A DNA stretch of 64,000 bases. It comes from Hydra vulgaris. Its lineage: Eukaryota > Cnidaria > Hydrozoa > Anthoathecata > Hydridae. Below, one piece after another: positions 1 through 64,000 of the stretch. Numbering within the stretch: position 1 is the first letter of the stretch; the number at the start of each line of letters is the position of its first letter. A program made the translations under genes and the position numbers. The notes under the pieces are model-generated. The model saw only the letters and a list, made by a program, of their open reading frames with translations, was not told the DNA's origin and searched no databases. The stretch is taken from assembly GCF_038396675.1 (NCBI RefSeq), contig NC_088921.1:71746001-71810000 (forward strand), given 5' to 3'.

Positions 1-2
1 TG

Positions 3-65
3 ACTAGCAAACAACTCGACGAAAGTCTAATCAAAGCTGTTCAACTTTTTTATCCAGATAATTAA
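3..65 (+). CDS. 3' end of an unidentified gene (partial)
   Basis: The window opens inside an open frame that gives 20 codons ending at TAA; the last residues read AVQLFYPDN. The next gene starts ten bases after the stop, the same tight spacing seen through the virus-like element, so this is probably the tail of another gene of that element. Nothing can be said about its function from this length. Confidence 0.4.
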   Translation, partial: TSKQLDESLIKAVQLFYPDN

Positions 66-74
66 TTACATCCT

Positions 75-947
75 ATGTTATTTGAATTTCACCATTTAAA
101 TAAAACGTATGAAGATTGGCAAGAAATTATATTTACTTATTTAAAAAATTTTAACTTGGAGTTGAACTTGGAAGAAGAAAAATACAAGGATTTGTATTAT
201 ATATTTATAGCTAAAGACTATAAAAACTGGCTTCATTTGTTTGAAAAACCTTCTCGTCGTTATATGAATTTTGCAGAACAGTCACCTTCATGGAGAACGA
301 CCATGTTTGAAGTATGTCGCATGATAAACGATGATTTTTTAAATATAACCAAAATAACAGTAGAAAAACAACACGAAGAATTAAAAATAAAACTAGAAGA
401 GTTTATTAAAATATATAAACTTTATTACAAATCAAAAAACATGGAAAAGAAATGCACTTCATGGAAAAGCAAACTTAAACAGTCTTTAAAATATCATTTT
501 TTGTTTCCTTATCTATCTAACAAATGGGAGTATGATAACTTGAAGAAAAATTGTAAAATATTAAAACACGTTTATCCTGCTTGCATGGACCAACCGCCTT
601 GCTTTTCGTTCAACGATAAAGTTTTTCATAATGCCTATTACACCATTTATACACCTGCTCATATTTATGAATATTTTATAGAAAAAAAAGTACAACAAGA
701 AGGAGATAAAGTTTACATTTATAAAGCCTTTGAACGTTGTAATTTTCACGAAAAAAGTTTAATAGAAATGTTCCCTACTGCTCAATGGTTTTTTTTCTTT
801 AAAAGAAACTTTAACATTTTAATGGTATTATACAGAAAAGAGGACGAAGTTTATAATTACAATACTAACGAAATAGTATCGAAACAACCTATACACAAAA
901 ACACTAATTATACCAAACATTATGTAACCGCGAAAGAAGGATTATAA
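75..947 (+). CDS. Unidentified 290-residue protein of the virus-like element
   Basis: Complete open frame from ATG to TAA, rich in aromatic residues, lysine and asparagine, with no membrane segment. I do not recognise the family. A lysine/glutamate-rich helical stretch lies around residues 95-130 (start EKQHEELKIKLEEF). A cysteine/proline patch (YPACMDQPPCF) lies near residue 170. It starts ten bases after the upstream stop and is one of the few long genes in this element without stop or frameshift, so it may have been under selection until recently, or the insertion is young. It is a candidate structural or assembly protein only by position near the protease; that is inference. Confidence 0.6.
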   Translation: MLFEFHHLNKTYEDWQEIIFTYLKNFNLELNLEEEKYKDLYYIFIAKDYKNWLHLFEKPSRRYMNFAEQSPSWRTTMFEVCRMINDDFLNITKITVEKQHEELKIKLEEFIKIYKLYYKSKNMEKKCTSWKSKLKQSLKYHFLFPYLSNKWEYDNLKKNCKILKHVYPACMDQPPCFSFNDKVFHNAYYTIYTPAHIYEYFIEKKVQQEGDKVYIYKAFERCNFHEKSLIEMFPTAQWFFFFKRNFNILMVLYRKEDEVYNYNTNEIVSKQPIHKNTNYTKHYVTAKEGL

Positions 948-969
948 GTAAGACATTTTTTTATTTTTT

Positions 970-1122
970 TTATTTTTTTTCCATTTCAAAAAGTTGATAT
1001 ACAAGTTTGTTAATACGAAATATATTATCAAAACATTCGCAAGTGTCTTTTTTTAATACGTGCACGCAACGAATATTGTCTTTTATTAAACGAATAAAAC
1101 TTAATAAAGAATTAAGAAGCAT
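970..1122 (-). CDS. Small unidentified ORF (50 aa)
   Basis: ATG-initiated minus-strand frame between two plus-strand genes. The protein begins with a leucine-rich stretch (MLLNSLLSFIRL) and has a CxC pair in the middle (DTCECF). No family is recognised. It fills an otherwise empty 250-base gap in a gene-dense element, which is the main argument that it is real. It could equally be a chance frame in AT-rich DNA. Confidence 0.3.
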   Translation of the reverse strand: MLLNSLLSFIRLIKDNIRCVHVLKKDTCECFDNIFRINKLVYQLFEMEKK

Positions 1123-1200
1123 ATTCTTTAAATAAAATGAATAAAAAAGTATAAAAAATTATTTTTAAAAAACTTTTTTACATATTTTTTTTATTAAAAA

Positions 1201-1473
1201 ATGAATTGCGTTGATAGCATCATTAAAAAAATTCACAACAATTGCGCAGTGTGCGCGCTAGATGAAGTGTCTCAAAGATATAAACATTATGAAAACAAGT
1301 CTGGAAATTCTTCACCCTCATCTGATCGTGTAGAAGAAGAACATTTTACTGATAAAAAATCATATGATTTTCTACAAAATGTACTCGATTCTAAAAGAAT
1401 AACATTAAATTCTTACAGTATTGAAAAATGTTTTAAAAACAGTCAATTTAAATCCTCAACTTTGTCCTATTAA
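1201..1473 (+). CDS. Unidentified 90-residue protein
   Basis: ATG directly follows an A/T tract (TTTTTTTTATTAAAAA), the same kind of leader found at other genes of the element. The N-terminus has a cysteine cluster (NCVDS, NNCAVCALDEV), followed by an acidic and serine-rich middle (SGNSSPSSD) and a short basic end. The paired cysteines could bind metal, but there are not enough ligands for a known finger. The adenain-type protease remnant follows 90 bases downstream on the same strand. Confidence 0.45.
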   Translation: MNCVDSIIKKIHNNCAVCALDEVSQRYKHYENKSGNSSPSSDRVEEEHFTDKKSYDFLQNVLDSKRITLNSYSIEKCFKNSQFKSSTLSY

Positions 1474-1563
1474 TTAAAAAAACTTTATTTGTTAATATAT
1501 TACACGCTATTGTAACTATATTTATTACGAGTTTTTTTAGTTTAGAAAAAGAAGAAGAATAAA

Positions 1564-2726
1564 ATGGCCGCAGATGAATCTTTGTCTCGCTTTTTTAAAA
1601 ATTCAGAATTTAAAAATTATTTTATAGGAGTATATGCTTTTGATCAGTTGAGTCAATCAAAAACTCATATTCATATTATTAATCAAATGAAAAAAAAATG
1701 GTTCTTTTATCATTTACGGCAATGAAACCAAAAAAGAAGCAAGTCAACATTGGAGAGTGTTGATGAAATAGACAAGGGTCTTTTTTTTTGTTTTGATAGT
1801 TTAGGAGAAGAAAGTGTATTACAACAAATTCCAAAACATTTAAGATTTAATAAATATTTGTTTGAAGCAGTAGAAGAAGATAATAGCAATATACAAATCA
1901 ACAATATTAATATAAGCTACAATGAAATTGAAATTAGTTCTTAAATACGACAATCAAATCATTTACCTACAGAATGGACAGCAGAGAATTGCGACTTTTA
2001 TTGGTTTACCAAATTTATTTTAAAATATAGTGAAATCACTGGCAATCAAAACATATTTTTTTCATACAATAAATTTCCTTTTGAATGGAATGATAGTAGT
2101 TTATGTGGAGCATTTGCCGCTTATTTTGTAGCTCTAGTTTTTTGCAGTGAAAATGTATTATATACTGATCAAATTTGTTTACCTTCATTGTGCAGACTGT
2201 TAAACCATTATTTTTATGAAGTAACAACTCTTCATGCTTCTGCACAAGTTCAAACAAATCTCTATTCATTTTTTCAATTTATTAAAAAGAAGTCTTTCCA
2301 CACCTTGATAACACTGCCAAACATTTGTTTGAAAAAGACATGCAATTGCATTTATATATGAGAAAACAGGAAAAGCTGGAAAGAGATCTATTGTCTATGA
2401 AAACAAAACAAATTCCTCTGAATTATGATATTTATGAAAAGCAAATATTAGCTCAAAATGCTATTAAAAGATTTTCAAAAGATGCAGGATTCTTAAGAAC
2501 AAATTATGAAGCTACGTGGGACAAATTATCTGTATTGGATATTCAGGCTATTCCATCTGTGATGAACGAGGAAAATATTTATTACAAGATCCAAACTGAA
2601 ATGGATAGGATTTATGCAAATAATTACACACGCTTAAAGACAGCCAATCAATTTTTAGATGTTCCTATTGATGAGCGCATGACTAAAAAAGGAATAAAAA
2701 GGCATATAGCTCTGAATTTAATATAA
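1564..2726 (+). pseudogene. Adenain-type cysteine protease remnant with C-terminal helical extension
   Basis: Adenain-type enzymes process capsid and core precursors of adenoviruses and Polintons. Here the pieces occur in order but in different frames. An N-terminal block (FKNYFIGVYAFD) ends at a TGA at 1723. A catalytic-His block (QHWRVL, His codon 1748-1750) is followed by an FDSLGEES strand in another frame (1750-1944). A catalytic-Cys block (SLCGAFAAYFVALVF, Cys codon 2104-2106) follows, and then a lysine/glutamate-rich tail (2325-2726) with no known domain. At least three frame changes and one stop make it non-functional. The His..Cys order, the aromatic after His and the CG motif match the family; the overall call is comparison from memory of family features and would need a profile search. 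It differs clearly from the Polinton protease at 28026-28490, so two protease lineages occur in this window. Confidence 0.6.
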
Positions 2727-2768
2727 ACAAACATGAAGAGGTCAACACACACGCTGCTAGAATAAATC

Positions 2769-3064
2769 ATGGAAGAAAAATGTGCTACGTGTAACGGATA
2801 TGGCGAGTTGTTTTTTGTTGTTTTAAAAGAAAAAAAAACAATCACTTGTTAAAAAACTGCACTATACACGTTAAAAATAAAGAAGTATGGATTTTTAACA
2901 CCGTCACCAAAAAATCAGCAAAAATACATCTTCATAAAACAATTTGTTTAACTTGCAAAGGAAAAAAGTCAATTCTTATAAAACGTTATAAAAAGAAAAA
3001 AGGAGAGGAAAAAGAAGACAATATTTTATTTATACATGTTTATTCTTTAGATGAAATAATATAA
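2769..3064 (+). pseudogene. Small DnaJ-type (CxxCxGxG-like) zinc protein, frameshifted
   Basis: ATG at 2769 opens a frame with CATCNGYGE, a perfect CxxCxGxG motif. The frame hits a stop at 2850 shortly after a run of ten A, and the neighbouring frame continues with a second, imperfect copy (CLTCKGKK) and a basic tail to the stop at 3064. Two such motifs are the usual zinc-binding pair of DnaJ-type cysteine-rich domains; here they form the whole protein of about 98 residues. The break lies near the A homopolymer, so either a sequencing length error or a true mutation could explain it. Function unknown. Confidence 0.45.
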
Positions 3065-3093
3065 TATTTTTTTTACAACTGTCTAATTTTTTT

Positions 3094-3303
3094 TTAATAT
3101 ACTTCAAACACTTTATCTGGAGGCATATAAGGGTTGGCAGGTTTTGTAACAACAAGAACAGGAGGAGTTTTTGTTTTTTTGCCTTTCCACGCTTTTTTTA
3201 TACCGTATAACAGCGAACCCACTTGCAAAGCGTTGGTTACAATTTTAGGGGTTATAAAATCAGCTAATCCTCTTCCTCGTCGGACTCTTCCTCGCTTACG
3301 TAA
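3094..3303 (-). CDS. Short basic/hydrophobic peptide, possible core or lytic peptide
   Basis: Open minus-strand frame of 69 codons with no ATG, bounded upstream by TAA. It starts with an Arg/Gly-rich head (RKRGRVRRGRGLADF), followed by an amphipathic/hydrophobic stretch (NALQVGSLLYGIKKAW) and a proline-rich end. This composition resembles the short cleaved core and membrane-active peptides of adenovirus-like and Polinton virions. It overlaps the last codons of the gene upstream, so a spliced or re-initiated start is likely. Call by composition only. Confidence 0.35.
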   Translation of the reverse strand, partial: LRKRGRVRRGRGLADFITPKIVTNALQVGSLLYGIKKAWKGKKTKTPPVLVVTKPANPYMPPDKVFEVY

Positions 3304-3619
3304 TTAGATCTTTCTCGCTTAGATCTATAATGTCTTTTCTGTCTTTTTTGTTGATAAGCCATTGTCCATGAGAATTTAGAGCAAACAATAAAAAGTTTTT
3401 TTCAGTTATTTCAAAAGAATGTTCTTCTCCGTTTTTATATATAAACACAATAATGAGTTTATCATTGGAACGAGTTACTTTAACAATTCGACCCTGTTTC
3501 AAACAATGTGTCAATGAAAAATATTCCTTTGCATTACTATTAGCTTTAAATAGCGAAATATAAAAATCAGATAATTCTGGAAATGGATAACAAATCTCTG
3601 CATAAGTTTCATAACTCAT
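3296..3619 (-). CDS. Unidentified protein, paralogue A of a tandem pair
   Basis: Complete 107-residue frame. Its middle (KVTRSNDKLIIVFIYKNG then HSFEITEKNF) matches the middle of the next gene upstream (KVTRVNNKAHINFIYDES then HEFEMVYEDF), with the same order of strand-like blocks and a tryptophan (QWLIN versus IWLLE) after it. The two are therefore tandem duplicates. No known family is recognised; the pattern of alternating hydrophobic residues suggests a small beta domain followed by a helix. The pair overlaps by 11 bases, which argues for joint expression. Confidence 0.55.
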   Translation of the reverse strand: MSYETYAEICYPFPELSDFYISLFKANSNAKEYFSLTHCLKQGRIVKVTRSNDKLIIVFIYKNGEEHSFEITEKNFLLFALNSHGQWLINKKDRKDIIDLSEKDLIT

Positions 3620-3908
3620 TTTTTATAATGTCTGCTTCTTCGAGTAGCCAAATATTAAATGACTCTTTAATAACATCAACAAAGTCTTCATATACCATTT
3701 CGAATTCGTGTTTGCTTTCGTCATAAATAAAATTAATATGGGCTTTATTATTAACACGAGTTACTTTGATTTGTTTACTTCCATCCAAACGAAAAAATAA
3801 TTTAAAATTACCATGGACTTGTTTTAAACTATCATTACCTGTAAAGGTAAAAGTTTCTAAATTAATAATTGATTTATAAAATCCTTGTAAACAAGTTTTA
3901 AAATCCAT
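3609..3908 (-). CDS. Unidentified protein, paralogue B of a tandem pair
   Basis: Complete 99-residue frame from ATG at 3908. It shares the core KVTR-(S/V)N-(D/N)K ... F-I-Y block and the later HxFExxxxxF block with the 3296-3619 gene, but the N-terminal 45 residues differ. The C-terminus is acidic. Immediately upstream is an A/T tract (TTTTTTCAAATG-like on the other strand) that may be the promoter region. The function is unknown; duplication and divergence of a small gene is common in large DNA viruses. Confidence 0.55.
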   Translation of the reverse strand: MDFKTCLQGFYKSIINLETFTFTGNDSLKQVHGNFKLFFRLDGSKQIKVTRVNNKAHINFIYDESKHEFEMVYEDFVDVIKESFNIWLLEEADIIKNEL

Positions 3909-4003
3909 TTTTTTTTCAAATGAATTTTTTTTATATCAAAAAACTAAATTTATAGTTTTTTTTATAAAAAAAGAACAGAAAAAACACCATTAAATATTTT
4001 TTT

Positions 4004-4396
4004 TTAACAATTTATTTTTGGTATTTCATTAGCAACATAAAATATTTCTTTATTTACATGAGATATTGTGTATAATTTATTTCTAATATCATAATCCAAT
4101 ATCAAACCGCCGAAAAACGTAGATGATTTTGTGTGTCCAGTATCTTTGCTACCACTTATAATTTCAGCGATACCATTTTTGTATTCATAGGTTAAAATGT
4201 ATTCACCTCGCGAGCTCGTATCTGTTCGTAAATTTTTCAAAGAGATTTTATTATATTTTTTCATATCTTTTAAGAGCCAAATATACTCGTTCAAGTTTTC
4301 TTTTACATGTTGTTGAAATTTTAGTGATAAAACATTTTTTGCAATACTTTTTGTTGTGCGTTCTTCTATGCGTTTGTTTACACGCTTGCAATGAAT
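4004..4396 (-). CDS. Unidentified protein, start not clear
   Basis: Open frame of 130 codons, no ATG near the upstream limit (TGA at 4397-4399). The body reads as ordinary protein (KFQQHVKENLNEYIWLLKD), followed by a tract with many beta-prone residues (GEYILTYEYKNGIAEI) and a possible glycine turn (FFGGLILDYD). It may be a relative of the two proteins 3296-3908 (the IWLL motif and a Y-x-NG turn recur) but the match is weak. A second overlapping frame from ATG 4398-4400 contains several cysteines and histidines and looks less protein-like. Confidence 0.45.
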   Translation of the reverse strand: MHCKRVNKRIEERTTKSIAKNVLSLKFQQHVKENLNEYIWLLKDMKKYNKISLKNLRTDTSSRGEYILTYEYKNGIAEIISGSKDTGHTKSSTFFGGLILDYDIRNKLYTISHVNKEIFYVANEIPKINC

Positions 4397-4456
4397 TCAT
4401 TTTTTGAAATAAACGTTTGCAGAGTTGAGCTTTTTTATTCTTGTTTTTTAATCCGA

Positions 4457-4664
4457 TTAAAATATGGTTTTAAATACACCACCAAGTATAGGTATATTTC
4501 CTAATAGGCTACCAAGGATACCTTTACCACGCTTTTTAAGTATACGTTTACCATCGCCCTTTACCAATTAAAGAATGATGAGATCTAGGGTAAGGTCTTG
4601 ATCTTCGGTAAACAAAAATATATCTTTTAGCACCCCTGTGTCCTCTATGTCTTCTATGTCTCAT
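4457..4664 (-). pseudogene. Small Arg/His/Gly-rich core peptide, one-base frameshift
   Basis: ATG at 4664 starts a run of Arg/His/Gly residues (MRHRRHRGHRGAKRY), and the frame ends after about 38 codons at a GGG run. The neighbouring frame then continues with a basic block (GKRILKKRGKG) and a glycine/hydrophobic block (ILGSLLGNIPILGGVF) ending at TAA. A single extra base in the GGG run near 4560 explains the change. Basic head plus hydrophobic glycine-rich tail is typical of the small core peptides (mu/X-like) of adenovirus-like virions and Polintons. Its position beside other basic genes supports a virion-core role, by inference. Confidence 0.5.
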
Positions 4665-4681
4665 ATGTCTTCTATGTTTTT

Positions 4682-5101
4682 TTAAATATTTCTTTGTTTA
4701 TCTTGATCCACTTTTGTTAAAACAAAACGATATATCGGTTTTCCTACTCGATCCATTTCACGATTTTGTTTATTATTTATATACTTGCTTTTTGTTTTTC
4801 GATAACACATCAGTGCTTTTCTACAATATTGACGCTTTATTTTTTTCAAATTTTTCTTAGCTCTTTTACGTCTTAGAGCTCTTAGTTCTGTATTATTAGG
4901 ATCAGTTAACTCGTTTTCATCAAATGAGGTCCTGTCAAAAAATTCAAAAAAAGCATCCCTATGAAAAGGCCATTTTCCATCTACTGTATATTTGGGTAAT
5001 TTAGATGTATATTTGGGTCTTAAATTACTTTTATATGTAGGTCTTGAAAATAAATTCCGTTTTACAATCATACGGGAAAAATCAATGTCGTCTGCAGCCA
5101 T
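4682..5101 (-). CDS. Basic protein, paralogue of 6597-6929
   Basis: Complete 139-residue frame from ATG at 5101. The C-terminal third contains many Arg/Lys (ALRRKRAKKNLKKIKRQY) and ends in NKQNREMDRVGKPIYRFV. The same arrangement, NK-x-NR-x-x-x-RVGK-x-I-x-R, ends the protein at 6597-6929, so the two are paralogues with different N-termini. The N-terminus here is proline/tyrosine-rich (RPTYKSNLRPKY). Composition fits a DNA-condensing or minor virion protein; no family is recognised. It is on the same strand as the neighbouring core-peptide gene, 18 bases apart. Confidence 0.6.
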   Translation of the reverse strand: MAADDIDFSRMIVKRNLFSRPTYKSNLRPKYTSKLPKYTVDGKWPFHRDAFFEFFDRTSFDENELTDPNNTELRALRRKRAKKNLKKIKRQYCRKALMCYRKTKSKYINNKQNREMDRVGKPIYRFVLTKVDQDKQRNI

Positions 5102-5476
5102 TTTGACTTTTTTTTCTTTGACTTTTTTTGACTTTAACTTTTGACTTTAACTTTTTTTATTGACTTGTATTTTTTTTGACTTTGACTTTTTTAACTTTAA
5201 CTTTTTTTTTATATCTTTTTTTTACAAGATAAAAAAACATGGTGTCACCCTGACACAACCTTACTTATTCCATCTTTACTTTATCTTAGTAGGCCTACTT
5301 ACTTATGTTTTTCTTACAGTGTTTATTTTTTATACGGTCGTATTTCTTAATTACTTACTTAACCTTACTTAGTCCTTACTTAACTTACTTAGTCCTGCCT
5401 GATTTTTCTTAGCCTGCTTACTCACACACCCGTACGCTCACTCGTTCTCACTTCACTAAGTTTTACGATTTAGTGT
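5102..5476. repeat. Low-complexity TTTGACTTT / TTACTTAC tracts, no gene
   Basis: From 5102 to about 5230 the sequence is an irregular tandem of TTTTTGACTTT and TTTAACTTT words. From 5260 to 5410 short TTACTTA and CCTTACTT words recur. No plausible gene is seen. It separates the minus-strand core genes from the repeat block downstream. Confidence 0.6.
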
Positions 5477-5479
5477 TTT

Positions 5480-5712
5480 TCACTCCACAAACTCACTAAT
5501 TCTTTCGAGTTAGTGTTCACTAATTCTAACCAGTTAGTGTTTATCATTGAACTTTCTATACTTTCAGGACGCACTCACTAAATCTTTCGAGTTAGTGTTC
5601 ACTAATTCTTGCGAGTTAGTGTTTAACATTGAACTTTCTATACTTTCTAGACGCACTCACTAATTCTTTCGAGTTAGTGTTCACTAATTCTTTCGAGTTA
5701 GTGTTTTTAACA
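5480..5712. repeat. Direct repeat of about 82 bp containing small stem-loops
   Basis: Three copies of a unit that reads ACTCACTAATTCTTTCGAG, TTAGTGTTCACTAATTC and ends in ATTGAACTTTCTATACTTTC. Within each unit CACTAA and TTAGTG form arms around TTCTTTCGAG-like loops, twice per unit. Unit boundaries at about 5480, 5570 and 5650. Such iterated stem-loops in an intergenic gap of a virus-like element could be a replication origin or a regulatory array; that is inference. Confidence 0.6.
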
Positions 5713-5754
5713 TTGAACTTTCTAAACTTTCTAAACTTTCTAAACTTTCTACTA

Positions 5755-5845
5755 CCTTCAACGAGAGTCGAACCCACGACGTTTTAATGGCATGGCGTTT
5801 GAAACATAGTGCGGCGAGCGAATGCACTATGCTACGTCTAAGTGA
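5755..5845 (-). ncRNA. tRNA-like sequence with Pol III box A/B words
   Basis: On the minus strand a box-A-like word (TAGCATAGTGCATTCGC) is followed by a good box B (GGGTTCGACTCTCG) about 60 bases later. That distance is longer than in an intron-less tRNA, and I cannot pair the acceptor ends convincingly. It may be a tRNA gene with intron, a tRNA pseudogene or the head of a SINE. A structure search (tRNAscan) would decide. Confidence 0.35.
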
Positions 5846-6122
5846 TGGTTCATGGAGTTTTGAATTCATTTAAATTGTTATTTTTACACTTATCACAGAG
5901 TTTTTTTCTTCGCAGTGTTTTTAAAAAGTTGTTTACTCCCTATTTTAATCTCTTTAATCTTGTTCATAAAAACGGTATTAAAACTTTCTAAATTTAACTA
6001 CCATGACACAGCATTTTCTTTTTATTGCATAAAGTTGCTTCACTTTGTCTTTTATATTGCGTTAACCTGTAGAGATTAAATTCTATACATAAAAAGCGTT
6101 TTTTTTTTGCTTACAAAATCAA

Positions 6123-6579
6123 ATGGCTCGAACAAGAATTGGAAAACGCACCAAGACAATGGAAAAAAAAAAATACTCGAAGATTTAGAACAAGAATTGG
6201 AGTTTGTCGTTGAGGATTTAACAATACCTCAAGAAGTTTTATAATCGAAGAAGATAACGATATTTTCGAAAAACTATTTAATCTAAAAAGTATTGAAAAA
6301 GATGATGTAGCAAAAGACAACAGAGAGGATAAAGAAATACATTTTGTCGTGGAAAGACACGAAAAAGACATTGAAAAAGTTGATAAAAAAGCAAAAAAAA
6401 AAAGAAAAAATCGTTAAAAAAGTAAGTTGTTTTTACTCTATTTTTCAAAATATAAATTTTTAAGAACGTTTTTTTCATAAGGTTTTTTTTTATTTTAGAA
6501 AAAGAGTAAATTGTACAAGCGACGAAACGCTAAAAGAAAATTAAAATATTTAAATGATAAAATAAAATATCTTTCATAA
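6123..6579 (+). pseudogene. Spliced basic/acidic protein with ARTR/GKRTK start, frameshifted
   Basis: ATG 6123 begins MARTRIGKRTKTMEKK and is lost at a run of eleven A. Shifted frames continue with an acidic block (EQELEFVVED, then EEDNDIFEKLF) and a very basic block (KKAKKKRKNR). A GTAAGT donor at about 6421 and a TTTTATTTTAG acceptor at about 6500 bracket an 80-base intron. The second exon encodes a basic tail (YKRRNAKRKLKYLNDK) ending TAA 6579. At least two frame changes occur. The MARTR start resembles the H3-like MARTK stretch in the divergent gene at 6597-6929. A chromatin or core role is possible but unproved. Confidence 0.45.
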
Positions 6580-6596
6580 ATTTTTTTTACAATAAA

Positions 6597-6929
6597 TTAT
6601 TTTCTATTTTTACGTCTTATGTTTGCTTCTTTTAATTGATGTTTAATATCGACATATGGTTCAGCAGTATGAACCCAACGTTTTATTCTTTTCCCAACTC
6701 TTCCAAGTTTACGGTTTGTTTTATTATCTTTATATCTGTTATTTTTTCCTCGTAAACAAGATAATGTTCTTTTACAATTGCTCGGTAAATACTGACATTC
6801 AGCCTGTGTCGAACTCTGTTTTGTACTCGTTTGTGTTTGAACTGCTTTTTTTGTTCTAGGAACTGTTGTTTTTGTACGCGCCATATTGACAGTGTCTAAT
6901 GATCTAGGAGTATACCTTATTTTAGCCAT
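6597..6929 (-). CDS. Basic core-like protein with histone-H3-tail-like stretch
   Basis: Complete 110-residue frame. Residues 16-29 read MARTKTTVPRTKKA, close to the start of the histone H3 tail (ART K at the modified lysine). It is internal in this frame, but the ATG at that point could itself serve as start, which would expose the mimic at the true N-terminus. The C-terminal half is basic and shares NK-x-NR..RVGK with the protein at 4682-5101. No globular histone fold is visible. A DNA-condensing virion protein or a chromatin-reader decoy are the two readings; both are inference. Confidence 0.55.
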   Translation of the reverse strand: MAKIRYTPRSLDTVNMARTKTTVPRTKKAVQTQTSTKQSSTQAECQYLPSNCKRTLSCLRGKNNRYKDNKTNRKLGRVGKRIKRWVHTAEPYVDIKHQLKEANIRRKNRK

Positions 6930-7039
6930 TTTTATAAAAAAATGATATTTTTTATTTATATATATTTTTGCTTATTACAAAAACAACATCGTTTTTTTTT
7001 ATATAAAACAACTCATATTTTTTTTAGTAAAAAAAAAAA

Positions 7040-7694
7040 ATGGTAACAATAAACATTAACAAAAGGATATATCCTTTGGAAAAAGAAAACGTATTTAAAT
7101 TATTTATTGTAAAAGATGAAAAAAAAAATACCATTAGCATTAGTCAAGCCTTATTATGCTGCATTGGGTAATTTTTTATTTTTTTAAAAAAAAATGTAAT
7201 ATTATTAATAACTTTATAACCATCATTTTTTTTCTTTTAGATAAACGACTAGCAGTCGTAAACGACTTAATCGAAGCCCTTAGAAAAAAGCAAAAGCTTG
7301 ACTCACCTCGTAAGTTTAACTTTACTGCTTTTTTATTAATAAGATAAATATTTTTTTTTTGCAAAAGTTTCTTTTTTTTTTTAGAAACGCAATATACAGA
7401 AAACGAAATTTTGTGAATTTTTTTTTTGTATATTTTTGTAGAAATAAATTTTTTTATAGTCTTTTTTTTTTTGTTTATTTTTGTTTATTTTGTTTATATT
7501 TCTATTTTTATATATACAAAACATTTATTATTTTTTTATAATATATCTTAGAAAAAAATGATGAAAATAATAATAAATACCATAGCAAAAGAACTTCACA
7601 CCCATTGGAAGCAATTAGCAATATATTTAAATTTTTAGAAGAAACGAAATTAAAAAAATTGATGGAAGTTATAAGAAAAACTTTGATAAAATAA
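7040..7694 (+). CDS. Spliced gene, possible death-fold protein
   Basis: Coding blocks separated by short AT-rich introns. Block 1 (ATG 7040 to about 7167) ends ISISQALLCCIG at a GTAATT donor. An acceptor CTTTTAG near 7240 leads into DKRLAVVNDLIEALRKKQK, which meets a GTAAGT donor at 7310. An acceptor near 7384 leads to a short block, and a last block from about 7556 contains SHPLEAISNIFKFLEETKL and ends TAA 7694. The LL-C-IG-x-K-R-L-x-VVNDLIEAL pattern resembles the last two helices of a death-effector domain; the fit is suggestive only. The final junction is not resolved in frame. The gene heads a run of adaptor-like genes. Confidence 0.4.
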
Positions 7695-7897
7695 ATTTTT
7701 TTTTAATTATTTACATTACACACCACAAAGACAAAAAAAGAGCCATTAACCATTTGTATTTTATTTTAACACGATGGCAAAACGATATTGACAACGAAGA
7801 ACTTTTACTTAACTTAACAGAATGTAAAATATTTATAATAAATTATTTACGATAAATTTTTATAATAAATATTATATTTTTTTAGCAAAAAATAAAA

Positions 7898-8215
7898 ATG
7901 AATTTTATACAAATTAAACTGAAAATAGCTGGACGCTTACAATGGCAATAGGAAAGTTTGGCTCAATATCTTGGATATAAAAGAAGAGAAATTGAATGTA
8001 TACAACAAGACTATCGAGACACGAATGAAAGAATCTTTAGAGTTTTAACTTTATTATATCAAAAACACAGAACAGAAATTGAAGCAGCACGTATTTTACA
8101 CAATACATTATGGTTTTGGTCGTTAGACCTTTCAACTGTCAATGAAAAAAATCAAGAACTTTTAAATAACATAAACGAAAGCATGACCCTATTACAAAAC
8201 TTTATGTTACAATAA
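7898..8215 (+). pseudogene. Death-domain protein with one in-frame stop
   Basis: ATG 7898 opens a frame that meets TAG at 7949 and then continues uninterrupted to 8215, about 105 residues in all. The part across and after the stop has the death-domain signature: tryptophan in helix 1-2 (LQW), then LAQYLGYKRREIECIQQD, a regular spacing of hydrophobics, and a late tryptophan pair (LWFW). Death domains join receptors and adaptors such as FADD, TRADD or MyD88. A further open block with intron signals (7728-7831) lies directly upstream and may be a first exon. The single stop suggests recent decay; a tryptophan or glutamine codon would have been there. A TRAF-like gene follows 0.8 kb downstream. 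Confidence 0.55.
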
Positions 8216-8365
8216 TTTTTTTTGTAACTTTTTTTTATTTTTTAGCAAACTAATATATTAAAAACTGATTCAATATATCAAAAAGTGTGGATGGTAAGAA
8301 TATTAACTTGTATTTTTTTGATTCTTTATAAATTTTTTTATACATTTTATTTTTTTTTCTCCTAG

Positions 8366-8699
8366 TTATGGTGAATATATCAACGAGTGGACTATTTGTT
8401 ACCACGACTTGTTATTGTCAGACAGAGAAGAAAAAGAAATAGAAAAAATTATGAAATGAGAAGAAATGTCAGAAGAAGACGAAATTTATTTACAACAATT
8501 ACTACAAGAAGACATGGAAGAAATGGAAGAAACGGATTATATTGAAGAACTGAAAAAGCAAATGATGGAAGAAAAAGTAGAAAAAGAAGTAGATCAAATA
8601 GAAATAGAAATTCACGAAATTATAAATGGAATAGACTTTGAACAATATATCATCGATGTTATGAATAAAATGGATGATTTGCCAGAACTAAATTTGTGA
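8366..8699 (+). pseudogene. Very acidic coiled protein, in-frame TGA
   Basis: After an acceptor (TTCTCCTAG at 8365) the frame reads GEYINEWTICYHDLL and then an acidic run, meets TGA at 8457-8459, and continues from ATG 8466 as SEEDEIYLQQLLQEDMEE to TGA at 8699. About a third of the residues are Glu/Asp, with heptad-like leucines and methionines, so a coiled coil is likely. A preceding block (8245-8290) ending at a GTAAGA donor may be its first exon. No family is recognised. It sits between the death-domain and TRAF-like genes. Confidence 0.4.
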
Positions 8700-8743
8700 T
8701 TATTTTTTTGTACATATATCTTTTTTTTAGGTAACTAAAAAAA

Positions 8744-8977
8744 ATGAATAATAATGATGATGATTACAGCGGCATGTATCCTGGTTTTTTTGATGTTTTT
8801 AAAGATAAAGAAAATGAAGAAATAGAAAATATCTCTTTTAATAACGTATTTCATGTTATAAACAACGACGAACACATCATTTTAAACATGGACGATTTTT
8901 TTTTTTTTTTTAATTTTTTTTATCTACTTGCCATGTTTGTTAATACATTATATTTAATCATTCTATTTTGTTTTTGA
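8744..8977 (+). CDS. Small acidic protein with hydrophobic C-terminus
   Basis: ATG follows the recurrent leader of this region (TTTTTTTTAGGTAACTAAAA). The first 50 residues are acidic (NNNDDDYSGMYPGF, EEIENISFNNVFHVI), and the last 25 are hydrophobic (FFFFNFFYLLAMFVNTLYL), which would form one membrane segment. The poly-T that encodes the phenylalanine run may instead be an intron pyrimidine tract, so the hydrophobic part could be non-coding. No family is recognised. Confidence 0.35.
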   Translation: MNNNDDDYSGMYPGFFDVFKDKENEEIENISFNNVFHVINNDEHIILNMDDFFFFFNFFYLLAMFVNTLYLIILFCF

Positions 8978-9758
8978 AAACTAGTGTTTAATTTTGTTAT
9001 GTTTTTTATATAAATAAATGTTTTTTTTTCACCATTCTTTAATAAAAAATGGCAGACAACACATATCCATGTTGTTTTTGTGACAAAGAATTTACTAAAG
9101 AACAACTTATGAATCATCAAATAGAATGTTCTACAGATCAATTCTCACACGAATGTTTTACGTGTAAGAAAAAAGTGCAAGATTTGTTAAACCACGAATG
9201 CGATTATGAATTTCTAGACATACAAAAAATATGCTTTTTTTGTAATATCAAAGTAGATAATAAAGACTACTATGAACACTCTGTAATCTATTTTCAATGT
9301 TATAATGAACAACAAAATCAATATTTCGAGCAAATTATTCAAGACGAAAAGAAAAATTTAAATTATTTGAATCTTTCTATAAACCACATCATGAGTGGAA
9401 TGAAAAATCATCAAGAAATCCTAACTAAACAAATAGTCAACTCAAAAGAAAAAGAGCAAGAAATTAAAAAACTGAAAGAAGAGAATACTAAACTTCATCA
9501 AACCCTAGAAGAAATGAACAAAGAAATGACAGAATTAAAAAATCTCTTATATGACAACATGATGGTTTTAGCAAATCAAGAAGATGTACAAAATCTCAAT
9601 CAAGAAATAACAAAACTTAATCAAATCGTAGAAGAAAACAGTACAGAATTCTTAGCATTAAAAAAATCAATTCAACAACCACAAGTAAAGCAACGCCTTT
9701 TTAAAGACAAACATATCATCATACTCGATCAAATGAATCTAAGACTGCTATCAGATGA

Positions 9759-9776
9759 AGCTTATTATTCGCAAGC
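9759..9776 (+). repeat. Left 18-bp target-site duplication
   Basis: AGCTTATTATTCGCAAGC, repeated exactly at 10062-10079. It belongs to the MATH-domain coding sequence that was duplicated when the 285-bp element between the copies inserted. Confidence 0.85.
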
Positions 9777-10061
9777 CCTGACGGAAAAAAACACATCTAA
9801 ACTACTTTAGTATTTGTGTTAATACCGATTGCACCCTCTAACATCTTGTGCAATTTCTGTCCGCTTTTCTTTATGCTATCTTTCTAACCCGACTTCTTCT
9901 ATCTTTTATTCTAACATATCTTCGTTTTTCCAAAACGCACTCTACTCTTGGCCGTAGAGCGGTAATGACGCTCCCCTACTAGGGGCTGAACATGTCTCTG
10001 CGTGCCATGGTATAGTGGTCTCCGTATGGCAATTAGCTGGAGGAGAATAAACTACAATACC
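9777..10061 (-). mobile_element. SINE-like 285-bp insertion in the TRAF-like gene
   Basis: Sequence between the two 18-bp duplications. It is less AT-rich than its surroundings and shares nothing with the gene. Read on the plus strand it contains a box-A-like word (TGGTATAGTGG at about 10009), so Pol III origin is possible, but no clear box B or A-tail is seen; the side next to 9777 has a short A7 run. The target duplication length fits target-primed (LINE-driven) integration. Orientation is a guess. Alternative: a non-autonomous DNA element, less likely because no inverted ends are seen. Confidence 0.6.
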
Positions 10062-10079
10062 AGCTTATTATTCGCAAGC
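10062..10079 (+). repeat. Right 18-bp target-site duplication
   Basis: Exact second copy of AGCTTATTATTCGCAAGC. The TRAF-like reading frame resumes in phase from this copy, so removing one copy plus the insert restores continuity of the gene. Confidence 0.85.
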
Positions 10080-10500
10080 TGTTTACTCATCTGAAGGGTA
10101 TTATTATCGTATAAAAATGTATACTCGAAGCACAAATGTAAACAATGTAGCCATTTTCTTCCAACTAATTCGAAGTGAGCTCGATGATGTTTTAAAATGG
10201 CCCTTTGCAAAAAAAATATTTTTTACTCTAAAAAATAATGATAAATTTTTTGCTCATACTATCACCCCCGAAAATTATATTCAAAGTTTAAACGCGAGTT
10301 CTTTTGATAAACCTACTGAAGAATATAATGTAGCTGTTGGTTTCCCCAATTTTATTTCGCACGAAGAACTAAAACAATTTATTATTAATAATAACTTATT
10401 TATTCCTATTACTATTCAATAATATATTTATGTAAAAAATGGTTTTTCCTAATTTTTTTGTATGTATTCATATTTTTTATCGCTATTTTTTATACATTAT

Positions 10501-10527
10501 TTTTTTAGATTAACTAATAAAAAAAAT
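10501..10527 (+). promoter_or_regulatory. Recurrent acceptor-plus-leader before ATG
   Basis: A T-run, AG, then (A/T)TAACTAATAAAAAAAATG. The same arrangement occurs at 8722-8746, 11060-11087, 11813-11842 and in weaker form at 12315-12337 and 12720-12740, each time ending in a start codon. It reads as a splice acceptor followed by a short common 5' leader, compatible with cis-splicing of a shared leader or spliced-leader trans-splicing. Confidence 0.55.
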
Positions 10528-10997
10528 GAATTCAGTAGAAATATTCAGACAAATCAGTCTTGAACCAACTATTGCCAATGTGAAAAGTATCAGATTCATG
10601 CTCAGAATACCAAAAGGAATCAAAGAAAATTTAAAAACTGCAATGGATATCGTAGAGTACTTCAAAGACAACATTATAAAAGATGAAAGAGGTCGTATTT
10701 ATTAAACTATGGAAAGTAAATTGGAATTTTTACTTGTAATGTGTAAAGCCATTCATCGTTTAGACATTGTGAATAAATATAAAAATAAAATACCGCGATT
10801 GCCAACATACGAAGCTTTCTTCGTATGTTGGCAATCGCATGATTAAAAATCTACCACCTGTTTGTTCTCCATTAAATACACTTTATCCAAGTGCTGTCAT
10901 TAAAGCCATGCAAGAAGAACTTTTGAATTTTTATCATTTTCTTAATGCTGAACCACCTAAAGCACCAGAATGTGCCCAAGAACCTGATTTCCTCTAA
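10526..10997 (+). pseudogene. Death-effector-domain-like protein, stop and frameshift
   Basis: DED proteins (FADD, caspase-8, FLIP) assemble death-receptor complexes. ATG 10526 opens 59 codons with EIFRQISLEP, VKSIRFMLRIPKG and AMDIVEYFKDNII, then an in-frame TAA (10703), then the same frame goes on with KLEFLLVMCKAIHRLDIVNKY. The layout (helix 1, long helix 2-3 ending in IP, LF/EYF-like helix, then a last L-x-x-x-x-AI-x-RLDIV helix) fits a DED, whose helix 6 usually ends R-x-D-L. A 20-bp perfect hairpin at 10795-10838 then breaks the frame, and a proline-rich tail (LNAEPPKAPECAQEP) follows in another frame to TAA 10997. Fit is by pattern; a profile search is needed. Confidence 0.45.
10795..10838. 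repeat. Perfect 20-bp hairpin inside the DED-like gene
   Basis: GCGATTGCCAACATACGAAG, a four-base loop CTTT, then the exact reverse complement. It adds an inverted copy of coding sequence and shifts the reading frame, which looks like a recent fold-back templated duplication rather than a functional terminator. Confidence 0.85.
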
Positions 10998-11084
10998 AAA
11001 CTTTTTTTTTTGGAAACAATTCAATTTTTTTATTGTATTTTTTTATATATTTGTAATTTTTTTTTAGATAACTAATAAAAAATA

Positions 11085-11812
11085 ATGGGCAGCAACTAGC
11101 GCAATATTAGCTACATACTTGAAAAAGAATTTAGTTCATTTCACTACTTTCTGCATAATCGTAGAAAACAAATGGAACGAGATAAAAAAGTCAAAAAGTT
11201 GGACAAAAAAACTAAAGAACGTTGCGTTTATTTGGAAAACATTCATTCTCACATTAAAAACTTTGAGGATGAAACACTGATTTGGGTTTATCCTCACGAG
11301 CGACATTTTTCTTATTATGTTTTTCATTACGATATAATGATAGATTAGATAACATCAACAAATTTAACTTTGAAAATCAATAAAAACTCACCTTGAAAGA
11401 TTTATGTAAATTTATGTTTTGATTATGAAGATTTATGTTTTGAGTTTGAACAGTTACAAAATAAAATCATTTCTGTATTCGATAAAACTAAACTACCACT
11501 CTCCAAATGGAAAAATAAAGATGATATTAGATTATTGTTTTACTGCTTTCATAAACACATCTTTTTCGAATGGAATGTCAAAAAAAAGAAACATTATTTT
11601 TTCATCTTCAAAGATGTTATCTTTACAATTTATTTCATTTACTTTTTACAGAAATATCGTATTTTGCTTATCCACATAAACAACTAGAAATAGATATAAT
11701 GAAAACACTATATCATTTAGTAATGGAATTTATAAACTGGGCCAAACAACAATATTTTTATATTACAGAACCTTGTTTTATTCATGTTAATATTGTAAAA
11801 CAATTTTTTTAA
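11085..11812 (+). pseudogene. Unidentified tandem-family gene, copy 1
   Basis: ATG 11085 after the recurrent leader; in-frame TAG at codon 5, then a clean frame (LEKEFSSFHYFLHNRRKQME ... ETLIWVYPHERHF) to 11348. A second block at about 11427-11640 (DKTKLPLSKWKNKDDIRLLF) and a third after a TTTTTACAG acceptor (YHLVMEFINWAKQQYFYITE) end at TAA 11812. The second and third blocks match copy 2 downstream in order and in key residues (INWA-x-QQY). Function unknown; strongly basic coiled segment early, aromatic-rich later. Confidence 0.45.
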
Positions 11813-11839
11813 TTTTTTTTTAGATAACTAATAAAAAAA

Positions 11840-12322
11840 ATGCAAGTACAAAGAAAAAGTTTCGAAGAATACAACATGCATTATCACAAATGGGTATGGT
11901 TTTGTGGTCAAACAAAATATGAAAAAATACCAACGTTAAAACAATTATGTAAAAGAAATATGGGATTTACTAGAATACAAGTTGAAATACAAACATTTTT
12001 AAAAGAACTTGCCAAAGAAATACCAATTGAATACTACGATTCAGAATATATTATTTGGGATCAATCCTTTTACAAAACAACTGATATTAGTCCTCGTTTT
12101 TTATTTAGAAAACATTTGGAATATTTTTTCGATCAAGCTTTTTTTATAAATATAAGCATTGAACTTTTTAATTGACATTATATTTAACCTTTTTTAAATA
12201 ATACACAATATGAACATTTTTATATTTTATTAAAAAACTATATTAATTGGGCTTTACAACAATATTATTTTGTTTCTACAGATCAATTTGTACATATAAA
12301 GGATGTTATTTTATATTTATAG
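11840..12322 (+). pseudogene. Unidentified tandem-family gene, copy 2
   Basis: ATG follows the recurrent leader (TTTTTTTTAGATAACTAATA). The first block gives 111 residues (start MQVQRKSFEEYNMHYHKWVW, with CGQTKYEKIPTLKQLCK later) and stops at 12175. About 40 bases on, a second block reads FYILLKNYINWALQQYYFV and ends TAG 12322. The INWA-x-QQY(F/Y)-(Y/F)(V/I) end is the same as in copy 1. A small intron or a frameshift may separate the two blocks. Tandem copies with the same leader suggest gene expansion in the element. No known family recognised. Confidence 0.45.
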
Positions 12323-12334
12323 ATAGAAAAAAAA

Positions 12335-12974
12335 ATGAATAAAATAAAATATGGCTATTCCAAAAAAAAACCATCCAAAAAAGTAAGAAATCAAATGAGA
12401 GGTATATTCATTTTCTTTTAATTTTTTAAAACAAATAAAAATTTTTTATTCAACCTATTTTTCTTTTTTTATAGCAATGTTTCCCTACCTTTTCTTAATG
12501 AAAAAAGAAGCGATGATGAAGTCACGCTTATTAAATGAGCGCTATTTCTGCGTTAAAAAATGTGGAATATGCCAGAGTTGTCAACTCAACAAACAACTTT
12601 TTGTATTATTTTTATTCAGAAATATATATTTTTTTTATTACATTTTGTCTTTTTTTTATTCCTTATTTTTTATTGCTTTTTTATTCCTATTTTCATACAA
12701 CTTTATACTAACATTCTTTTTTTTTTTAGATATAAAAATGAATAATAATAATAATGACAACTGGGAGTTGGAACTCGGCGCACCACCGTTTGAATTCAAA
12801 CAACCTCACTTAAAATTAAAAAGACCTCTCCGAGGTCTTAATTTGGAAAAATGTATAAAACTAGAATTAAAAGACTTAAAAAAAGAAAAAGAGCGGATAT
12901 GCAAGGGTGCACAAGAAGAGTGGACATGCGACGCTCCCCCATTCGAATTAAATTATAAATATTTATACGAATAA
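12335..12974 (+). CDS. Spliced basic protein and downstream PPFE-repeat protein
   Basis: Exon 1 from ATG 12335 is basic (YSKKKPSKKVRNQM) and meets a GTATAT donor at about 12400. An acceptor TTTTTTATAG at 12475 opens a block containing CGICQSCQLNKQ. After a long T-rich stretch and an acceptor TTTTTTAG at 12729, ATG 12738 starts a clean 78-residue frame to TAA 12974. Its two ends carry a repeat (LGAPPFEFKQP and DAPPFELNYK), and between them lies a Lys/Leu-rich helix. Whether it is one gene with three exons or two genes is not clear. Last gene of the element before non-coding repeats. Confidence 0.4.
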
Positions 12975-13040
12975 ACTTATTTGTTTTTTTTTTTAATTGT
13001 AACCTATTTTTAATTGTAACAGTTTTTTTTATATGAATAA

Positions 13041-13231
13041 ATTTTTACACCTGATCCTCTATTATATCTGCGCACGCGCATTACGGATCAAATTAAAATT
13101 TTTTACACCTGATCCTCTATTATATCTGCGCACGCGCATAATGGATGAAATTAAAATTTTTTACACCTGATTCTCTATTAAATCTGCGCACGCGCATTAC
13201 GGATCAAATTAAAACTTTTTACACCTGATCC
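13041..13231. repeat. Tandem repeat of about 59 bp with CpG core
   Basis: Three full copies and the start of a fourth of a unit beginning TTTTTACACCTGATCCTC and containing CTGCGCACGCGCATTACGG. The CGCACGCGCA core stands out in AT-rich DNA. Immediately after, G/C homopolymer-like tracts (CCCCCTTTTTTTTTGCT, twice more) follow to 13310. The block marks the edge of the virus-like element and may be part of its terminus. Confidence 0.75.
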
Positions 13232-14730
13232 CCCTTTTTTTTTGCTAAGGCCCCCTTTTTTTTGCTCAGGCCCCATTTTTTTGCTTTTTTGTAGACCCCC
13301 CCCCTTCTCAAACAAGTGGAGGCTGAACTCTTCCCGTAACACGGAAATCCAACATACTATACCATCAAGGGTGAGTTAAGTTTAACAATTTTTAATAAAT
13401 CTAAGACATCTCATTAGCGGTACGTCAGATTTACAGAATTCTTTTATTATTAGGAAGATATCTTAACCTGGGACCAATGCTATAAACAATGAAACGAATT
13501 TGTCGAAAAAAATTTTCTTAGTTTTTCTAATTTATTCGTTTTAAATTTAAAACTTAGTTATTTTAACGTAAAAAAATGCGTAAACTTGCAATTTTCTTGC
13601 TGTTTCAGTAATAATTTGGTCATTGCTACGTAATAAATTATGTACGTTAACGAAAGTTAACGTACATAATTTATTACGTAGCTAACAAAAAAACAAGATA
13701 ATCGGATCTTGGGAAAAAAAAAAAATTAAAATGTTAGCCCCCTTGCATGAAACGTGTGAAAATCATTATTAGACAACAGGCGGACATCCGCGGATTATAA
13801 ATCAAACTTATATTATTAAAATACATATTGAACAAAATACTTTAAGACTCGCATTATTGAACCACCACGGACCGCAAAAGTATTTAACTATATAAGTGAA
13901 ATTTTAATTAAAAAAAGTACTTTAAATATATCATTATTTGAAATCAATTTATTTGACATCCTACGTCTGAAATAGTGTTGCAATAACTCATTTGAAAGGA
14001 AATGTATGAATTAATTTAACGAAGCAATAAAAAGGAGGTTTAAAATCATTAACTATTTTATGCTTCTTTGTAACACAAAAAATAATCTTTAATTTTTTTG
14101 AAAAAAAAAAAAAAAATCTTGATTTAAATCAAGGTGGTTTAGTAATGGACTTTTAACACGCGTATGCGTCATATTTTGTTCAAACGTTTATATAAAGAAA
14201 CGATCGCGGTTAAAAAGGGATATCTTACTAAAGTTGTATACACTTCAAACTTTAATTATTTGCGGATAATGCTAAATTATCTCTAAGAATTTATGTCAAA
14301 ACATAATTTTAGGTATATAAGGTTTAACCAAAGCTATCATTTAATAATTTTAGGAGGAAAAAAGATGTGGAACTAAAGTGAAACTTTGCTGTTTTTCTGG
14401 GAAAGTTTAACCTGTGCTTACATTAACGTCAATATTTTGGAGTTTTTAGTCATTACCTTTAGTTTTTTTTTAAATATAGTAGTGTGTTTAAATTTAAAAT
14501 TAAAATTATAACCGGGTTACTTTTTTTTATTATAATTTAATCCTTTTAAAAATTTATAAGTTTTTTTTTTATTTGAAGGTTTAAAAATACTGACAGAAGT
14601 AATATTTACGCTATAACACTGCCATTTATATTCTGAAAACCCATTTGAAATATCTGAAAATTAATTTTAAGTATCTGCAATTTTTTTCTACTTAGGCAGA
14701 GTTTTTTGTTGATATTTTTTTACAGTTGGG
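13232..14730. other. AT-rich intergenic DNA, no gene seen
   Basis: Starts with C- and T-runs, then ordinary AT-rich sequence. The only structured feature is the perfect hairpin at 13625-13682. I see no credible coding frame. Confidence 0.6.
13625..13682. repeat. Perfect 27-bp hairpin
   Basis: Arms of 27 bases beginning GCTACGTAATAAATTATG, loop GAAA, exact reverse complement. No flanking target duplication identified. Probably a fold-back micro-element or a templated inversion. Confidence 0.85.
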
Positions 14731-14739
14731 TGATTATTT

Positions 14740-15690
14740 ATGAAGTGCTCATCCATTATACTTTTGAGTTTACGTGTTTCTTTTATGTGCTAGTAGGTAC
14801 TCTTCATGCTGTTGAATTCAGCATGAATACTCTCTGCACCCAGTTCTCCATAAGTACCACGTCTTACTACCCGTTTCCTAATGAAAGATGCATGATATTC
14901 AAGCATATGAAGCTTAGGTGTAATTGAATCACTTGGTCAATTATCACGGAAGTATCTCATAAAATCTTCAATTTGATTTTCTGTGAATGTATAATGATAA
15001 TAATGTAATTAATAATAATAATAATAATAATACATGTCATACCAAGATTGTGAACGTTTTCTTTGTTAAACTACTTGCAGGAGTTATTAAGCTTGTGGCG
15101 AATTCCAAACTTTTCAAATAGGACTTTAAAGTTCTGACAAAGTTCAATAGTTTCTTTGTGTCAAGTCCAATTACAAGCTTTGGTATTGTGTTGCATAGTT
15201 TCGAGGATATTTTTCATCTAATATTGTTTTTTAAATGAAATTAAAGTTTTTTAAATAAAAATAAAAGTTTTATATGTTAAATTACACTTTCAATTTACAC
15301 TTTTTTCATATATATATATTAGATATACATATACATATAAACAAATATATACTGACCTTACCTGTTTAAATATACTTTTTTTTTTGATTTGGAATAAACG
15401 ATTATATTACTTTATATTTAAGAACTATATGGTTAGTTTACCTTTGACATTTTGTTAAAATGGTTACCAAAAAAACTTTTTCCATGGTATGCTTTTCTTT
15501 CCTAACAAATTAAATACCTCGTTGAGTTTATTTACTAGTGGACCAAATGACATCTTTACATGGTCAGTTTCTTTCGTTATTTTCAGTTCTGAGATCAATG
15601 AATATAAATATAGAAGTTGATTCTCATATAAATACAAAATACAGATATAAATACAAAATACCAAAACATAAAATATTAGAAATAACATAT
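14740..15690 (-). pseudogene. Degenerate transposon protein (HGEQGAES-type) remnant
   Basis: Minus-strand pieces in order: SELKITKETDHVKM and LLGKKSIPWKKFFW (15464-15600), CQNFKVLFEKFGIRHKL (about 15080-15140), then SITPKLHMLEYHASFIRKR followed by RGTYGELGAESIHAEFN (14800-14930). The last block, TPK-(L/M)H-(M/I)LE..., ..GE-x-GAES-(I/L)H, recurs in a repetitive transposase-like protein family of animals. Frames change several times, so it is dead. Which superfamily it belongs to I cannot say from this part. Confidence 0.45.
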
Positions 15691-16050
15691 CTATTAAAAT
15701 CCAAACAAAAGGTATTATTTATGACTTATATTTTTAGTTTTCCTTTTTTTTCCTCTTTAAAGTGAATTATGCGTGGTTCAAATACTAACTTCATACATTC
15801 TTCATTTTCAGAGTGAGATATTATGTGAGTTTCAAGTGCTTCTGTTATGATATGTCTTTTATCTTCAAGTTGTAATTACTTATCAGAAGTTGTTTTATTT
15901 GACGTTGCTTGTCAGAAAAATTTGTTAAAATCTTCACACTCAAATCTTTGGTTGTTTACTTCCAAATGTGTGCAACATTTTTTATTTAATAACATAAAGT
16001 ACAACAGCATTAATATCCTTTGTGATAACGCTTTTTGAATTCAATGCAAA
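15691..16050. other. AT-rich spacer, no gene seen
   Basis: Short frames only, none with recognisable composition. Lies between the transposon remnant and the retrotransposon 3' end. Confidence 0.5.
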
Positions 16051-16059
16051 TATATCTGA

Positions 16060-16975
16060 AAGACTTATTTGTGATGATGATGTTGACAAGGTTGAAGAAG
16101 TTGGTATTGGAATCTGACAAATATTTTGATGATTCAAAGATAAAAATATTAATATGCTTTTTACTAATATGACAAATGAATTTAAAAAAGTATCTGTTTG
16201 GTTTAAACAAAATAGATTGTCTCTAAATATAGAAAAAGCTAAACGACACTTTTTTATCCACCTTCAAAAAAGCAGAAACTGCCTCCTATCATGCCAGTCC
16301 TTTTAATTGATAATATAATAATAAAAAGAGAAAAAGTTACTAAGTTTCTTGGAGTATATATTGATGAGAATCTATCTTGGAGAGATCATATTGATAACAC
16401 CTCAAATAAAATCGCTAAATGCATTGTAATTCTCTATAAAGCAAGAAGTATATTATGTAAACACCAGTTAACACAATTATATTATTCATTTATACATTCT
16501 CATATAAACTACGCGAATATTATATGGGGAAGCACTCATACAACAAAACTAAAATCTCTTTACCTTCATCAGAAACACGCAGCTCGCGGAATAAATTTTA
16601 AAAATCGGTTTTTTCATACGAAACAACTTTTTAAAGAAATGAATATTTTAAATGTACATCAACAAAATGTCTTTTATATTTTATGTTTCATGTTTAAGTA
16701 AAGAAAATTTGTTGCCAAACGTATTACAAAATCTTTATTGTATGAAACCTAAAAACAAATATAATCTTCGAATTAATAACAATCTTATTTCCCCTTTTTG
16801 CCATTAAAGCAAAGACCAGTTTTTTGTTTCTTATCGAGGTCCTTATCTCTGGAACAAAATAGTCTTACCAAATTTTGATTTTTCTACACAACCGACTATT
16901 ACTTCATTCAAACGAAAACTTAAAAAAATTATATTTTCAATTGAAAATATTTTGATTTATTTTTAATTATTATTA
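16060..16975 (+). mobile_element. 5'-truncated non-LTR retrotransposon (CR1/Jockey-like) 3' part
   Basis: The longest open piece (16291-16701) reads IKREKVTKFLGVYIDENLSW, then ILYKARSILCKHQLTQLYYS, then HINYANIIWG and LHQKHAARGI: the thumb and C-terminal region that follows the reverse-transcriptase palm in Jockey/CR1-type elements. A preceding piece around 16170-16290 has VSVWFKQNRLSLN, also typical. Further C-terminal coding (YRGPYLWNKIV, TSFKRKLKK) runs with one stop to about 16965. The palm with the catalytic residues is missing. No poly-A tail is obvious; a (TTTG)n run follows at 16990. Confidence 0.75.
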
Positions 16976-19066
16976 TTTTTTTTTTTTTTGTTTGTTTGTT
17001 TGTTTGTTCGTTGTTGTTCTATTTTGTATATTTTATTTATTTTTCAATCTTGGCTTTTCGAAATTTTATCTTGGTTTTTACATGTTTTGCATAAAGTTGT
17101 ATTGTTAATTCACTTAAGACACTGTATCTTTATCAAAAATTAACCATATATTGTAAAGGGCTTCATGACAAGATCCACATGATCTTCTAAAAGTCCTGTC
17201 GTTACTAATGTAAAAATTGTAAAATATAATTATTTATTGTAGAATTTTTAAACGGCAAAACATTTATAAAAAAAAAATCATGTTTTCTAACAGTTGTGAC
17301 ACTTTAAGTAATCTACAACAACATTGCTTACATTTTTCCGGAATATTATTTATCATTTCAATAACATTGTTAGAGGTGGTTAATCCATCAATTGAAATTG
17401 AAAATGAGCATTTAGGGCAAATGGTTTTAGATAATAGTTTATTATTGATAAGTGGTGATATACATGGTGCACAAAACGAATACACAGAGGCGTGGTGGCC
17501 CCAGAGGTTATGCGGGATTCCCGCATGGGCTTTTCACTTTTTTATCTAAATATAGGCCTTTTGGCAAACTTTAATTTTTTCTACATTTCAAAGAAATTCC
17601 ACAATTATTTACAATATTTATATTTGCACAAATTAAATTTTATTAGTCACTTGATTTTAAGTCTTCAACTTTGAGCGCAATTATATTAGTATTTTGCATA
17701 ATAATAATATTGCTCTGAAAGCAAAGTAGATATTTTAAGACGTATTATGATATTTTTTTCATAAAAAAAATTATGAACCCATAAACTGTTTTTAACGATC
17801 GCAATGTTGACAAAGTAAATTTTAAAAAATCCGTCGACTTATGTTATTATTGTTGGACTTAAATTAACTGAATTTAAAATTTAACCCCAAATGTTTAATG
17901 ATTTAATACGCAATACAATTACTATATAGTAATTGTATTGCGTTTTAATTCATTTAAGAAAAATGTTTTGGTGTTAAATTTTAAATTAAGTTATTTATAA
18001 ATAAGTATCGAACTCATGTTTTGCATTTTTGGAGCGTTTCGAAACAGATATAAACTTGTTTTATAATAAATAAAGTTTTTTATTTTTATACAGTTTATAT
18101 TATTGTATGTAAATAAACAAATTACTCCGTTTTATCCTGTCCTCAGACAGATTAAAAAAGTATGATGGCTGTGCAAAAAGTACATTTAAAGAAGATATGT
18201 TTAATGCAAACTTTGAATTATGAACTATACAAATACACAAATTAAACCTTTTAGAAATAGCGTAAAAACGCAATTTAATATTACACCTTAACAATTTACT
18301 TATTTACGACACATTTTTATTACTATTAATTATAGGTAAGTTTAGAATAAATTATAAAGATTCCATAGCTTTAAATTTTTTTATTTTCATTATTTTAATT
18401 TTATTTTATTTTTGAAATGAAAAAACAATAAAATAGCATTTTTGGAAAAAAATATGAAATACTTTCAATTAAGTAACTGCTAAATGAAACTACGTTATAA
18501 AAACTTTTTTGTTTAAATTATGTCAATAACAAAAATTTATAGAGCGGCATTTTTGCTGTTGTGAGTTTATGCGAAAATGTTAAAAAAAGTTAAAACACCA
18601 ATTTAAACGAACGCATAAACTATCTATAAAAAGAATTTCAAATTTTTAAAGATTTTCAATAATTATTTTTTAAAAAAGAATTATATATAATTTAAAAAAA
18701 TTTATATTATTATAAAATAAAACATATATCATTATATAGTAATAGAAAAATTAAAATATTTAATTTTTAATTTTGTGTTAGGCCATGTTCTTCAAACAAT
18801 AGAATACTAATCGCATCTGCTTGCGGTAAATTGGGCATAAGAAAATCAGAACAAAAACGTCGCTGCATCGTAATGTTCTGAAGTTTTTTATTTTGAAGTA
18901 TTACAAACAACATTAATAATTACAAATCACAAATACAATAGTTAATAATTACAATATTAATAATTATAAGTATTACTAATTACGAATGTACTACAAATAA
19001 TATTAATAATTACAAGTGTTATCTTAACTTGCTAGTTTGTATTGATGATATATTAAAATAAGGTCA

Positions 19067-19069
<3 letters not shown>
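16976..19069. other. AT-rich DNA, mostly without features
   Basis: Contains a TTTG microsatellite at about 16990-17020 and short palindromes (for example the ACAATTACTATATAGTAATTGT palindrome at about 17917). A possible cysteine-rich frame lies at 17264-17485. The rest shows no coding signal. Confidence 0.45.
17264..17485 (-). CDS. Cysteine-rich ORF fragment, doubtful
   Basis: Minus-strand frame of 73 codons with paired cysteines: CAPCISPLI, CPKCSFSIS and, after VIEMINNIPEKC, a QCCC cluster. The C-x2-C spacing looks like a zinc-binding module, perhaps a fragment of a transposon-encoded RING-like or ring-related protein. The frame continues open upstream without ATG. No family assignment is safe. 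Confidence 0.25.
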   Translation of the reverse strand: MYSFCAPCISPLINNKLLSKTICPKCSFSISIDGLTTSNNVIEMINNIPEKCKQCCCRLLKVSQLLENMIFFL

Positions 19070-19150
<81 letters not shown>

Positions 19151-19186
19151 CACACACATATATATATATACACATATACATATTTT
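19070..19186. repeat. (TA)n microsatellite with TG/CA variants
   Basis: Uninterrupted TA dinucleotides for about 60 bases, then TG- and CA-containing variants. Confidence 0.95.
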
Positions 19187-19267
19187 TTTTGTATGGGCCT
19201 TTATATCAAGCATATATGGTAAAATACCGCATATATAGGCCTTTTAATAAAAATCCCGCATGGGCTT

Positions 19268-19606
19268 TTAAGAGCCACTACGCGCCTGCGAATGCAGGCA
19301 GTTTTTTAAAATAACTAGTTTATACGTAATACCATTACAAATATAACAGACACAAAGATGTACATGTGGGTTAAAGTTTAGGTTGATGTCTTGTAGTTTC
19401 AGATTTAAATTTGGTAGAGATAGAAGTTTAGCTTGTTTGTTATTTATTGCTTGTTGAGTCCAAATTTTTTCATAAGCATTACTTAAGGGGCTTCCCTTTA
19501 CAGTTTTATTTGGTTTTTTTCCTTTATTTACTTTGAAGCAAACACATTCACATTTCTTGCAATTGCTAATCCAGGTTCTTAATTTAAGATTAGTAAAAAA
19601 ATGCAA
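19268..19606 (-). CDS. Unidentified cysteine-rich ORF
   Basis: 112 codons open with ATG at 19606. N-terminal WISNCKKCECVCFKVNKG has three closely spaced cysteines, later LSNAYEKIWTQQAINNK, and near the end HLCVCYICNG. Such paired cysteines could form a treble-clef or RING-like site. Reads like a transposon gene remnant; family not recognised. The window around it has no other coding signal. Confidence 0.3.
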   Translation of the reverse strand: MHFFTNLKLRTWISNCKKCECVCFKVNKGKKPNKTVKGSPLSNAYEKIWTQQAINNKQAKLLSLPNLNLKLQDINLNFNPHVHLCVCYICNGITYKLVILKNCLHSQARSGS

Positions 19607-20626
19607 TTCTCTTCTAATTACATGGTTTGTTAAAAGAACGCTACAATTTCCAAGATTTTCTCATAATTTTTTTAATTTTGTTATATGAAACTCAGTCATT
19701 CTTATATTTATTTATAGACAAATAATACACTGTTTTTAAACTTAAAAAAGTAACCCAAATCTAATATTTTTTTAAATATAAACATAAACTCTTCTAGTTT
19801 TAAAATATGTTAGGTTTTAAAGCCTAAAAATTTAAATAAGCGCCTCATTATCCAGTTTTAGTAGTACGCATAGCCATAAAACCAAGTCTGAGTTTCCCGC
19901 CTATTTAGAGATACTAAAATTTAGAGATTTAAATGTTGTGAAAAAAAACATTTTCCATGGCCATATTTAAATTAATTTAAATAATGGGATATCAATTATA
20001 CATTTTTATAGCAAAGCTATAAGCTACTTTTTCAGAATATGGTTAAAAAAAAAATACAAAATAAAATCGAAATAACGCGATATCTTTTTAAATAAAAGCT
20101 GCGCATGCGCAATATAAAATGCCGCGATTGTTCAATATTAAACCACCGTGAAATCAACAGCTTAAAATGCACACCCATAGTTAATATAAAAATAAATATA
20201 GATATAAAACCTTCATCTGTAACATAAAAAATGGTGTGACTAAATGTCATGTTAAATTTTTTTTTTTACTTTTGTAAAAAAAAAATTATTTTTCAAAAAC
20301 AGTGGTTTTGAAAAAACAGCTGTTACTGTTTTTCAATTTCAAAAAAAACAGATGTTAACAGCTGTTTTTACTGTTTTTTAAAATTTTATAAGAAATTAAA
20401 ATAATGACACAAGTTAAAGAGCAAAAAACGTCAATGTCCTTATATTTGTCAATGTCGTTTACAAAAATAAATTTAGAAGCTTTACTTGAAGAAGACTAAA
20501 TAAATAAAGATAGAAGACTTGAAGAAGACTAAATAAATATTAAAAAACGCAATTTTTGAATTTTATTAAAGGATGAAAAATTTTAACTATTTATTCAGCT
20601 ATTTGAATACAAACTACAATTTTTCT

Positions 20627-21860
20627 TCATTTTTTATAATAAAATTTTAAAAAGACAAGGGCTTTAAGTGACTCGTCGGACAAACGCGATCTAGTTTTTG
20701 TGCAAAAATTTGTGCAAACTGAAAAAACACGCTCAACGTCAGTTGATGTTGGTTTAATACTTAAAAGTGCATTGAATAATTTTTGAAAGTTTTCTGTACG
20801 TTGTCCAGTGTTCTTATAAAAAGTGAATTCCGATTTTAACCATCTGAAATCAGATCCAGTTGTTGTTGTTGTATGTTCTTTACGAAGAAGCAAGTTTAAT
20901 TCGTCGTTTAGTGATAGACTAACATTTTCAGATTCGGATTGTATCGACTCATCTATTTCAGTTTCTTCATCAAATTCAAACAATCGAGAAGCAAGACGAC
21001 CGGCAAATAACAATGTTGCTTTTGTTGGAGTGTTTGAAGGATCTTTTAAACTCTTTAAAAGATTCATAATATCCTTGTTCAATCTTTCCTCAGTACGGAT
21101 TTTCAAGTTATTGTAGAATTCTTCACTGACTTTGCTGTTGATCATTGACAATTTTTTAAACATAAACTCCAAAATTATTTCAGCACTTGCTAATGTTGCA
21201 CCTTCCTTACTTAAACGTTGAACTGCAAGTTTTATCGGTTCCATAGCATCATAAAGATTACGAAGAGCAATAAACTCAATTGAACCCAAAATGTGTTTCA
21301 CATTGAACTCAAATAAAGTCTCTCGAATTGCCATTTCAGTCTTAATAATCGAGTCCAACATGGTTGGAATTGAATTCCAGCGAGTTTTTACATCAAGATG
21401 TAGTTCAATTTCACGTCCTGTTAAAGCTTTCACTTTACTCAAAAAAATGTTGTTGCGAACTGTTGAATTTTTTATGAATTTGACAAGTTTTCGAGAATTT
21501 TTAAGCAAATTGTGATAACTTATTTCAGATTGTTCAATGTCGTCATCATTTAGCAAATCAAGGCAATCATCAAAGCAATCACTTTCATCAGATTCATCGC
21601 TATCAAAATAGTGTTCCTCAATTTCATTCTCTTTCTTATATAAAGTATCGCAGACACCCAAATTTAGAGCATGGTTTAGGCAAAACTGGCCATTTAAATC
21701 CACAAGTCTAATGAATTTTTTATTGACTGCTGCTCCATCCTGAGTTGAGCCAACAATATCTTTGTTTATGTCAATTCCAAATTCAGTTAAATGTTGTTTT
21801 ATAGCGACGACCATGTCTTGAGCAGAACAAGATCCATCAATGCGAACAAGACCAGTTTTA
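20627..21860 (-). pseudogene. hAT-family transposase, C-terminal two thirds
   Basis: About 400 uninterrupted codons. N-terminal part IVGSTQDGAAVNK and GQFCLNHALNLGVCD corresponds to the central catalytic region of hAT transposases (the D-G-A-x-x-x-K and C-x-x-H-x-L-N-L motifs). The middle has KTRWNSIPTMLDS. The C-terminal end has TSTDVERVFSVCTNFCTKTRSRLSDE-type hAT dimerisation motif (split here into TSTDVERVFSV and TKTRSRLSDESLKAL). The N-terminal BED zinc finger and first third are absent and no TIR pair was found, so it is a truncated copy. Confidence 0.8.
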
Positions 21861-21999
21861 AAATTTTAAAGACACATTAGTACATCAAGTTTTAATAAGA
21901 AACCAGTTTTTATTAACGATGAAGGCAAGGTTTTTAAATGCATATCAAAACGTTGTAATTTATGTTCAATGTACTTTCAGTTTGTTAACCATTTTACCA

Positions 22000-22321
22000 C
22001 ATCATCTGGTAAAGTATAGTACATTAAAACTTCAATATCATGTAATTCAAAAAATATTATTTATTTTCTATCATGTATTGGATGCGATGGAAAAACAACA
22101 TACATTGGTAAAACTAATAACCTAAGGTTAAGAACTAATCTACACATCTACACATGCAGAACAGGTATTGGTTCAGATAAATTTGATCAGCATGTTTTCA
22201 ATTGCCATAAAAATAAACCTTTTTTTAAATTATTTCCGATGTTAAAACTCTCAAATGAGAATTTACTTCTTATTTATGAAGCTCACCTACATAAACAAGG
22301 ACATGATACAATGAACATATA
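22000..22321 (+). mobile_element. Penelope-like element fragment: GIY-YIG endonuclease domain
   Basis: From about 22032 an open frame reads NSKNIIYFLSCIGCDGKTTY, then YIGKTNNLRLR, then GSDKFDQHVFNCHKNK, ending HLHKQGHDTMNI at TAA 22321. IYFLSC..TYIGKT..LR.R is the GIY-YIG nuclease core, which in animals lies at the C-terminus of Penelope-like retroelement proteins; the cysteine pair (CIGC) between GIY and YIG also fits. The upstream reverse transcriptase is missing. It lies directly beside the hAT fragment, on the other strand. Confidence 0.7.
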
Positions 22322-22662
22322 AACAGGAAGTAATTATTTTCACATTTCTTTTAAAATTTTCCTTACCAACTAGTATCAAGTTATGCTATAATTTTGTTAA
22401 TTATAGTTCTCTATATAAACCTTAATTATTTCCTTTTTTAAAAACTTTTTTTTGGAAGTTCAATATAAAGAGTTTTATTAGTTTTGTATATCTCATACAC
22501 AGCTGAAGATTTTATATGAAAGGCCTTCTGTGTTAGAGAAAAATTTTTTTAAATATTTGTCAAAATTTAAATAATAAATATATTTTACTCATCTTAGTTT
22601 GAATAGAATTTCTTTTGTTACCTGGAACATTAACTCATATTTGTTAAAAAAAATTTGCTATA

Positions 22663-22851
<189 letters not shown>

Positions 22852-24879
22852 CGCTATTTGATTGCAAAGCAGACAGTATTAAAAAGTTGACCTAAAGTAG
22901 ACACTTGTAATCTTGGTCCTAAAAACAAAATAGTAATGAAGTTCCTAGTAAAAACATATTATTTTTGCCTTAGAAAACAAATTTTGTAATTAAACTCACT
23001 AAAGATGCAAAAAAACTAAATTAAAAATTTAATGTCTGCTTTACGTAATATGAATAACTTTCATACTAAAGGTCTGCTTAAAGTAAAATTTTACGCTATC
23101 TTAACGTTAAACATACTTTTATTCAGTGTAACATTTTCTTTTATTTTTGATCTCATTAACGATATCTCGCTTGTGATTTCAATGCAATTGTAATATTGTT
23201 CCATCAAGTCACGAAGTTTTATCAATATATATTTTTTTTCTAAAAAAGATCTTACAATCGAGGTCATTTACAAATAGTTAAAAACTAATCTTAAGTAAAT
23301 ACCATGAAGTAGCATTAATAACACAAATAACAATGATAATAATAATGATGATAAATTATAAGAATAATAAGAAAATTATATGATGATAAATCAATATCAA
23401 CTTTAAAACAACAATTGAATATAATGCACAGACAGGAAAGTTACAATGTACTGACAAAACGTAACAGCCTACAATGTTACTTAAACAATTACTGCATAAA
23501 AAAAGTAACAATGTTTTAATAAACATAAGAATCTTGATATCAATAATCATATAAATAAAAGTAGTATAAATATTTCATTAAAAAATAACAATAAATAAAC
23601 AAACAAAAAATTTTGAATAATACTCACAAATAAAAACGTGTCACCCACTTACACACAAACATTGAGTCACAAAAAATATAGAGTTTTCTCAATAAATGAC
23701 AATAATAAAATAAAAAAGTAAATCATATCAAGCAAACACATATAGTCTTTCAAAAATAATAAAATTTAAAAAATATTCTTTTTCTTTTCTTCATAAACGG
23801 AGCAATTTTTATATATTTTTAAAATTCTTTTTAATTACTTTACATGTTTTTTTTACTTTTAACTTTGTTTTTTTGTCTCTTCCTTATCTAATTTTTTTCT
23901 AATCCAATGTTTTAATTTTTTTGTAAATTTATAGCTACATACAAATAAGTAGTTAAAAATAAGTCACTAATTTTTCCTTTACAGTTCGTGCAAGGATTTT
24001 TTTTAAAGTTTTATAACTATTATGTAAAGTCTAATAATTAATAAGAATTTATTTCCATATTGTAATAATATTCTAATTTACAAAATCCATTTAAAACAGA
24101 GATTCTTTTAAATAGTTTGATATTTAATAACATAAAACACAGCTACTAACAAATTAAAAATAATCACCGTCCTAGGTAATTTTTAATTTAATCATGTAAT
24201 ATTTCAATATAATTAGCTCAGACCGTCATCAGACTGCATAAAATAAAAGTTTTAAGTAGTGTTTATGCAAAAGGGTAATTATTCTTAATTAGACTTATAC
24301 TTATCTATAAATTTTAAGTTTCATAGTACTTTCACTCAGGGTTCGAAAATTATTAAGTTTAAACCCCCTCAACTTGAGAGGGTTACAAATTTTATATAGT
24401 CATAGTTTTAGAACGCTGTGAAACAATACTATGAAACTTTATATTTATCGATAAATGTATGTCTAATTAAGAATAGTACAAATAAAATTTATCAACTTAT
24501 TGCCCCTCGGGGGAGGGGGGATAAAGTCAAAGGGCTTTTTCGTTCCCAGCCTCCAGTCAAAGCAATTTTTTGTACAGCCTCATTATTTGACATAAGTATA
24601 AACATACAAATGTTTAGAGTTTGCTCCATGACTGGAAGTTAGCTACCTCAACCACCAAAAAATTCTGGATCTGTCGCTGTCACACTCTGCCCTCAAACTT
24701 CTCTGTGATACCTAAATGATTCGCAAAATAAATGCGGTTGATATTATTCTCTTTGTTGATACTTTATTACTTTACAATTGCAACAGTCTGCATCTAACAA
24801 CTAAAACATTTGGTATCGAATCCGTATATTAGATTAATACCAGAAATCAACGTTTTTAGCACAATTAATTGTGCTAAAT
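22852..24879. other. AT-rich DNA, no gene seen
   Basis: Contains AAT/ATAA-rich stretches around 23330-23380 and a G-run (GGGGGAGGGGGG) at 24510. No coding frame with plausible composition. Confidence 0.5.
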
Positions 24880-24969
24880 AAATACAACAAACAGTACTTT
24901 AAAAACGCAAAATAATAGTAAAATGTTTTACTAATAATTTGCGTTTTTAAAGTACTGTTTGTTGTATTT
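24880..24969. repeat. Hairpin with perfect 32-bp arms
   Basis: Left arm begins AAATACAACAAACAGTACTT; right arm 24938-24969 is its exact reverse complement; spacer 26 bases. A second short palindrome (CACAATTAATTGTG) lies at 24861-24874. Likely a fold-back or MITE-like element. Confidence 0.8.
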
Positions 24970-25779
24970 CAGAGTTTTCATCAGAAAACGTTAGTTTATT
25001 ATAACTACTGTTACTTAATGTTAATAATATTTTATCAAATAGTCTTAGGTTATTTATATAATGGGTTCTACATATGTTCTGAAAAATTTGTCTGTCTTTG
25101 TTTAGTAAATTATTTAGGTTCAGTCGTTTCTTGATCATTAGTTTACTAATAATGCTTTGAGACAATATTAACGATAAGTGGTAATTTTTTTAATCTGAAC
25201 TAGATTTTATTTATTTTATTAATTGTAGAGGAAGCATTGCGATAGCAGAGCTAATCAAGGCGAGTTCCGTTTGCACTAAAGTTCTACTCACTCACTGAGT
25301 TGGTAGAGCTGGGATTCAAGCCTACAAACCTGCAACGGGTGTTTTGGTAAGTATTGAATAATGGCAAGGAATTGTTCAACTGAGCGATCCCGATTTATCT
25401 CTACTATTTCGACTCACCCGTACATTACATTTAACCGAAATCTACTGAAATTAAGCTTTCATTTCTGAAACCCATTTAAAGCTCTTTAATTTTATCTACG
25501 TGGGTGAACGGACTTGATTTCAACAACTCTATAAAATATAAAAACACTTGGGATGTAATAAAAAAAGTCATGTCTATAGGGGCCGTAGGCACCTTTTACA
25601 TTTGTCTAAAATATAATATTTAACTATGTTTACTGTTAGTCTCAAATATATGCACGGAGGTTTTTTCAGTTATTCTATAACTTAGAATACTTTAAATAAC
25701 TATAAAGTATTTAAAGTTATCATTTTACTTAGAAGTACATTTTGTACATGCACGTGCAGTACCGAGAATTTTTACTATT

Positions 25780-25983
25780 GGAGTCGGAAGGTTTCCACTC
25801 ATCCGCTTTTTCTACAAGAACGGAAAAGGCAAAAAAAAAATAATCACGTGAGCATGCGCAGTTTTCCTTGAGACAAGTTAAAACTTTTATTACGCATGCT
25901 CACGTGATTTTTTTTTTCCGTAGAAAAACGGATGAGTGGAGACTCGGCTGGAGTCGCAATTTTGTTTAGCGACTCCGACTCCG
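25780..25983. mobile_element. Fold-back element of about 200 bp
   Basis: Left end GGAGTCGGAAGGTTTCCAC and the stretch CACTCATCCGCTTTTTCTAC are repeated inverted at 25915-25983 (CCGTAGAAAAACGGATGAGTGG, split by a mismatch). Inner arms share TCACGTGAGCATGCG. Arms are imperfect. No coding. Non-autonomous DNA transposon or fold-back element. Confidence 0.6.
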
Positions 25984-26397
25984 CTTAAAATGTTGCGGCG
26001 TTGACACTACAACTCCGGAGCCTTACAAGCTTACGGCTTCTTGTTATTTTCTAAAATTATTTACTTAATGTGCTACTTAAACTCTTATAATTTTTATAGT
26101 TCTAGAAATATTTTTTGTTCTGTAAAAAGAGTTTAAATTTCAATAAAATGTTTTAATTTATAGCACTTGACAAATAATTAAAAACTTTCCTCAATTTTAG
26201 AATAAACGTGGGAAATGATGAACTTGGCTAAATTTTAGTAACTTGTTTATACTTTTTATTTTTTTTAATTTTTTTTTTGTTATTGGAACTTTTCATGCTA
26301 TACTTTTCTATACAATATTTTTATCCGAAGATATTGTTGGCGTAGCATAAGAAGAACTACAAATAGTCATTAAAACTATTCCAAAGTAGTGTCCGTT

Positions 26398-26705
26398 AGT
26401 AGTATATAATGCGGGTTCTGGCACATTTTGATTTCGACCATTTTACTATCCACATTTTTTTTCATATTATTTCAGGTTCATTTCAAATTGTAATTTACAT
26501 ATTTTTGATAAAATTCAATTTTTTTCTTATCAATCCTGATCGTTTTTTATGGGTCAATTCAAACTATAGTTATCAAAAATCAAATTTTTTATAAAATTTT
26601 TTGTATTTTGTAAAAAATTATTCTATATTATAATTTTCTCAATTTTTTATTATCAACCCAAGAGTTAAACGAATCAGGATAACCATACCATTTTACAAAT
26701 GATTT
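26398..26705 (+). repeat. Left terminal inverted repeat of the Polinton
   Basis: About 308 bp, nearly identical in inverted form to 45107-45414 (first indel in the T8/A9 run at 26457). It contains, inverted, the last 26 codons of the integrase chromodomain that also lie in the right repeat. Confidence 0.93.
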
Positions 26706-26756
26706 TATCAACTTACGCATAAATGTAATCTAGTCTAAGCGTAAATGTAATCTAGT

Positions 26757-28024
26757 CTAAGCGTAAAAGAAAGCATGTCCTATTAAAATAAAACTTCCAG
26801 ATTGACCAACTTCTTCATCACCAGAGGTTAATGTAACTACTAATTTCTTTCCAGTAGGAACACTAGGCATGGAATCAGTAAAATTTTTGTAAAATGAGAT
26901 AGTAGTTGTAGAACCAATTACACTACTTGATTGATACAATAGTCCAGATGATTCATTTGAAAATGAATTAATATTAACACTGTTCCACGAAGAGAGATAA
27001 AAGTCTTCTAAACCAGATGATGCGAATATGCATACACTATTATTATCAAAGCCAGGATATCCTACTGTTCCTTTTTTATCTCCATCATAATGTGTCAATG
27101 TATTCATAACATAGTTCGTACTTGCTGGAGAATTGTATGCCACATACATGCGTACTCTAGATTCCCACCAATTTCCATCTATTCCAATTACATGCATTCT
27201 AATGTACTTAAGATAAACACCTTGTTTAGCATTGTCTGTAGTGTCTAATAAGATATATTCTTTATCATAAATTGTGGGATTAAATCTAAATTCTGTTGAG
27301 TATAATTTAATAAGTGACAATGATTTAGGTATTGATGTAGTCATTGTTATATGAGGTTGTGTCCAATATGAAACGTTTTGTTTAGTATTACAGTATAGTT
27401 GAATGACTAGACTTTCAGTAAATGGCATATCAAGTGTAATGTATCCTCCTAAATCATTAGCTGTATATACATTACAGCCTTGAAAAGAGTTTGCATAAAA
27501 TGGTCCACCAAGTGGTGCAATTAACATATCACAAGCTAAAGGAATATTATTATCTCCAATACTCTGTGTAGAAGTATAATAATCTCCTATGCAAAGTGCA
27601 TGATCTGCAAATATTCTAAGAAATACATTACCTGGAACATTGTTATTAGAATCTAATCCGTCTAATGCTAACCATAGTTTTCTGAGAATACCAGGACCGG
27701 TAGCTTGTATAAAAACTGTTAATGCATCAGGATATGTAGATGGTGGAATAGTATAGCATTTTTTTCCAGACACGTTAAACTTGAATTTGGTACTATTCCT
27801 AATTCATTAAGACTAAGTGAATTATTATAAACATAATTCTTTGTAGCAGCATCTTGTGAGTTAGTAGGATCTGCTAAATTTATTAATTTATTAGAATTCA
27901 TATTAATATTACTAGTTGCATTATTTTGTCCATCTCTACGAATGAACAAGTTATTAGCTTCAGATATTATTAAACCATTTAAATATACATCTGAAGTAGT
28001 AGTACCGAATATATCGACAGGCAT
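26757..28024 (-). pseudogene. Fibre-like protein: phage-type collar plus DUF2961-like domain, frameshifted
   Basis: ATG 28024 begins MPVDIFGTTTSDVYLNG. Residues 25-60 carry SNINMNSNKLINLADPTNSQ then DAATKNYV, the motif that ends the shaft of many phage tail fibres. A frame change near 27775 leads into a 338-residue block with GPGILRKLWLALDG, GGPFYANSFQGCNVY, LDMPFTESLVIQLYC and GSFILIGHAFFY. The G-x-I-x-(K/R)-(L/I)W..., MPF-x-x-S pattern resembles DUF2961 jelly-roll proteins. Fibre plus jelly-roll head suggests a receptor-binding spike on the Polinton virion, by analogy. One frameshift inactivates it. First (left-most) gene, 50 bases inside the TIR. Confidence 0.65.
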
Positions 28025-28025
28025 T

Positions 28026-28490
28026 TTATATATATAAAGAAAAAAATTGCCATAGATTATTAATAATATTCTGAAAATCATATCCTTCATCTAGTTTTTT
28101 CAAAACATATAAACACATGTGTCCACAGAATGAGGTATTTCCAAATTGAACTCTTTCACTGTTATAATAAACAGGACTTTTTAAATAATTAATAATTTCA
28201 ACAGGAGGTGGTAGTCCATAAGAGTCAAAACTTAGTTTTTTATCACTGTCTTTGTACCAGCAAATCCAGTGAAATCCTTGCGTACTAGAATCTCCTGTAT
28301 TTAATATTCCACATTCTTTTCTTTTCATATTTTTAGATCATTCGGATCCATGCGGAGCCGGTAATTGGTCTCTTACAAATACACCTCTAAAATTTTTTAT
28401 TTTTAGTTTTTTTGCTGCTTCTATCAATTGAAAATTTGTTAGTGGTTCATTTGGTAGAATTATTCCTTCAACATTTATAAATTTGTTCAT
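28026..28490 (-). pseudogene. PRO: Polinton cysteine protease (adenain type), one in-frame stop
   Basis: The enzyme matures capsid proteins. ATG 28490 starts NKFINVEGIILPNEPLTNFQ, and a TGA at 28338-28340 interrupts after FVRDQLPAPHGSE. The same frame continues with KECGILNTGDSS, the catalytic His (GFHWICWYK), the acidic residue (LSFDSYGLPPP), NTSFCGHMCLYVLKKLDEG with the catalytic Cys, and ends in 28026. About 154 residues, compact as usual for Polintons. Only the single TGA disables it. It lies between the fibre gene and the small gene before PolB, the common Polinton neighbourhood. Confidence 0.85.
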
Positions 28491-28505
28491 TTTATATATG
28501 AAAAA

Positions 28506-28925
28506 TTATTGGATAACATATTTATTCCAAATTTTTATAACTTCGCGTTCAATTTCATTTTCTGGTTCCTTAAGGAATACATTTAAAGAATATTCTCTTC
28601 CATATAAACTAATAAGTAAATCTAAATAGTCAGGTGAAATGAAAAATTCTTTTAGCTCAGGTAAATGTAAATTTATATGACTCTTGATTTGTTTTAATAT
28701 TTTGTAAGAAAAATCTAATTTATTAACATTATTTTTTAAACAATAACTTTGTTCAAATTTTATATTACCATAATTTATTCGTAATTCTAAAATTTGTGTT
28801 GTCTTATTATAACTATAATAGAGACACGAATCATTATTTATTTCTTCATATTCAGATATATCACCATGTACATTATAGTATTTATTTTTATCATAATATT
28901 CATTATAGTATTTCTTGTTATCCAT
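28506..28925 (-). CDS. Unidentified Polinton protein, 139 aa
   Basis: Complete frame from ATG 28925 with the TATATATA box directly upstream. The N-terminus is rich in Tyr, Asn and Asp (NKKYYNEYYDKNKYYNVHG), the middle has beta-like hydrophobics, and the end is leucine-rich with a final IEREVIKIWNKYV helix. No known family is recognised. Same strand and spacing (about 15-55 bases) as its neighbours. Confidence 0.55.
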   Translation of the reverse strand: MDNKKYYNEYYDKNKYYNVHGDISEYEEINNDSCLYYSYNKTTQILELRINYGNIKFEQSYCLKNNVNKLDFSYKILKQIKSHINLHLPELKEFFISPDYLDLLISLYGREYSLNVFLKEPENEIEREVIKIWNKYVIQ

Positions 28926-28982
28926 TTTTATATATAGAAAAAAAATGTTTATTTTAATTCATTTTTTAAAATTTTTTTTTCT

Positions 28983-31900
28983 TTATATAAAAAGTATTTT
29001 AAAATAATTTGTTGCCTTTTGCCTAACTGTTATGGATACGATTTTTGGCTTATTAATGAGATTATAGTGTCCATATGCTAATGTGTGAATTCCATCTTCT
29101 AATATGACTCTTTTATCTCTTTTATCATCTTCTGAACTTAATGCTACTTTATTAATCTCTTCTGTAAAAACTTCATGTGCATGTGATCTTATAATATTTA
29201 TTTTCCTATTGTGTTTTTTTCTATTAAGTAAACAATCTTTATAATCGTCGTGTGTTATGTAGTTCTTAACAACATTCTTTTTTACTCCTTTACATTTTTT
29301 GTTTTCTTTTCCGTTAATCTTGTATGAATACAACTTGGATCTTATTCCTACAAATTCTTCAATTTGTTTTCCTGCTGATTCATCTTTGAACATTCCAAGT
29401 ACTTTCTTATTTAATCCAACTTTAAATCCATTATTAATTGCTGGGTGATTTGGATCAAATTCACTAGTTTCAAATTTACTTTCAATATCGTTTTTAATAT
29501 CTTCATAAAAATCCTCTGTTTTTATTTCGTATGCTAATGAATCTGTATCTGTGAATAATAGTTTTGCCTTATTAGAATATTTTTTGTTTATGTAATCGTA
29601 ATGAAATTCATACATTAGAGTTTCGCTCAAATCTAATATACACATACCTAAGTAAATCGGTTTGTTATACTTTAATTTAGTTCTTTTCATGTGAATCGCT
29701 ATTAAATTTTCATCAAATATTGTTCTACTTTCGTAGTTTGGTCTTGATGCTAATTTAACAGCTTCGTCTCTGTTTGTAACTAATCTTACATCAACTCTGT
29801 TTTCAATGTTTTCCATTGTTTTTCCAAAGACTGAATTGTTCATGAGTTTAAAGAAATCTTTTTCAAATTCATTTGTTGCTTTAGCCCTTAGATTAGTATT
29901 AAGTTCAATATATTCGTTTAACCATGCACTTTCTTCAAATTTTATTCCTCTATGAATTTTTGTTATCTTTAGTCCTAATCTTTCATATAATTTAAGATTT
30001 GTATAATGTATCACATAAATTTTCTTATTATTCAAGTTTGGAATTAATTTTTCAACTTTACCAACTTTTACTCTTTCAGGAGCAAGTGGATAGTCATTAT
30101 GCTCATCATGAAGATGATCTGGATAATCTAAATCAACTTCAAGTATACATGGAACTGATTACCAATTTTCCAATTCATCTTCATCCATCCATTTAAATCC
30201 ATGTGTAGGAAGTGGTTTACTCATAGCCCATCCATATAGATTATTAGCATCTAGATATTGGATAATTTTGATGGTTTAGTTTCATCATAATTATCCATAT
30301 ACTTATTGTTAGATTTTCCTAATCTATTTGATATTGTACCGAATCCACCTCTTATTCCTTTTTGTATCATTAGTATCATATCATAATCACTCAATAGTTC
30401 TAACTCTACTTTTGTTTTTCTCAATGCAGCATCCCAAGCTAATCCTGGTGATGTATAATACCAAGCTGGATCTAACTTATAATTTTTCGTGCAAACATCT
30501 CTAAAATTTTCAAAGACATCAACTAGTAAAAGTACATCTGAAACATTATATAAGTTGTGATAATCTCTAAAAGATTTACAGTTAAATTCCTCCCATACAG
30601 TTTGTGCATGTAAAAAAGCATCATCATTAATTCCTTCATCATTCAATTTAGAAAAGAACGATTCTTTTGGAGGTAGTTGTGATTCATTAAATTTATCAAT
30701 AGAATCAACCCAATCATAAGGATATATACCTTTTTTGAGTAATAAATCTAATTGTGTACCTGTATACAATTTTCCGATATTTTTACATTGTTCTTTTGAT
30801 AAATTTTTTGATAGAGCATTTAAACTAGATGGCATAAATCTATAACTGTCTATGAAACTAATCTCTCGCTTAATATCAACAGTTTTACTCTCTTTATTAA
30901 TAAACTCTCCAACTTTAATCTCTCTAGAAAAGCTGATATATTTTTCTTCATTGTTAGGTATACAGCTTAATTTACCTCCTGATAATTTCTTTATGAACAA
31001 GTGACTATCATAACCAGATAAATTATGAAATAATACTGGGAAGAACTCTGGAATTCTATATTTCACATTACAATCTCTATGAGCAGCACCTCTGTATTTT
31101 CCAGTTAAATGACAATGATCTCGCACTCTGTCTTTTCCTAAATCTTTTTCACAAATATGACACTTTATTGCTGCTTCAAATTCTTTCTTATTTTTACTTG
31201 TAAATATCATAGGTTTTTTAAAATTTACTTTATTACAAATTTCTAAGATAGCTTCTTGTAACTTGTCAACAAATATATGCGCAATATCTTCATCTTCACT
31301 ATATGCAGTATATGAAACTGGACAGCTTTTGTAAATACTTTCATCGAAACATTTAATATAGTGACAGAATGAACTTGGTATATGTTTTTGATACTTCTTC
31401 TTATTGGATTCATTTGGATTTGGAGTACAAGTATTGATAGGTTTAATAAAACTTTCAAAGTCTGCATATATTACAAAGGGTACTCTCATTGATTTAAAAT
31501 AATGTTTAAAATACATTGTTGAACCTGGTTTTGGAAGTTCAATACGAACTGAATCATGTGTATTACAATACAATTTATGTTTAGATAATGATTCTTCAGA
31601 AATAAATCCTAATAAACAATTTCTACAATAGTGAATTGCACCATTTCTTTTTGATATTTGTGATGAAAGTAATCTACTTAAATTATTTATTAAGCAGTAA
31701 TGGTTGTTTTCACCATCAGATATTAACAATAAATCTATTAAATGTTGTCTATCATTCTTTGAAATACGTTAAGGATAAACTGATGAATTCTCGTATCCAT
31801 ATACATTCGCACTTATATCTTGATTATTTTTCTCAAATTGTGTAATTTGTTTTAATGAAACTGGAAATTCTATTTTATCCCAACTTATTTTTTCAGTTTG

Positions 31901-32923
31901 AGTTATAAGATCTTTATCTATTCTTTGAGGATTATTATCTGTTGGATTTAATGCTCTTGCAATACACCACTTAAAGCATTGATTATCTTCGTTTTGTATA
32001 TTAATGATTACTTTTTTAGCTGCTAATTTTTTATCAAGTGGAATTTAAGATTTTGCTTAAAGTGGATTATACTCTATAATATTTATATCCATTTTTTTAA
32101 TAGAAACAAATATCCAGTTTGATCCTAACTGTTGAAACATTGAAAAAATTTCTAAAATTTTAGACTTTGATGTTTCATAAATTTAATCTAAATTTGTAGA
32201 TTCTTATATAACAGTACTATTCGTTGCAAATCTAGGAGTTGTAGTTATAGCATCTCCTGTAAAAATACTAGTTTTTTCCATTTTACAAGTGACAACTATA
32301 TTAACTTTTGATCCTCTATTTTCATTTAGTACTTTAATTGCACTATTTTTAGCAACATTCATAAAAGATTCAAGATCATATCCTTTTATACCTTTAGCTG
32401 AATATTGTTTTGCCACATTCTTAACAGCTGATTGTATTAATTTAAATTCCACTTTGCTTGGGTTTAAAGGATTTTTGTATATTGTAGAGTAAACTAGAGA
32501 TTTTATTGATTCTATTTTTCTTTTAATCTCAGATACTGTATCTTCTACTTTTTTCTTAATCGGATCTGGTACATATGGTTTAATCCATTCTACAACATCA
32601 TTATAACTGTTGACAACATACGGTGATACATTTTTTATAGATGTAGTCAGCTTTGAAAATAATCCAGGTTGTAAAATAGGAGCTGATGATGGGATTGATT
32701 CATCTATTAAAGGTCTTTCATATTCATAAGTAGATTCTTCTTTCCAAGCAGGTTCTTCATCAAATCGAATTAGATCTGAAGGAACTGGTCTAACTGGAAC
32801 TGGTTCATGTGATAATGCTTCTAATAATTCACTTTTTCGCAATGTATAATAATATTTAATTCCTCGCTCTTTAGCGATTTGTTTTAATTCTTTCACCGTT
32901 TTATTTTCCATTTTATATAGCAA
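28983..32923 (-). pseudogene. POLB: Protein-primed DNA polymerase B with N-terminal SAP-like domain, multiple stops
   Basis: Replicates the Polinton by protein priming. One frame begins at ATG near 32911 (MENKTVKELKQIAKERGIKY, a SAP/Rho-N-like DNA-binding head), runs 235 codons, and continues in the same frame through in-frame stops at 32204, 32183, 32057, 32045 and 31769. Next come Exo I (VIYADFESF), a zinc site (CHICEKDLG..DHCH), Exo II (FHNLSGYDSHLF), Exo III (YNVSDVLLLVDVF) and WYYTSPGLAWDAALRKT. A frameshift lies near 30255, then motif A (DANNLYGWAM), TAA at 30159, the Kx3NSxYG-like block (FKLMNNSVFGKTMEN) and motif C (FTDTDSLAYE). Length about 1300 codons is normal for this family. All catalytic motifs are readable, so decay is recent relative to insertion. 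Confidence 0.93.
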
Positions 32924-33085
32924 GATAATTTTTTTTAATTTTCATTTTCTTTATATCAATTTTTTCAAAATATTTTTTCTTGTCAATATTTCATATGAAA
33001 AGTTTCATATGAAATATTATTTTGTAAAGTTTCATATGAAATATTATGCACATATTTTTTTTAAATCTTTATATTATTTAATATT

Positions 33086-33811
33086 TTACAACTCATCATC
33101 TGATTCACTTCCTAAATCTGAATTGTTCATTATACTCGTAAAATTAGAAATCTTTTTAACAATAAGTACTTCTTGAAGTTTAACTTGTATTGACTCTATC
33201 ATTGAACCAATAAAAATACCTTCAATCTTTAAGCATCCAATAGCTTCACATCTTTGATTGATATAATCATAAGGTGAAGCTATAACAAGTGACTTTACAG
33301 TATCCTTCGGATTTACTTTGCATTGATCTGAAGAGTCTACTTCACTTTTAGTTTTTCTACGACGGAGAACTGTAGTTATTTCTAACTCTTTATTACTTGT
33401 AAATAACTTTGCATATATTATTGGAGGTTTATCTGCATTATATCTTAAAATTTTTAAATTAGCAAGATTAACTTTAGATTTTTTTATCTTACTTTTATAT
33501 ACTTCAATTTGATCTCTACAAAATTTTTCAATAGATTCAATCATTGCAATAAACTTTTCTTGCTCATCTGATTTTTCTTTATCACATACAAATGACATTG
33601 AATAGCCATTAAACTTATCATTTTTAAAATCTCTATTTTCACATACACCATAGGAAAAAGAAGGTAATGTTTTAATGAGAACAGGACCAGCACGTGTTGG
33701 ATATTTATATGCGAGTTGTAATTTTTGATATGGAACTGGCTTATCAGCTTTGAATACATCTTTTACAAATAAATTGTTAATATCAAATGAATCAATTGTT
33801 ATAAATGCCAT
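33086..33811 (-). CDS. Polinton protein, possible ssDNA-binding type
   Basis: Complete 241-residue frame, ATG preceded by the TATATATAA box. It contains LAYKYPTRAGPVLIKTL, YGVCENRDFKND, SMSFVCDKEKS and near the end RCEAIGCLKIEGIFIGS, then an acidic tail (DLGSESDDEL). An acidic C-terminus after a beta-rich body is typical of single-stranded DNA-binding proteins, and the IEGIFIG-like strand resembles a protein family seen in Polintons and large DNA viruses, but I cannot name it with certainty. It lies directly upstream of PolB in transcription order. Confidence 0.6.
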   Translation of the reverse strand: MAFITIDSFDINNLFVKDVFKADKPVPYQKLQLAYKYPTRAGPVLIKTLPSFSYGVCENRDFKNDKFNGYSMSFVCDKEKSDEQEKFIAMIESIEKFCRDQIEVYKSKIKKSKVNLANLKILRYNADKPPIIYAKLFTSNKELEITTVLRRRKTKSEVDSSDQCKVNPKDTVKSLVIASPYDYINQRCEAIGCLKIEGIFIGSMIESIQVKLQEVLIVKKISNFTSIMNNSDLGSESDDEL

Positions 33812-33852
33812 TATTTTTTATATATAAAGATTTTTTTTTTAATTTTTTTTTT

Positions 33853-34305
33853 CTAATTTTTTTTTAATTTTTCAGAATTTGATATTTCAATCTTATAACC
33901 ATTATCAATTTTACCATCACGTATTTCAAGATATCTATATCCATGACCAGTTTCACGCATTGCGCTATATAAAGATTTATATACTGTTTCTTCACCTGTG
34001 TCCATGTTTGTTAATTTAATAGTGACTGGTTTTTTCTTAATTGTTCTTAATCTTTCATATTTTGGATCAATTTCTTTTTTCTCTTCTTTTACTTTATTTA
34101 ATCTAGGTCTTCCAACAGATCTTTTCTCATCTTTTACTGGATGTATTCTAGGTCTTCCAATGGGTCTTTTCTCATCAGTTAATTCTGTTGCTTTTGACAT
34201 GATTGCATCCTTATCAATCAATCCATTATCTATAGCAAGCATTAATAATGTTACATAATTTTTAGATGTTTGTGAAATGTTATTTTCTTTTAATAAATTT
34301 TGCAA
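33853..34305 (-). CDS. AT-hook DNA-binding protein with small C-terminal module
   Basis: Open 150-residue frame. Two AT-hook cores, KRPIGRPRIHPVK and KRSVGRPRLNKVK, lie at about residues 46-75, spaced 20 residues apart. The C-terminus (YKSLYSAMRETGHGYRYLEIRD) resembles the helix-turn-helix NUMOD1-type DNA-binding module that accompanies homing nucleases. AT hooks fit an AT-rich genome and could organise or package it. The frame starts with TTG or an ATG at 34305; the preceding bases TTAAACAAG suggest the protein may begin slightly upstream at a codon lost by mutation. Confidence 0.65.
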   Translation of the reverse strand: MQNLLKENNISQTSKNYVTLLMLAIDNGLIDKDAIMSKATELTDEKRPIGRPRIHPVKDEKRSVGRPRLNKVKEEKKEIDPKYERLRTIKKKPVTIKLTNMDTGEETVYKSLYSAMRETGHGYRYLEIRDGKIDNGYKIEISNSEKLKKN

Positions 34306-34388
34306 AGCTTTTCTTGTTTAATACATTTTTATTATATAAAGAAAAAAAATTATTTATATCATTTTTTAAAATTAAATTATCAAAAAAT

Positions 34389-35675
34389 TTATTTAACATC
34401 AAATTTATTACCATCTGATACAAGTTTCATCATCTTATCAGATATTACTATAGCATATGCTTGAGTATTTGCTGGCACAGTTGTATTAAAAAATGCTTTA
34501 ACTTGTAGTTGTACTGTAGCTGATTTTAATTTTTCTGATTGTTTGCTAACATCAAAAACAAATATTGGGTATAAATCTTTATAGTTAGAAGGAGTTATAT
34601 TGCTGTTTGCAATCATTTCATTCATTCCATAAAATCTTTCTTTAAACATTGATGCATCTCTATAAATTCTTGAAAATTGCTGATTTGGAAATGAGCAATA
34701 ATAATCAAGAGCAGGATATTGGATAGTGCTATTATTATAAACAACATAAATATTTTTCAAGTCACAATGATCGAATAATGCTGAATTAACAGTTTGATCT
34801 CCAGCATTTCTATTTGTTTGAAATCCGACAATAACATATCTTGGAATTTCAGCACAACTTAATTGCCAACCAAATGAATTAGCTTGTTGAACAGTTGTAG
34901 TATCACACTGTCGCATTCTAAAACTTAATGGAGCTTCCACTTTTCTTTTAATTTCATTATCAATTTTTTTCTCTTCTTCAAATGATGGTTTCACACTTGG
35001 AATAAACAATGCTATTTTAGTAAGATTAACTTTTCCTGCAGCTGCAGCAGAGAGCCTAAAAATTGCAGAACTATCACTTTGTCTTGTAAGAATTATTGTA
35101 TGTTTAAGTCCATAAATAACTTTATCATAGTCATCACAGAATCCAAAAATGTGTCTTAAAGGTACGCAAAATGAAAATGTACCATTTGTAGTTGGACTTT
35201 TAATTATGTATTGTTGTCTTGTTGCAAACCCTGTGTTATCAGTAGCTACTGCTGTTGATGCTGTATCTTTACACCACAATTGATTTAATCCTTGCGCTAA
35301 TTGAAAGTCATTTGAATAATTAAGCAATCCTAGCATTGTAGTTGCTTGACCTGGATAATAAATAGATTCTATATCTTGGTTTCCTAATTGGTATGTAATT
35401 TTAGAAAATAATTGCATAATACCATTATTTGTAAGAGCTACTTGATCTGCATCAGCAAAAGCTGACCCATCAGATAGTTTAACAAGTTGCCCTTCAAATA
35501 AGAGATACGCTTTAGTTGGAAGTGAAAACAAATTTTGTTCTCGAACGACAATTCTTATATCTCCAAAATTTATATTTGTTCCAACAATAGGTTCATATTC
35601 ACTATCTTCACATCTTTCAATTCCATTATCTATTACTGGAATTTCTGTAAAATTAAATACTTCAGAAGTCGTCAT
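34389..35675 (-). CDS. MCP: Polinton major capsid protein (double jelly-roll)
   Basis: Complete 428-residue frame from ATG 35675. Alternating hydrophobic strands throughout, e.g. IRIVVREQNLFSLPTKAYLL, FSFCVPLRHIFGFCDDYDKV, KHTIILTRQSDSSAIF, FRMRQCDTTTVQQ and PRYVIVGFQTNRN. The YGLKHTIILTR and C-V-P-L-(R/S)-x-I-F-G-F segments are the typical conserved patches of Polinton capsids. It forms the trimeric capsomers of the icosahedral shell. No stop or frameshift. Its neighbour on the 5' side encodes the lytic-peptide-like protein. Confidence 0.93.
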   Translation of the reverse strand: MTTSEVFNFTEIPVIDNGIERCEDSEYEPIVGTNINFGDIRIVVREQNLFSLPTKAYLLFEGQLVKLSDGSAFADADQVALTNNGIMQLFSKITYQLGNQDIESIYYPGQATTMLGLLNYSNDFQLAQGLNQLWCKDTASTAVATDNTGFATRQQYIIKSPTTNGTFSFCVPLRHIFGFCDDYDKVIYGLKHTIILTRQSDSSAIFRLSAAAAGKVNLTKIALFIPSVKPSFEEEKKIDNEIKRKVEAPLSFRMRQCDTTTVQQANSFGWQLSCAEIPRYVIVGFQTNRNAGDQTVNSALFDHCDLKNIYVVYNNSTIQYPALDYYCSFPNQQFSRIYRDASMFKERFYGMNEMIANSNITPSNYKDLYPIFVFDVSKQSEKLKSATVQLQVKAFFNTTVPANTQAYAIVISDKMMKLVSDGNKFDVK

Positions 35676-35778
35676 TTTATTTTTTTATATACAATATAAA
35701 AACTTTTTTTTTTTTATATTTACAATTTTTAAAAAACGATATATAAAAATTTTAAAGATAAATTTACAAAAGACAAAT

Positions 35779-36255
35779 TTACGCAAGTCGAAGTCCTCGT
35801 CCCATTTTAACCAGATCTTCTATTCTTCCAGCATTTTTATTTGAAACTTTGCATGAGCGACCTTTGCACGGTACTTTTTTTACTTCATCTTCATTATTTA
35901 GATCCTTAGACCCAGATGCTATCAAATTTGAAAGTATTTCTTTACTTTTTTCACTAATAACAGGTTGTGAAGCTATTTTTAAAGATACTTTTTCAATTAA
36001 TTGTTTTCCTTTTTCAACTGCAGCATTTGCAGCAGCGTCTATAGCTGATTTTGAAAGTTCTTTTCCTGCTGATTTAGCAGCAGTTATTGCAGTTTTTCCT
36101 AAATCTGTAGCAGCCATCTTCTTCAACATATCTGTTGACGCTCTTGTTACACTTGATGATGCTGCTCGTTTAAATAAATTTTTTATTATATCGAATATAC
36201 CACTTCCTCCAACAACATATATTTTTTTATATCTCTTATTATTAACAATTAGCAT
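35779..36255 (-). CDS. Membrane-active/core peptide precursor (pVI/pX-like), possible
   Basis: Complete 158-residue frame from ATG 36255. Near the N-terminus GGSGIFDIIKNLFKRA is glycine-preceded amphipathic helix. The middle is Ala/Ser/Lys-rich helix (KSAGKELSKSAIDAAANAAV), then VPCKGRSCKV and a basic end, MGRGLRLA. A Gly-Gly-x-Gly cleavage-like site before an amphipathic helix is the pattern of protease-released lytic peptides in adenovirus-like virions. It stands beside the major capsid gene, supporting a virion role. Role is inferred. Confidence 0.65.
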   Translation of the reverse strand: MLIVNNKRYKKIYVVGGSGIFDIIKNLFKRAASSSVTRASTDMLKKMAATDLGKTAITAAKSAGKELSKSAIDAAANAAVEKGKQLIEKVSLKIASQPVISEKSKEILSNLIASGSKDLNNEDEVKKVPCKGRSCKVSNKNAGRIEDLVKMGRGLRLA

Positions 36256-36389
36256 TTTTTATTACTATATATTTTTTTTTATACAATGAAATATAATTAT
36301 AAAAGATTTTGTATTGCTTTATACTCTTCATTATCTATTCCATTTTGCCTTAATAATTCATCACAAATTGCAACACCTTCATTTCTTGC

Positions 36390-36785
36390 TCAAGTGTTAC
36401 CTGCTTTCCATGCAGCTATACACAAATAAAGCCGATTAATTAATGCATCAGGGTCACTTGGAAGAATTATAGTTTGTATTCTACCTTCAATTCCTTTTCC
36501 TCTTAATTCACGTTTCCTATTTTCTTTTATATTTTTCCAAATAGGAGATATTATTTCTCTGTATTTTACACTACGAGAAGACTTTGGTTTGTATGGATTT
36601 TCAGAAGTAATTGCATCTGTTTGTATTAATATATCTTGATATTTTTTAAGATCGTCTTCATTATATACTCCTTTATTAGGATTAAACTTTACTATCAATT
36701 CCCAAAGGCCAGGAGTACCATAATATTTTTCATCATCAATAACACTGGGCAACAAAAAAATATTTTTTTTTTGTATCTCAAGCAA
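36390..36785 (-). pseudogene. 3' half of a Polinton gene cut by a transposon
   Basis: About 130 codons with DDEKYYGTPGLWELIVKFNP, ITSENPYKPKSSRSVKYREI and GKGIEGRIQTIIL. Y-x-GTPGLWELI is a conserved block of an uncharacterised Polinton protein. Its N-terminal half lies at 39900-40272, on the other side of the 3.05-kb element inserted at 36848-39897. An additional TGA lies upstream in the bridging frame. Function unknown. Confidence 0.75.
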
Positions 36786-37039
36786 TTTTATTCAAATTAT
36801 ACTAATTTCGGGTTGAGAAAAAAGAATATGACAACGAAAATTTTTTATTAGCTCTAGTTTCTGAGATATACAATAGCAATAAATTTTTATTTCAGTTAAT
36901 TTCCAACAGAGCAATATGACATATAATTTACATATTCTAATAAAATTTAAAGTACATTTGTTTTTTTTTTATAACAGATATATTCTAATAGTTTTAAACA
37001 AAGAAATCATGATCATCAAGTTAATAGGGTTAAAGATGA

Positions 37040-38725
37040 TTATGGGGTATCGTCACAAAATCGTGATCTTTTTGCTTTCCTTTTGTAAACTAGTTCTGGA
37101 GCATCCCTACACACAAACCAACAGTAATCTGCAAGCATGGCCTCATTCCAACGACCCTGATATCTTTTTTCCATTACAGAAATAACTTGGTGAAACCTTT
37201 CCCCATGTTCATCACTAACAGCTCCACAATTGGGGGGGAAGAAGTCTAGATGTGAGTGGAGGAAATGAATCTTGAGGGACATGTTACATCCAAGTTGATG
37301 ATATTTTTGCAGAAGTACTGCTACCAATTGAATGTAGTTATCATCTCGTTTGTTGCCTAAAAATCCACTAATCACTCCCTTAAGAGCTTCCCAAGTTTCC
37401 TTTTCGGGCCCCTTCAAAACTTCATCAAATGCAGGATCCTTCATAAGATGGCGTATTTGTGGCCCAACAAAAATACCTTCTTTAACTTTTGCATCACTTA
37501 TTTTTGGAAACTTATTTCTTAAATACCTAAAAGCCTGTCCTTCTTTGTTCATACCTTTGACGAAATTTTTCATCAAACCCAACCTAATATGTAATGGTGG
37601 AAGAAGAACATCTTTTGGATCCACAAGTGGTTCAGCAATAACATTTTTTTCATCTGTGTTGAGATTTCTTGCAGGCCAGTCTTCTTTTATATAATGTGAA
37701 CTTCTGTCTCTACTGTCCCACATACACAAAAAGCAGCAGTATTTAGTATACCCTAATTGCATTCCTAAAAGTATAGCAATGACTTTTAGATCACCACAAA
37801 TTTTCCATTTGTGTTTATTGTAATTAATTGAGTTGAGGAGAACTTTCATGTTTATATAAGTCTCTTTCATGTGAACTGCATGGCCAATAGGAACAGAAGG
37901 AAGACGGTTTCCATTGTGCAGTAATACAGCTTTCAAGCTTAGCTTAGATGAGTCTATGAATAATCTCCATTCAATTGGATCATAGTTCAAATTAAGACAA
38001 TGCATTAATCCAAAAACATCAATGCAAACAACAAGATTATTTTTTTTCTCAAAAAAAGAAAGCAGATTCTGCTGCCGTTTTCTGTAATGTGAAACCTTGA
38101 CATCAAGTTGGAGAAGATTCCACTGCTTTAGTCTTGACCCTAGAAGTTCTGCCTTTTCCTGTGACAAGTCCAGATCTCGAACAAGATCACTTAATTCTGC
38201 TTGACTCAATCTGTGTGGCACAACATCTGTTAACACAAAATCAGGATCATTTGATGTGGAAGGCTTGTTTTCTTCTATTTCTATTTCATTTTCTGCTTCT
38301 AACTCACAACTTTGTGGTGGAGTAGGAACTGGTAAATTATCTGAATGTGGAATAGGTCGAATGGCAGATGGAAGATTCGGATATTTAACTGTTCCTACTT
38401 TTTTCATTGACAAACCTGCTTTAATGGGTGGGGTCAAGCAGAAATAGCAGTCATCTGTATGATTTTTAGGCTCTCTCCATACCATAGGAACAGCAAAAGC
38501 CAAAGATCTTTTTTTATTTTTCAACCATTCTCGTAGTGTAACCGAACAAGAGCTACAGCATATATGTGGAGCCCATGACTTATCCTGGTCCCCTACCTTC
38601 ATATTGAAATAATGCTTGTAAGCAGTCTGCACAAGAGGTGTCATAGTTCTTTTCTGTGAAGAAAATGTTATTTCACCACAAATGTAACAAAAATTGTCCA
38701 CTAAATTTACACATTTCCTTGGCAT
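37040..38725 (-). CDS. Putative transposase with N-terminal zinc-binding cysteines, intact
   Basis: Open 561-residue frame from ATG 38725. N-terminus has CYICGEITF and CCSSCSVTL, then CYFCLTPP; these are paired cysteines of one or two zinc sites. The core has VCIDVFGLMHCLNLNY, KICGDLKVIAILLGM, YTKYCCFLCMWDSRDRSSHY and the highly conserved GAVSDEHGERFHQVI. These D/D/E-containing blocks (IDSSKL, GDLK, DEHGERFH) could be the catalytic triad of a DDE transposase, an inference. This protein family recurs in many animal genomes. The coding frame is complete, so the element may be recently active. Confidence 0.6.
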   Translation of the reverse strand: MPRKCVNLVDNFCYICGEITFSSQKRTMTPLVQTAYKHYFNMKVGDQDKSWAPHICCSSCSVTLREWLKNKKRSLAFAVPMVWREPKNHTDDCYFCLTPPIKAGLSMKKVGTVKYPNLPSAIRPIPHSDNLPVPTPPQSCELEAENEIEIEENKPSTSNDPDFVLTDVVPHRLSQAELSDLVRDLDLSQEKAELLGSRLKQWNLLQLDVKVSHYRKRQQNLLSFFEKKNNLVVCIDVFGLMHCLNLNYDPIEWRLFIDSSKLSLKAVLLHNGNRLPSVPIGHAVHMKETYINMKVLLNSINYNKHKWKICGDLKVIAILLGMQLGYTKYCCFLCMWDSRDRSSHYIKEDWPARNLNTDEKNVIAEPLVDPKDVLLPPLHIRLGLMKNFVKGMNKEGQAFRYLRNKFPKISDAKVKEGIFVGPQIRHLMKDPAFDEVLKGPEKETWEALKGVISGFLGNKRDDNYIQLVAVLLQKYHQLGCNMSLKIHFLHSHLDFFPPNCGAVSDEHGERFHQVISVMEKRYQGRWNEAMLADYCWFVCRDAPELVYKRKAKRSRFCDDTP

Positions 38726-38879
38726 GTTGATTTGTAAAATTATACACTAGTAAATAAATAAATAAAAACTAAGAATAGATTAGACCAGAAACTTTAGCAA
38801 ACACGCATAACTAGTATCACAAGTTTTAAACATGAACAAAACATTTTGGATAGTCAAAAACAAAATTTAAAAAAAATAA

Positions 38880-39880
38880 AAATGAAAATTTTTACCCTTG
38901 CAATATTTGAATAAGCGATCGCGATTTACAAAATCTGGAAAAATATCTGGTCTTTAAAATTTTAGTTTATGCAAGCCGTTTACTTTGTTTTTAAGGAGCA
39001 AATTATTGTTAGCGAAAAAGTTATAAAAAACAAAACAAAACAAAACAATAAACTTACGATTACAAATGCAATAACACTCCAGTCACTAACTGCATTATAT
39101 AAGTAATAAAACTATAATAGTATTATTATTTTTATAAAGCACTTATAACTTTTAAAGTTCATTCATTGTTCAAACAACATTAGTAATTCCAAACTTTAAT
39201 CAAAGTAAAAAAACATCTGAAAAAATGAAGTGGATAATCAAATATTATTAAAAACTTCATGAACTTCTACAATACAATTATACAACTTTATAAGAACATA
39301 CTTTATAAAAGGGTTTAGCATTATGAAACGTTACGAACAGTCCGAAAAAACGCGCGCTAATTTAAAAATCAACCAATAAAAAGTTTTTTTTGGTTGATTT
39401 TAAAAATAACCGCGCACTTTTACGGACCATTAGAAGCTTTTTTCGTAATGCTAAACTTTTTATAAAGTGCGTTTTTTATGAAGTTGTTTAAGTTCTTTAA
39501 CACGTTATAAATATTATTTAAATATCCACTCTATTTTTCTAGATGCTTTTTTACTTCAATTAAAATTTGGGATTACTTATGTTATTTAAACTAAGAATGA
39601 ATTATAAAAGTTATAAGTGCGTTGTAAAAGTATTACACTTATATAGTGTTATTACTTTTATAATGAAGTTACTAGAGTGTTATTACTTTTGTAGTCGTAA
39701 GTTTGTTATTTTATACTTTATAACTTTTTCGCTAACAAATTTAAGTTGATTCGCCCTTAAAAACAAAGTACACGGTTTTGCATAAACTAAAATTTTGAAG
39801 ACCAGATATTTTTCCGGATTTTTCATTTCGCGATCACTTTAATTCAACCCTTGCCTTGAGAGAAAATTTTTGCTTTTATT
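38880..39880. repeat. Foldback palindrome of about 1 kb inside the 3.05-kb element
   Basis: Left arm 38895-39375 starts CCCTTGCAATATTTGAATAA, and the right arm 39385-39870 is its inverted, diverged copy (ends TTAATTCAACCCTTGCC). Examples: GGAAAAATATCTGGTCTT (38936) versus AAGACCAGATATTTTTCC (39798); TTTAGCATTATGAAACG versus TTCGTAATGCTAAA. Spacer of about 10 bases near 39377. Arms contain no gene. Confidence 0.85.
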
Positions 39881-39899
39881 TCTTAAACTAGAGCTAATA

Positions 39900-40272
39900 T
39901 GTCATTTTCAATGTCATTTTCGAATTCAGCAGATGGAAATGCATAAGAAATAACTAATTTTGGTTCCGATACAAAATCACTGTTGGGCAGTGTAATTATA
40001 TCGTTATCATTAATATGTATTGGTTTTTTTCCAATATAAAATATACCATCTTCATCACGTATCCCAAATGTAGTATCTGTAGATTTTTTACTATTAGCAT
40101 ACATTTTTAGATAATCTGTTGCAAATTTTCCTAGACTATCAAGACTATCTAATCCTGACTGTACATTAGTTTCATTTAAATTATTCTGCTTTCCTCTTTT
40201 TTTATTATTATCTAAGTAATCTTTAACAATTTTATCCCTTATTTCAGGATCTTTAATTTTTAGAAATGGCAT
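39900..40272 (-). pseudogene. 5' half of the transposon-cut Polinton gene
   Basis: ATG 40272: MPFLKIKDPEIRDKIVKDYL, then LGKFATDYLKMY, TTFGIRDEDGIFYIGKKPIH and NDNDIITLPNSDF, ending at the insertion. K-D-P-x-x-R-D-x-I...DYL and TFGI..FYIG..PI-x-(I/V) match the N-terminal half of the same uncharacterised Polinton protein as 36390-36785. The coding frame runs into the transposon end and stops at 39883. Confidence 0.8.
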
Positions 40273-40328
40273 TTTGCTTTTTTTTATAAATAAAGATAAA
40301 AAACGTAAAACGTTTTGACGTTTACGTT

Positions 40329-41017
40329 TTACGTTTTGACGTTTACATTTTTTCTAAATTTGCTTTGGAGTATATTAATTGCTTCATCTCTTCCTTGTTT
40401 AATGAATGATTCTTTAGTTTGTTCATTCATTAATTCTTTTGAATTTGTTCTAATTTGCTCAAGCATAGCTTTAAATTTTTCAAGTTCACTAAGTATTAGT
40501 TTAAATTCATTGTCATCTATATTTCCATCTACTAAAGCTTTAGAAATATAGTCACTTATTGTATTTAGTTTTGAGTCAGCAAGTACTTAAATCTTTTCAT
40601 GCTTTTCTGCTTTTAAATTTAATTTTTTATTAACTTGTCCTCCTATTAATGACAAAACACCTGCTCCTAATGCTGCACCTTCACATGCGATAGCTACTGG
40701 TGCTGCGACTATTGTTGCTAAAAAGCCGATTCCAATAGTTCCAAGTGCCATAGTGCTTGTTAGTAATGAATTATCAATAGTTGAAATTATTTTTACAGCT
40801 CTATGATACTTTTACTTAACCTATTTCTCTTTTCTCTCTCACTCTCTATTTCCTTTTGAATCTCACTAATTGTATTTAGACGATATAGATGTGCACTAAT
40901 AATCTTATTTTCTTCATCAGGTGCACTTGGAAGATTTGGATATAACTGATTAATATTTTTATCATTTTGTATATTTGAATAAACATTGTTACATAGCTTT
41001 TTGCAATTAAACTCCAT
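40329..41017 (-). pseudogene. Membrane protein of the Polinton, frameshifted
   Basis: First frame (ATG 41017): QLYPNLPSAPDEENKIISAH and ISEIQKEIESEREKRNRLSK, ending at 40793. A shifted frame continues with STMALGTIGIGFLATIVAAP and AIACEGAALGAGVLSLIGG, two adjacent hydrophobic segments, then KAEKHEKI, a TAA, and LADSKLNTISDYISKALVDG, EFKLILSELEKFKAML to TAA 40329. Domain order (cytosolic head with PSAP/PNLPSAP-type motif, two membrane helices, coiled tail) suggests an envelope or assembly protein. PSAP can recruit the ESCRT machinery; that is inference. Confidence 0.6.
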
Positions 41018-41067
41018 TTTAATAAGTAAAAAATAATTTTTTAAAAAATTATTTTTTCAAAAAATAA

Positions 41068-41448
41068 TTACAATAAATTCACAAAACACAAACTATCCCC
41101 TTTTTTAATCAATAGATCAGAATCAGAATTATTAACAACATTTATCATAATATCTTCAACAGTCTCTGATATTACAGAGTTTTGTAAGATTAACATTTTT
41201 AATTTAAGTTCTTCTTTTAATGAAACTAACACAACACTTTCATTAACTACAACACCAAACTTTAAAAAAATATATTGATGTGATAGAGATTTTATTGTAA
41301 TGTCTTGTTGCGCAAATATTTCATACTTATTATTATCTATTAATACTGAAGGATGCTCTAAATCTTTGAATATCTTTGCGTATACTTTAGAATAATTAAG
41401 TTGTTTTGGAGGCTCACGTGGTATATTTCCTAAAATATGTAATGGCAT
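41068..41448 (-). CDS. dUTPase-fold-like protein
   Basis: Complete 126-residue frame, ATG preceded by an ATATAA box. The end reads VNNSDSDLLIKKGDSLCFVN, similar to the I-x-x-GD-x-(I/L)-x-Q/F-(L/F/V) end of trimeric dUTPase-like folds; earlier strands (FLKFGVVVNESVVLVSLKEE) fit a beta barrel. Catalytic dUTPase motifs are not seen, so if related it is a structural or divergent member, for example a virion jelly-roll-like decoration. Low certainty. Confidence 0.45.
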   Translation of the reverse strand: MPLHILGNIPREPPKQLNYSKVYAKIFKDLEHPSVLIDNNKYEIFAQQDITIKSLSHQYIFLKFGVVVNESVVLVSLKEELKLKMLILQNSVISETVEDIMINVVNNSDSDLLIKKGDSLCFVNLL

Positions 41449-41483
41449 TTCTTTTTTTATATAATGAAAATAAATTTAATAAA

Positions 41484-42083
41484 TCATAAAAGTATATTCA
41501 AAAATGGAATATTAGCAAATGGTGAATTTGGTCCTAATAATAAACCTGATCCTGTTGATGTATATCCATTTCCACTACGTAAGTACAATCCATCACCTAT
41601 AGAACTACCTTTACTCCATGGTCTCAAATATAAGCCATTTCCTGCAGCAGTCATTTTAATTCCTTTTCCATTCTTTTTTAAGTACACAACACCCCTTCCA
41701 GCAATTTTATCAACCATAGCTGATCCAGCTGCTGAACCTACTCCTGCTAATAAACCTGATGTAAGAGCTGGAGCAACGCTTGATACTAAAAATCTTCCAG
41801 CTGTACCAAGGAAAGGTAATAGTGCTCCTAGAAATCCACCCTCTATTTTAGAATTGTGAATGAGTTGCGCTTTACTTAAATTAATTATCACACCAGTACC
41901 ATTTTCATATGCTTTCGTAATTTTATTCAATTGCCTTTTTGTTACAGCTAATACATATTCGCCATTAAGATCTGAATGAGCTAATTTAATACTAGCTCCA
42001 TAACCACCTTCATCAATTACTTTTTTAATTTTTTTCAATTGCCCTTCTGAAATATTTACTTTAATATTAGTATAATTACTCAT
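41484..42083 (-). CDS. Polinton virion protein with glycine-rich membrane-active part, likely
   Basis: Complete 199-residue frame. N-terminal 90 residues are a two-copy module (SEGQLKKIKKVIDEGGYGAS; KRQLNKITKAYENGTGVIIN; SKAQLIHNSKIEGG), each with Q-L-x-K-I..G-x-(G/N). Then comes a hydrophobic glycine-rich segment (FLGALLPFLGTAGRFLVSSV, ALTSGLLAGVGSAAGSAM) and Gly/Tyr/Leu repeats (GNGLYLRPWSKG, GDGLYLRSGNG). The EGGFLGALLPFL block is a well-known mark of a Polinton structural gene next to penton. Likely peripentonal/membrane-penetration role, inferred. Confidence 0.65.
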   Translation of the reverse strand: MSNYTNIKVNISEGQLKKIKKVIDEGGYGASIKLAHSDLNGEYVLAVTKRQLNKITKAYENGTGVIINLSKAQLIHNSKIEGGFLGALLPFLGTAGRFLVSSVAPALTSGLLAGVGSAAGSAMVDKIAGRGVVYLKKNGKGIKMTAAGNGLYLRPWSKGSSIGDGLYLRSGNGYTSTGSGLLLGPNSPFANIPFLNILL

Positions 42084-42122
42084 TTTTATATGTAAGTAAA
42101 ATTATTTTTTAAAAAATTATTT

Positions 42123-42848
42123 TTACGACTTATCTACTTCTCTTATATGAAATCTAATAGTTACTTGTTCTCCTCGTAAATCCAAAAGATTTCCATCTTG
42201 ATCAACCAATCTAGTTGCCATTTTTGATATTTGTTTTAGTATTAGTGGTGAATAAGTTACATAATTCGGCTTTTCAATAATTTTATACCCAGGACCTACA
42301 TCTGGGAAAAATGAATATATAACGTTACTAGTTGCTCCATGTACATACGACGATGCTATTATATCGCTTGTTATTAGTATACTATTAACACTTAATATGT
42401 TTACTATATTAGTTGATATATAGTATCCTGCTGAATATATTCCACTGTTAAAACCAAAAATACTTCTAATTGAATTTGAAGTTGTAAAATCAACTTTATA
42501 ACCAGTTGCAATGGTTAAATTTGCAATTAATGTATTCTTATTTGCTAAAATTGTAATATTTGCAACTGCTGAAGTTGCATCACCGTTTAATATCATAGTC
42601 GATTGTGTGTAATTATTTATATCAACAACTTCATAAGATCCAACTGGAATGTTTATATCCTTCCAAGTTGATCCATTATCTTTGCTATATCTAAAATTAT
42701 TGTTTGAAGAATTAATACTAGGAAAACTGTAAGATGTATCTACACGAACTAGGGCCATTTCATATTCTCTATCTTCTCTAAATTTAATAACAGGACTAAA
42801 AATAGTTCTTAATAAACTACTATTTCCGCTCACTAATAAACATGTCAT
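42123..42848 (-). CDS. mCP: Penton-like minor capsid protein (single jelly-roll)
   Basis: Complete 241-residue frame from ATG 42848. Starts MTCLLVSGNSSLLRTIFSP and FREDREYEMALVRVDTSYSF, then NNNFRYSKDNGSTWKDINIP, GSYEVVDINNYTQ, and ends LRGEQVTIRFHIREVDKS. The FS-P-I-x-(L/F) and M-A-L-(V/I/L) opening and the L-x-G-E-x-V-(T/S)-x-x-(I/L)-x-I-(R/K)-E closing motifs mark Polinton minor capsid proteins, which form pentons at the vertices. No break. Lies between the ATPase and the glycine-rich gene, as is usual. Confidence 0.9.
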   Translation of the reverse strand: MTCLLVSGNSSLLRTIFSPVIKFREDREYEMALVRVDTSYSFPSINSSNNNFRYSKDNGSTWKDINIPVGSYEVVDINNYTQSTMILNGDATSAVANITILANKNTLIANLTIATGYKVDFTTSNSIRSIFGFNSGIYSAGYYISTNIVNILSVNSILITSDIIASSYVHGATSNVIYSFFPDVGPGYKIIEKPNYVTYSPLILKQISKMATRLVDQDGNLLDLRGEQVTIRFHIREVDKS

Positions 42849-42850
42849 TT

Positions 42851-43699
42851 TTATATAAGATTATATTTTTTTTCAAAAATTAGGTATGTAAAAACATTCC
42901 ACTTCAAAAATTCCACTTCAAAAACATTCCACTTCAAAAACAAAAACAATCCACTTCTATATTTTCCATAATCTTTCTTAGAAGATAGGTCTATAACAAC
43001 AAATCCATGAGGATCTGTCCATGCTTTATTACAAAAATCTTTAAACTTATCTTTTTCCATATCACTTGAAACATGATCATTATATATGTGATTTAAATTT
43101 TTTGAATCTTGTGGAAATAAGCAAATAAAATTTGAATTTTCTCGTATAGTTTGCCTAGGTAACATAAAATAATTTTGTGCAAGATAGAAACAATCTACAT
43201 TACTATGTCTTCCTCGTATATAACATTTTTCACACTTATTTTGCTTTGTTAATTGTAAATCATCAAATATCATCAAATTATTCTTACGAATATCTAGATC
43301 TTTAGGATCTGGTACATCTTCTTCCGTTTCAAAAAACTTACACTCTATATCTGTTTTCTCATTTAAATTTTTTGAAATATCTTCAATTATAAGCACAGGG
43401 TTTGCATTTGACTTTTTTATTTCGACTTGTAGATTAAATAGTTCTAGAATAACTTCTTTTGGCAATTTTTTTTCAAAAGATTGCTGTAATATTTTGTATT
43501 CTGGTTGAAGAAGAGACTTTCCAAAAACTTGTAAATTATTATAATCTAACCAACCAGGTCTTAAAAATAAATTCAATAATAAAGTAGTTTTTCCACAACC
43601 CGACTTTCCAACAATTATTCCTCTTATACTCCAAGGAAGCAACTTATTATTATTTCTTTTATTGCTATTTGCATTCCATGACAAATCTATAATATCCAT
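42851..43699 (-). CDS. ATP: Packaging ATPase (FtsK/HerA-type), intact
   Basis: Complete 282-residue frame. Walker A IIVGKSGCGKTTLLLNLFLR (residues 29-48), Walker B NNLMIFDDLQL, followed by a Cys/His-like cluster (CEKCYIRGRH), FYLAQNYFMLPRQTIREN (the arginine-containing sensor block) and VSSDMEKDKF. It drives genome packaging into Polinton virions. The last 25 codons carry short repeats (KWNVFEVEFLKWNVF) from a minisatellite at the 3' end of the gene; so this C-terminus may have been extended by repeat expansion. Overlaps nothing; the penton gene begins three bases after its stop. Confidence 0.92.
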   Translation of the reverse strand: MDIIDLSWNANSNKRNNNKLLPWSIRGIIVGKSGCGKTTLLLNLFLRPGWLDYNNLQVFGKSLLQPEYKILQQSFEKKLPKEVILELFNLQVEIKKSNANPVLIIEDISKNLNEKTDIECKFFETEEDVPDPKDLDIRKNNLMIFDDLQLTKQNKCEKCYIRGRHSNVDCFYLAQNYFMLPRQTIRENSNFICLFPQDSKNLNHIYNDHVSSDMEKDKFKDFCNKAWTDPHGFVVIDLSSKKDYGKYRSGLFLFLKWNVFEVEFLKWNVFTYLIFEKKYNLI

Positions 43700-43725
43700 T
43701 TTTTATATATAAAGATTTTTATACA
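43700..43725 (-). promoter_or_regulatory. TATA box directly before ATPase ATG
   Basis: Read on the minus strand, TCTTTATATATAAAAAATGG: TATA motif ends about 6 bases from the ATG. The same box precedes at least ten other genes of the Polinton (see findings). Confidence 0.7.
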
Positions 43726-43747
43726 AAAAATTTTTTATATATATAAA

Positions 43748-44112
43748 ATGATGTACTGCGTTAAATGTAGAAAAAAAACAAATACACTAAACTTGCAAAA
43801 TGTCGTGAGTAAAAACAATAGAAATATGCAACGTGGAAATTGCGCTATTTGTGGAAGATTAAAAATTCAATTTGCATCCTCAAAAAAAAGAGGAGATTTA
43901 GTGAGTTCAATTAATTCAGCAACACGTAAAATAAAACTACCATAGTCGAAGTTTCCAGGTGAAATGCATTTACCGGGAATGAACTTTGCAGGTCCTAGTA
44001 CTAATTTAGATGAAAGATTAACTTCTACTGACGCATATAAAGAATGGAGTAAACCTATAGATAGAGTTGATAATGCAGCTTACCATCACGATCTTGCTTA
44101 TAAATACTGCAA
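43748..44112 (+). pseudogene. PLA2-domain virion protein with N-terminal zinc site, internal stop
   Basis: ATG 43748: MMYCVKCRKKTNT and NCAICGRLKIQF form a C-x2-C..C-x2-C zinc module, ending RKIKLP at TAG 43943. The same frame continues with MHLPGMNFAGPSTNLDER, the calcium loop, and AAYHHDLAYKYC, the catalytic His-Asp pair (codons CAT 44087-44089 area and GAT 44090-44092), stopping at 44114. This is the parvovirus-type phospholipase A2 signature used to breach endosomes. The following codons NRNLADKIM continue the domain in a shifted frame that runs into the integrase gene. Stop plus frameshift disable it. Confidence 0.75.
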
Positions 44113-45183
44113 ATAGAAATTTAGCTGATAAAATTATGATCGAAGAAATGGATTCTATAAAAAATCCAACAATACGTGAAAGAATTGAACGAGGTATTAT
44201 AAAACCTATTATATCATCTAAAGCAAAATTTGGGTTAGGTTTTGAAAATACTCAAAAAAAATTACAATCGATCAGCGAAAAAGACAAGGAAAAAAATGTG
44301 AAGTGGACTGACGAACTTGCAAACGAACTTCATAGACCAGTTATAAAGCATTTTAGAAAACGAAAAGTAATTGTCAATGGAATCGATGAAATATGGGCTG
44401 CTGATTTAGTTGATATGCAATCTTTCTCCAAATTCAATGACGGTATAAAATACTTACTCATGGTTATAGATGTATTTTCTAAGTATGGATGGATTTTTCC
44501 ATTGAAGAGTAAAACTGGAGTTGATGTTGCTCATGCTTTAAATAAAATATTTGAAAAGAGAAAGTGTGAAAAATTGTGGGTAGATAAAGGTAAAGAATTT
44601 TATAATAAGCATGTAAAATCGTTAGGGATAAATATATATTCAACCGAAAATGAAGAAAAAAGTTGCGTAGTTGAACGTTGGAATAGGACAATGAAAAAGA
44701 AAATGTTTAAATACTTTTCAGCTAATTCAACTAGAAGATATATCGATATTTTAGATGAAATGGTAAATAAATACAACAACACAAGACATTCTTCAATTAA
44801 AATGACACCAGTTGAAGCTAGTGATAAAAAGAATAAAAATATTGTTTGGCTCAATCTAAACGGAAATCCACGATCAGAGAAAGTACATCCCAAGTTTTTG
44901 ATAAATGATAGAGTCAGGATAACTAAAAAGAAGTCTGACTAAAGAAGTTTTTACTATATCAAAGATTCAGTACACAGATCCTCCAACTTATAAAATAACT
45001 GACTATAATGGTGAAGAAATACATGGTACTTTTTATGAACAAGAACTTCAAAAAACAAATAAGGAAATATTTAGAATCGAAAAAGTGATTCGTAAACTCA
45101 AAAACAAATCATTTGTAAAGTGGTATGGTTATCCTGATTCGTTTAACTCTTGGGTTGATAATAAAAAATTGAGAAAATTATAA
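44067..45183 (+). pseudogene. INT: Retroviral-type integrase with C-terminal chromodomain, frameshifted
   Basis: The integrase core has IWAADLVDMQSFSKFNDGI (first D), KLWVDKGKEFYN (second D) and EKSCVVERWNRTMKKKM (E), then KYNNTRHSSIKMTPVEA. The open frame ends at 44942 after KKKSD and shifts by one base; the next frame carries the SH3-like linker (GEEIHGTFYEQEL) and chromodomain FVKWYGYPDSFNSWVD ending RKL at 45183. The N-terminal HHCC zinc finger is not visible; instead the 5' part of the open frame (44067-44270) is the tail of the PLA2 domain, so the two genes are now fused in one frame. The chromodomain end lies inside the right TIR. Confidence 0.85.
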
Positions 45184-45414
45184 TATAGAATAATTTTTTA
45201 CAAAATACAAAAAATTTTATAAAAATTTGATTTTTTGATTATTATAGTTTGAATTGACCCATAAAAAACGATCAGGATTGATAAGAAAAAAATTGAATTT
45301 TATCAAAAATATGTAAATTACAATTTGAAATGAACCTGAAATAATATGAAAAAAAAATGTGGATAGTAAAATGGTCGAAATCAAAATGTGCCAGAACCCG
45401 CATTATATACTACT
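45107..45414 (-). repeat. Right terminal inverted repeat of the Polinton
   Basis: Inverted copy of 26398-26705. The integrase stop codon lies within it at 45181-45183. Confidence 0.93.
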
Positions 45415-45465
45415 TCCGTTATTAACCAACATTTTTGGGTACAGAAGTACTACTCAAGCACTGAG

Positions 45466-45553
45466 TTGGCGGTGGCAGGATTTGAACATGTATCGTACAA
45501 CAGTCCGGGTTTTTTCCGTTTGACGCTCTAACCAACTGAACTATCCAGCCACA
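45466..45553 (-). ncRNA. tRNA-like sequence (possible SINE head)
   Basis: Minus strand reads GTGGCTGGATAGTTCAGTTG, then GTTAGAGCGT (box A / D arm), and later ATGTTCAAATCCTGCCAC (box B / T arm), with GTGGC and GCCAC able to pair as acceptor. The region between D and T arms is longer than a normal anticodon arm. Could be a tRNA pseudogene or a tRNA-derived SINE; it lies 45 bases outside the Polinton. Confidence 0.5.
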
Positions 45554-47169
45554 ATTTTTATCTAAAAAAAATCTAAAAAATTATATTTCATTATTTATGA
45601 TCAAATGTACACATTGTTAGACTATTATAAAAATAATTCGTTTTTTCACTTAAACCAAACGTTAACTGAAACAGGCATTAATCAAGTCAGCAAAGCAAAA
45701 CAAAATTTTCGCAAAATTCAAAATCCATTACAAAAATGCCTTTAAGATCCGCAAAATATAATTTTTTTTTTTCTTTTCATTTATTTAGCCGTACAAATAT
45801 TTACAAGTTACATGTTTTAAAATGTATATAAAAATGGCAAACTTTGTTTATTTCATAAGGTATTTCGGGGCAGTTCAAAACATTTAAAAATTAAGAATTA
45901 ACTAAACAGTCCTGTAATTAAGCAAAAAACTAATTAAGTGTAAATTAAAGCCTATTTAATTTAATCTTTTTAAAACATGTGAGTAAATTATTTTTAATTG
46001 GATACTTGGGGGATTTAAAAAATAGTAACAACTATCTCAAGTTTCCCACCTTACGGGGCAAAATTTTTATGCAATTAAAATGAAAAATATTGAGACTTAA
46101 AACAATTATTTTTGTGATAAAAGATAATAAATATAAGTTATATTTATAACTCGAATGAGTTATATTATAACTTATAAAAAATATGGTTGCTTTAAAGCTA
46201 CTATATTTTTTACTATATATTACTATATTTAAGTTAATTTTAGCTCAAAAAATCAATGTTTTTTTTGTTTTATTTAGATGCCCCAAGAAGTCCTTTGAAC
46301 CACAGATCCTATGTTTCCGAAGCAAGTGCACTACCACAGCGCCACGGCTACTCAGTGTATTTGGCTAACTCATAGTTCCAAACTTAATATTCGCTCGAAA
46401 AAGTTACAAACAAATACAAGACAAATAATCATGGATCATAAAATGCTCAGTTCATGGTTTACGCACAGTTCATATTAAAATTGTTTTTGACTTACCAAAA
46501 TAATCTTTGCTGTACCATAACTAGGTGTACACTGATAGCTAGATGCCGAGTTATGCATTCAAACCTGCGTTGATGCCAATAAAAAAGTAGTATTTTTCTT
46601 GCGCTTATCTAATGATATTAAGTAATAAAGATTGTAATAAAGAAAAAAAAAACAGTTTTAACACCTCCTTTATAATGATAAGGTTTAACCATGTATCCTA
46701 CTAGTTTACTCAAAAAGGTATTCTATTATGACTTAGAGGAAATGTTTTTGATACTTCTGTATCATGAACAGTGTTCATAATTTTTTCTTAGTCCTAAATG
46801 TACAACTCTGTATAAACAAGTTCCAGTTTATAGTTTGTAAGTTTTTTTAAACACAGTTAGGAAGTATCATTTTACAAGTGTAGCAATTGGCGTCTATTAA
46901 ATGCGACCTTAGATTAAAATTCGTAATATTTTTTAAGTTTTTATAACTTATCATTTATATTATAAATAAAAAATTTATAAATAATAATCAATAGTATTTC
47001 ACATCACATAACGTGAATCATGAAATACAACTATATATCATATTATTATAACTGTTTCTAAGATTTTTGGATGACACTTTTGAAATTATTACTTTCAAAA
47101 ACTGTTAAATAAGGAAAATTTAAAAGTTATAAAAGCTAAAGGAACATGTTGATATGCAGAGATATGATA
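45554..47169. other. AT-rich DNA with a second tRNA-like piece
   Basis: No gene seen apart from the tRNA-like sequence at 46276-46352. Confidence 0.5.
46276..46352 (-). ncRNA. tRNA-like sequence
   Basis: Minus strand: GTGGCGCTGTGGTAGTGCAC (box A/D arm), TTGCTTCGGAAACATAGG (anticodon-arm position), CTGTGGTTCAAAGGACT (box B position, one departure from GGTTCAAATCC). Length of 77 bases fits a tRNA-derived sequence; the box B change argues for a pseudogene or SINE. Confidence 0.45.
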
Positions 47170-47445
47170 CACTCTTAAAAAAGTTCCGGTAAATTGATAG
47201 AAATTTCAGACTAAATACCTGAACTTCTTAGTGCCGTATGGAACCAGACAAACATTCAGGTAAAATACCTGAACCTGAACTGTTTCGGTTCCGGTATTAT
47301 TCCTGAACCTGAACCATTTCAGGTTCAGGTAAAGTACCTAAACCTGAACCATTTCAGGTTCAGGTAAAATACTTAAACCTGAACCAGTTCAGGTTCAGGA
47401 ATTTTATCTGAATGTTTGTCTGGTTCCATACGCCACGAAAAAGTA
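47170..47445. repeat. EnSpm left subterminal repeats
   Basis: At least ten AACCTGAAC / GTTCAGG words in both orientations between 47260 and 47400, plus an outer inverted pair: GTGCCGTATGGAACCAGAC (47232) and GTCTGGTTCCATACG (47417). Such iterated words are usual binding sites for CACTA transposases. A similar cluster ends at the right terminus (57780-58010). Confidence 0.8.
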
Positions 47446-48159
47446 TTTTGCCTGAAAAAAGTAAATATTCAGTAAAATTGCAAATCGAGGTTATAAACTA
47501 TTTTGGTTTAGGCGTAAATTCGATATTAGTTTTTATTAGGCCTAAAAATATTAAATTTTCAGTAAAATGCCAAATTGCGACTATAAATGAACTCGGTTTA
47601 GACGTAACAACGATATTTGATTTTCAGACAGTCAATACATTTAAATTTATAATTAATGCAAATTTACGCTTAACAATGCAATATAGAAAATAATAATTAA
47701 AATATAATTGTTTCAGCATTTAAAATTGATTAAGTTTTTGTCTAAGGTAAAGGGACAAGTCACTGGCTCCTCTTGATAGATGCATTTCATCTTGGTAACC
47801 TAACACAGTATGTTGCAAAAATTACAATATGAGGCTACATTGTTCCGCATACTCCATGTAAAAAATAAAGTTTAATATGTCCACAGCATAAGATATACAT
47901 CTGTTGACAGGAATAGCTTGACACTGTAACAATAAATAATTGTTCAACACTGCAATGAGTACCCAAAGCTATGACTAAAGGATGCTTGTGAGTAAGACTT
48001 TAAATCACAACTTCCATCGGAGTTGACACCTATTTAGATGTAGTATAGAAATTAAAATAAGTCATTAAAAAATGAAATTTTGATACATAATAAATATAAA
48101 TATCAGCACATACAACTTAGAACTAATACTATATTTACTATATTTAATAACTAAACATA

Positions 48160-48425
48160 CAGTAGAATCTTGTAAACTCGGACACTGGATAAGTCGGACA
48201 GATTTTCAATTCCCCTTGAACTCTCTCTCTATATATATATTCCCCTTGAACTTTCTCTCTCTACATATATATGTAGAGAGAGTTCAAGAAGAATTGAAAA
48301 TCTGTATACCGGTATCTCGGTATACCGAGAACTTTGCTTAACTCGGACATTCGCAGAATATTTATGTATTTATGTATTCTTCCCTTGAGAGTCCGACTCT
48401 CAACGGGGCATTTTTCAATTATATT
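48160..48425. repeat. Possible MITE with inverted repeats
   Basis: ACAGTAGAATCTTGTAAACTC begins a segment whose ends share CTCGGACA in opposite contexts (AAACTCGGACACTGG at 48177 and TAACTCGGACATTCG at 48340). Inside is a palindrome with TCTCTCTACATATATATGTA. The ACAGTAGAA start resembles pogo/Tigger-type ends. Weak. Confidence 0.3.
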
Positions 48426-48779
48426 TACATGTTAAGTTATAAAATATATATTATTGTGCATATTACTACAAACTTAATATTATACTTAATATGAATAAAT
48501 TTATATCTATTAGAAATCTATTATTCCATTATACCGGATAAAATTGAATGAAATGTTCTGCAACTTCAGCAGCTGATGCACAACTTTTATTCTTTGATGG
48601 CACTTTAATTATAAAGCGGAGTAATAAGAATGCAAAATTCATTTCAATTCCTGTTTTAAAAAAACAAATAATATTTGTTAGTGAAATCATTTTATTAATT
48701 TATAAATTATTATAATGATTTTACATATCAAATACACCCTGCCATATTGTTTTATAACACTTAGATACCTATAGAAGGG

Positions 48780-50560
48780 TTGTCTTGCATATCAAGCTCA
48801 GAAAGAACCTGCTTCATTATCAAATTTGTCTTTTGCCTTGCCCAAGAGATAGCATTTGGCGTTATTTGCTCCCAATAAGCCAAAAAATCATTTCACTCTT
48901 GAAAATTGCAACAGAAATCCTTCTGAAACTAAGATAAGAATATAGTATAAGACCGTTAGTAAAATCATTTTCTTTAATTTTACTTCAACAAAACTAAGAA
49001 TACTTTAGCAAAACCTATAGGACAAAAAAATATTTAAAAATTACAAGATCATCTTGTAATTTTTATGTATCTTTTAATTCAAAAGATGCATCATTTAATT
49101 TTTGTGATAAATAATTTTAAATATTTATTGGTGAAAGGTTTTAATGATAATAGGGTGATTTTTATTCTTACGTGTATGACTAGATCTTATAGTGGCGGAA
49201 ATGTTTTGAGTAAATCATCAAATGTTGGCCTATAATTCACAATCCATTTTCTACGAGAGCATGAAGTTTTTTCCATATAGCCCAACTTTCTTTCATAGCC
49301 TAAGTCATCAAATCTCAACTCTACTATCATACTAAATTCTTCTTTTGAGAAAAGTGCTATACAAAAAATTATTAAAACGCAATAAATTAAAAAACTATTT
49401 TTCAATATTTATATAGATTTAAAATTTTAATTTTAGCTAGATTTATTAGCTGATTGTTTATATGCTTAATTTGGAAAATTATTTTTAATACTGAGTATTA
49501 GGTAAATGTCTTAATTAAACGAAGAAAGAGTTTATGAAAAATATAATTAATATTAAAATACTTGAACTCTTCTGCTAAAAAAATAACTCTCTTTCGACGA
49601 GCTTGTACATCAACACCAACATGTTTACGCATAGTTTTCAGTCTCTCTTCTATGTGGCCATGAGGAGTGACCTTCGTTTTCTTATTACCCACTACATACT
49701 CTGTATATGGGCTATAATAGTTTTCCTACAAAATTTTTTTGTTTGTAAAATTAGATTTTATTACCTCATAGACAACTCAACTTATAATTGACAACTTAGT
49801 AAAATGTCTCTTTTAGTCTCACATATCCAATTTTTCCACCAGAATGTAGCTTTGGAAAGGCAGTGATAATAGCTTTTGCAAGATTAGATTTGGTTTTTGT
49901 GGAAGGATACCTAAAACATATATTAAAGAAAATATTTGTATAGCCAAATTTATATTAAGCAAATGTTTGATAAATTTTTATAAATAACTTTATAAATAAT
50001 TTTTATTAAACAAAACTTTTCAGTGTTACGCCAATAGTTCGTTGATATTACGGAAATAAACATAAACTTACATATTTCCAACTCTATGGACCATTGAGTT
50101 AACAACAATATGGATCATATCTTGACGCCTTTTAATAAGTGCACCCGTAGAATCATATTCTGCTAAAACAAGCCTACCTGCTTAATGTTTATCAAGCAAA
50201 CTACGTATGTTCTACATAAAAAAAAGACCATCATTTGTATAAGTTGAAAGTTTAGTTTGTTTTTTTAATTATATAAGGAATTTATTGCTGCAAAAAATGT
50301 TGGGGAATCCTGGCTTATTACTGTTTCTTTAAAATAATGAACTAAATATAAACAAAACACTTTAAAAAATTACTTTTAAGGTATACTTACAAAGCCAATG
50401 TTATCCAATCTTAAAGCAACCTGTACATCAATAGTATAAACATTTAATGTAACTTTACTTGACTCATTTAAAACGTCAGGTGAAAATTGAATTGTCGATG
50501 ATAATGTCGGTGACAAAGCCGACTCATCAAGGGAGCTGTTTAAAGTTTCAGTTAAACTGA
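48780..50560 (-). pseudogene. EnSpm-associated second gene, multi-exon remnant
   Basis: Minus-strand exons in order: a 5' part near 50100-50260 (RLVLAEYDSTGALIKRRQDM, VVNSMVHRVGNM then a GTAAGT donor at about 50070), a next exon 49810-49910 (STKTKSNLAKAIITAFPKLH, GGKIGYVRL), then EERLKTMRKHVGVDVQARRK (49560-49690), ELRFDDLGYERKLGYMEK and WIVNYRPTFDDLLKTFPPL (49187-49330), and SWARQKTNLIMKQVLSELDM (48790-48850). Clear exon-intron structure, but no ATG or domain recognised. It is on the same strand as and downstream of the transposase, as expected for the accessory gene of a CACTA element; function unknown. Confidence 0.5.
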
Positions 50561-50663
50561 AAGCTGTAGTTGTTATATCGTTTTCTACAAAAAAAAAAAA
50601 AAGAAGTATATTTACTTCTCAAGCTGTTTATTATAGGAGTAATGTACTTGTTCAAAACAACAA

Positions 50664-50779
<116 letters not shown>

Positions 50780-50949
50780 TTATTGTTTTGGACAAGTTAT
50801 AGTGGGTTATAAATACTTTTACATTTAGTTGAGCTATTTTATATTATTTTTAGCAACTCAATAATAAGCTTTTCTTTAACTGCTATCTTAAGAATTTACA
50901 ACTAAGCAAAGTATACAAATTATTAAAAAATGAAAAATCATTTAATACA

Positions 50950-52292
50950 TTACAATGATACAAATAGTGATGTAAAATAATATGCTGGTATATACTTGTA
51001 GGTTTTAAACAATGAACAGCATAAAAAAAGTTTATAATCTGCTAAGTCACTTGCTCTCAAACATAAACACTCTGAATCAAGTGAACAACAATACGATAGA
51101 GTTAGATCACAATACACGTGGACATGCCAATTAAGTCCAATATAATAAATTACATTTTGATGAACAAATATTTGTTCAATTTTAACAAATGACGGTTTAC
51201 CTTCATCACTAATAGAGTGAAGTACAGACATCTTAGTTTGGTACTTTTGACCAAAAATGACTACTTTTTCAGTCATAAACACATCTATTTTTTCACCAAT
51301 AAGAGGTAAAAATAATGACTTTGCCTAATATCTGTTGATGAAATAATTGTACCATTTCCAACATCTGAAATCCCTTTTAATGGACATCTAGTCATCCAAA
51401 CAAAAGCATGAGAGAGTTGGTGTCTGCTTGCTAGAGAAAACGCTATATTCTTAAAGTTACAAATGATGAGCAAGTTGCTTAAAAAAGTTATGTTTTGCTT
51501 CAAACCGCATTACGATCATATGTAAAAGTGGTCCGCTATTCTCTATTATAGTACCATAGTAAACCATTTTGTGATGTTTATATAAGTCTTTTATCAGGAT
51601 AACATATTTTAAATAACTCATGATGCTTTGATACAAGATCTTTTAAGTACAAAACATGTGACAGTGCAGAGTTTGACAACAAAATAATTTCTGTCAGCTG
51701 CATGAGCAGTTGGTACAAACGCCAGTTTAAATTATCTACTTTGTCAATACCATTAGCTAAAATACATGGTAAATGTAAAAACAAAATCAGCATCTGAGCT
51801 GATCGTTGTCCAAGTAATGAGTTGTGACATTTTAAATGTGACTCACTTATAAAACTAGGTTTTGAGTTACTAACCAGACCATAATCCATTGTATTAATAC
51901 GACAATTAAGCCCATGGAAATTAATAAGCTTCAAGGCACAAATTATGTGGCGCAAAAATAACTTGACTTCAAACGGAATTGCACCTTCGAATAAATCATG
52001 CATTATATCGGCTGAGTCATCAGAAGCAGGATGGTAATAGTTCAAATTTTTTAAAGTTGATGGCTGCTTGATGCCACACTCTTTAGATGAAATGGTACCA
52101 TTTTTAAGCTGCTCAATATGTTGCTCATATGATTGTTGTGCCCTCATTGTAAGAGAATACTCACAAAATACTTTTTGCATCTCATCCTGAGTCTCCATGC
52201 ATAAGTCAAAAGCAAATAAAGCACTCCTAAAATTTTCCTTGTGTCCAAGTATTGCATGCAGCCCTAAATTATCGCCAACAATTTGTGCTAAA
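50950..52292 (-). pseudogene. EnSpm/CACTA transposase
   Basis: Minus-strand coding with few lesions. Entry at about 52292: AQIVGDNLGLHAILGHKENF, then the clean block 52198-51578 with DDSADIMHDLFEGAIPFEVK, LRHIICALKLINFHGLN and WRLYQLLMQLTEIILLSNSA, and after a frame change GTIIENSGPLLHMIVMRFEA and KHNFFKQLAHHL. The Q-(I/T)-x-GDNLGL-(H/N), D-(I/M)-MHDL-x-EG-x-(I/V)P and GP-L-x-x-M-x-x-(K/R)FE-x-KH motifs characterise animal EnSpm transposases. More decayed coding runs on to 50950. Upstream exons may lie beyond 52292. A potential acceptor lies directly before AQIVGDN. Confidence 0.75.
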
Positions 52293-52481
52293 AAACAACA
52301 AATATTTATCTCTTTTCCATCACAAAAAACTGTAAAATCAAAGACTGATTGTTCAGCAATTAAAAAACTGTAAAATTAAAAGACTTATTGTTCAGCAATT
52401 AAAAGACTTACACGATGAGGGCATCGTGTAAGTCTTTTAAAAGTTGAACTGAGTTAGACTTTGTAAATTGTATTGTATGTA

Positions 52482-52653
52482 CATCTTTTTATTTATAAAG
52501 TTTTTAGATTATACACATCACATACTACATAACTTTTATAATAAACACCATATAGAATGTTACGTGTAAACATCACATTCTATATGGAATTTATTATAAA
52601 AGTTATGTAGTATGTGATGTGTATAATCTATAAACTTTTTTAAATAAAAAGAT
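52482..52653. repeat. Hairpin with arms of about 75 bp
   Basis: Left arm contains AGATTATACACATCACATAC and TACATAACTTTTATAATA; the right arm is the inverted copy (TATTATAAAAGTTATGTAG, GTATGTGATGTGTATAATCT), extended by ATCTTTTTATTTA. A smaller hairpin (AAGACTTACACGATG / CATCGTGTAAGTCTT) lies at 52402-52437. Confidence 0.85.
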
Positions 52654-53199
52654 ACACATTATTAATAATATAGATATCGATATAGTATATCGATATGATA
52701 AATAATAAAAATATATTTTGACATCTATCAGTGGTGTACACTTGGATTTTGGTCAGTCGCCTGGTGGGCGACTGAGAGTAATAATTTACCTAATCTCGGT
52801 CACCCGCCAATGTTTTCAGTTGTCCATCACCATTTTTTAACAAAATTCGCATTTTGCGTAATTCTCATACAGTAAATTCTCAACATATATCATACATATA
52901 CATACATCCATATATCATACATCCAGATATGCCATGATATATCATAACATATATAGTATATTATATATACTACGATATACTACATTTTATATACTATTAT
53001 ATTTTATATCATAATATGATATAGTATTATATAATATATTATAATATACTATATCATATTATGATATATCATAACATGATGACTCTATTATAGTGTTTAT
53101 CATATAGACTATATTATAGTGTATATCATAATTTTATGAGATATAGTATATCATGTTAATATTATTATTTACTATATTATATACATGTTTATATCTATA

Positions 53200-53690
53200 C
53201 ACTCATATATATGCACGTATATAATTCGTATTAATTTATATCTATACACTCATATACATACACGTATATAATTCAAATGCGTATACTGTCTTGTAAACAA
53301 GAGATGAGTATATACATTGTGTATATATACATGTGTATATTTACATATGTATATATTACATTTATACACATATATTATATATGTATGTAAAGTTAATATA
53401 TACATATGTTAATATACATATATATGTGTATATTTTTTTTAATATTCATATATATACATATATATGTGTATATTTTTTGCTAACGTACGTAAAAGAGATG
53501 TGTATATAATATACACATCTCTTTTACATATCTCATTTACGTACATTCGCAAAAAATATACACATATATATATTATATATGTGTATATTTTTTGCGAAAG
53601 TATGTAAACGAGATGTGTATATTATACACACATCTCTTTTATGTACGTTCGCAAAAAATATACACATATATATGTATGTAAATATAATAT
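53200..53690. repeat. AT-rich inverted-repeat cluster
   Basis: Words such as ATATATGTGTATATTTTTTG and GATGTGTATA alternate with their reverse complements (CAAAAAATATACACATATAT) several times. Related words occur again at 57535-57570 (ATACACATCTCTTTTATGTA), on the far side of the inserted element, so this block was split by it. Confidence 0.7.
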
Positions 53691-54647
53691 ATACATATGT
53701 AAATATATAGGGTTACCATATGGTAATCATCAAAAAAGAGGAGATTTTACTAAGCGTGTTAAATGAATGGGGAGTTCCCATTATTTAGCAAGGTTGTACC
53801 AGGAGTGGACTCCTTTTAAGAAAATTAAATGAATAAAATTAATTTAATTAGGCGCAAAATGTTTACATTCAATTTTATTATTGTCTTACAATTATTGATT
53901 CTTGATTAAATAAATCTTTTAAAACGGTATTTTTTAATATAGAATAAGTTATTCTATATTGAAATATATCATTTACAATATAATTTACAAAATACATACA
54001 AAATATATGCATACAAAATAATATACGAAAGATAAAAACTATATAAATGCAAGCCATGAATTAAATCTTCATTATATAACTTGTTTCTATTGTCATCTTT
54101 AATCATTATTTACTTGTATCTAACTAATCACTTGCATCAGTTATCAATTTCACTGTCATAGACCAATTATTTGTTGGAACAGAGCAAGAACTATAAACAG
54201 GGGAAGATGAATCATACCAAATATACACTTTGTTGAAACCATCTTTTTCAATAAGTCTTTGCTTGATAACAAATACTTATATAACTTATACTGTCAAGCT
54301 TCATCTAAATGAAAGCTTTTAACCCTTAGTAATAGGACTAAAAACAGGTCAAAGAGTATGCAAATTGCGTAATTTTGACTTATTTATTATTGTAAGATGC
54401 ATTAGATAAATCAAATTAACGTAAGGAAATTTGTTTATCTTCGTGAGAAACAAAATTATATGATCCAGCTGGCTAAATTTTGAAATTGGCTTCACAATCA
54501 TTTCTCCCTTTCTTAAACTAGAAAACATTTTTTTTTGACGGCATTATTGATAGTGTCGCAATTCTTTTACTATTTAAACGTCAAATTTAAATTCAAGGAA
54601 TAATTTCTTGTGTAGTAGAAACCAAAATACTTTATAAACTTAATGTA

Positions 54648-57177
54648 GGGTAAATACGCCAACTAACGGCCATTAACCATTTACTGGGCACTTTTAAAAG
54701 CATTTCTCATTAAAATCTATGGCACAAGTTGTCCTTAAGTTGAGATATTAACAACATCTACATTTAAAATAAATTCTGATTTTCTGAGTTTATTCTACTT
54801 TTAAAGTTACTGTCCGAGTTAATTCTACTTTTAAAATTACTTTAAAAGTAGTATGCTTAACCATTTTAAAGTTACTTTTAAAATCATTTTAAAGTTAATA
54901 ATTTTAAAATTACTTTAAAAGTAGAATGAACTCAGAAAATTTTAGTTAATTATAATTATAGTTAATTATGTTATGATAACGTTGATTTAATAAAAATACA
55001 CCGTTACAGTAAATATATGATTTTCCTAAAAGTATCTTATGAATGTATGTTTTTATTTTTTTATTTTTAAAAGATAATAATATTATATGAAACCATGAAA
55101 CCAGTTATTTCAACAATGATAATAAAAAAACGCATGCTGTGGACTGAGAATATAATGAAACTAGCTGTACATGCAGTTGCATCAGGTATGTCTCAACCGA
55201 AAGCAAGTTTATCATATAAAGTTCCGCGATCGACTCTGCAAACCATAATCTCTGGAATGTCAAAAATAGGAGCGAAACCAGGGAAAAGCCAATGTTAGGT
55301 GACCTTAAGAAAAACTAATTGATTATGCTGGCAATCGTGCCCAAATGGGAATCGGTTTTGGGAAAAAAACATCTATGACTTATGCTGCTAAGCTTGCTAA
55401 AAACATAACATAAGTTTTAAAATTGGTCGACCGAGTGAAAAGTGGTAACAACTACTTAAAAAGAGACTACTTACGAAGAGATGTTGCTGCCAGGAAAGAC
55501 TCAAAATATATTCAGAGTCGAACAAGTGACAAAAAGGAAATAATTACTGTTATATGTTGCATAAATGCAGCTGGTCAAGTTATACCAGCTCATATAAAAG
55601 GAAAACGAAAAACTGTACGAACTCTTTATGGTTTTGATACAAAAATGATCCAAGAGGAGCAACATGGAGTGTGTCTGAAAAGAGCTGGACCAAACAAGGT
55701 ATTGCAGAGTTATGGTTTGAAAAAACATTCCTTCCAAATATTGGCTCAGTAAGACAGATTTTAATTCTAGATGGATATGACTCACACAATTTTGTTAAAA
55801 TGATTGAGCTGGCTATCGTAAACCAAATTGAAATTGTTGAGCTTCCAGCTCACACCAGCAACTGATTGCAGCCTTGTGACAAAACAGTTTTTAAGTCTCT
55901 GAATACTGCCTATTCTGAGGAATGCCAAACAATGATGAATGGCTATCCAGTTGTAGTAGTTTCGCATTCTTACTTTTGCGGTTTGTTTTCAAAAGCGTGG
56001 AAATATGCTATGACTGACAAAAATATACGCTGAGGATTTAGAGCTTGTGGAATTTATCCCTTTTAACCAAGATGTTATTCCTAAAGAGGCATACATCCCA
56101 AATGTTTTATATAGTAAAATTTCAGATGCTGTCCCAGGTCAAAATGTATGCAACATTTCAATAATAAACAACCTTCCATTATTGTCTGATCTATCAGAAA
56201 ACAGCTTTGCAATTAACTTGCTGTCTTCTACCAAACCAGTAGAAGAAAATGAGTTTTTAATTCAAGACAATGTGCAATATTTAATTATTGTTAAAGAACA
56301 CAGCTATGCAAGAATCAAACCGTTACAAGACAATGAGTTTGTTGATTTTTCTGTTCAAGACAATATTCCGGGTTTGAATATTGATACTGATATACGTCTT
56401 GAAGTAATTGAGTTAACATAAGATTCAAATGATAAAAAAATTTTTTTTTGCAAAACATTAACAGATCTTCCATTTCCATTTGCTAACTCGTCTTGTCAAT
56501 CAGACAAAGATTCAGATGTTCTTACATATCCTTCTCCACAAATTAAACAAACAAAAAAACACTCAAAAAACTCTAATTTAAAGTTTTTTGTTGTAACCTC
56601 AGAGGAGGCTTATAATGCAAAGTTTGAAGATAAGGCTTCAAAGGTAGCTAATGAAAATAAAAAAGTTGAAAAATAAAAGATTTTGAAAGAAAAAAAAGAA
56701 AACTTTGCAAAAAAGAAGCTAGATCATATATCAAACTTGAATAATTTGACCAAGGTGAATGAAAAAAAATGATATTTTATAAGAAATATTTTTTAGATAT
56801 TTTTGTTCGTGTTAATTCACCTTAATGAGTGTATAAATAATTTAATTGAGCAAGTTATCTTGATTTTATGGTGTGCTTTTTATTTATTTATATATTTTTT
56901 AATTCTATGATAATAAATCAACTACAATGCCCTATTCAGTCAAATACAGCCAATAACCAATAAATGGTTTAGATGGCCAGTATTTGGTAAAATTGTTTAC
57001 CTTTAATATCTGGGTTATATATAATTTTATGTTACTTATAGTCACAATAATTTTTACTAAAATGTCAGAGCTTTTAATTCTCTAAAATTTTATATATGGT
57101 ATGTAACTTATACTTAAGTTTTTTTCTTTAACTGGTGTTTCTTGTAAAAATGTGGCCAGTAATTGGCGTAACTACCC
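54648..57177 (+). mobile_element. pogo-like Tc1/mariner element, about 2.5 kb
   Basis: Inverted ends GGGTAAATACGCCAACTAAC (54648) and, reversed, GGGTAGTTACGCCAATTACT (57177) with TA on both sides. Contains the transposase remnant 55095-56675. Nested within the 53708-57506 element and hence within EnSpm. Confidence 0.8.
55095..56675 (+). pseudogene. pogo transposase, multiple breaks
   Basis: Blocks in order: a helix-turn-helix of the psq type (ENIMKLAVHAVASGMSQPKA, then YKVPRSTLQTIISG) at 55095-55298; DDE-core start (DKKEIITVICCINAAGQVIP, AHIKGKRKT) 55423-55620; second D block (VRQILILDGYDSHNFVKMIE) and ELPAHTSN, stop, LQPCDKTVFKSLNTAY (D-rich third block) 55671-55960; then NIR, stop, GFRACGIYPFNQDVIPKEAY. 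C-terminal Lys/Glu tail to about 56675. The HTH - DDE order and LPAH-(T/S)-(S/T)-x-x-LQP-(L/C)D are typical of the pogo family. At least three stops and two frame changes. Confidence 0.85.
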
Positions 57178-58025
57178 TAATTTAACGGTCGCGACTTTCG
57201 TTTTCGCAAGTTTGGATGTGCGCGCATTTTTCAATATTGTGTAATGAAGAGAAGAGAACACGTGTTATTTGAGCATTTTCAATAAAATGGTAGAATGACA
57301 AAAAAAAATTTACATTTAATAGTTTTTACATTTTCAGTTCTATATATACTCAAAATTTAAGTAATAAAAATGATATTTTTATAAAATTTAAATAAAAATC
57401 TCCAAAAAGAGGAGACTTTACGTTTCTTTCTGAAATCCCCCAGAGGCTTATTTATTGCCTTAAAATCCGGAGATCTCCGGGCGAATTCGGAGATATGGGA
57501 ACCCTAAAAATATCCATATATAAATATGTAAATATACTATATACACATCTCTTTTATGTACATTCGCAAAAAATATGAAAAGATAGCTTACTTTTAAGCT
57601 TTTCTGTAGCATCTACAGATATTCCTTTTGATAATAAATATTCTGCCAACTGTGACTCTGCCAACTTTTTTATGCTCATTTATAATAAAAAATTTTAAAA
57701 TAAAAGAATGCGCGCACACAGGACCTCTAAAAAGGTTAATGGTGATTGCTGTAGGGCCCAGAAAAATTATTTCACATTATCAGGCGATTTACTTGATGTT
57801 TCCGGTAAAGCACGTGAACGTTCTGGTAGAAAAGTTCACGTAACTTCTTTTGCCTGAACATTTCAGGAATTTTACTCTAAATGTTCAGCTGGTTTACTAA
57901 AATACCTGAACCGATACGGTAATTTGCCTGAATGTTTGAATTAAATTGCCGGAATGTTCAGGTAAATTTGTCCACCTGAACCATTCTAAACAAAGTTTGC
58001 CTGAACTTTTTTAAGAGTGTATGAG

Positions 58026-58396
58026 CAGGGATGCGTCCCAAAAAGAACCTAGGATTTGAAAATCACAAAAAGATTACTTCATCCTAGTTTTTGGTATCCA
58101 GGAGCTCTAAAAATATAAATAAGTTTATGGACTACAAATAGGAAAAAAATTAAGACTTTTAGGTTAGAGGAACAATCATTTTTTGAACCTGGAATCCGTA
58201 GGTATAATCGAGGCAAGGATTCCGGGACTTAAGGGCTCTGGGCTTAGAAACAATAAGTTTCAATTCATTAAATCTCATAAATTTTTTTCTGTTGGCAGAT
58301 CTTAAGTCAACAAACATGTTTAGAGCTTCTTGACACATAAGACTTGGAAAAAATAGAGATATAAAGCCGGAGTCCTGTTAGGACTTCGCATCCCTG
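58026..58396. mobile_element. Possible MITE with CAGGGATGCG ends
   Basis: Begins CAGGGATGCGTCC and ends GGACTTCGCATCCCTG, inverted repeats with one mismatch. Inside are several GATTCCGGGA / TCCTGTTAGG words and no gene. CAGGG ends are common in hAT-type MITEs. It abuts the EnSpm right end; no duplication found. Confidence 0.45.
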
Positions 58397-59700
58397 GATT
58401 TAAGGGATTATATAGTAAGCAGGTATATGACATGAGGAAACAATAATAAAAATACTGCAGTATCTGATAAAACTTTGGCAATCAAAAATGTTATTTGAAT
58501 GAAACTTTGACAATGTATATAATTAAAACCTGGTATCAAACAAAATTATTTTTTGTTTAAACCGTTTCTCATAAAAATTCTTGCATTTTTTTAATTTTCA
58601 GCTAAATCATACTCATTTTTACTTTCGTTTCATTCAGGTAACTAAGTTGAAAAAAACCAGTTCCTTAGACTGCTTGTCGGCTTCAAAAGTATTACACAAT
58701 AGCAATTTATTTATTTTCCCTTACGCTTGAGCATTTTTACCCCTAGTCCCATCATATTTTATATTCACCAGTTGCCACTAAAGAATGTGATTAGAAAAGA
58801 AAGATCTTGGTTAAACTTTAAAATATTTATACACTGATGATAAAAAAAGATAAATAAAAAACAAAAATTGATTTTGTAATGGGCATTGTAATGGATGAGG
58901 TTAAAACATCTCCTGAGAAACTTTGGCAAGTTTTTTTTTTAAGTTTAGATTAATGTAGTAATAAGTTGAGCAAAAGTTTTGGGCCAGAAAAAAAGTTTTT
59001 AATTGTATGCCAATTTCAAGTTTAAATTTGCCTACTAAGTGATTTCGTCATTTGCTGAGTGTGTTTGTCATTTACTAATGGTATTTGTCATTTGCTAAGT
59101 GAATTCGTTGCTTATAGTTCAATATTAAGCGTTATTATTTGTAAATTTAAAATAGTTCGCGTTTATTTGCAAACCGTTGCATTTTATAAGCATTTAAGGA
59201 CAACTAAACATGCTTTCAATTTCATGATCCCATAGTATTTTTAAATTGATAATACTACCATCTTTACTATTGATTGTAGTACCGCTTTATGGCATGTTCT
59301 GATTATTTTGATTTTATTCTACATTAGTTAAAAGGGCAATGTAATTGATCTATAGAATTTTTATATGGTCTTTAAATTGCTTTTTAGATCTAATAACAAG
59401 CTCAGCCTAATAAATAAATAAAAAAGAAGCCAAAAAATGAGTTAGTAAAATTTTTCTTATAGTTAGCTTTGAGTCAACTGCAAAATTATTGTTGTAGATA
59501 TGTTGTAGATTATTTTAATAGGGTTACCATATGTCCTCCTTTTCCGCAAGAGAGTAATTTAGAGTAGCTGTGGTGCAGTGTCCCAAACAAAGTCCTCCTA
59601 ATATAAAACAGTGTAAAATAATGTTGGTAGCAAACAAAAAAGTCAATACACGATCTTAAATATTGACAACCTCAGACTTAAGTCACAACAATTAAACATG
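58397..59700. other. AT-rich DNA, no gene seen
   Basis: Contains a short copy of the TAGGGTTACCATATG repeat end at 59519-59535 and repeated TTTGTCATTTGCTAAG words near 59050-59100. No credible coding frame. Confidence 0.5.
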
Positions 59701-59719
59701 GTCTTGGTATAATGGTCTA

Positions 59720-60727
59720 AAATGACTTGAAAGTTCGCACACATGAATCCTTCTTTTCCAATCGTAGTATAAAAGTTGTCCTCGATGGACAGCACTCTTC
59801 TTCTTATTCTGTAACTTCAGGGGTTCCTAAAGGTTCTATTCTTAGCCCTATACTCTTTTTAATTTACATAAACAATCTTCCAGATATTTTTACATCTACG
59901 GTAGCATTGTTTGCTGATGATACTACCATTTATTCTTGTCGCGATAAGAAGCCAACAATCTCTGATTCTCACTTCTGCTACAGCATGGGGCTCACAGTGG
60001 CTGCTGTACTTTAATATAGATAAAACTCAATTTTTTTCAGCCATTTTCAATCGTTATCGCAATAACTTAAATCTTCCTAGATTTATGAGCGGTGATGTAC
60101 TCGATGAGTCATCTACTCTTTATCTTCTAGGATTAATTCTTACTTCCGATCTTTCTTAGAAACCATATATCAAATCAGTTGCAAAACTAGCGTCTGCTAA
60201 GGTTGCATCTCCTTATCGAGCTCATTACTTTCTTACTTCGGATTCTATTCTCTATCTCAAGAAATCTTAATTCCGGCCTTTTATGGAATACTGTTGCCAT
60301 ATCTGGGGCGGTTCTTCTAATGATGCCCTTTCTCTTTTAGACAAGGTGCAAAAACGCATTGTAAGCATAGTTGGAACGGCTTTTGCAGCCAACCTCCAAC
60401 CATTATCACATCGTCGTAATGTTGCTTCTCTTTCACTTTTCTACAAATACTATATTAGGGCACTGCTTTAAAGAGCTAGCATCTCTTGCGCCATCTACTA
60501 AAATTCATTCTCGTGTTACTCGTCATTCAATTAAGTCTCATCCTTTTTCTGTGACTGTTCCTAAGTGCTCCAAACAGGCTTATTTGTCTAATTTTTTTCC
60601 TCGAACATCAGTTCTTTGGAACTCGCTTCCTTCATCTTGCTTTCCTGATTCATACAGTTTGCAATCCTTTAAGTCGTCTGTCAATCATTATCTTGCTCTA
60701 CAATCTTCATCTTCTTTCCTTCAGTAA
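59720..60727 (+). mobile_element. 5'-truncated non-LTR retrotransposon (CR1/Jockey-like) with reverse transcriptase remnant
   Basis: First block (59727-60014): SVTSGVPKGSILSPILFLIY, then LFADDTTIYS, the RT catalytic FADD box. A shifted frame continues NIDKTQFFSA and LYLLGLILTSDLS, a stop, and KLASAKVASPYRAHYF. A third (from 60283) has MEYCCHIWGGSSNDAL and LDKVQKRIV, and a final one has FPRTSVLWNSLPSSCFPDSY and LQSFKSSVNHYL ending 60727. Order RT palm - thumb - C-terminal YC-x-H-(I/V)W and LWN-x-LP-x-x-(C/V)F is that of CR1/Jockey. At least three frame changes. The N-terminal endonuclease is missing. Confidence 0.8.
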
Positions 60728-62344
60728 CTTCCATTTTTAATTAGTGGCTACCTCAGCCTTGTTGGAAGCGAAGATGTTTAAAAAAAAAACAAAAAAAACA
60801 TATTGAAACAGCAGCATCGACTGCATACCGTGTAATAGGGAGGCTGAAGAAGGCTTTTCGTAGTAGTAGCTTAAATCAATGGCGCACATTTAGAACAATG
60901 GCACACTCTTTCATGAATTCTGACATTAGCATTCTTGAAAACTTATGTATATTTAAATTTATTTTCTATTTCTGTTGCATAAAACTAACTGAAGTAGGAT
61001 TAACAACTGTTAACAATGATTGGCTGAAATGGCAGCTAGTTTGTCTGAGACCAACTCTCGATATTAATAACTATAAAAATAGTTTATCGCGAACAATCGT
61101 GGTTTCAGTAGTTAATTAAGTTCTTTCAAAACAAAATTTTATATTATATTTTATTTTAAAATTTTAAATATTATATTTTATGTTTAAATTTTTTACAACT
61201 ATAACTGAAAAAAATTGGCGGCAAAAAACTCTAATTTATCTTTGAGTCCATCTTCAATTATGTCAGAAAACAACAGTAATGAGGCATTATTAATGAATCA
61301 TACCATCGTCATTTTCAAATAGATTTAAATTTCTGCTTTAGTTTGGCTTTTCAGTTATAAGTTTTTTTTAAAATTTAGAACCGTGTTTAAGTATGGTAAT
61401 CAACTTTTAATATTTCTAGTTATTGCAAAATCATTTTTGTTAAAAGTATTTTAAAAACTATAATAAAACTTTAAATAAATTATAATTAATTTTTTCTAAA
61501 CTTTCTTAAGTGCACTCTTAGTAATAGAAACACAGTAAGTGAATAGTTTAACTAAGTTCTTTTTTCGAAAAATCACTTGGTTTGTTTAGGTTTTGGTTGG
61601 TATGTTTTTTACAAAATGAAAAGGTTAAATCTTTCAATTCAACATTTTATAAATAACAATATTTTAAAAATACAACTTGTATTCAATTGCAATTACAAAA
61701 ATTTAAAATATTAAATTTGTTTAAAACAATTTTACCTTTGATTGTTTATTTATTTGTTATAATATAAAATACTATTTATTATACTTGTTTATTACACTAT
61801 ATTTATTGTATTTATTATAGTATGATTAGGTTTAAAATTAAAATATTTTCAAAAGGATGTTTTAAATTATATAGTATATATAATATAAAAACAATATAGA
61901 TTGATAAGCTTAACGAGACAGAGTGTTTCTAATTTGATATTATTGAACTATAGGTAAGTAATATAATAAAAAATGATTAAGCATGAAAAAGTGTATAAAG
62001 TCTTCAGTCTTAATTTTTTACATGTTCATAATTTTTTCTCGATGTTTCACTACATTGCACCATTTCTTCCTCTCATTGTTTATTTTTGTTCGTATAGTTT
62101 TATATGAAAATGGAACAAGTTCTTGAAACTTTTCTATATATTTGCGATCTAAATACATAAATCATAATATTTAAAGGGATCCCAAACCTCTTTGACATGT
62201 TGTGTTTATATTAAAGAGAATGATAAAAAAAATGTTTGGGCTAAATTTTTTTGATTAAAACAAAAGAATCAATGCATACCAAGAAAATCTAGTTTTTTTA
62301 TTTTAGTTGAAGCTTGCCTCCTCTGTTTTGTTGTAGGCCGAAAA

Positions 62345-62545
62345 GTCAGCATATGCCGCGACTTGATAATTTATTCAAGTGCGTTTTGTTTTTAAGAGTT
62401 TCAGTATGTGACGTCATTGATTTTTTTTGTTTGTGTAAAAGATCGATTATACGAACAAACAAAAAAGTCAATGGCGCCATGTACTGAAACTCTTAGAAAT
62501 AAAATGGGCTTGAATAAATGATCAAGTCTGTAGATTGCAGCATAT
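62345..62545. mobile_element. Fold-back element of about 200 bp
   Basis: Left arm words AGCATATGCCGCGACTTGAT and AAGAGTTTCAGTATGTGACG are repeated inverted in the right arm (CATGTACTGAAACTCTTAGA and GATCAAGTCTGTAGATTGCA). The centre holds GATCGATTATACGAACAAAC. Non-coding, imperfect arms, MITE-like. Confidence 0.65.
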
Positions 62546-63949
62546 ATTATGCTGTGTTAAGTTTTTTATGTACTAAGTATTTTTAAGTTTCAAAATATTT
62601 GCAAAGCAAAATTACAGTACTTGAAAACCACCAATAGTATAAATCTGAGTAATTAAACTCAAATAACATTGTTTCACCAATTTTTATAGTTTCATAAAGA
62701 TGGTTTGAGCTTCGTGGTTTCATGCTTAACAGTGTAAATTGTTAAGGTTGTGCCTTTTATATACTCAATATCTTTATCTTCAATGCGAACGTTTTTTGTT
62801 TTTTTTTTGTTAAAATATGCATTGAAATCCACAAATATGTTAAAAAGAAAGTTATTTTGTATTTAAAAAAATCAAATTTTTTAAACAAGTTATTTTTAAA
62901 GAATTCTTGACATCATGAACCATCATGAATATTATTTGTAAATAATGTTCATATTTTTATATAGTTAAAACTTGAAAAATACTGATATTTATTCATATAT
63001 AATACAAAAAAACTTGAACTTAGCTAATCCTAATATTTTGGATACAGTTGTAAATGGCATAAACTTAACTGCAAATCATAACCTGTCTAATTTCATAAAG
63101 CATCTTCGATGAAGGTATATATGCAAAAACTTTAAAATTTGTTTTGAAGAGAATAATAAACTATTAACTGCTTCCATTGATAAAGAATACTCTGCTCTTA
63201 TCCAACTGTAGTATCTGGTAGACCCCAGGTGAATTTTGATTCTTTAAAGGAGAAAAACAAAGAAAGAAAGATTAGCGCAATTAGTTGCATCACATTCATC
63301 TTAAGAACTATTGTTTGCACTTAAGAACTATTGTTTGAATCGGGGTAGTGCTAGCGCCAAGATGGTAAAGAAAAAGAAGCTAAAGCTGTTTTACAATTAT
63401 CCATATATATGAGTTGAAAACTATTACTGGCCATTTTTTAACACCTAATTACTTTAAAACTCATGACACTACTTCTCTTGGTATTCTGTTAAAAGCTATT
63501 TCAAGGCCTACAAATTACACTTGCAGATTTTTTTTGCTTTTCTAAAGACATTCTTGTCTTAGCTTGCCTTACAAGAAATATAGTTTCTATTGTTCTCTAT
63601 TTCTTGGCCTAAAACAACCCAACTGCATATAATGGTATATTCATTGGTTCCATGGGTGCCCGCATGATTTTTCATGTTTCAGATAGGACACTTCACACAT
63701 TGTGCAAACTCTAAACTTCAGTATGTTCATGCCTATGCCAAATGAGGAAGCCTTGCAAAATCTTGGGTTGGCGGAGGCTTGGGAACAATGAAGCCCTAAA
63801 ATATTTGTCCCTCCTGTCCAAACGTGATGGTACTAATGTAGTAAATTTTTCCACTTTACTATCTTAAACTAAATTTAAATTTATTACCAGATTTTAAAGT
63901 TATGACCTTGCAAAGTTTACACCACCCTCATTTTTCAGAGGGTCAGAAT

Positions 63950-63986
63950 GCGAATTTTCCAAATCAGAGGGATTTGGAAAATTCGC
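63950..63986. repeat. Perfect 16-bp hairpin
   Basis: GCGAATTTTCCAAATC, loop AGAGG, exact reverse complement. Outer sequence (AAAGTTATGACC / GGTTATAACTTT) extends the palindrome to about 63893-64000. Confidence 0.8.
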
Positions 63987-64000
63987 ATGGTTATAACTTT

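What the first reader, a model, noticed from the sequence alone, without database searches (positions are those of the whole stretch)
7040..10997. Cluster of death-fold and TRAF-type signalling adaptors in a virus-like element
Seen: a death-domain protein (7898-8215), a TRAF-like zinc-finger/coiled-coil/MATH protein (9049-10422), a death-effector-domain-like protein (10526-10997) and perhaps another death-fold protein (7040-7694) are adjacent and spliced, on one strand, downstream of an adenain-type protease and core-like basic genes. Known: these modules are the adaptors of TNF-receptor and Toll/IL-1 signalling, and viral FLIPs are captured DED proteins. Inferred: an invertebrate DNA virus or Polinton relative carried a cassette to manipulate host apoptosis/NF-kB. 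A capture of several different adaptor folds together would be unusual.
Basis: partly seen in the sequence, partly recalled or inferred. Interest (0 to 1): 0.88.

Follow-up and report, generated by a model that had tools for sequence, protein, structure and literature searches.

The report
Virus-borne death-receptor adaptor genes in Hydra
The window holds the decayed end of an integrated virus-like DNA element of Hydra, whose better-kept relatives elsewhere in the same genome carry several genes that resemble the animal's cell-death and TNF-receptor signalling adaptors, probably to block the host's suicide response to infection.

Summary
The reading holds and is larger than reported. Window 1 to about 13,000 is the right end of an integrated virus-like element in Hydra vulgaris. 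A C14 copy spans 42,423 bp between 70-bp inverted repeats and 6-bp target duplications. Genes read in two other copies: rve integrase, PolB-like frame, PIF1, dUTPase, and an ATPase 60% identical to IVa2 of "Hydra MELD virus".

Open relatives confirm a Death domain (14 of 14 at E<=0.01, best 1.8e-8), a second (10 of 11 at E<=0.1, best 4.2e-6), a RING-less TRAF (MATH 1.1e-18) and a DED (11 of 12, under Pfam's cut-off), adjacent and in order. A third Death domain (9.6e-12) lies outside the window.

92 of 150 TRAF hits have the Death gene on the same strand within 6 kb; 59 of 88 capsid-candidate hits have TRAF or Death on the opposite strand within 60 kb (random mean 1.1). dN/dS medians 0.26-0.45.

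In the window all four genes are broken, not spliced. 24 of 27 database relatives of the TRAF are listed as Hydra TRAF2/3/5-like. Blocking death-receptor signalling is inferred, not shown.

The parts
1..13056 (.). right-hand part of the integrated element (decayed copy); its left part continues to about 25 kb left of the window
   Evidence: gene order shared with L011-L016; sequence related to the C14 copy's right end at 12996-13056 (64 nt, 83%); capsid-candidate gene of the same copy at C2:71722157, homology to the C5 copy down to L017:4790; exact right end in the window not found
1564..2726 (+). adenain-like protease candidate, frames broken in the window
   Evidence: 387-aa open relative L014:7009-8172; no Pfam or PDB match; His-Trp, Asp and Cys-Gly motif read by eye
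7040..7425 (+). upstream gene of unknown function, apparently spliced; pieces conserved in sister copies
   Evidence: tblastn of pieces against 21 cassette loci; GT...AG breaks in L011
7558..7855 (+). Death-domain gene DD1, frame broken in the window
   Evidence: tblastn match in 22 of 23 loci, frame of 93 aa or more in 12 of 23; Pfam Death 1.3e-5 for the first member, 10 of 11 members at E<=0.1; PDB profile hits RIPK1 1.4e-3, FADD 0.04
7898..8215 (+). Death-domain gene DD2, one in-frame stop in the window
   Evidence: Pfam 14 of 14 open relatives, best 1.8e-8; PDB profile hits THOC1 3.5e-4 and RIPK1 2.4e-3
8394..8699 (+). small acidic gene of the cassette, no known domain
   Evidence: match in 22 of 22 loci; no Pfam match
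9049..10422 (+). RING-less TRAF-like gene: three Cys/His knuckles, coiled coil, MATH; interrupted in the window
   Evidence: (TRAF3 1.3e-13, coiled coil plus MATH)
9777..10061 (.). 285-bp insertion inside the TRAF gene; 18-bp target duplication at 9759-9776 and 10062-10079
   Evidence: other copies align up to both sides of the site without it
10526..10997 (+). DED gene, broken by a stop and a hairpin insertion in the window
   Evidence: 11 of 12 open relatives match Pfam DED; comparison with a profile of nine other Hydra DEDs 81%, E 1.2e-5
11086..12974 (+). further right-end genes of the element, no known domain
   Evidence: related frames in L011, L013, L015

Best explanation
This is a decayed copy of a high-copy, recently mobile, integrating dsDNA virus-like element of Hydra vulgaris (adintovirus/Maverick-like, relative of 'Hydra MELD virus'). 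Open copies encode a set of small stand-alone adaptor proteins: DD1, DD2, a RING-less TRAF and a single DED in one cassette, and a third Death domain (DD3) beside the PolB-like gene. Shown: the domains, the linkage, the element's boundaries, dN/dS well below 1. Inferred: the genes were captured from an animal, and each protein is the interaction half of a host adaptor without its effector half, so it occupies host death-receptor/FADD, DED-caspase and TRAF docking sites and stops the signal. DD3 and the DED look like the two halves of a FADD-type protein made separately, and the TRAF keeps its trimer and receptor-binding parts but has no ubiquitin-ligase RING. The likely result is delay of apoptosis and of TRAF-dependent alarm signalling while the virus replicates.
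For: Domains. Linkage: 92 of 150 TRAF hits with DD2 on the same strand within 6 kb, 85 of the 92 at 1.7-2.3 kb upstream, 1 on the opposite strand; 59 of 88 capsid-candidate hits with TRAF or DD2 on the opposite strand within 60 kb against a random mean of 1.1, maximum 6 in 200 trials; 34 of 88 with a Pfam Death hit 7.9-11.5 kb away on the same strand, 0 opposite, random mean 0.17. Cassette order in 22 of 22 loci, 20 of them chosen for an open TRAF frame. Element: 42,423 bp on C14, 70-bp inverted repeats, 6-bp duplications that differ between two chromosomes; integrase 2.7e-7; 60% identity to IVa2 of Hydra MELD virus. dN/dS medians DD2 0.45, TRAF 0.34, DED 0.26. A Hydra frame with DED 7.7e-13 and Death 1.9e-8 exists (L052); its Death part matches DD3 at 97.3%, E 2e-11 and DD2 at 90.9%, E 1.1e-6. 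64 of 89 DED hits in the genome are over cut-off. dsRNA raises caspase-8 and TRAF3-like genes in the cnidarian Nematostella (PMC11251625, passages).
Against: No binding, expression or infection data. The DED stays under Pfam's gathering score, found no PDB match, and single viral DEDs had no blastp match under E 0.04 to the nine other Hydra DEDs. DD1 matches the FADD-like Death part only weakly (9.5%). The FADD-like DED+Death frame occurs at seven places, several near contig ends, so that it is an ordinary host gene is assumed, not tested. The capsid candidate and protease matched nothing, and no PolB profile hit was found, so 'virus' rests on ATPase, integrase and boundaries. The one tested viral TRAF (ISKNV ORF111L) has a RING and induces apoptosis (PMC3352826, passages), so capture need not mean inhibition. 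TRAF-binding motifs in the DED tail were not clearly commoner than in shuffles. 5 of 88 capsid candidates have TRAF, and 5 of 88 DD2, on the same strand within 60 kb. No relatives found in four IMG/VR scans.
Confidence: 0.6

Rival explanations
1. The element is as described, but the adaptors activate signalling: the TRAF, DD and DED proteins nucleate host complexes to drive NF-kB survival signalling or timed cell death for release.
For: Isolated death-fold domains can nucleate assemblies (general knowledge); ISKNV viral TRAF binds TRADD and induces caspase-8 apoptosis (PMC3352826, passages).
Against: The TRAF here lacks the RING that ISKNV ORF111L has; the DED is single and has no caspase part.
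Confidence: 0.18
2. The genes have become Hydra genes: the host now uses some element copies as its own TRAF/DD/DED repertoire, for instance to block infection by related viruses.
For: 24 of 27 database relatives are named Hydra vulgaris TRAF2/3/5-like; many open frames persist.
Against: Copies are highly repeated, include identical recent ones (DD2 identical at 10 loci) and sit inside a bounded element; the window copy is broken in all four genes.
Confidence: 0.1
3. The death folds and MATH serve the virus itself, for example as oligomerisation modules in assembly or genome handling, not host signalling.
For: Death folds also occur outside signalling: DD2's best solved match is THO complex subunit 1; DD3 lies between PolB-like and IVa2-like genes.
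Against: Five adaptor modules of one pathway occur together; DD3 most resembles the Death part of a FADD-like Hydra frame.
Confidence: 0.1
4. Ordinary host adaptor genes that happen to neighbour a virus insertion.
For: NCBI gene names; the genome has many other DED and Death exons.
Against: Fixed geometry at many loci; genes lie inside inverted-repeat and target-duplication bounds; 11,360 bp identical but for one gap on two chromosomes.
Confidence: 0.02

Closest known systems
Hydra MELD virus (taxid 2707310, unclassified dsDNA virus) / adintoviruses
   Same: packaging ATPase 60% identical (P0029), same host genus by name; integrase and PolB-like gene as expected for adintoviruses (recalled)
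   Different: the IVa2 protein comes from a 17,997-base contig; my TRAF and DED searches returned no protein of that virus; the adintovirus paper is not held, so its gene list was not checked
Polinton/Maverick elements, including the one at window 26.7-44.9 kb
   Same: rve integrase, a large frame with an endonuclease VII part (blastp 6.6e-7 between the two), terminal inverted repeats and a 6-bp target duplication (the latter recalled for Polintons)
   Different: capsid candidate shows no match to the neighbour's double-jelly-roll capsid; carries PIF1, dUTPase and the adaptor set
Viral TRAF, ISKNV ORF111L (Iridoviridae)
   Same: viral protein with coiled coil and MATH
   Different: ORF111L has a RING; this one has Cys/His knuckles instead and travels with DD and DED genes
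Viral FLIPs (herpes- and poxviruses; recalled)
   Same: virus-encoded DED protein
   Different: vFLIPs have two tandem DEDs (recalled); this has one DED and a proline-rich tail
FADD
   Same: DD3 and the DED each resemble one half of a Hydra FADD-like frame or its relatives
   Different: encoded as separate proteins, about 27 kb apart on opposite strands in the C14 copy

Membership tests
Adintovirus / Maverick-Polinton | retrovirus-type (rve) integrase | tested here: met
   C5 copy, L022:9697-9999, Pfam rve 2.7e-7, 31.2 bits, just under the 32.6 cut-off; the neighbouring Polinton's integrase scores 30.9
[quoted passage not shown]
   no Pfam polymerase match; blastp 6.6e-7 over 309 aa to the neighbouring Polinton's frame, which itself has no Pfam polymerase match; TDTDS motif
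Adintovirus / Maverick-Polinton | adenain-like protease | tested here: inconclusive
   no Pfam or PDB match; motif by eye only
Adintovirus / Maverick-Polinton | double-jelly-roll or hexon capsid protein | tested here: inconclusive
   no Pfam, PDB or neighbour match
Adintovirus / Maverick-Polinton | packaging ATPase | tested here: met
   60% identity to IVa2 of Hydra MELD virus; Pox_A32 9.2e-4, below cut-off
Adintovirus / Maverick-Polinton | terminal inverted repeats and 6-bp target duplication | tested here: met
   70 bp perfect; GTCATC on C14, TATACA on C10; two copies examined, window copy's ends not found
Adintovirus / Maverick-Polinton | particles that spread between cells | not testable with these tools
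   -
TRAF family | TRAF-C (MATH) domain of TRAF type | tested here: met
   TRAF-mep_MATH 1.1e-18; best solved matches TRAF3 and TRAF5
TRAF family | TRAF-N coiled coil | tested here: met
   TRAF3 match spans coiled coil and MATH; a low-confidence model also shows long helices
TRAF family | N-terminal RING (absent in TRAF1, recalled) | tested here: not met
   no RING match; frame begins with three Cys/His knuckles
Death domain (DD1, DD2, DD3) | profile match over curated cut-off | tested here: met
   first members: DD1 25.7, DD2 33.4, DD3 45.3 bits against 22.6; the window's own DD2 fragment 20.5
DED | significant profile match | tested here: met
   11 of 12 at E<=0.01, best 7.5e-7
DED | reaches Pfam gathering score (35.9 bits) | tested here: not met
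   29.7 bits; second family 32.2
Viral FLIP | two tandem DEDs | tested here: not met
   one DED stretch per protein of 139-149 aa

The most novel reading that the evidence does not exclude
The element encodes a near-complete miniature death-receptor adaptor set (FADD split into a Death-domain and a DED protein, two more Death-domain proteins and a RING-less TRAF) that may assemble a virus-controlled signalling complex rather than act as separate decoys; and much of the 'TRAF-like' gene expansion annotated in Hydra vulgaris may be viral.
Probability: 0.25. Interest if true: 0.9.

Novelty: new variant of a known kind. Interest (0 to 1): 0.76.

Why it matters
Viruses are known to carry single captured adaptors (vFLIP, recalled; one viral TRAF). 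Here one element family carries five modules of the same pathway, in a model animal of an early animal branch with a tractable laboratory strain. It makes testable whether extrinsic apoptosis and TRAF signalling are antiviral in cnidarians, and it warns that at least 24 Hydra 'TRAF2/3/5-like' database entries match the element's TRAF at 56-94% identity.

Tried and rejected
IMG/VR scans with the capsid candidate, a PolB-like part, the ATPase alignment and the TRAF alignment found no relatives; some patterns were weak. Protein search with the DED: 6 candidates, none at E<=0.01. TRAF-binding motifs in DED tails: 8 of 19, 9 of 19 and 0 of 19 against shuffle means 4.4, 5.6 and 0.08; not distinct. 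DED against DD2 profiles: no similarity. AlphaFold model of a TRAF protein: mean pLDDT 59, not used for fold search. Ten other frames of the element gave no adaptor domain at E<=0.1; PHROGs gave only endonuclease VII and weak hits for ten proteins. A count of 32 of 33 capsid candidates with a Death hit was on a list I picked by eye; I replaced it by 34 of 88. Host-gene reading rejected. Introns in the four genes rejected. A tRNA-like reading of 5760-5850 was not backed by ARAGORN or Rfam. A tree of the MATH domain with other TRAFs was not made: the MATH family search of this genome did not complete. In the random controls some contig lengths were guessed (three, one).


Full report
What the window is. 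The window maps to G000:C2:71746001-71810000, a 911.5-Mb genome in 15 contigs. The 27 proteins related to the element's TRAF all carry the name Hydra vulgaris, so I take the host to be Hydra vulgaris. Window 1 to about 13 kb belongs to a large virus-like element whose left part lies outside the window. A separate Polinton lies at 26.7-44.9 kb.

The observation. On the window's own letters, DD2 (7898-8215) gives Pfam Death 5.4e-4, under the cut-off, the MATH part 1.4e-19 and the DED part only 0.068. Relatives elsewhere in the genome settle the matter. DD2: 14 of 14 aligned relatives match Death at E<=0.01, best 1.8e-8; as a profile it reaches the THOC1 and RIPK1 Death domains. TRAF: MATH 1.1e-18, and a profile that aligns coiled coil plus MATH to TRAF3 at 1.3e-13. 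DED: 11 of 12 match at E<=0.01, best 7.5e-7, under the gathering score, with no PDB match; its profile aligns over the domain to a profile of nine other Hydra DEDs at 81%, E 1.2e-5, while single-sequence blastp to those nine stays at E 0.04 or worse. DD1, the suspected further death fold, is at 7558-7855: 10 of 11 relatives match Death at E<=0.1, the first at 1.3e-5, PDB profile hits RIPK1 1.4e-3 and FADD 0.04, and it is similar to DD2 (97.1%). The members of these alignments were picked for open frames.

How the window copy is broken. DD1 has a frame break; DD2 has an in-frame stop; the TRAF gene holds a 285-bp insertion flanked by an 18-bp duplication, and other copies align to both sides of the site without it; the DED gene has a stop and a hairpin insertion. 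The gene at 7040-7425 is different and does show GT...AG breaks between conserved pieces. Open copies of these genes exist elsewhere.

A third Death domain. A genome search with Pfam Death (150 scored of 665 candidates) showed hits at the positions of element copies. In L022 (C5 copy) this is an 83-aa frame between the PolB-like and the IVa2-like genes, Pfam Death 9.6e-12; a second copy in L020 gives 3e-9. In the window's own copy it is broken (L010). It is the most FADD-like part: 97.3%, E 2e-11, over 49 aa to the Death part of a Hydra frame that carries DED and Death together (L052). DD2 matches the same part at 90.9%, DD1 only at 9.5%. That FADD-like frame occurs as DED and Death hits side by side at seven places (C2, C3 twice, C8, C11, C12, C14), several close to contig ends; I assume, but did not test, that it is a host gene family.

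The genes belong to the element. TRAF hits: 150 scored of 538 candidates; DD2: 150 of 551; capsid candidate: 90 rows, of which I used 88, leaving out two pieces of one gene at C5:40109458-40110837. 92 of 150 TRAF hits have DD2 on the same strand within 6 kb, 85 of them 1.7-2.3 kb upstream; 1 has it on the other strand. 59 of 88 capsid-candidate hits have TRAF or DD2 on the opposite strand within 60 kb; for TRAF alone 49, of which 44 at 30-41 kb; on the same strand 5 of 88. Random places give a mean of 1.1 and a maximum of 6 in 200 trials. 34 of 88 have a Death-family hit on the same strand at 7.9-11.5 kb, none on the opposite strand; random mean 0.17, maximum 2 in 300 trials. The lists are truncated, so the fractions are lower bounds. 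In 20 fetched loci chosen for a TRAF match with a long open frame, plus L011 and the window, DD2, the acidic gene, TRAF and DED are found on one strand in 22 of 22 (two DD2 matches are weak or partial); DD1 in 22 of 23 (L016 added).

Boundaries. Copies on C14 and C10 are identical over 11,360 bp but for one gap at the right side and over 1,664 bp at the left, then stop sharply. The two ends are 70-bp perfect inverted repeats, the unit is 42,423 bp on C14, and it is flanked by GTCATC on C14 and TATACA on C10, each on both sides. The middle of the C14 copy was not read; its capsid candidate and DD3 are known from searches. DD2 is identical at 10 loci. This is a recently mobile unit, and the TRAF, Death and DED genes lie inside it. 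The window copy's own ends were not found.

What the element is. Genes were read in the C5 copy and the window's copy: an ATPase 60% identical to IVa2 of Hydra MELD virus (taxid 2707310, unclassified dsDNA virus); an rve integrase 2.7e-7; PIF1 1.7e-36; dUTPase 5.1e-21; a PolB-like frame with an endonuclease VII part, related to a frame of the Polinton in the same window (6.6e-7), neither with a Pfam polymerase match. The capsid candidate and the protease matched no family or solved structure; I name them from position and recalled motifs. I file it as adintovirus/Maverick-like with those features open.

Selection. Nei-Gojobori dN/dS medians over pairs of open frames: DD2 0.45 (16 frames), TRAF 0.34 (19), DED 0.26 (19), acidic gene 0.27 (20). 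Pairs are not independent, the method is simple, frames were picked as open and a few have odd ends; still, all four point to protein-level constraint. The next gene to the right gives 0.64 (6 frames).

A second family. L055 has a DED 40% identical to this family's (Pfam 1.3e-7). Of 8 copies that I picked from the list by their score, 7 have a Death hit 22.1-22.3 kb away on the opposite strand. So the pairing of DED and Death genes is probably older than this family. Its flanks were not read.

Mechanism. Domain knowledge: FADD joins receptor Death domains to DED-caspases; TRAFs join receptor tails to ubiquitin signalling through a RING. The element's proteins keep the binding parts and lack the effector parts: no RING, no caspase, DD and DED in separate proteins. 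The simplest outcome is competitive block. The one tested viral TRAF I found has a RING and induces apoptosis (PMC3352826, passages read), so the sign could be reversed. Apoptosis genes including caspase-8 and TRAF3-like genes rise after dsRNA in Nematostella (PMC11251625, passages read), so the pathway is plausibly antiviral in cnidarians.

Novelty. Ten library searches showed in their listings one paper on a viral TRAF; in the 20 of 712 rows listed no paper used the terms viral FADD, vFADD or viral death domain, and most rows matched 'viral trafficking'. Papers seen by passages: PMC11071296 (no 'death domain', no TRAF), PMC11071308, PMC5294986 (larger viral inserts in Hydra vulgaris reported), PMC3352826, PMC11251625. 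The adintovirus paper that, as I recall, introduced MELD viruses is not held, so prior notice of these genes cannot be excluded.

Noticed in passing
window 26757-44942: A Polinton: double-jelly-roll capsid (1.4e-41), A32-type ATPase (9.1e-8), rve integrase (3.5e-7), a large frame with an endonuclease VII part; a 568-aa frame without Pfam match sits inside it (37040-38746).
   Followed up: partly
window 20627-21865: hAT transposase (Dimer_Tnp_hAT 3.6e-7); long inverted simple-repeat arms at 19048-19190 and 22647-22789 lie around it.
   Followed up: partly
window 9759-10079: 285-bp insertion with an 18-bp target duplication; part reads like a tRNA-derived SINE by eye, but neither ARAGORN nor Rfam reported it.
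   Followed up: partly
L009:8008-8565 (C2:71744008-71744565): A second MATH-domain gene (1.3e-18) in the window copy, just left of the window; not looked for systematically in other copies.
   Followed up: partly
L019, L020 and C2:71680645: Another copy of the element about 41 kb to the left of the window's copy (capsid-candidate hits at 71680645 and 71722157).
   Followed up: no
L055 and C1:53638396, C6:1594993, C10:15075570, C11:31485121, C8:51735990, C15:13855372, C9:64919571: Second, diverged family with a DED gene (40% identical) and a Death gene about 22 kb away in 7 of the 8 copies picked.
   Followed up: partly
G000 C2:72331146, C3:70826591, C3:70889675, C8:1434437, C11:79032, C12:86718617, C14:43365411: A FADD-like pair of DED and Death hits side by side at seven places, several close to contig ends: a repeated, perhaps subtelomeric gene whose own status is open.
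   Followed up: no
protein P0026: An NCBI Hydra gene model that appears to fuse the TRAF N-terminus to part of the neighbouring DED gene.
   Followed up: no
L038 (DD2 gene): The first part of this Death-domain frame is unlike the other 15 in the alignment, suggesting replacement or recombination.
   Followed up: no
window 5491-5736 and 13039-13245: Tandem repeats, 82 bp x3 and 58-bp spacing x3, within or at the end of the element copy.
   Followed up: no
G000, Pfam DED search: 64 of 89 DED hits in the genome are over cut-off, many on C1, C2 and C14; which of them are host genes was not tested.
   Followed up: partly
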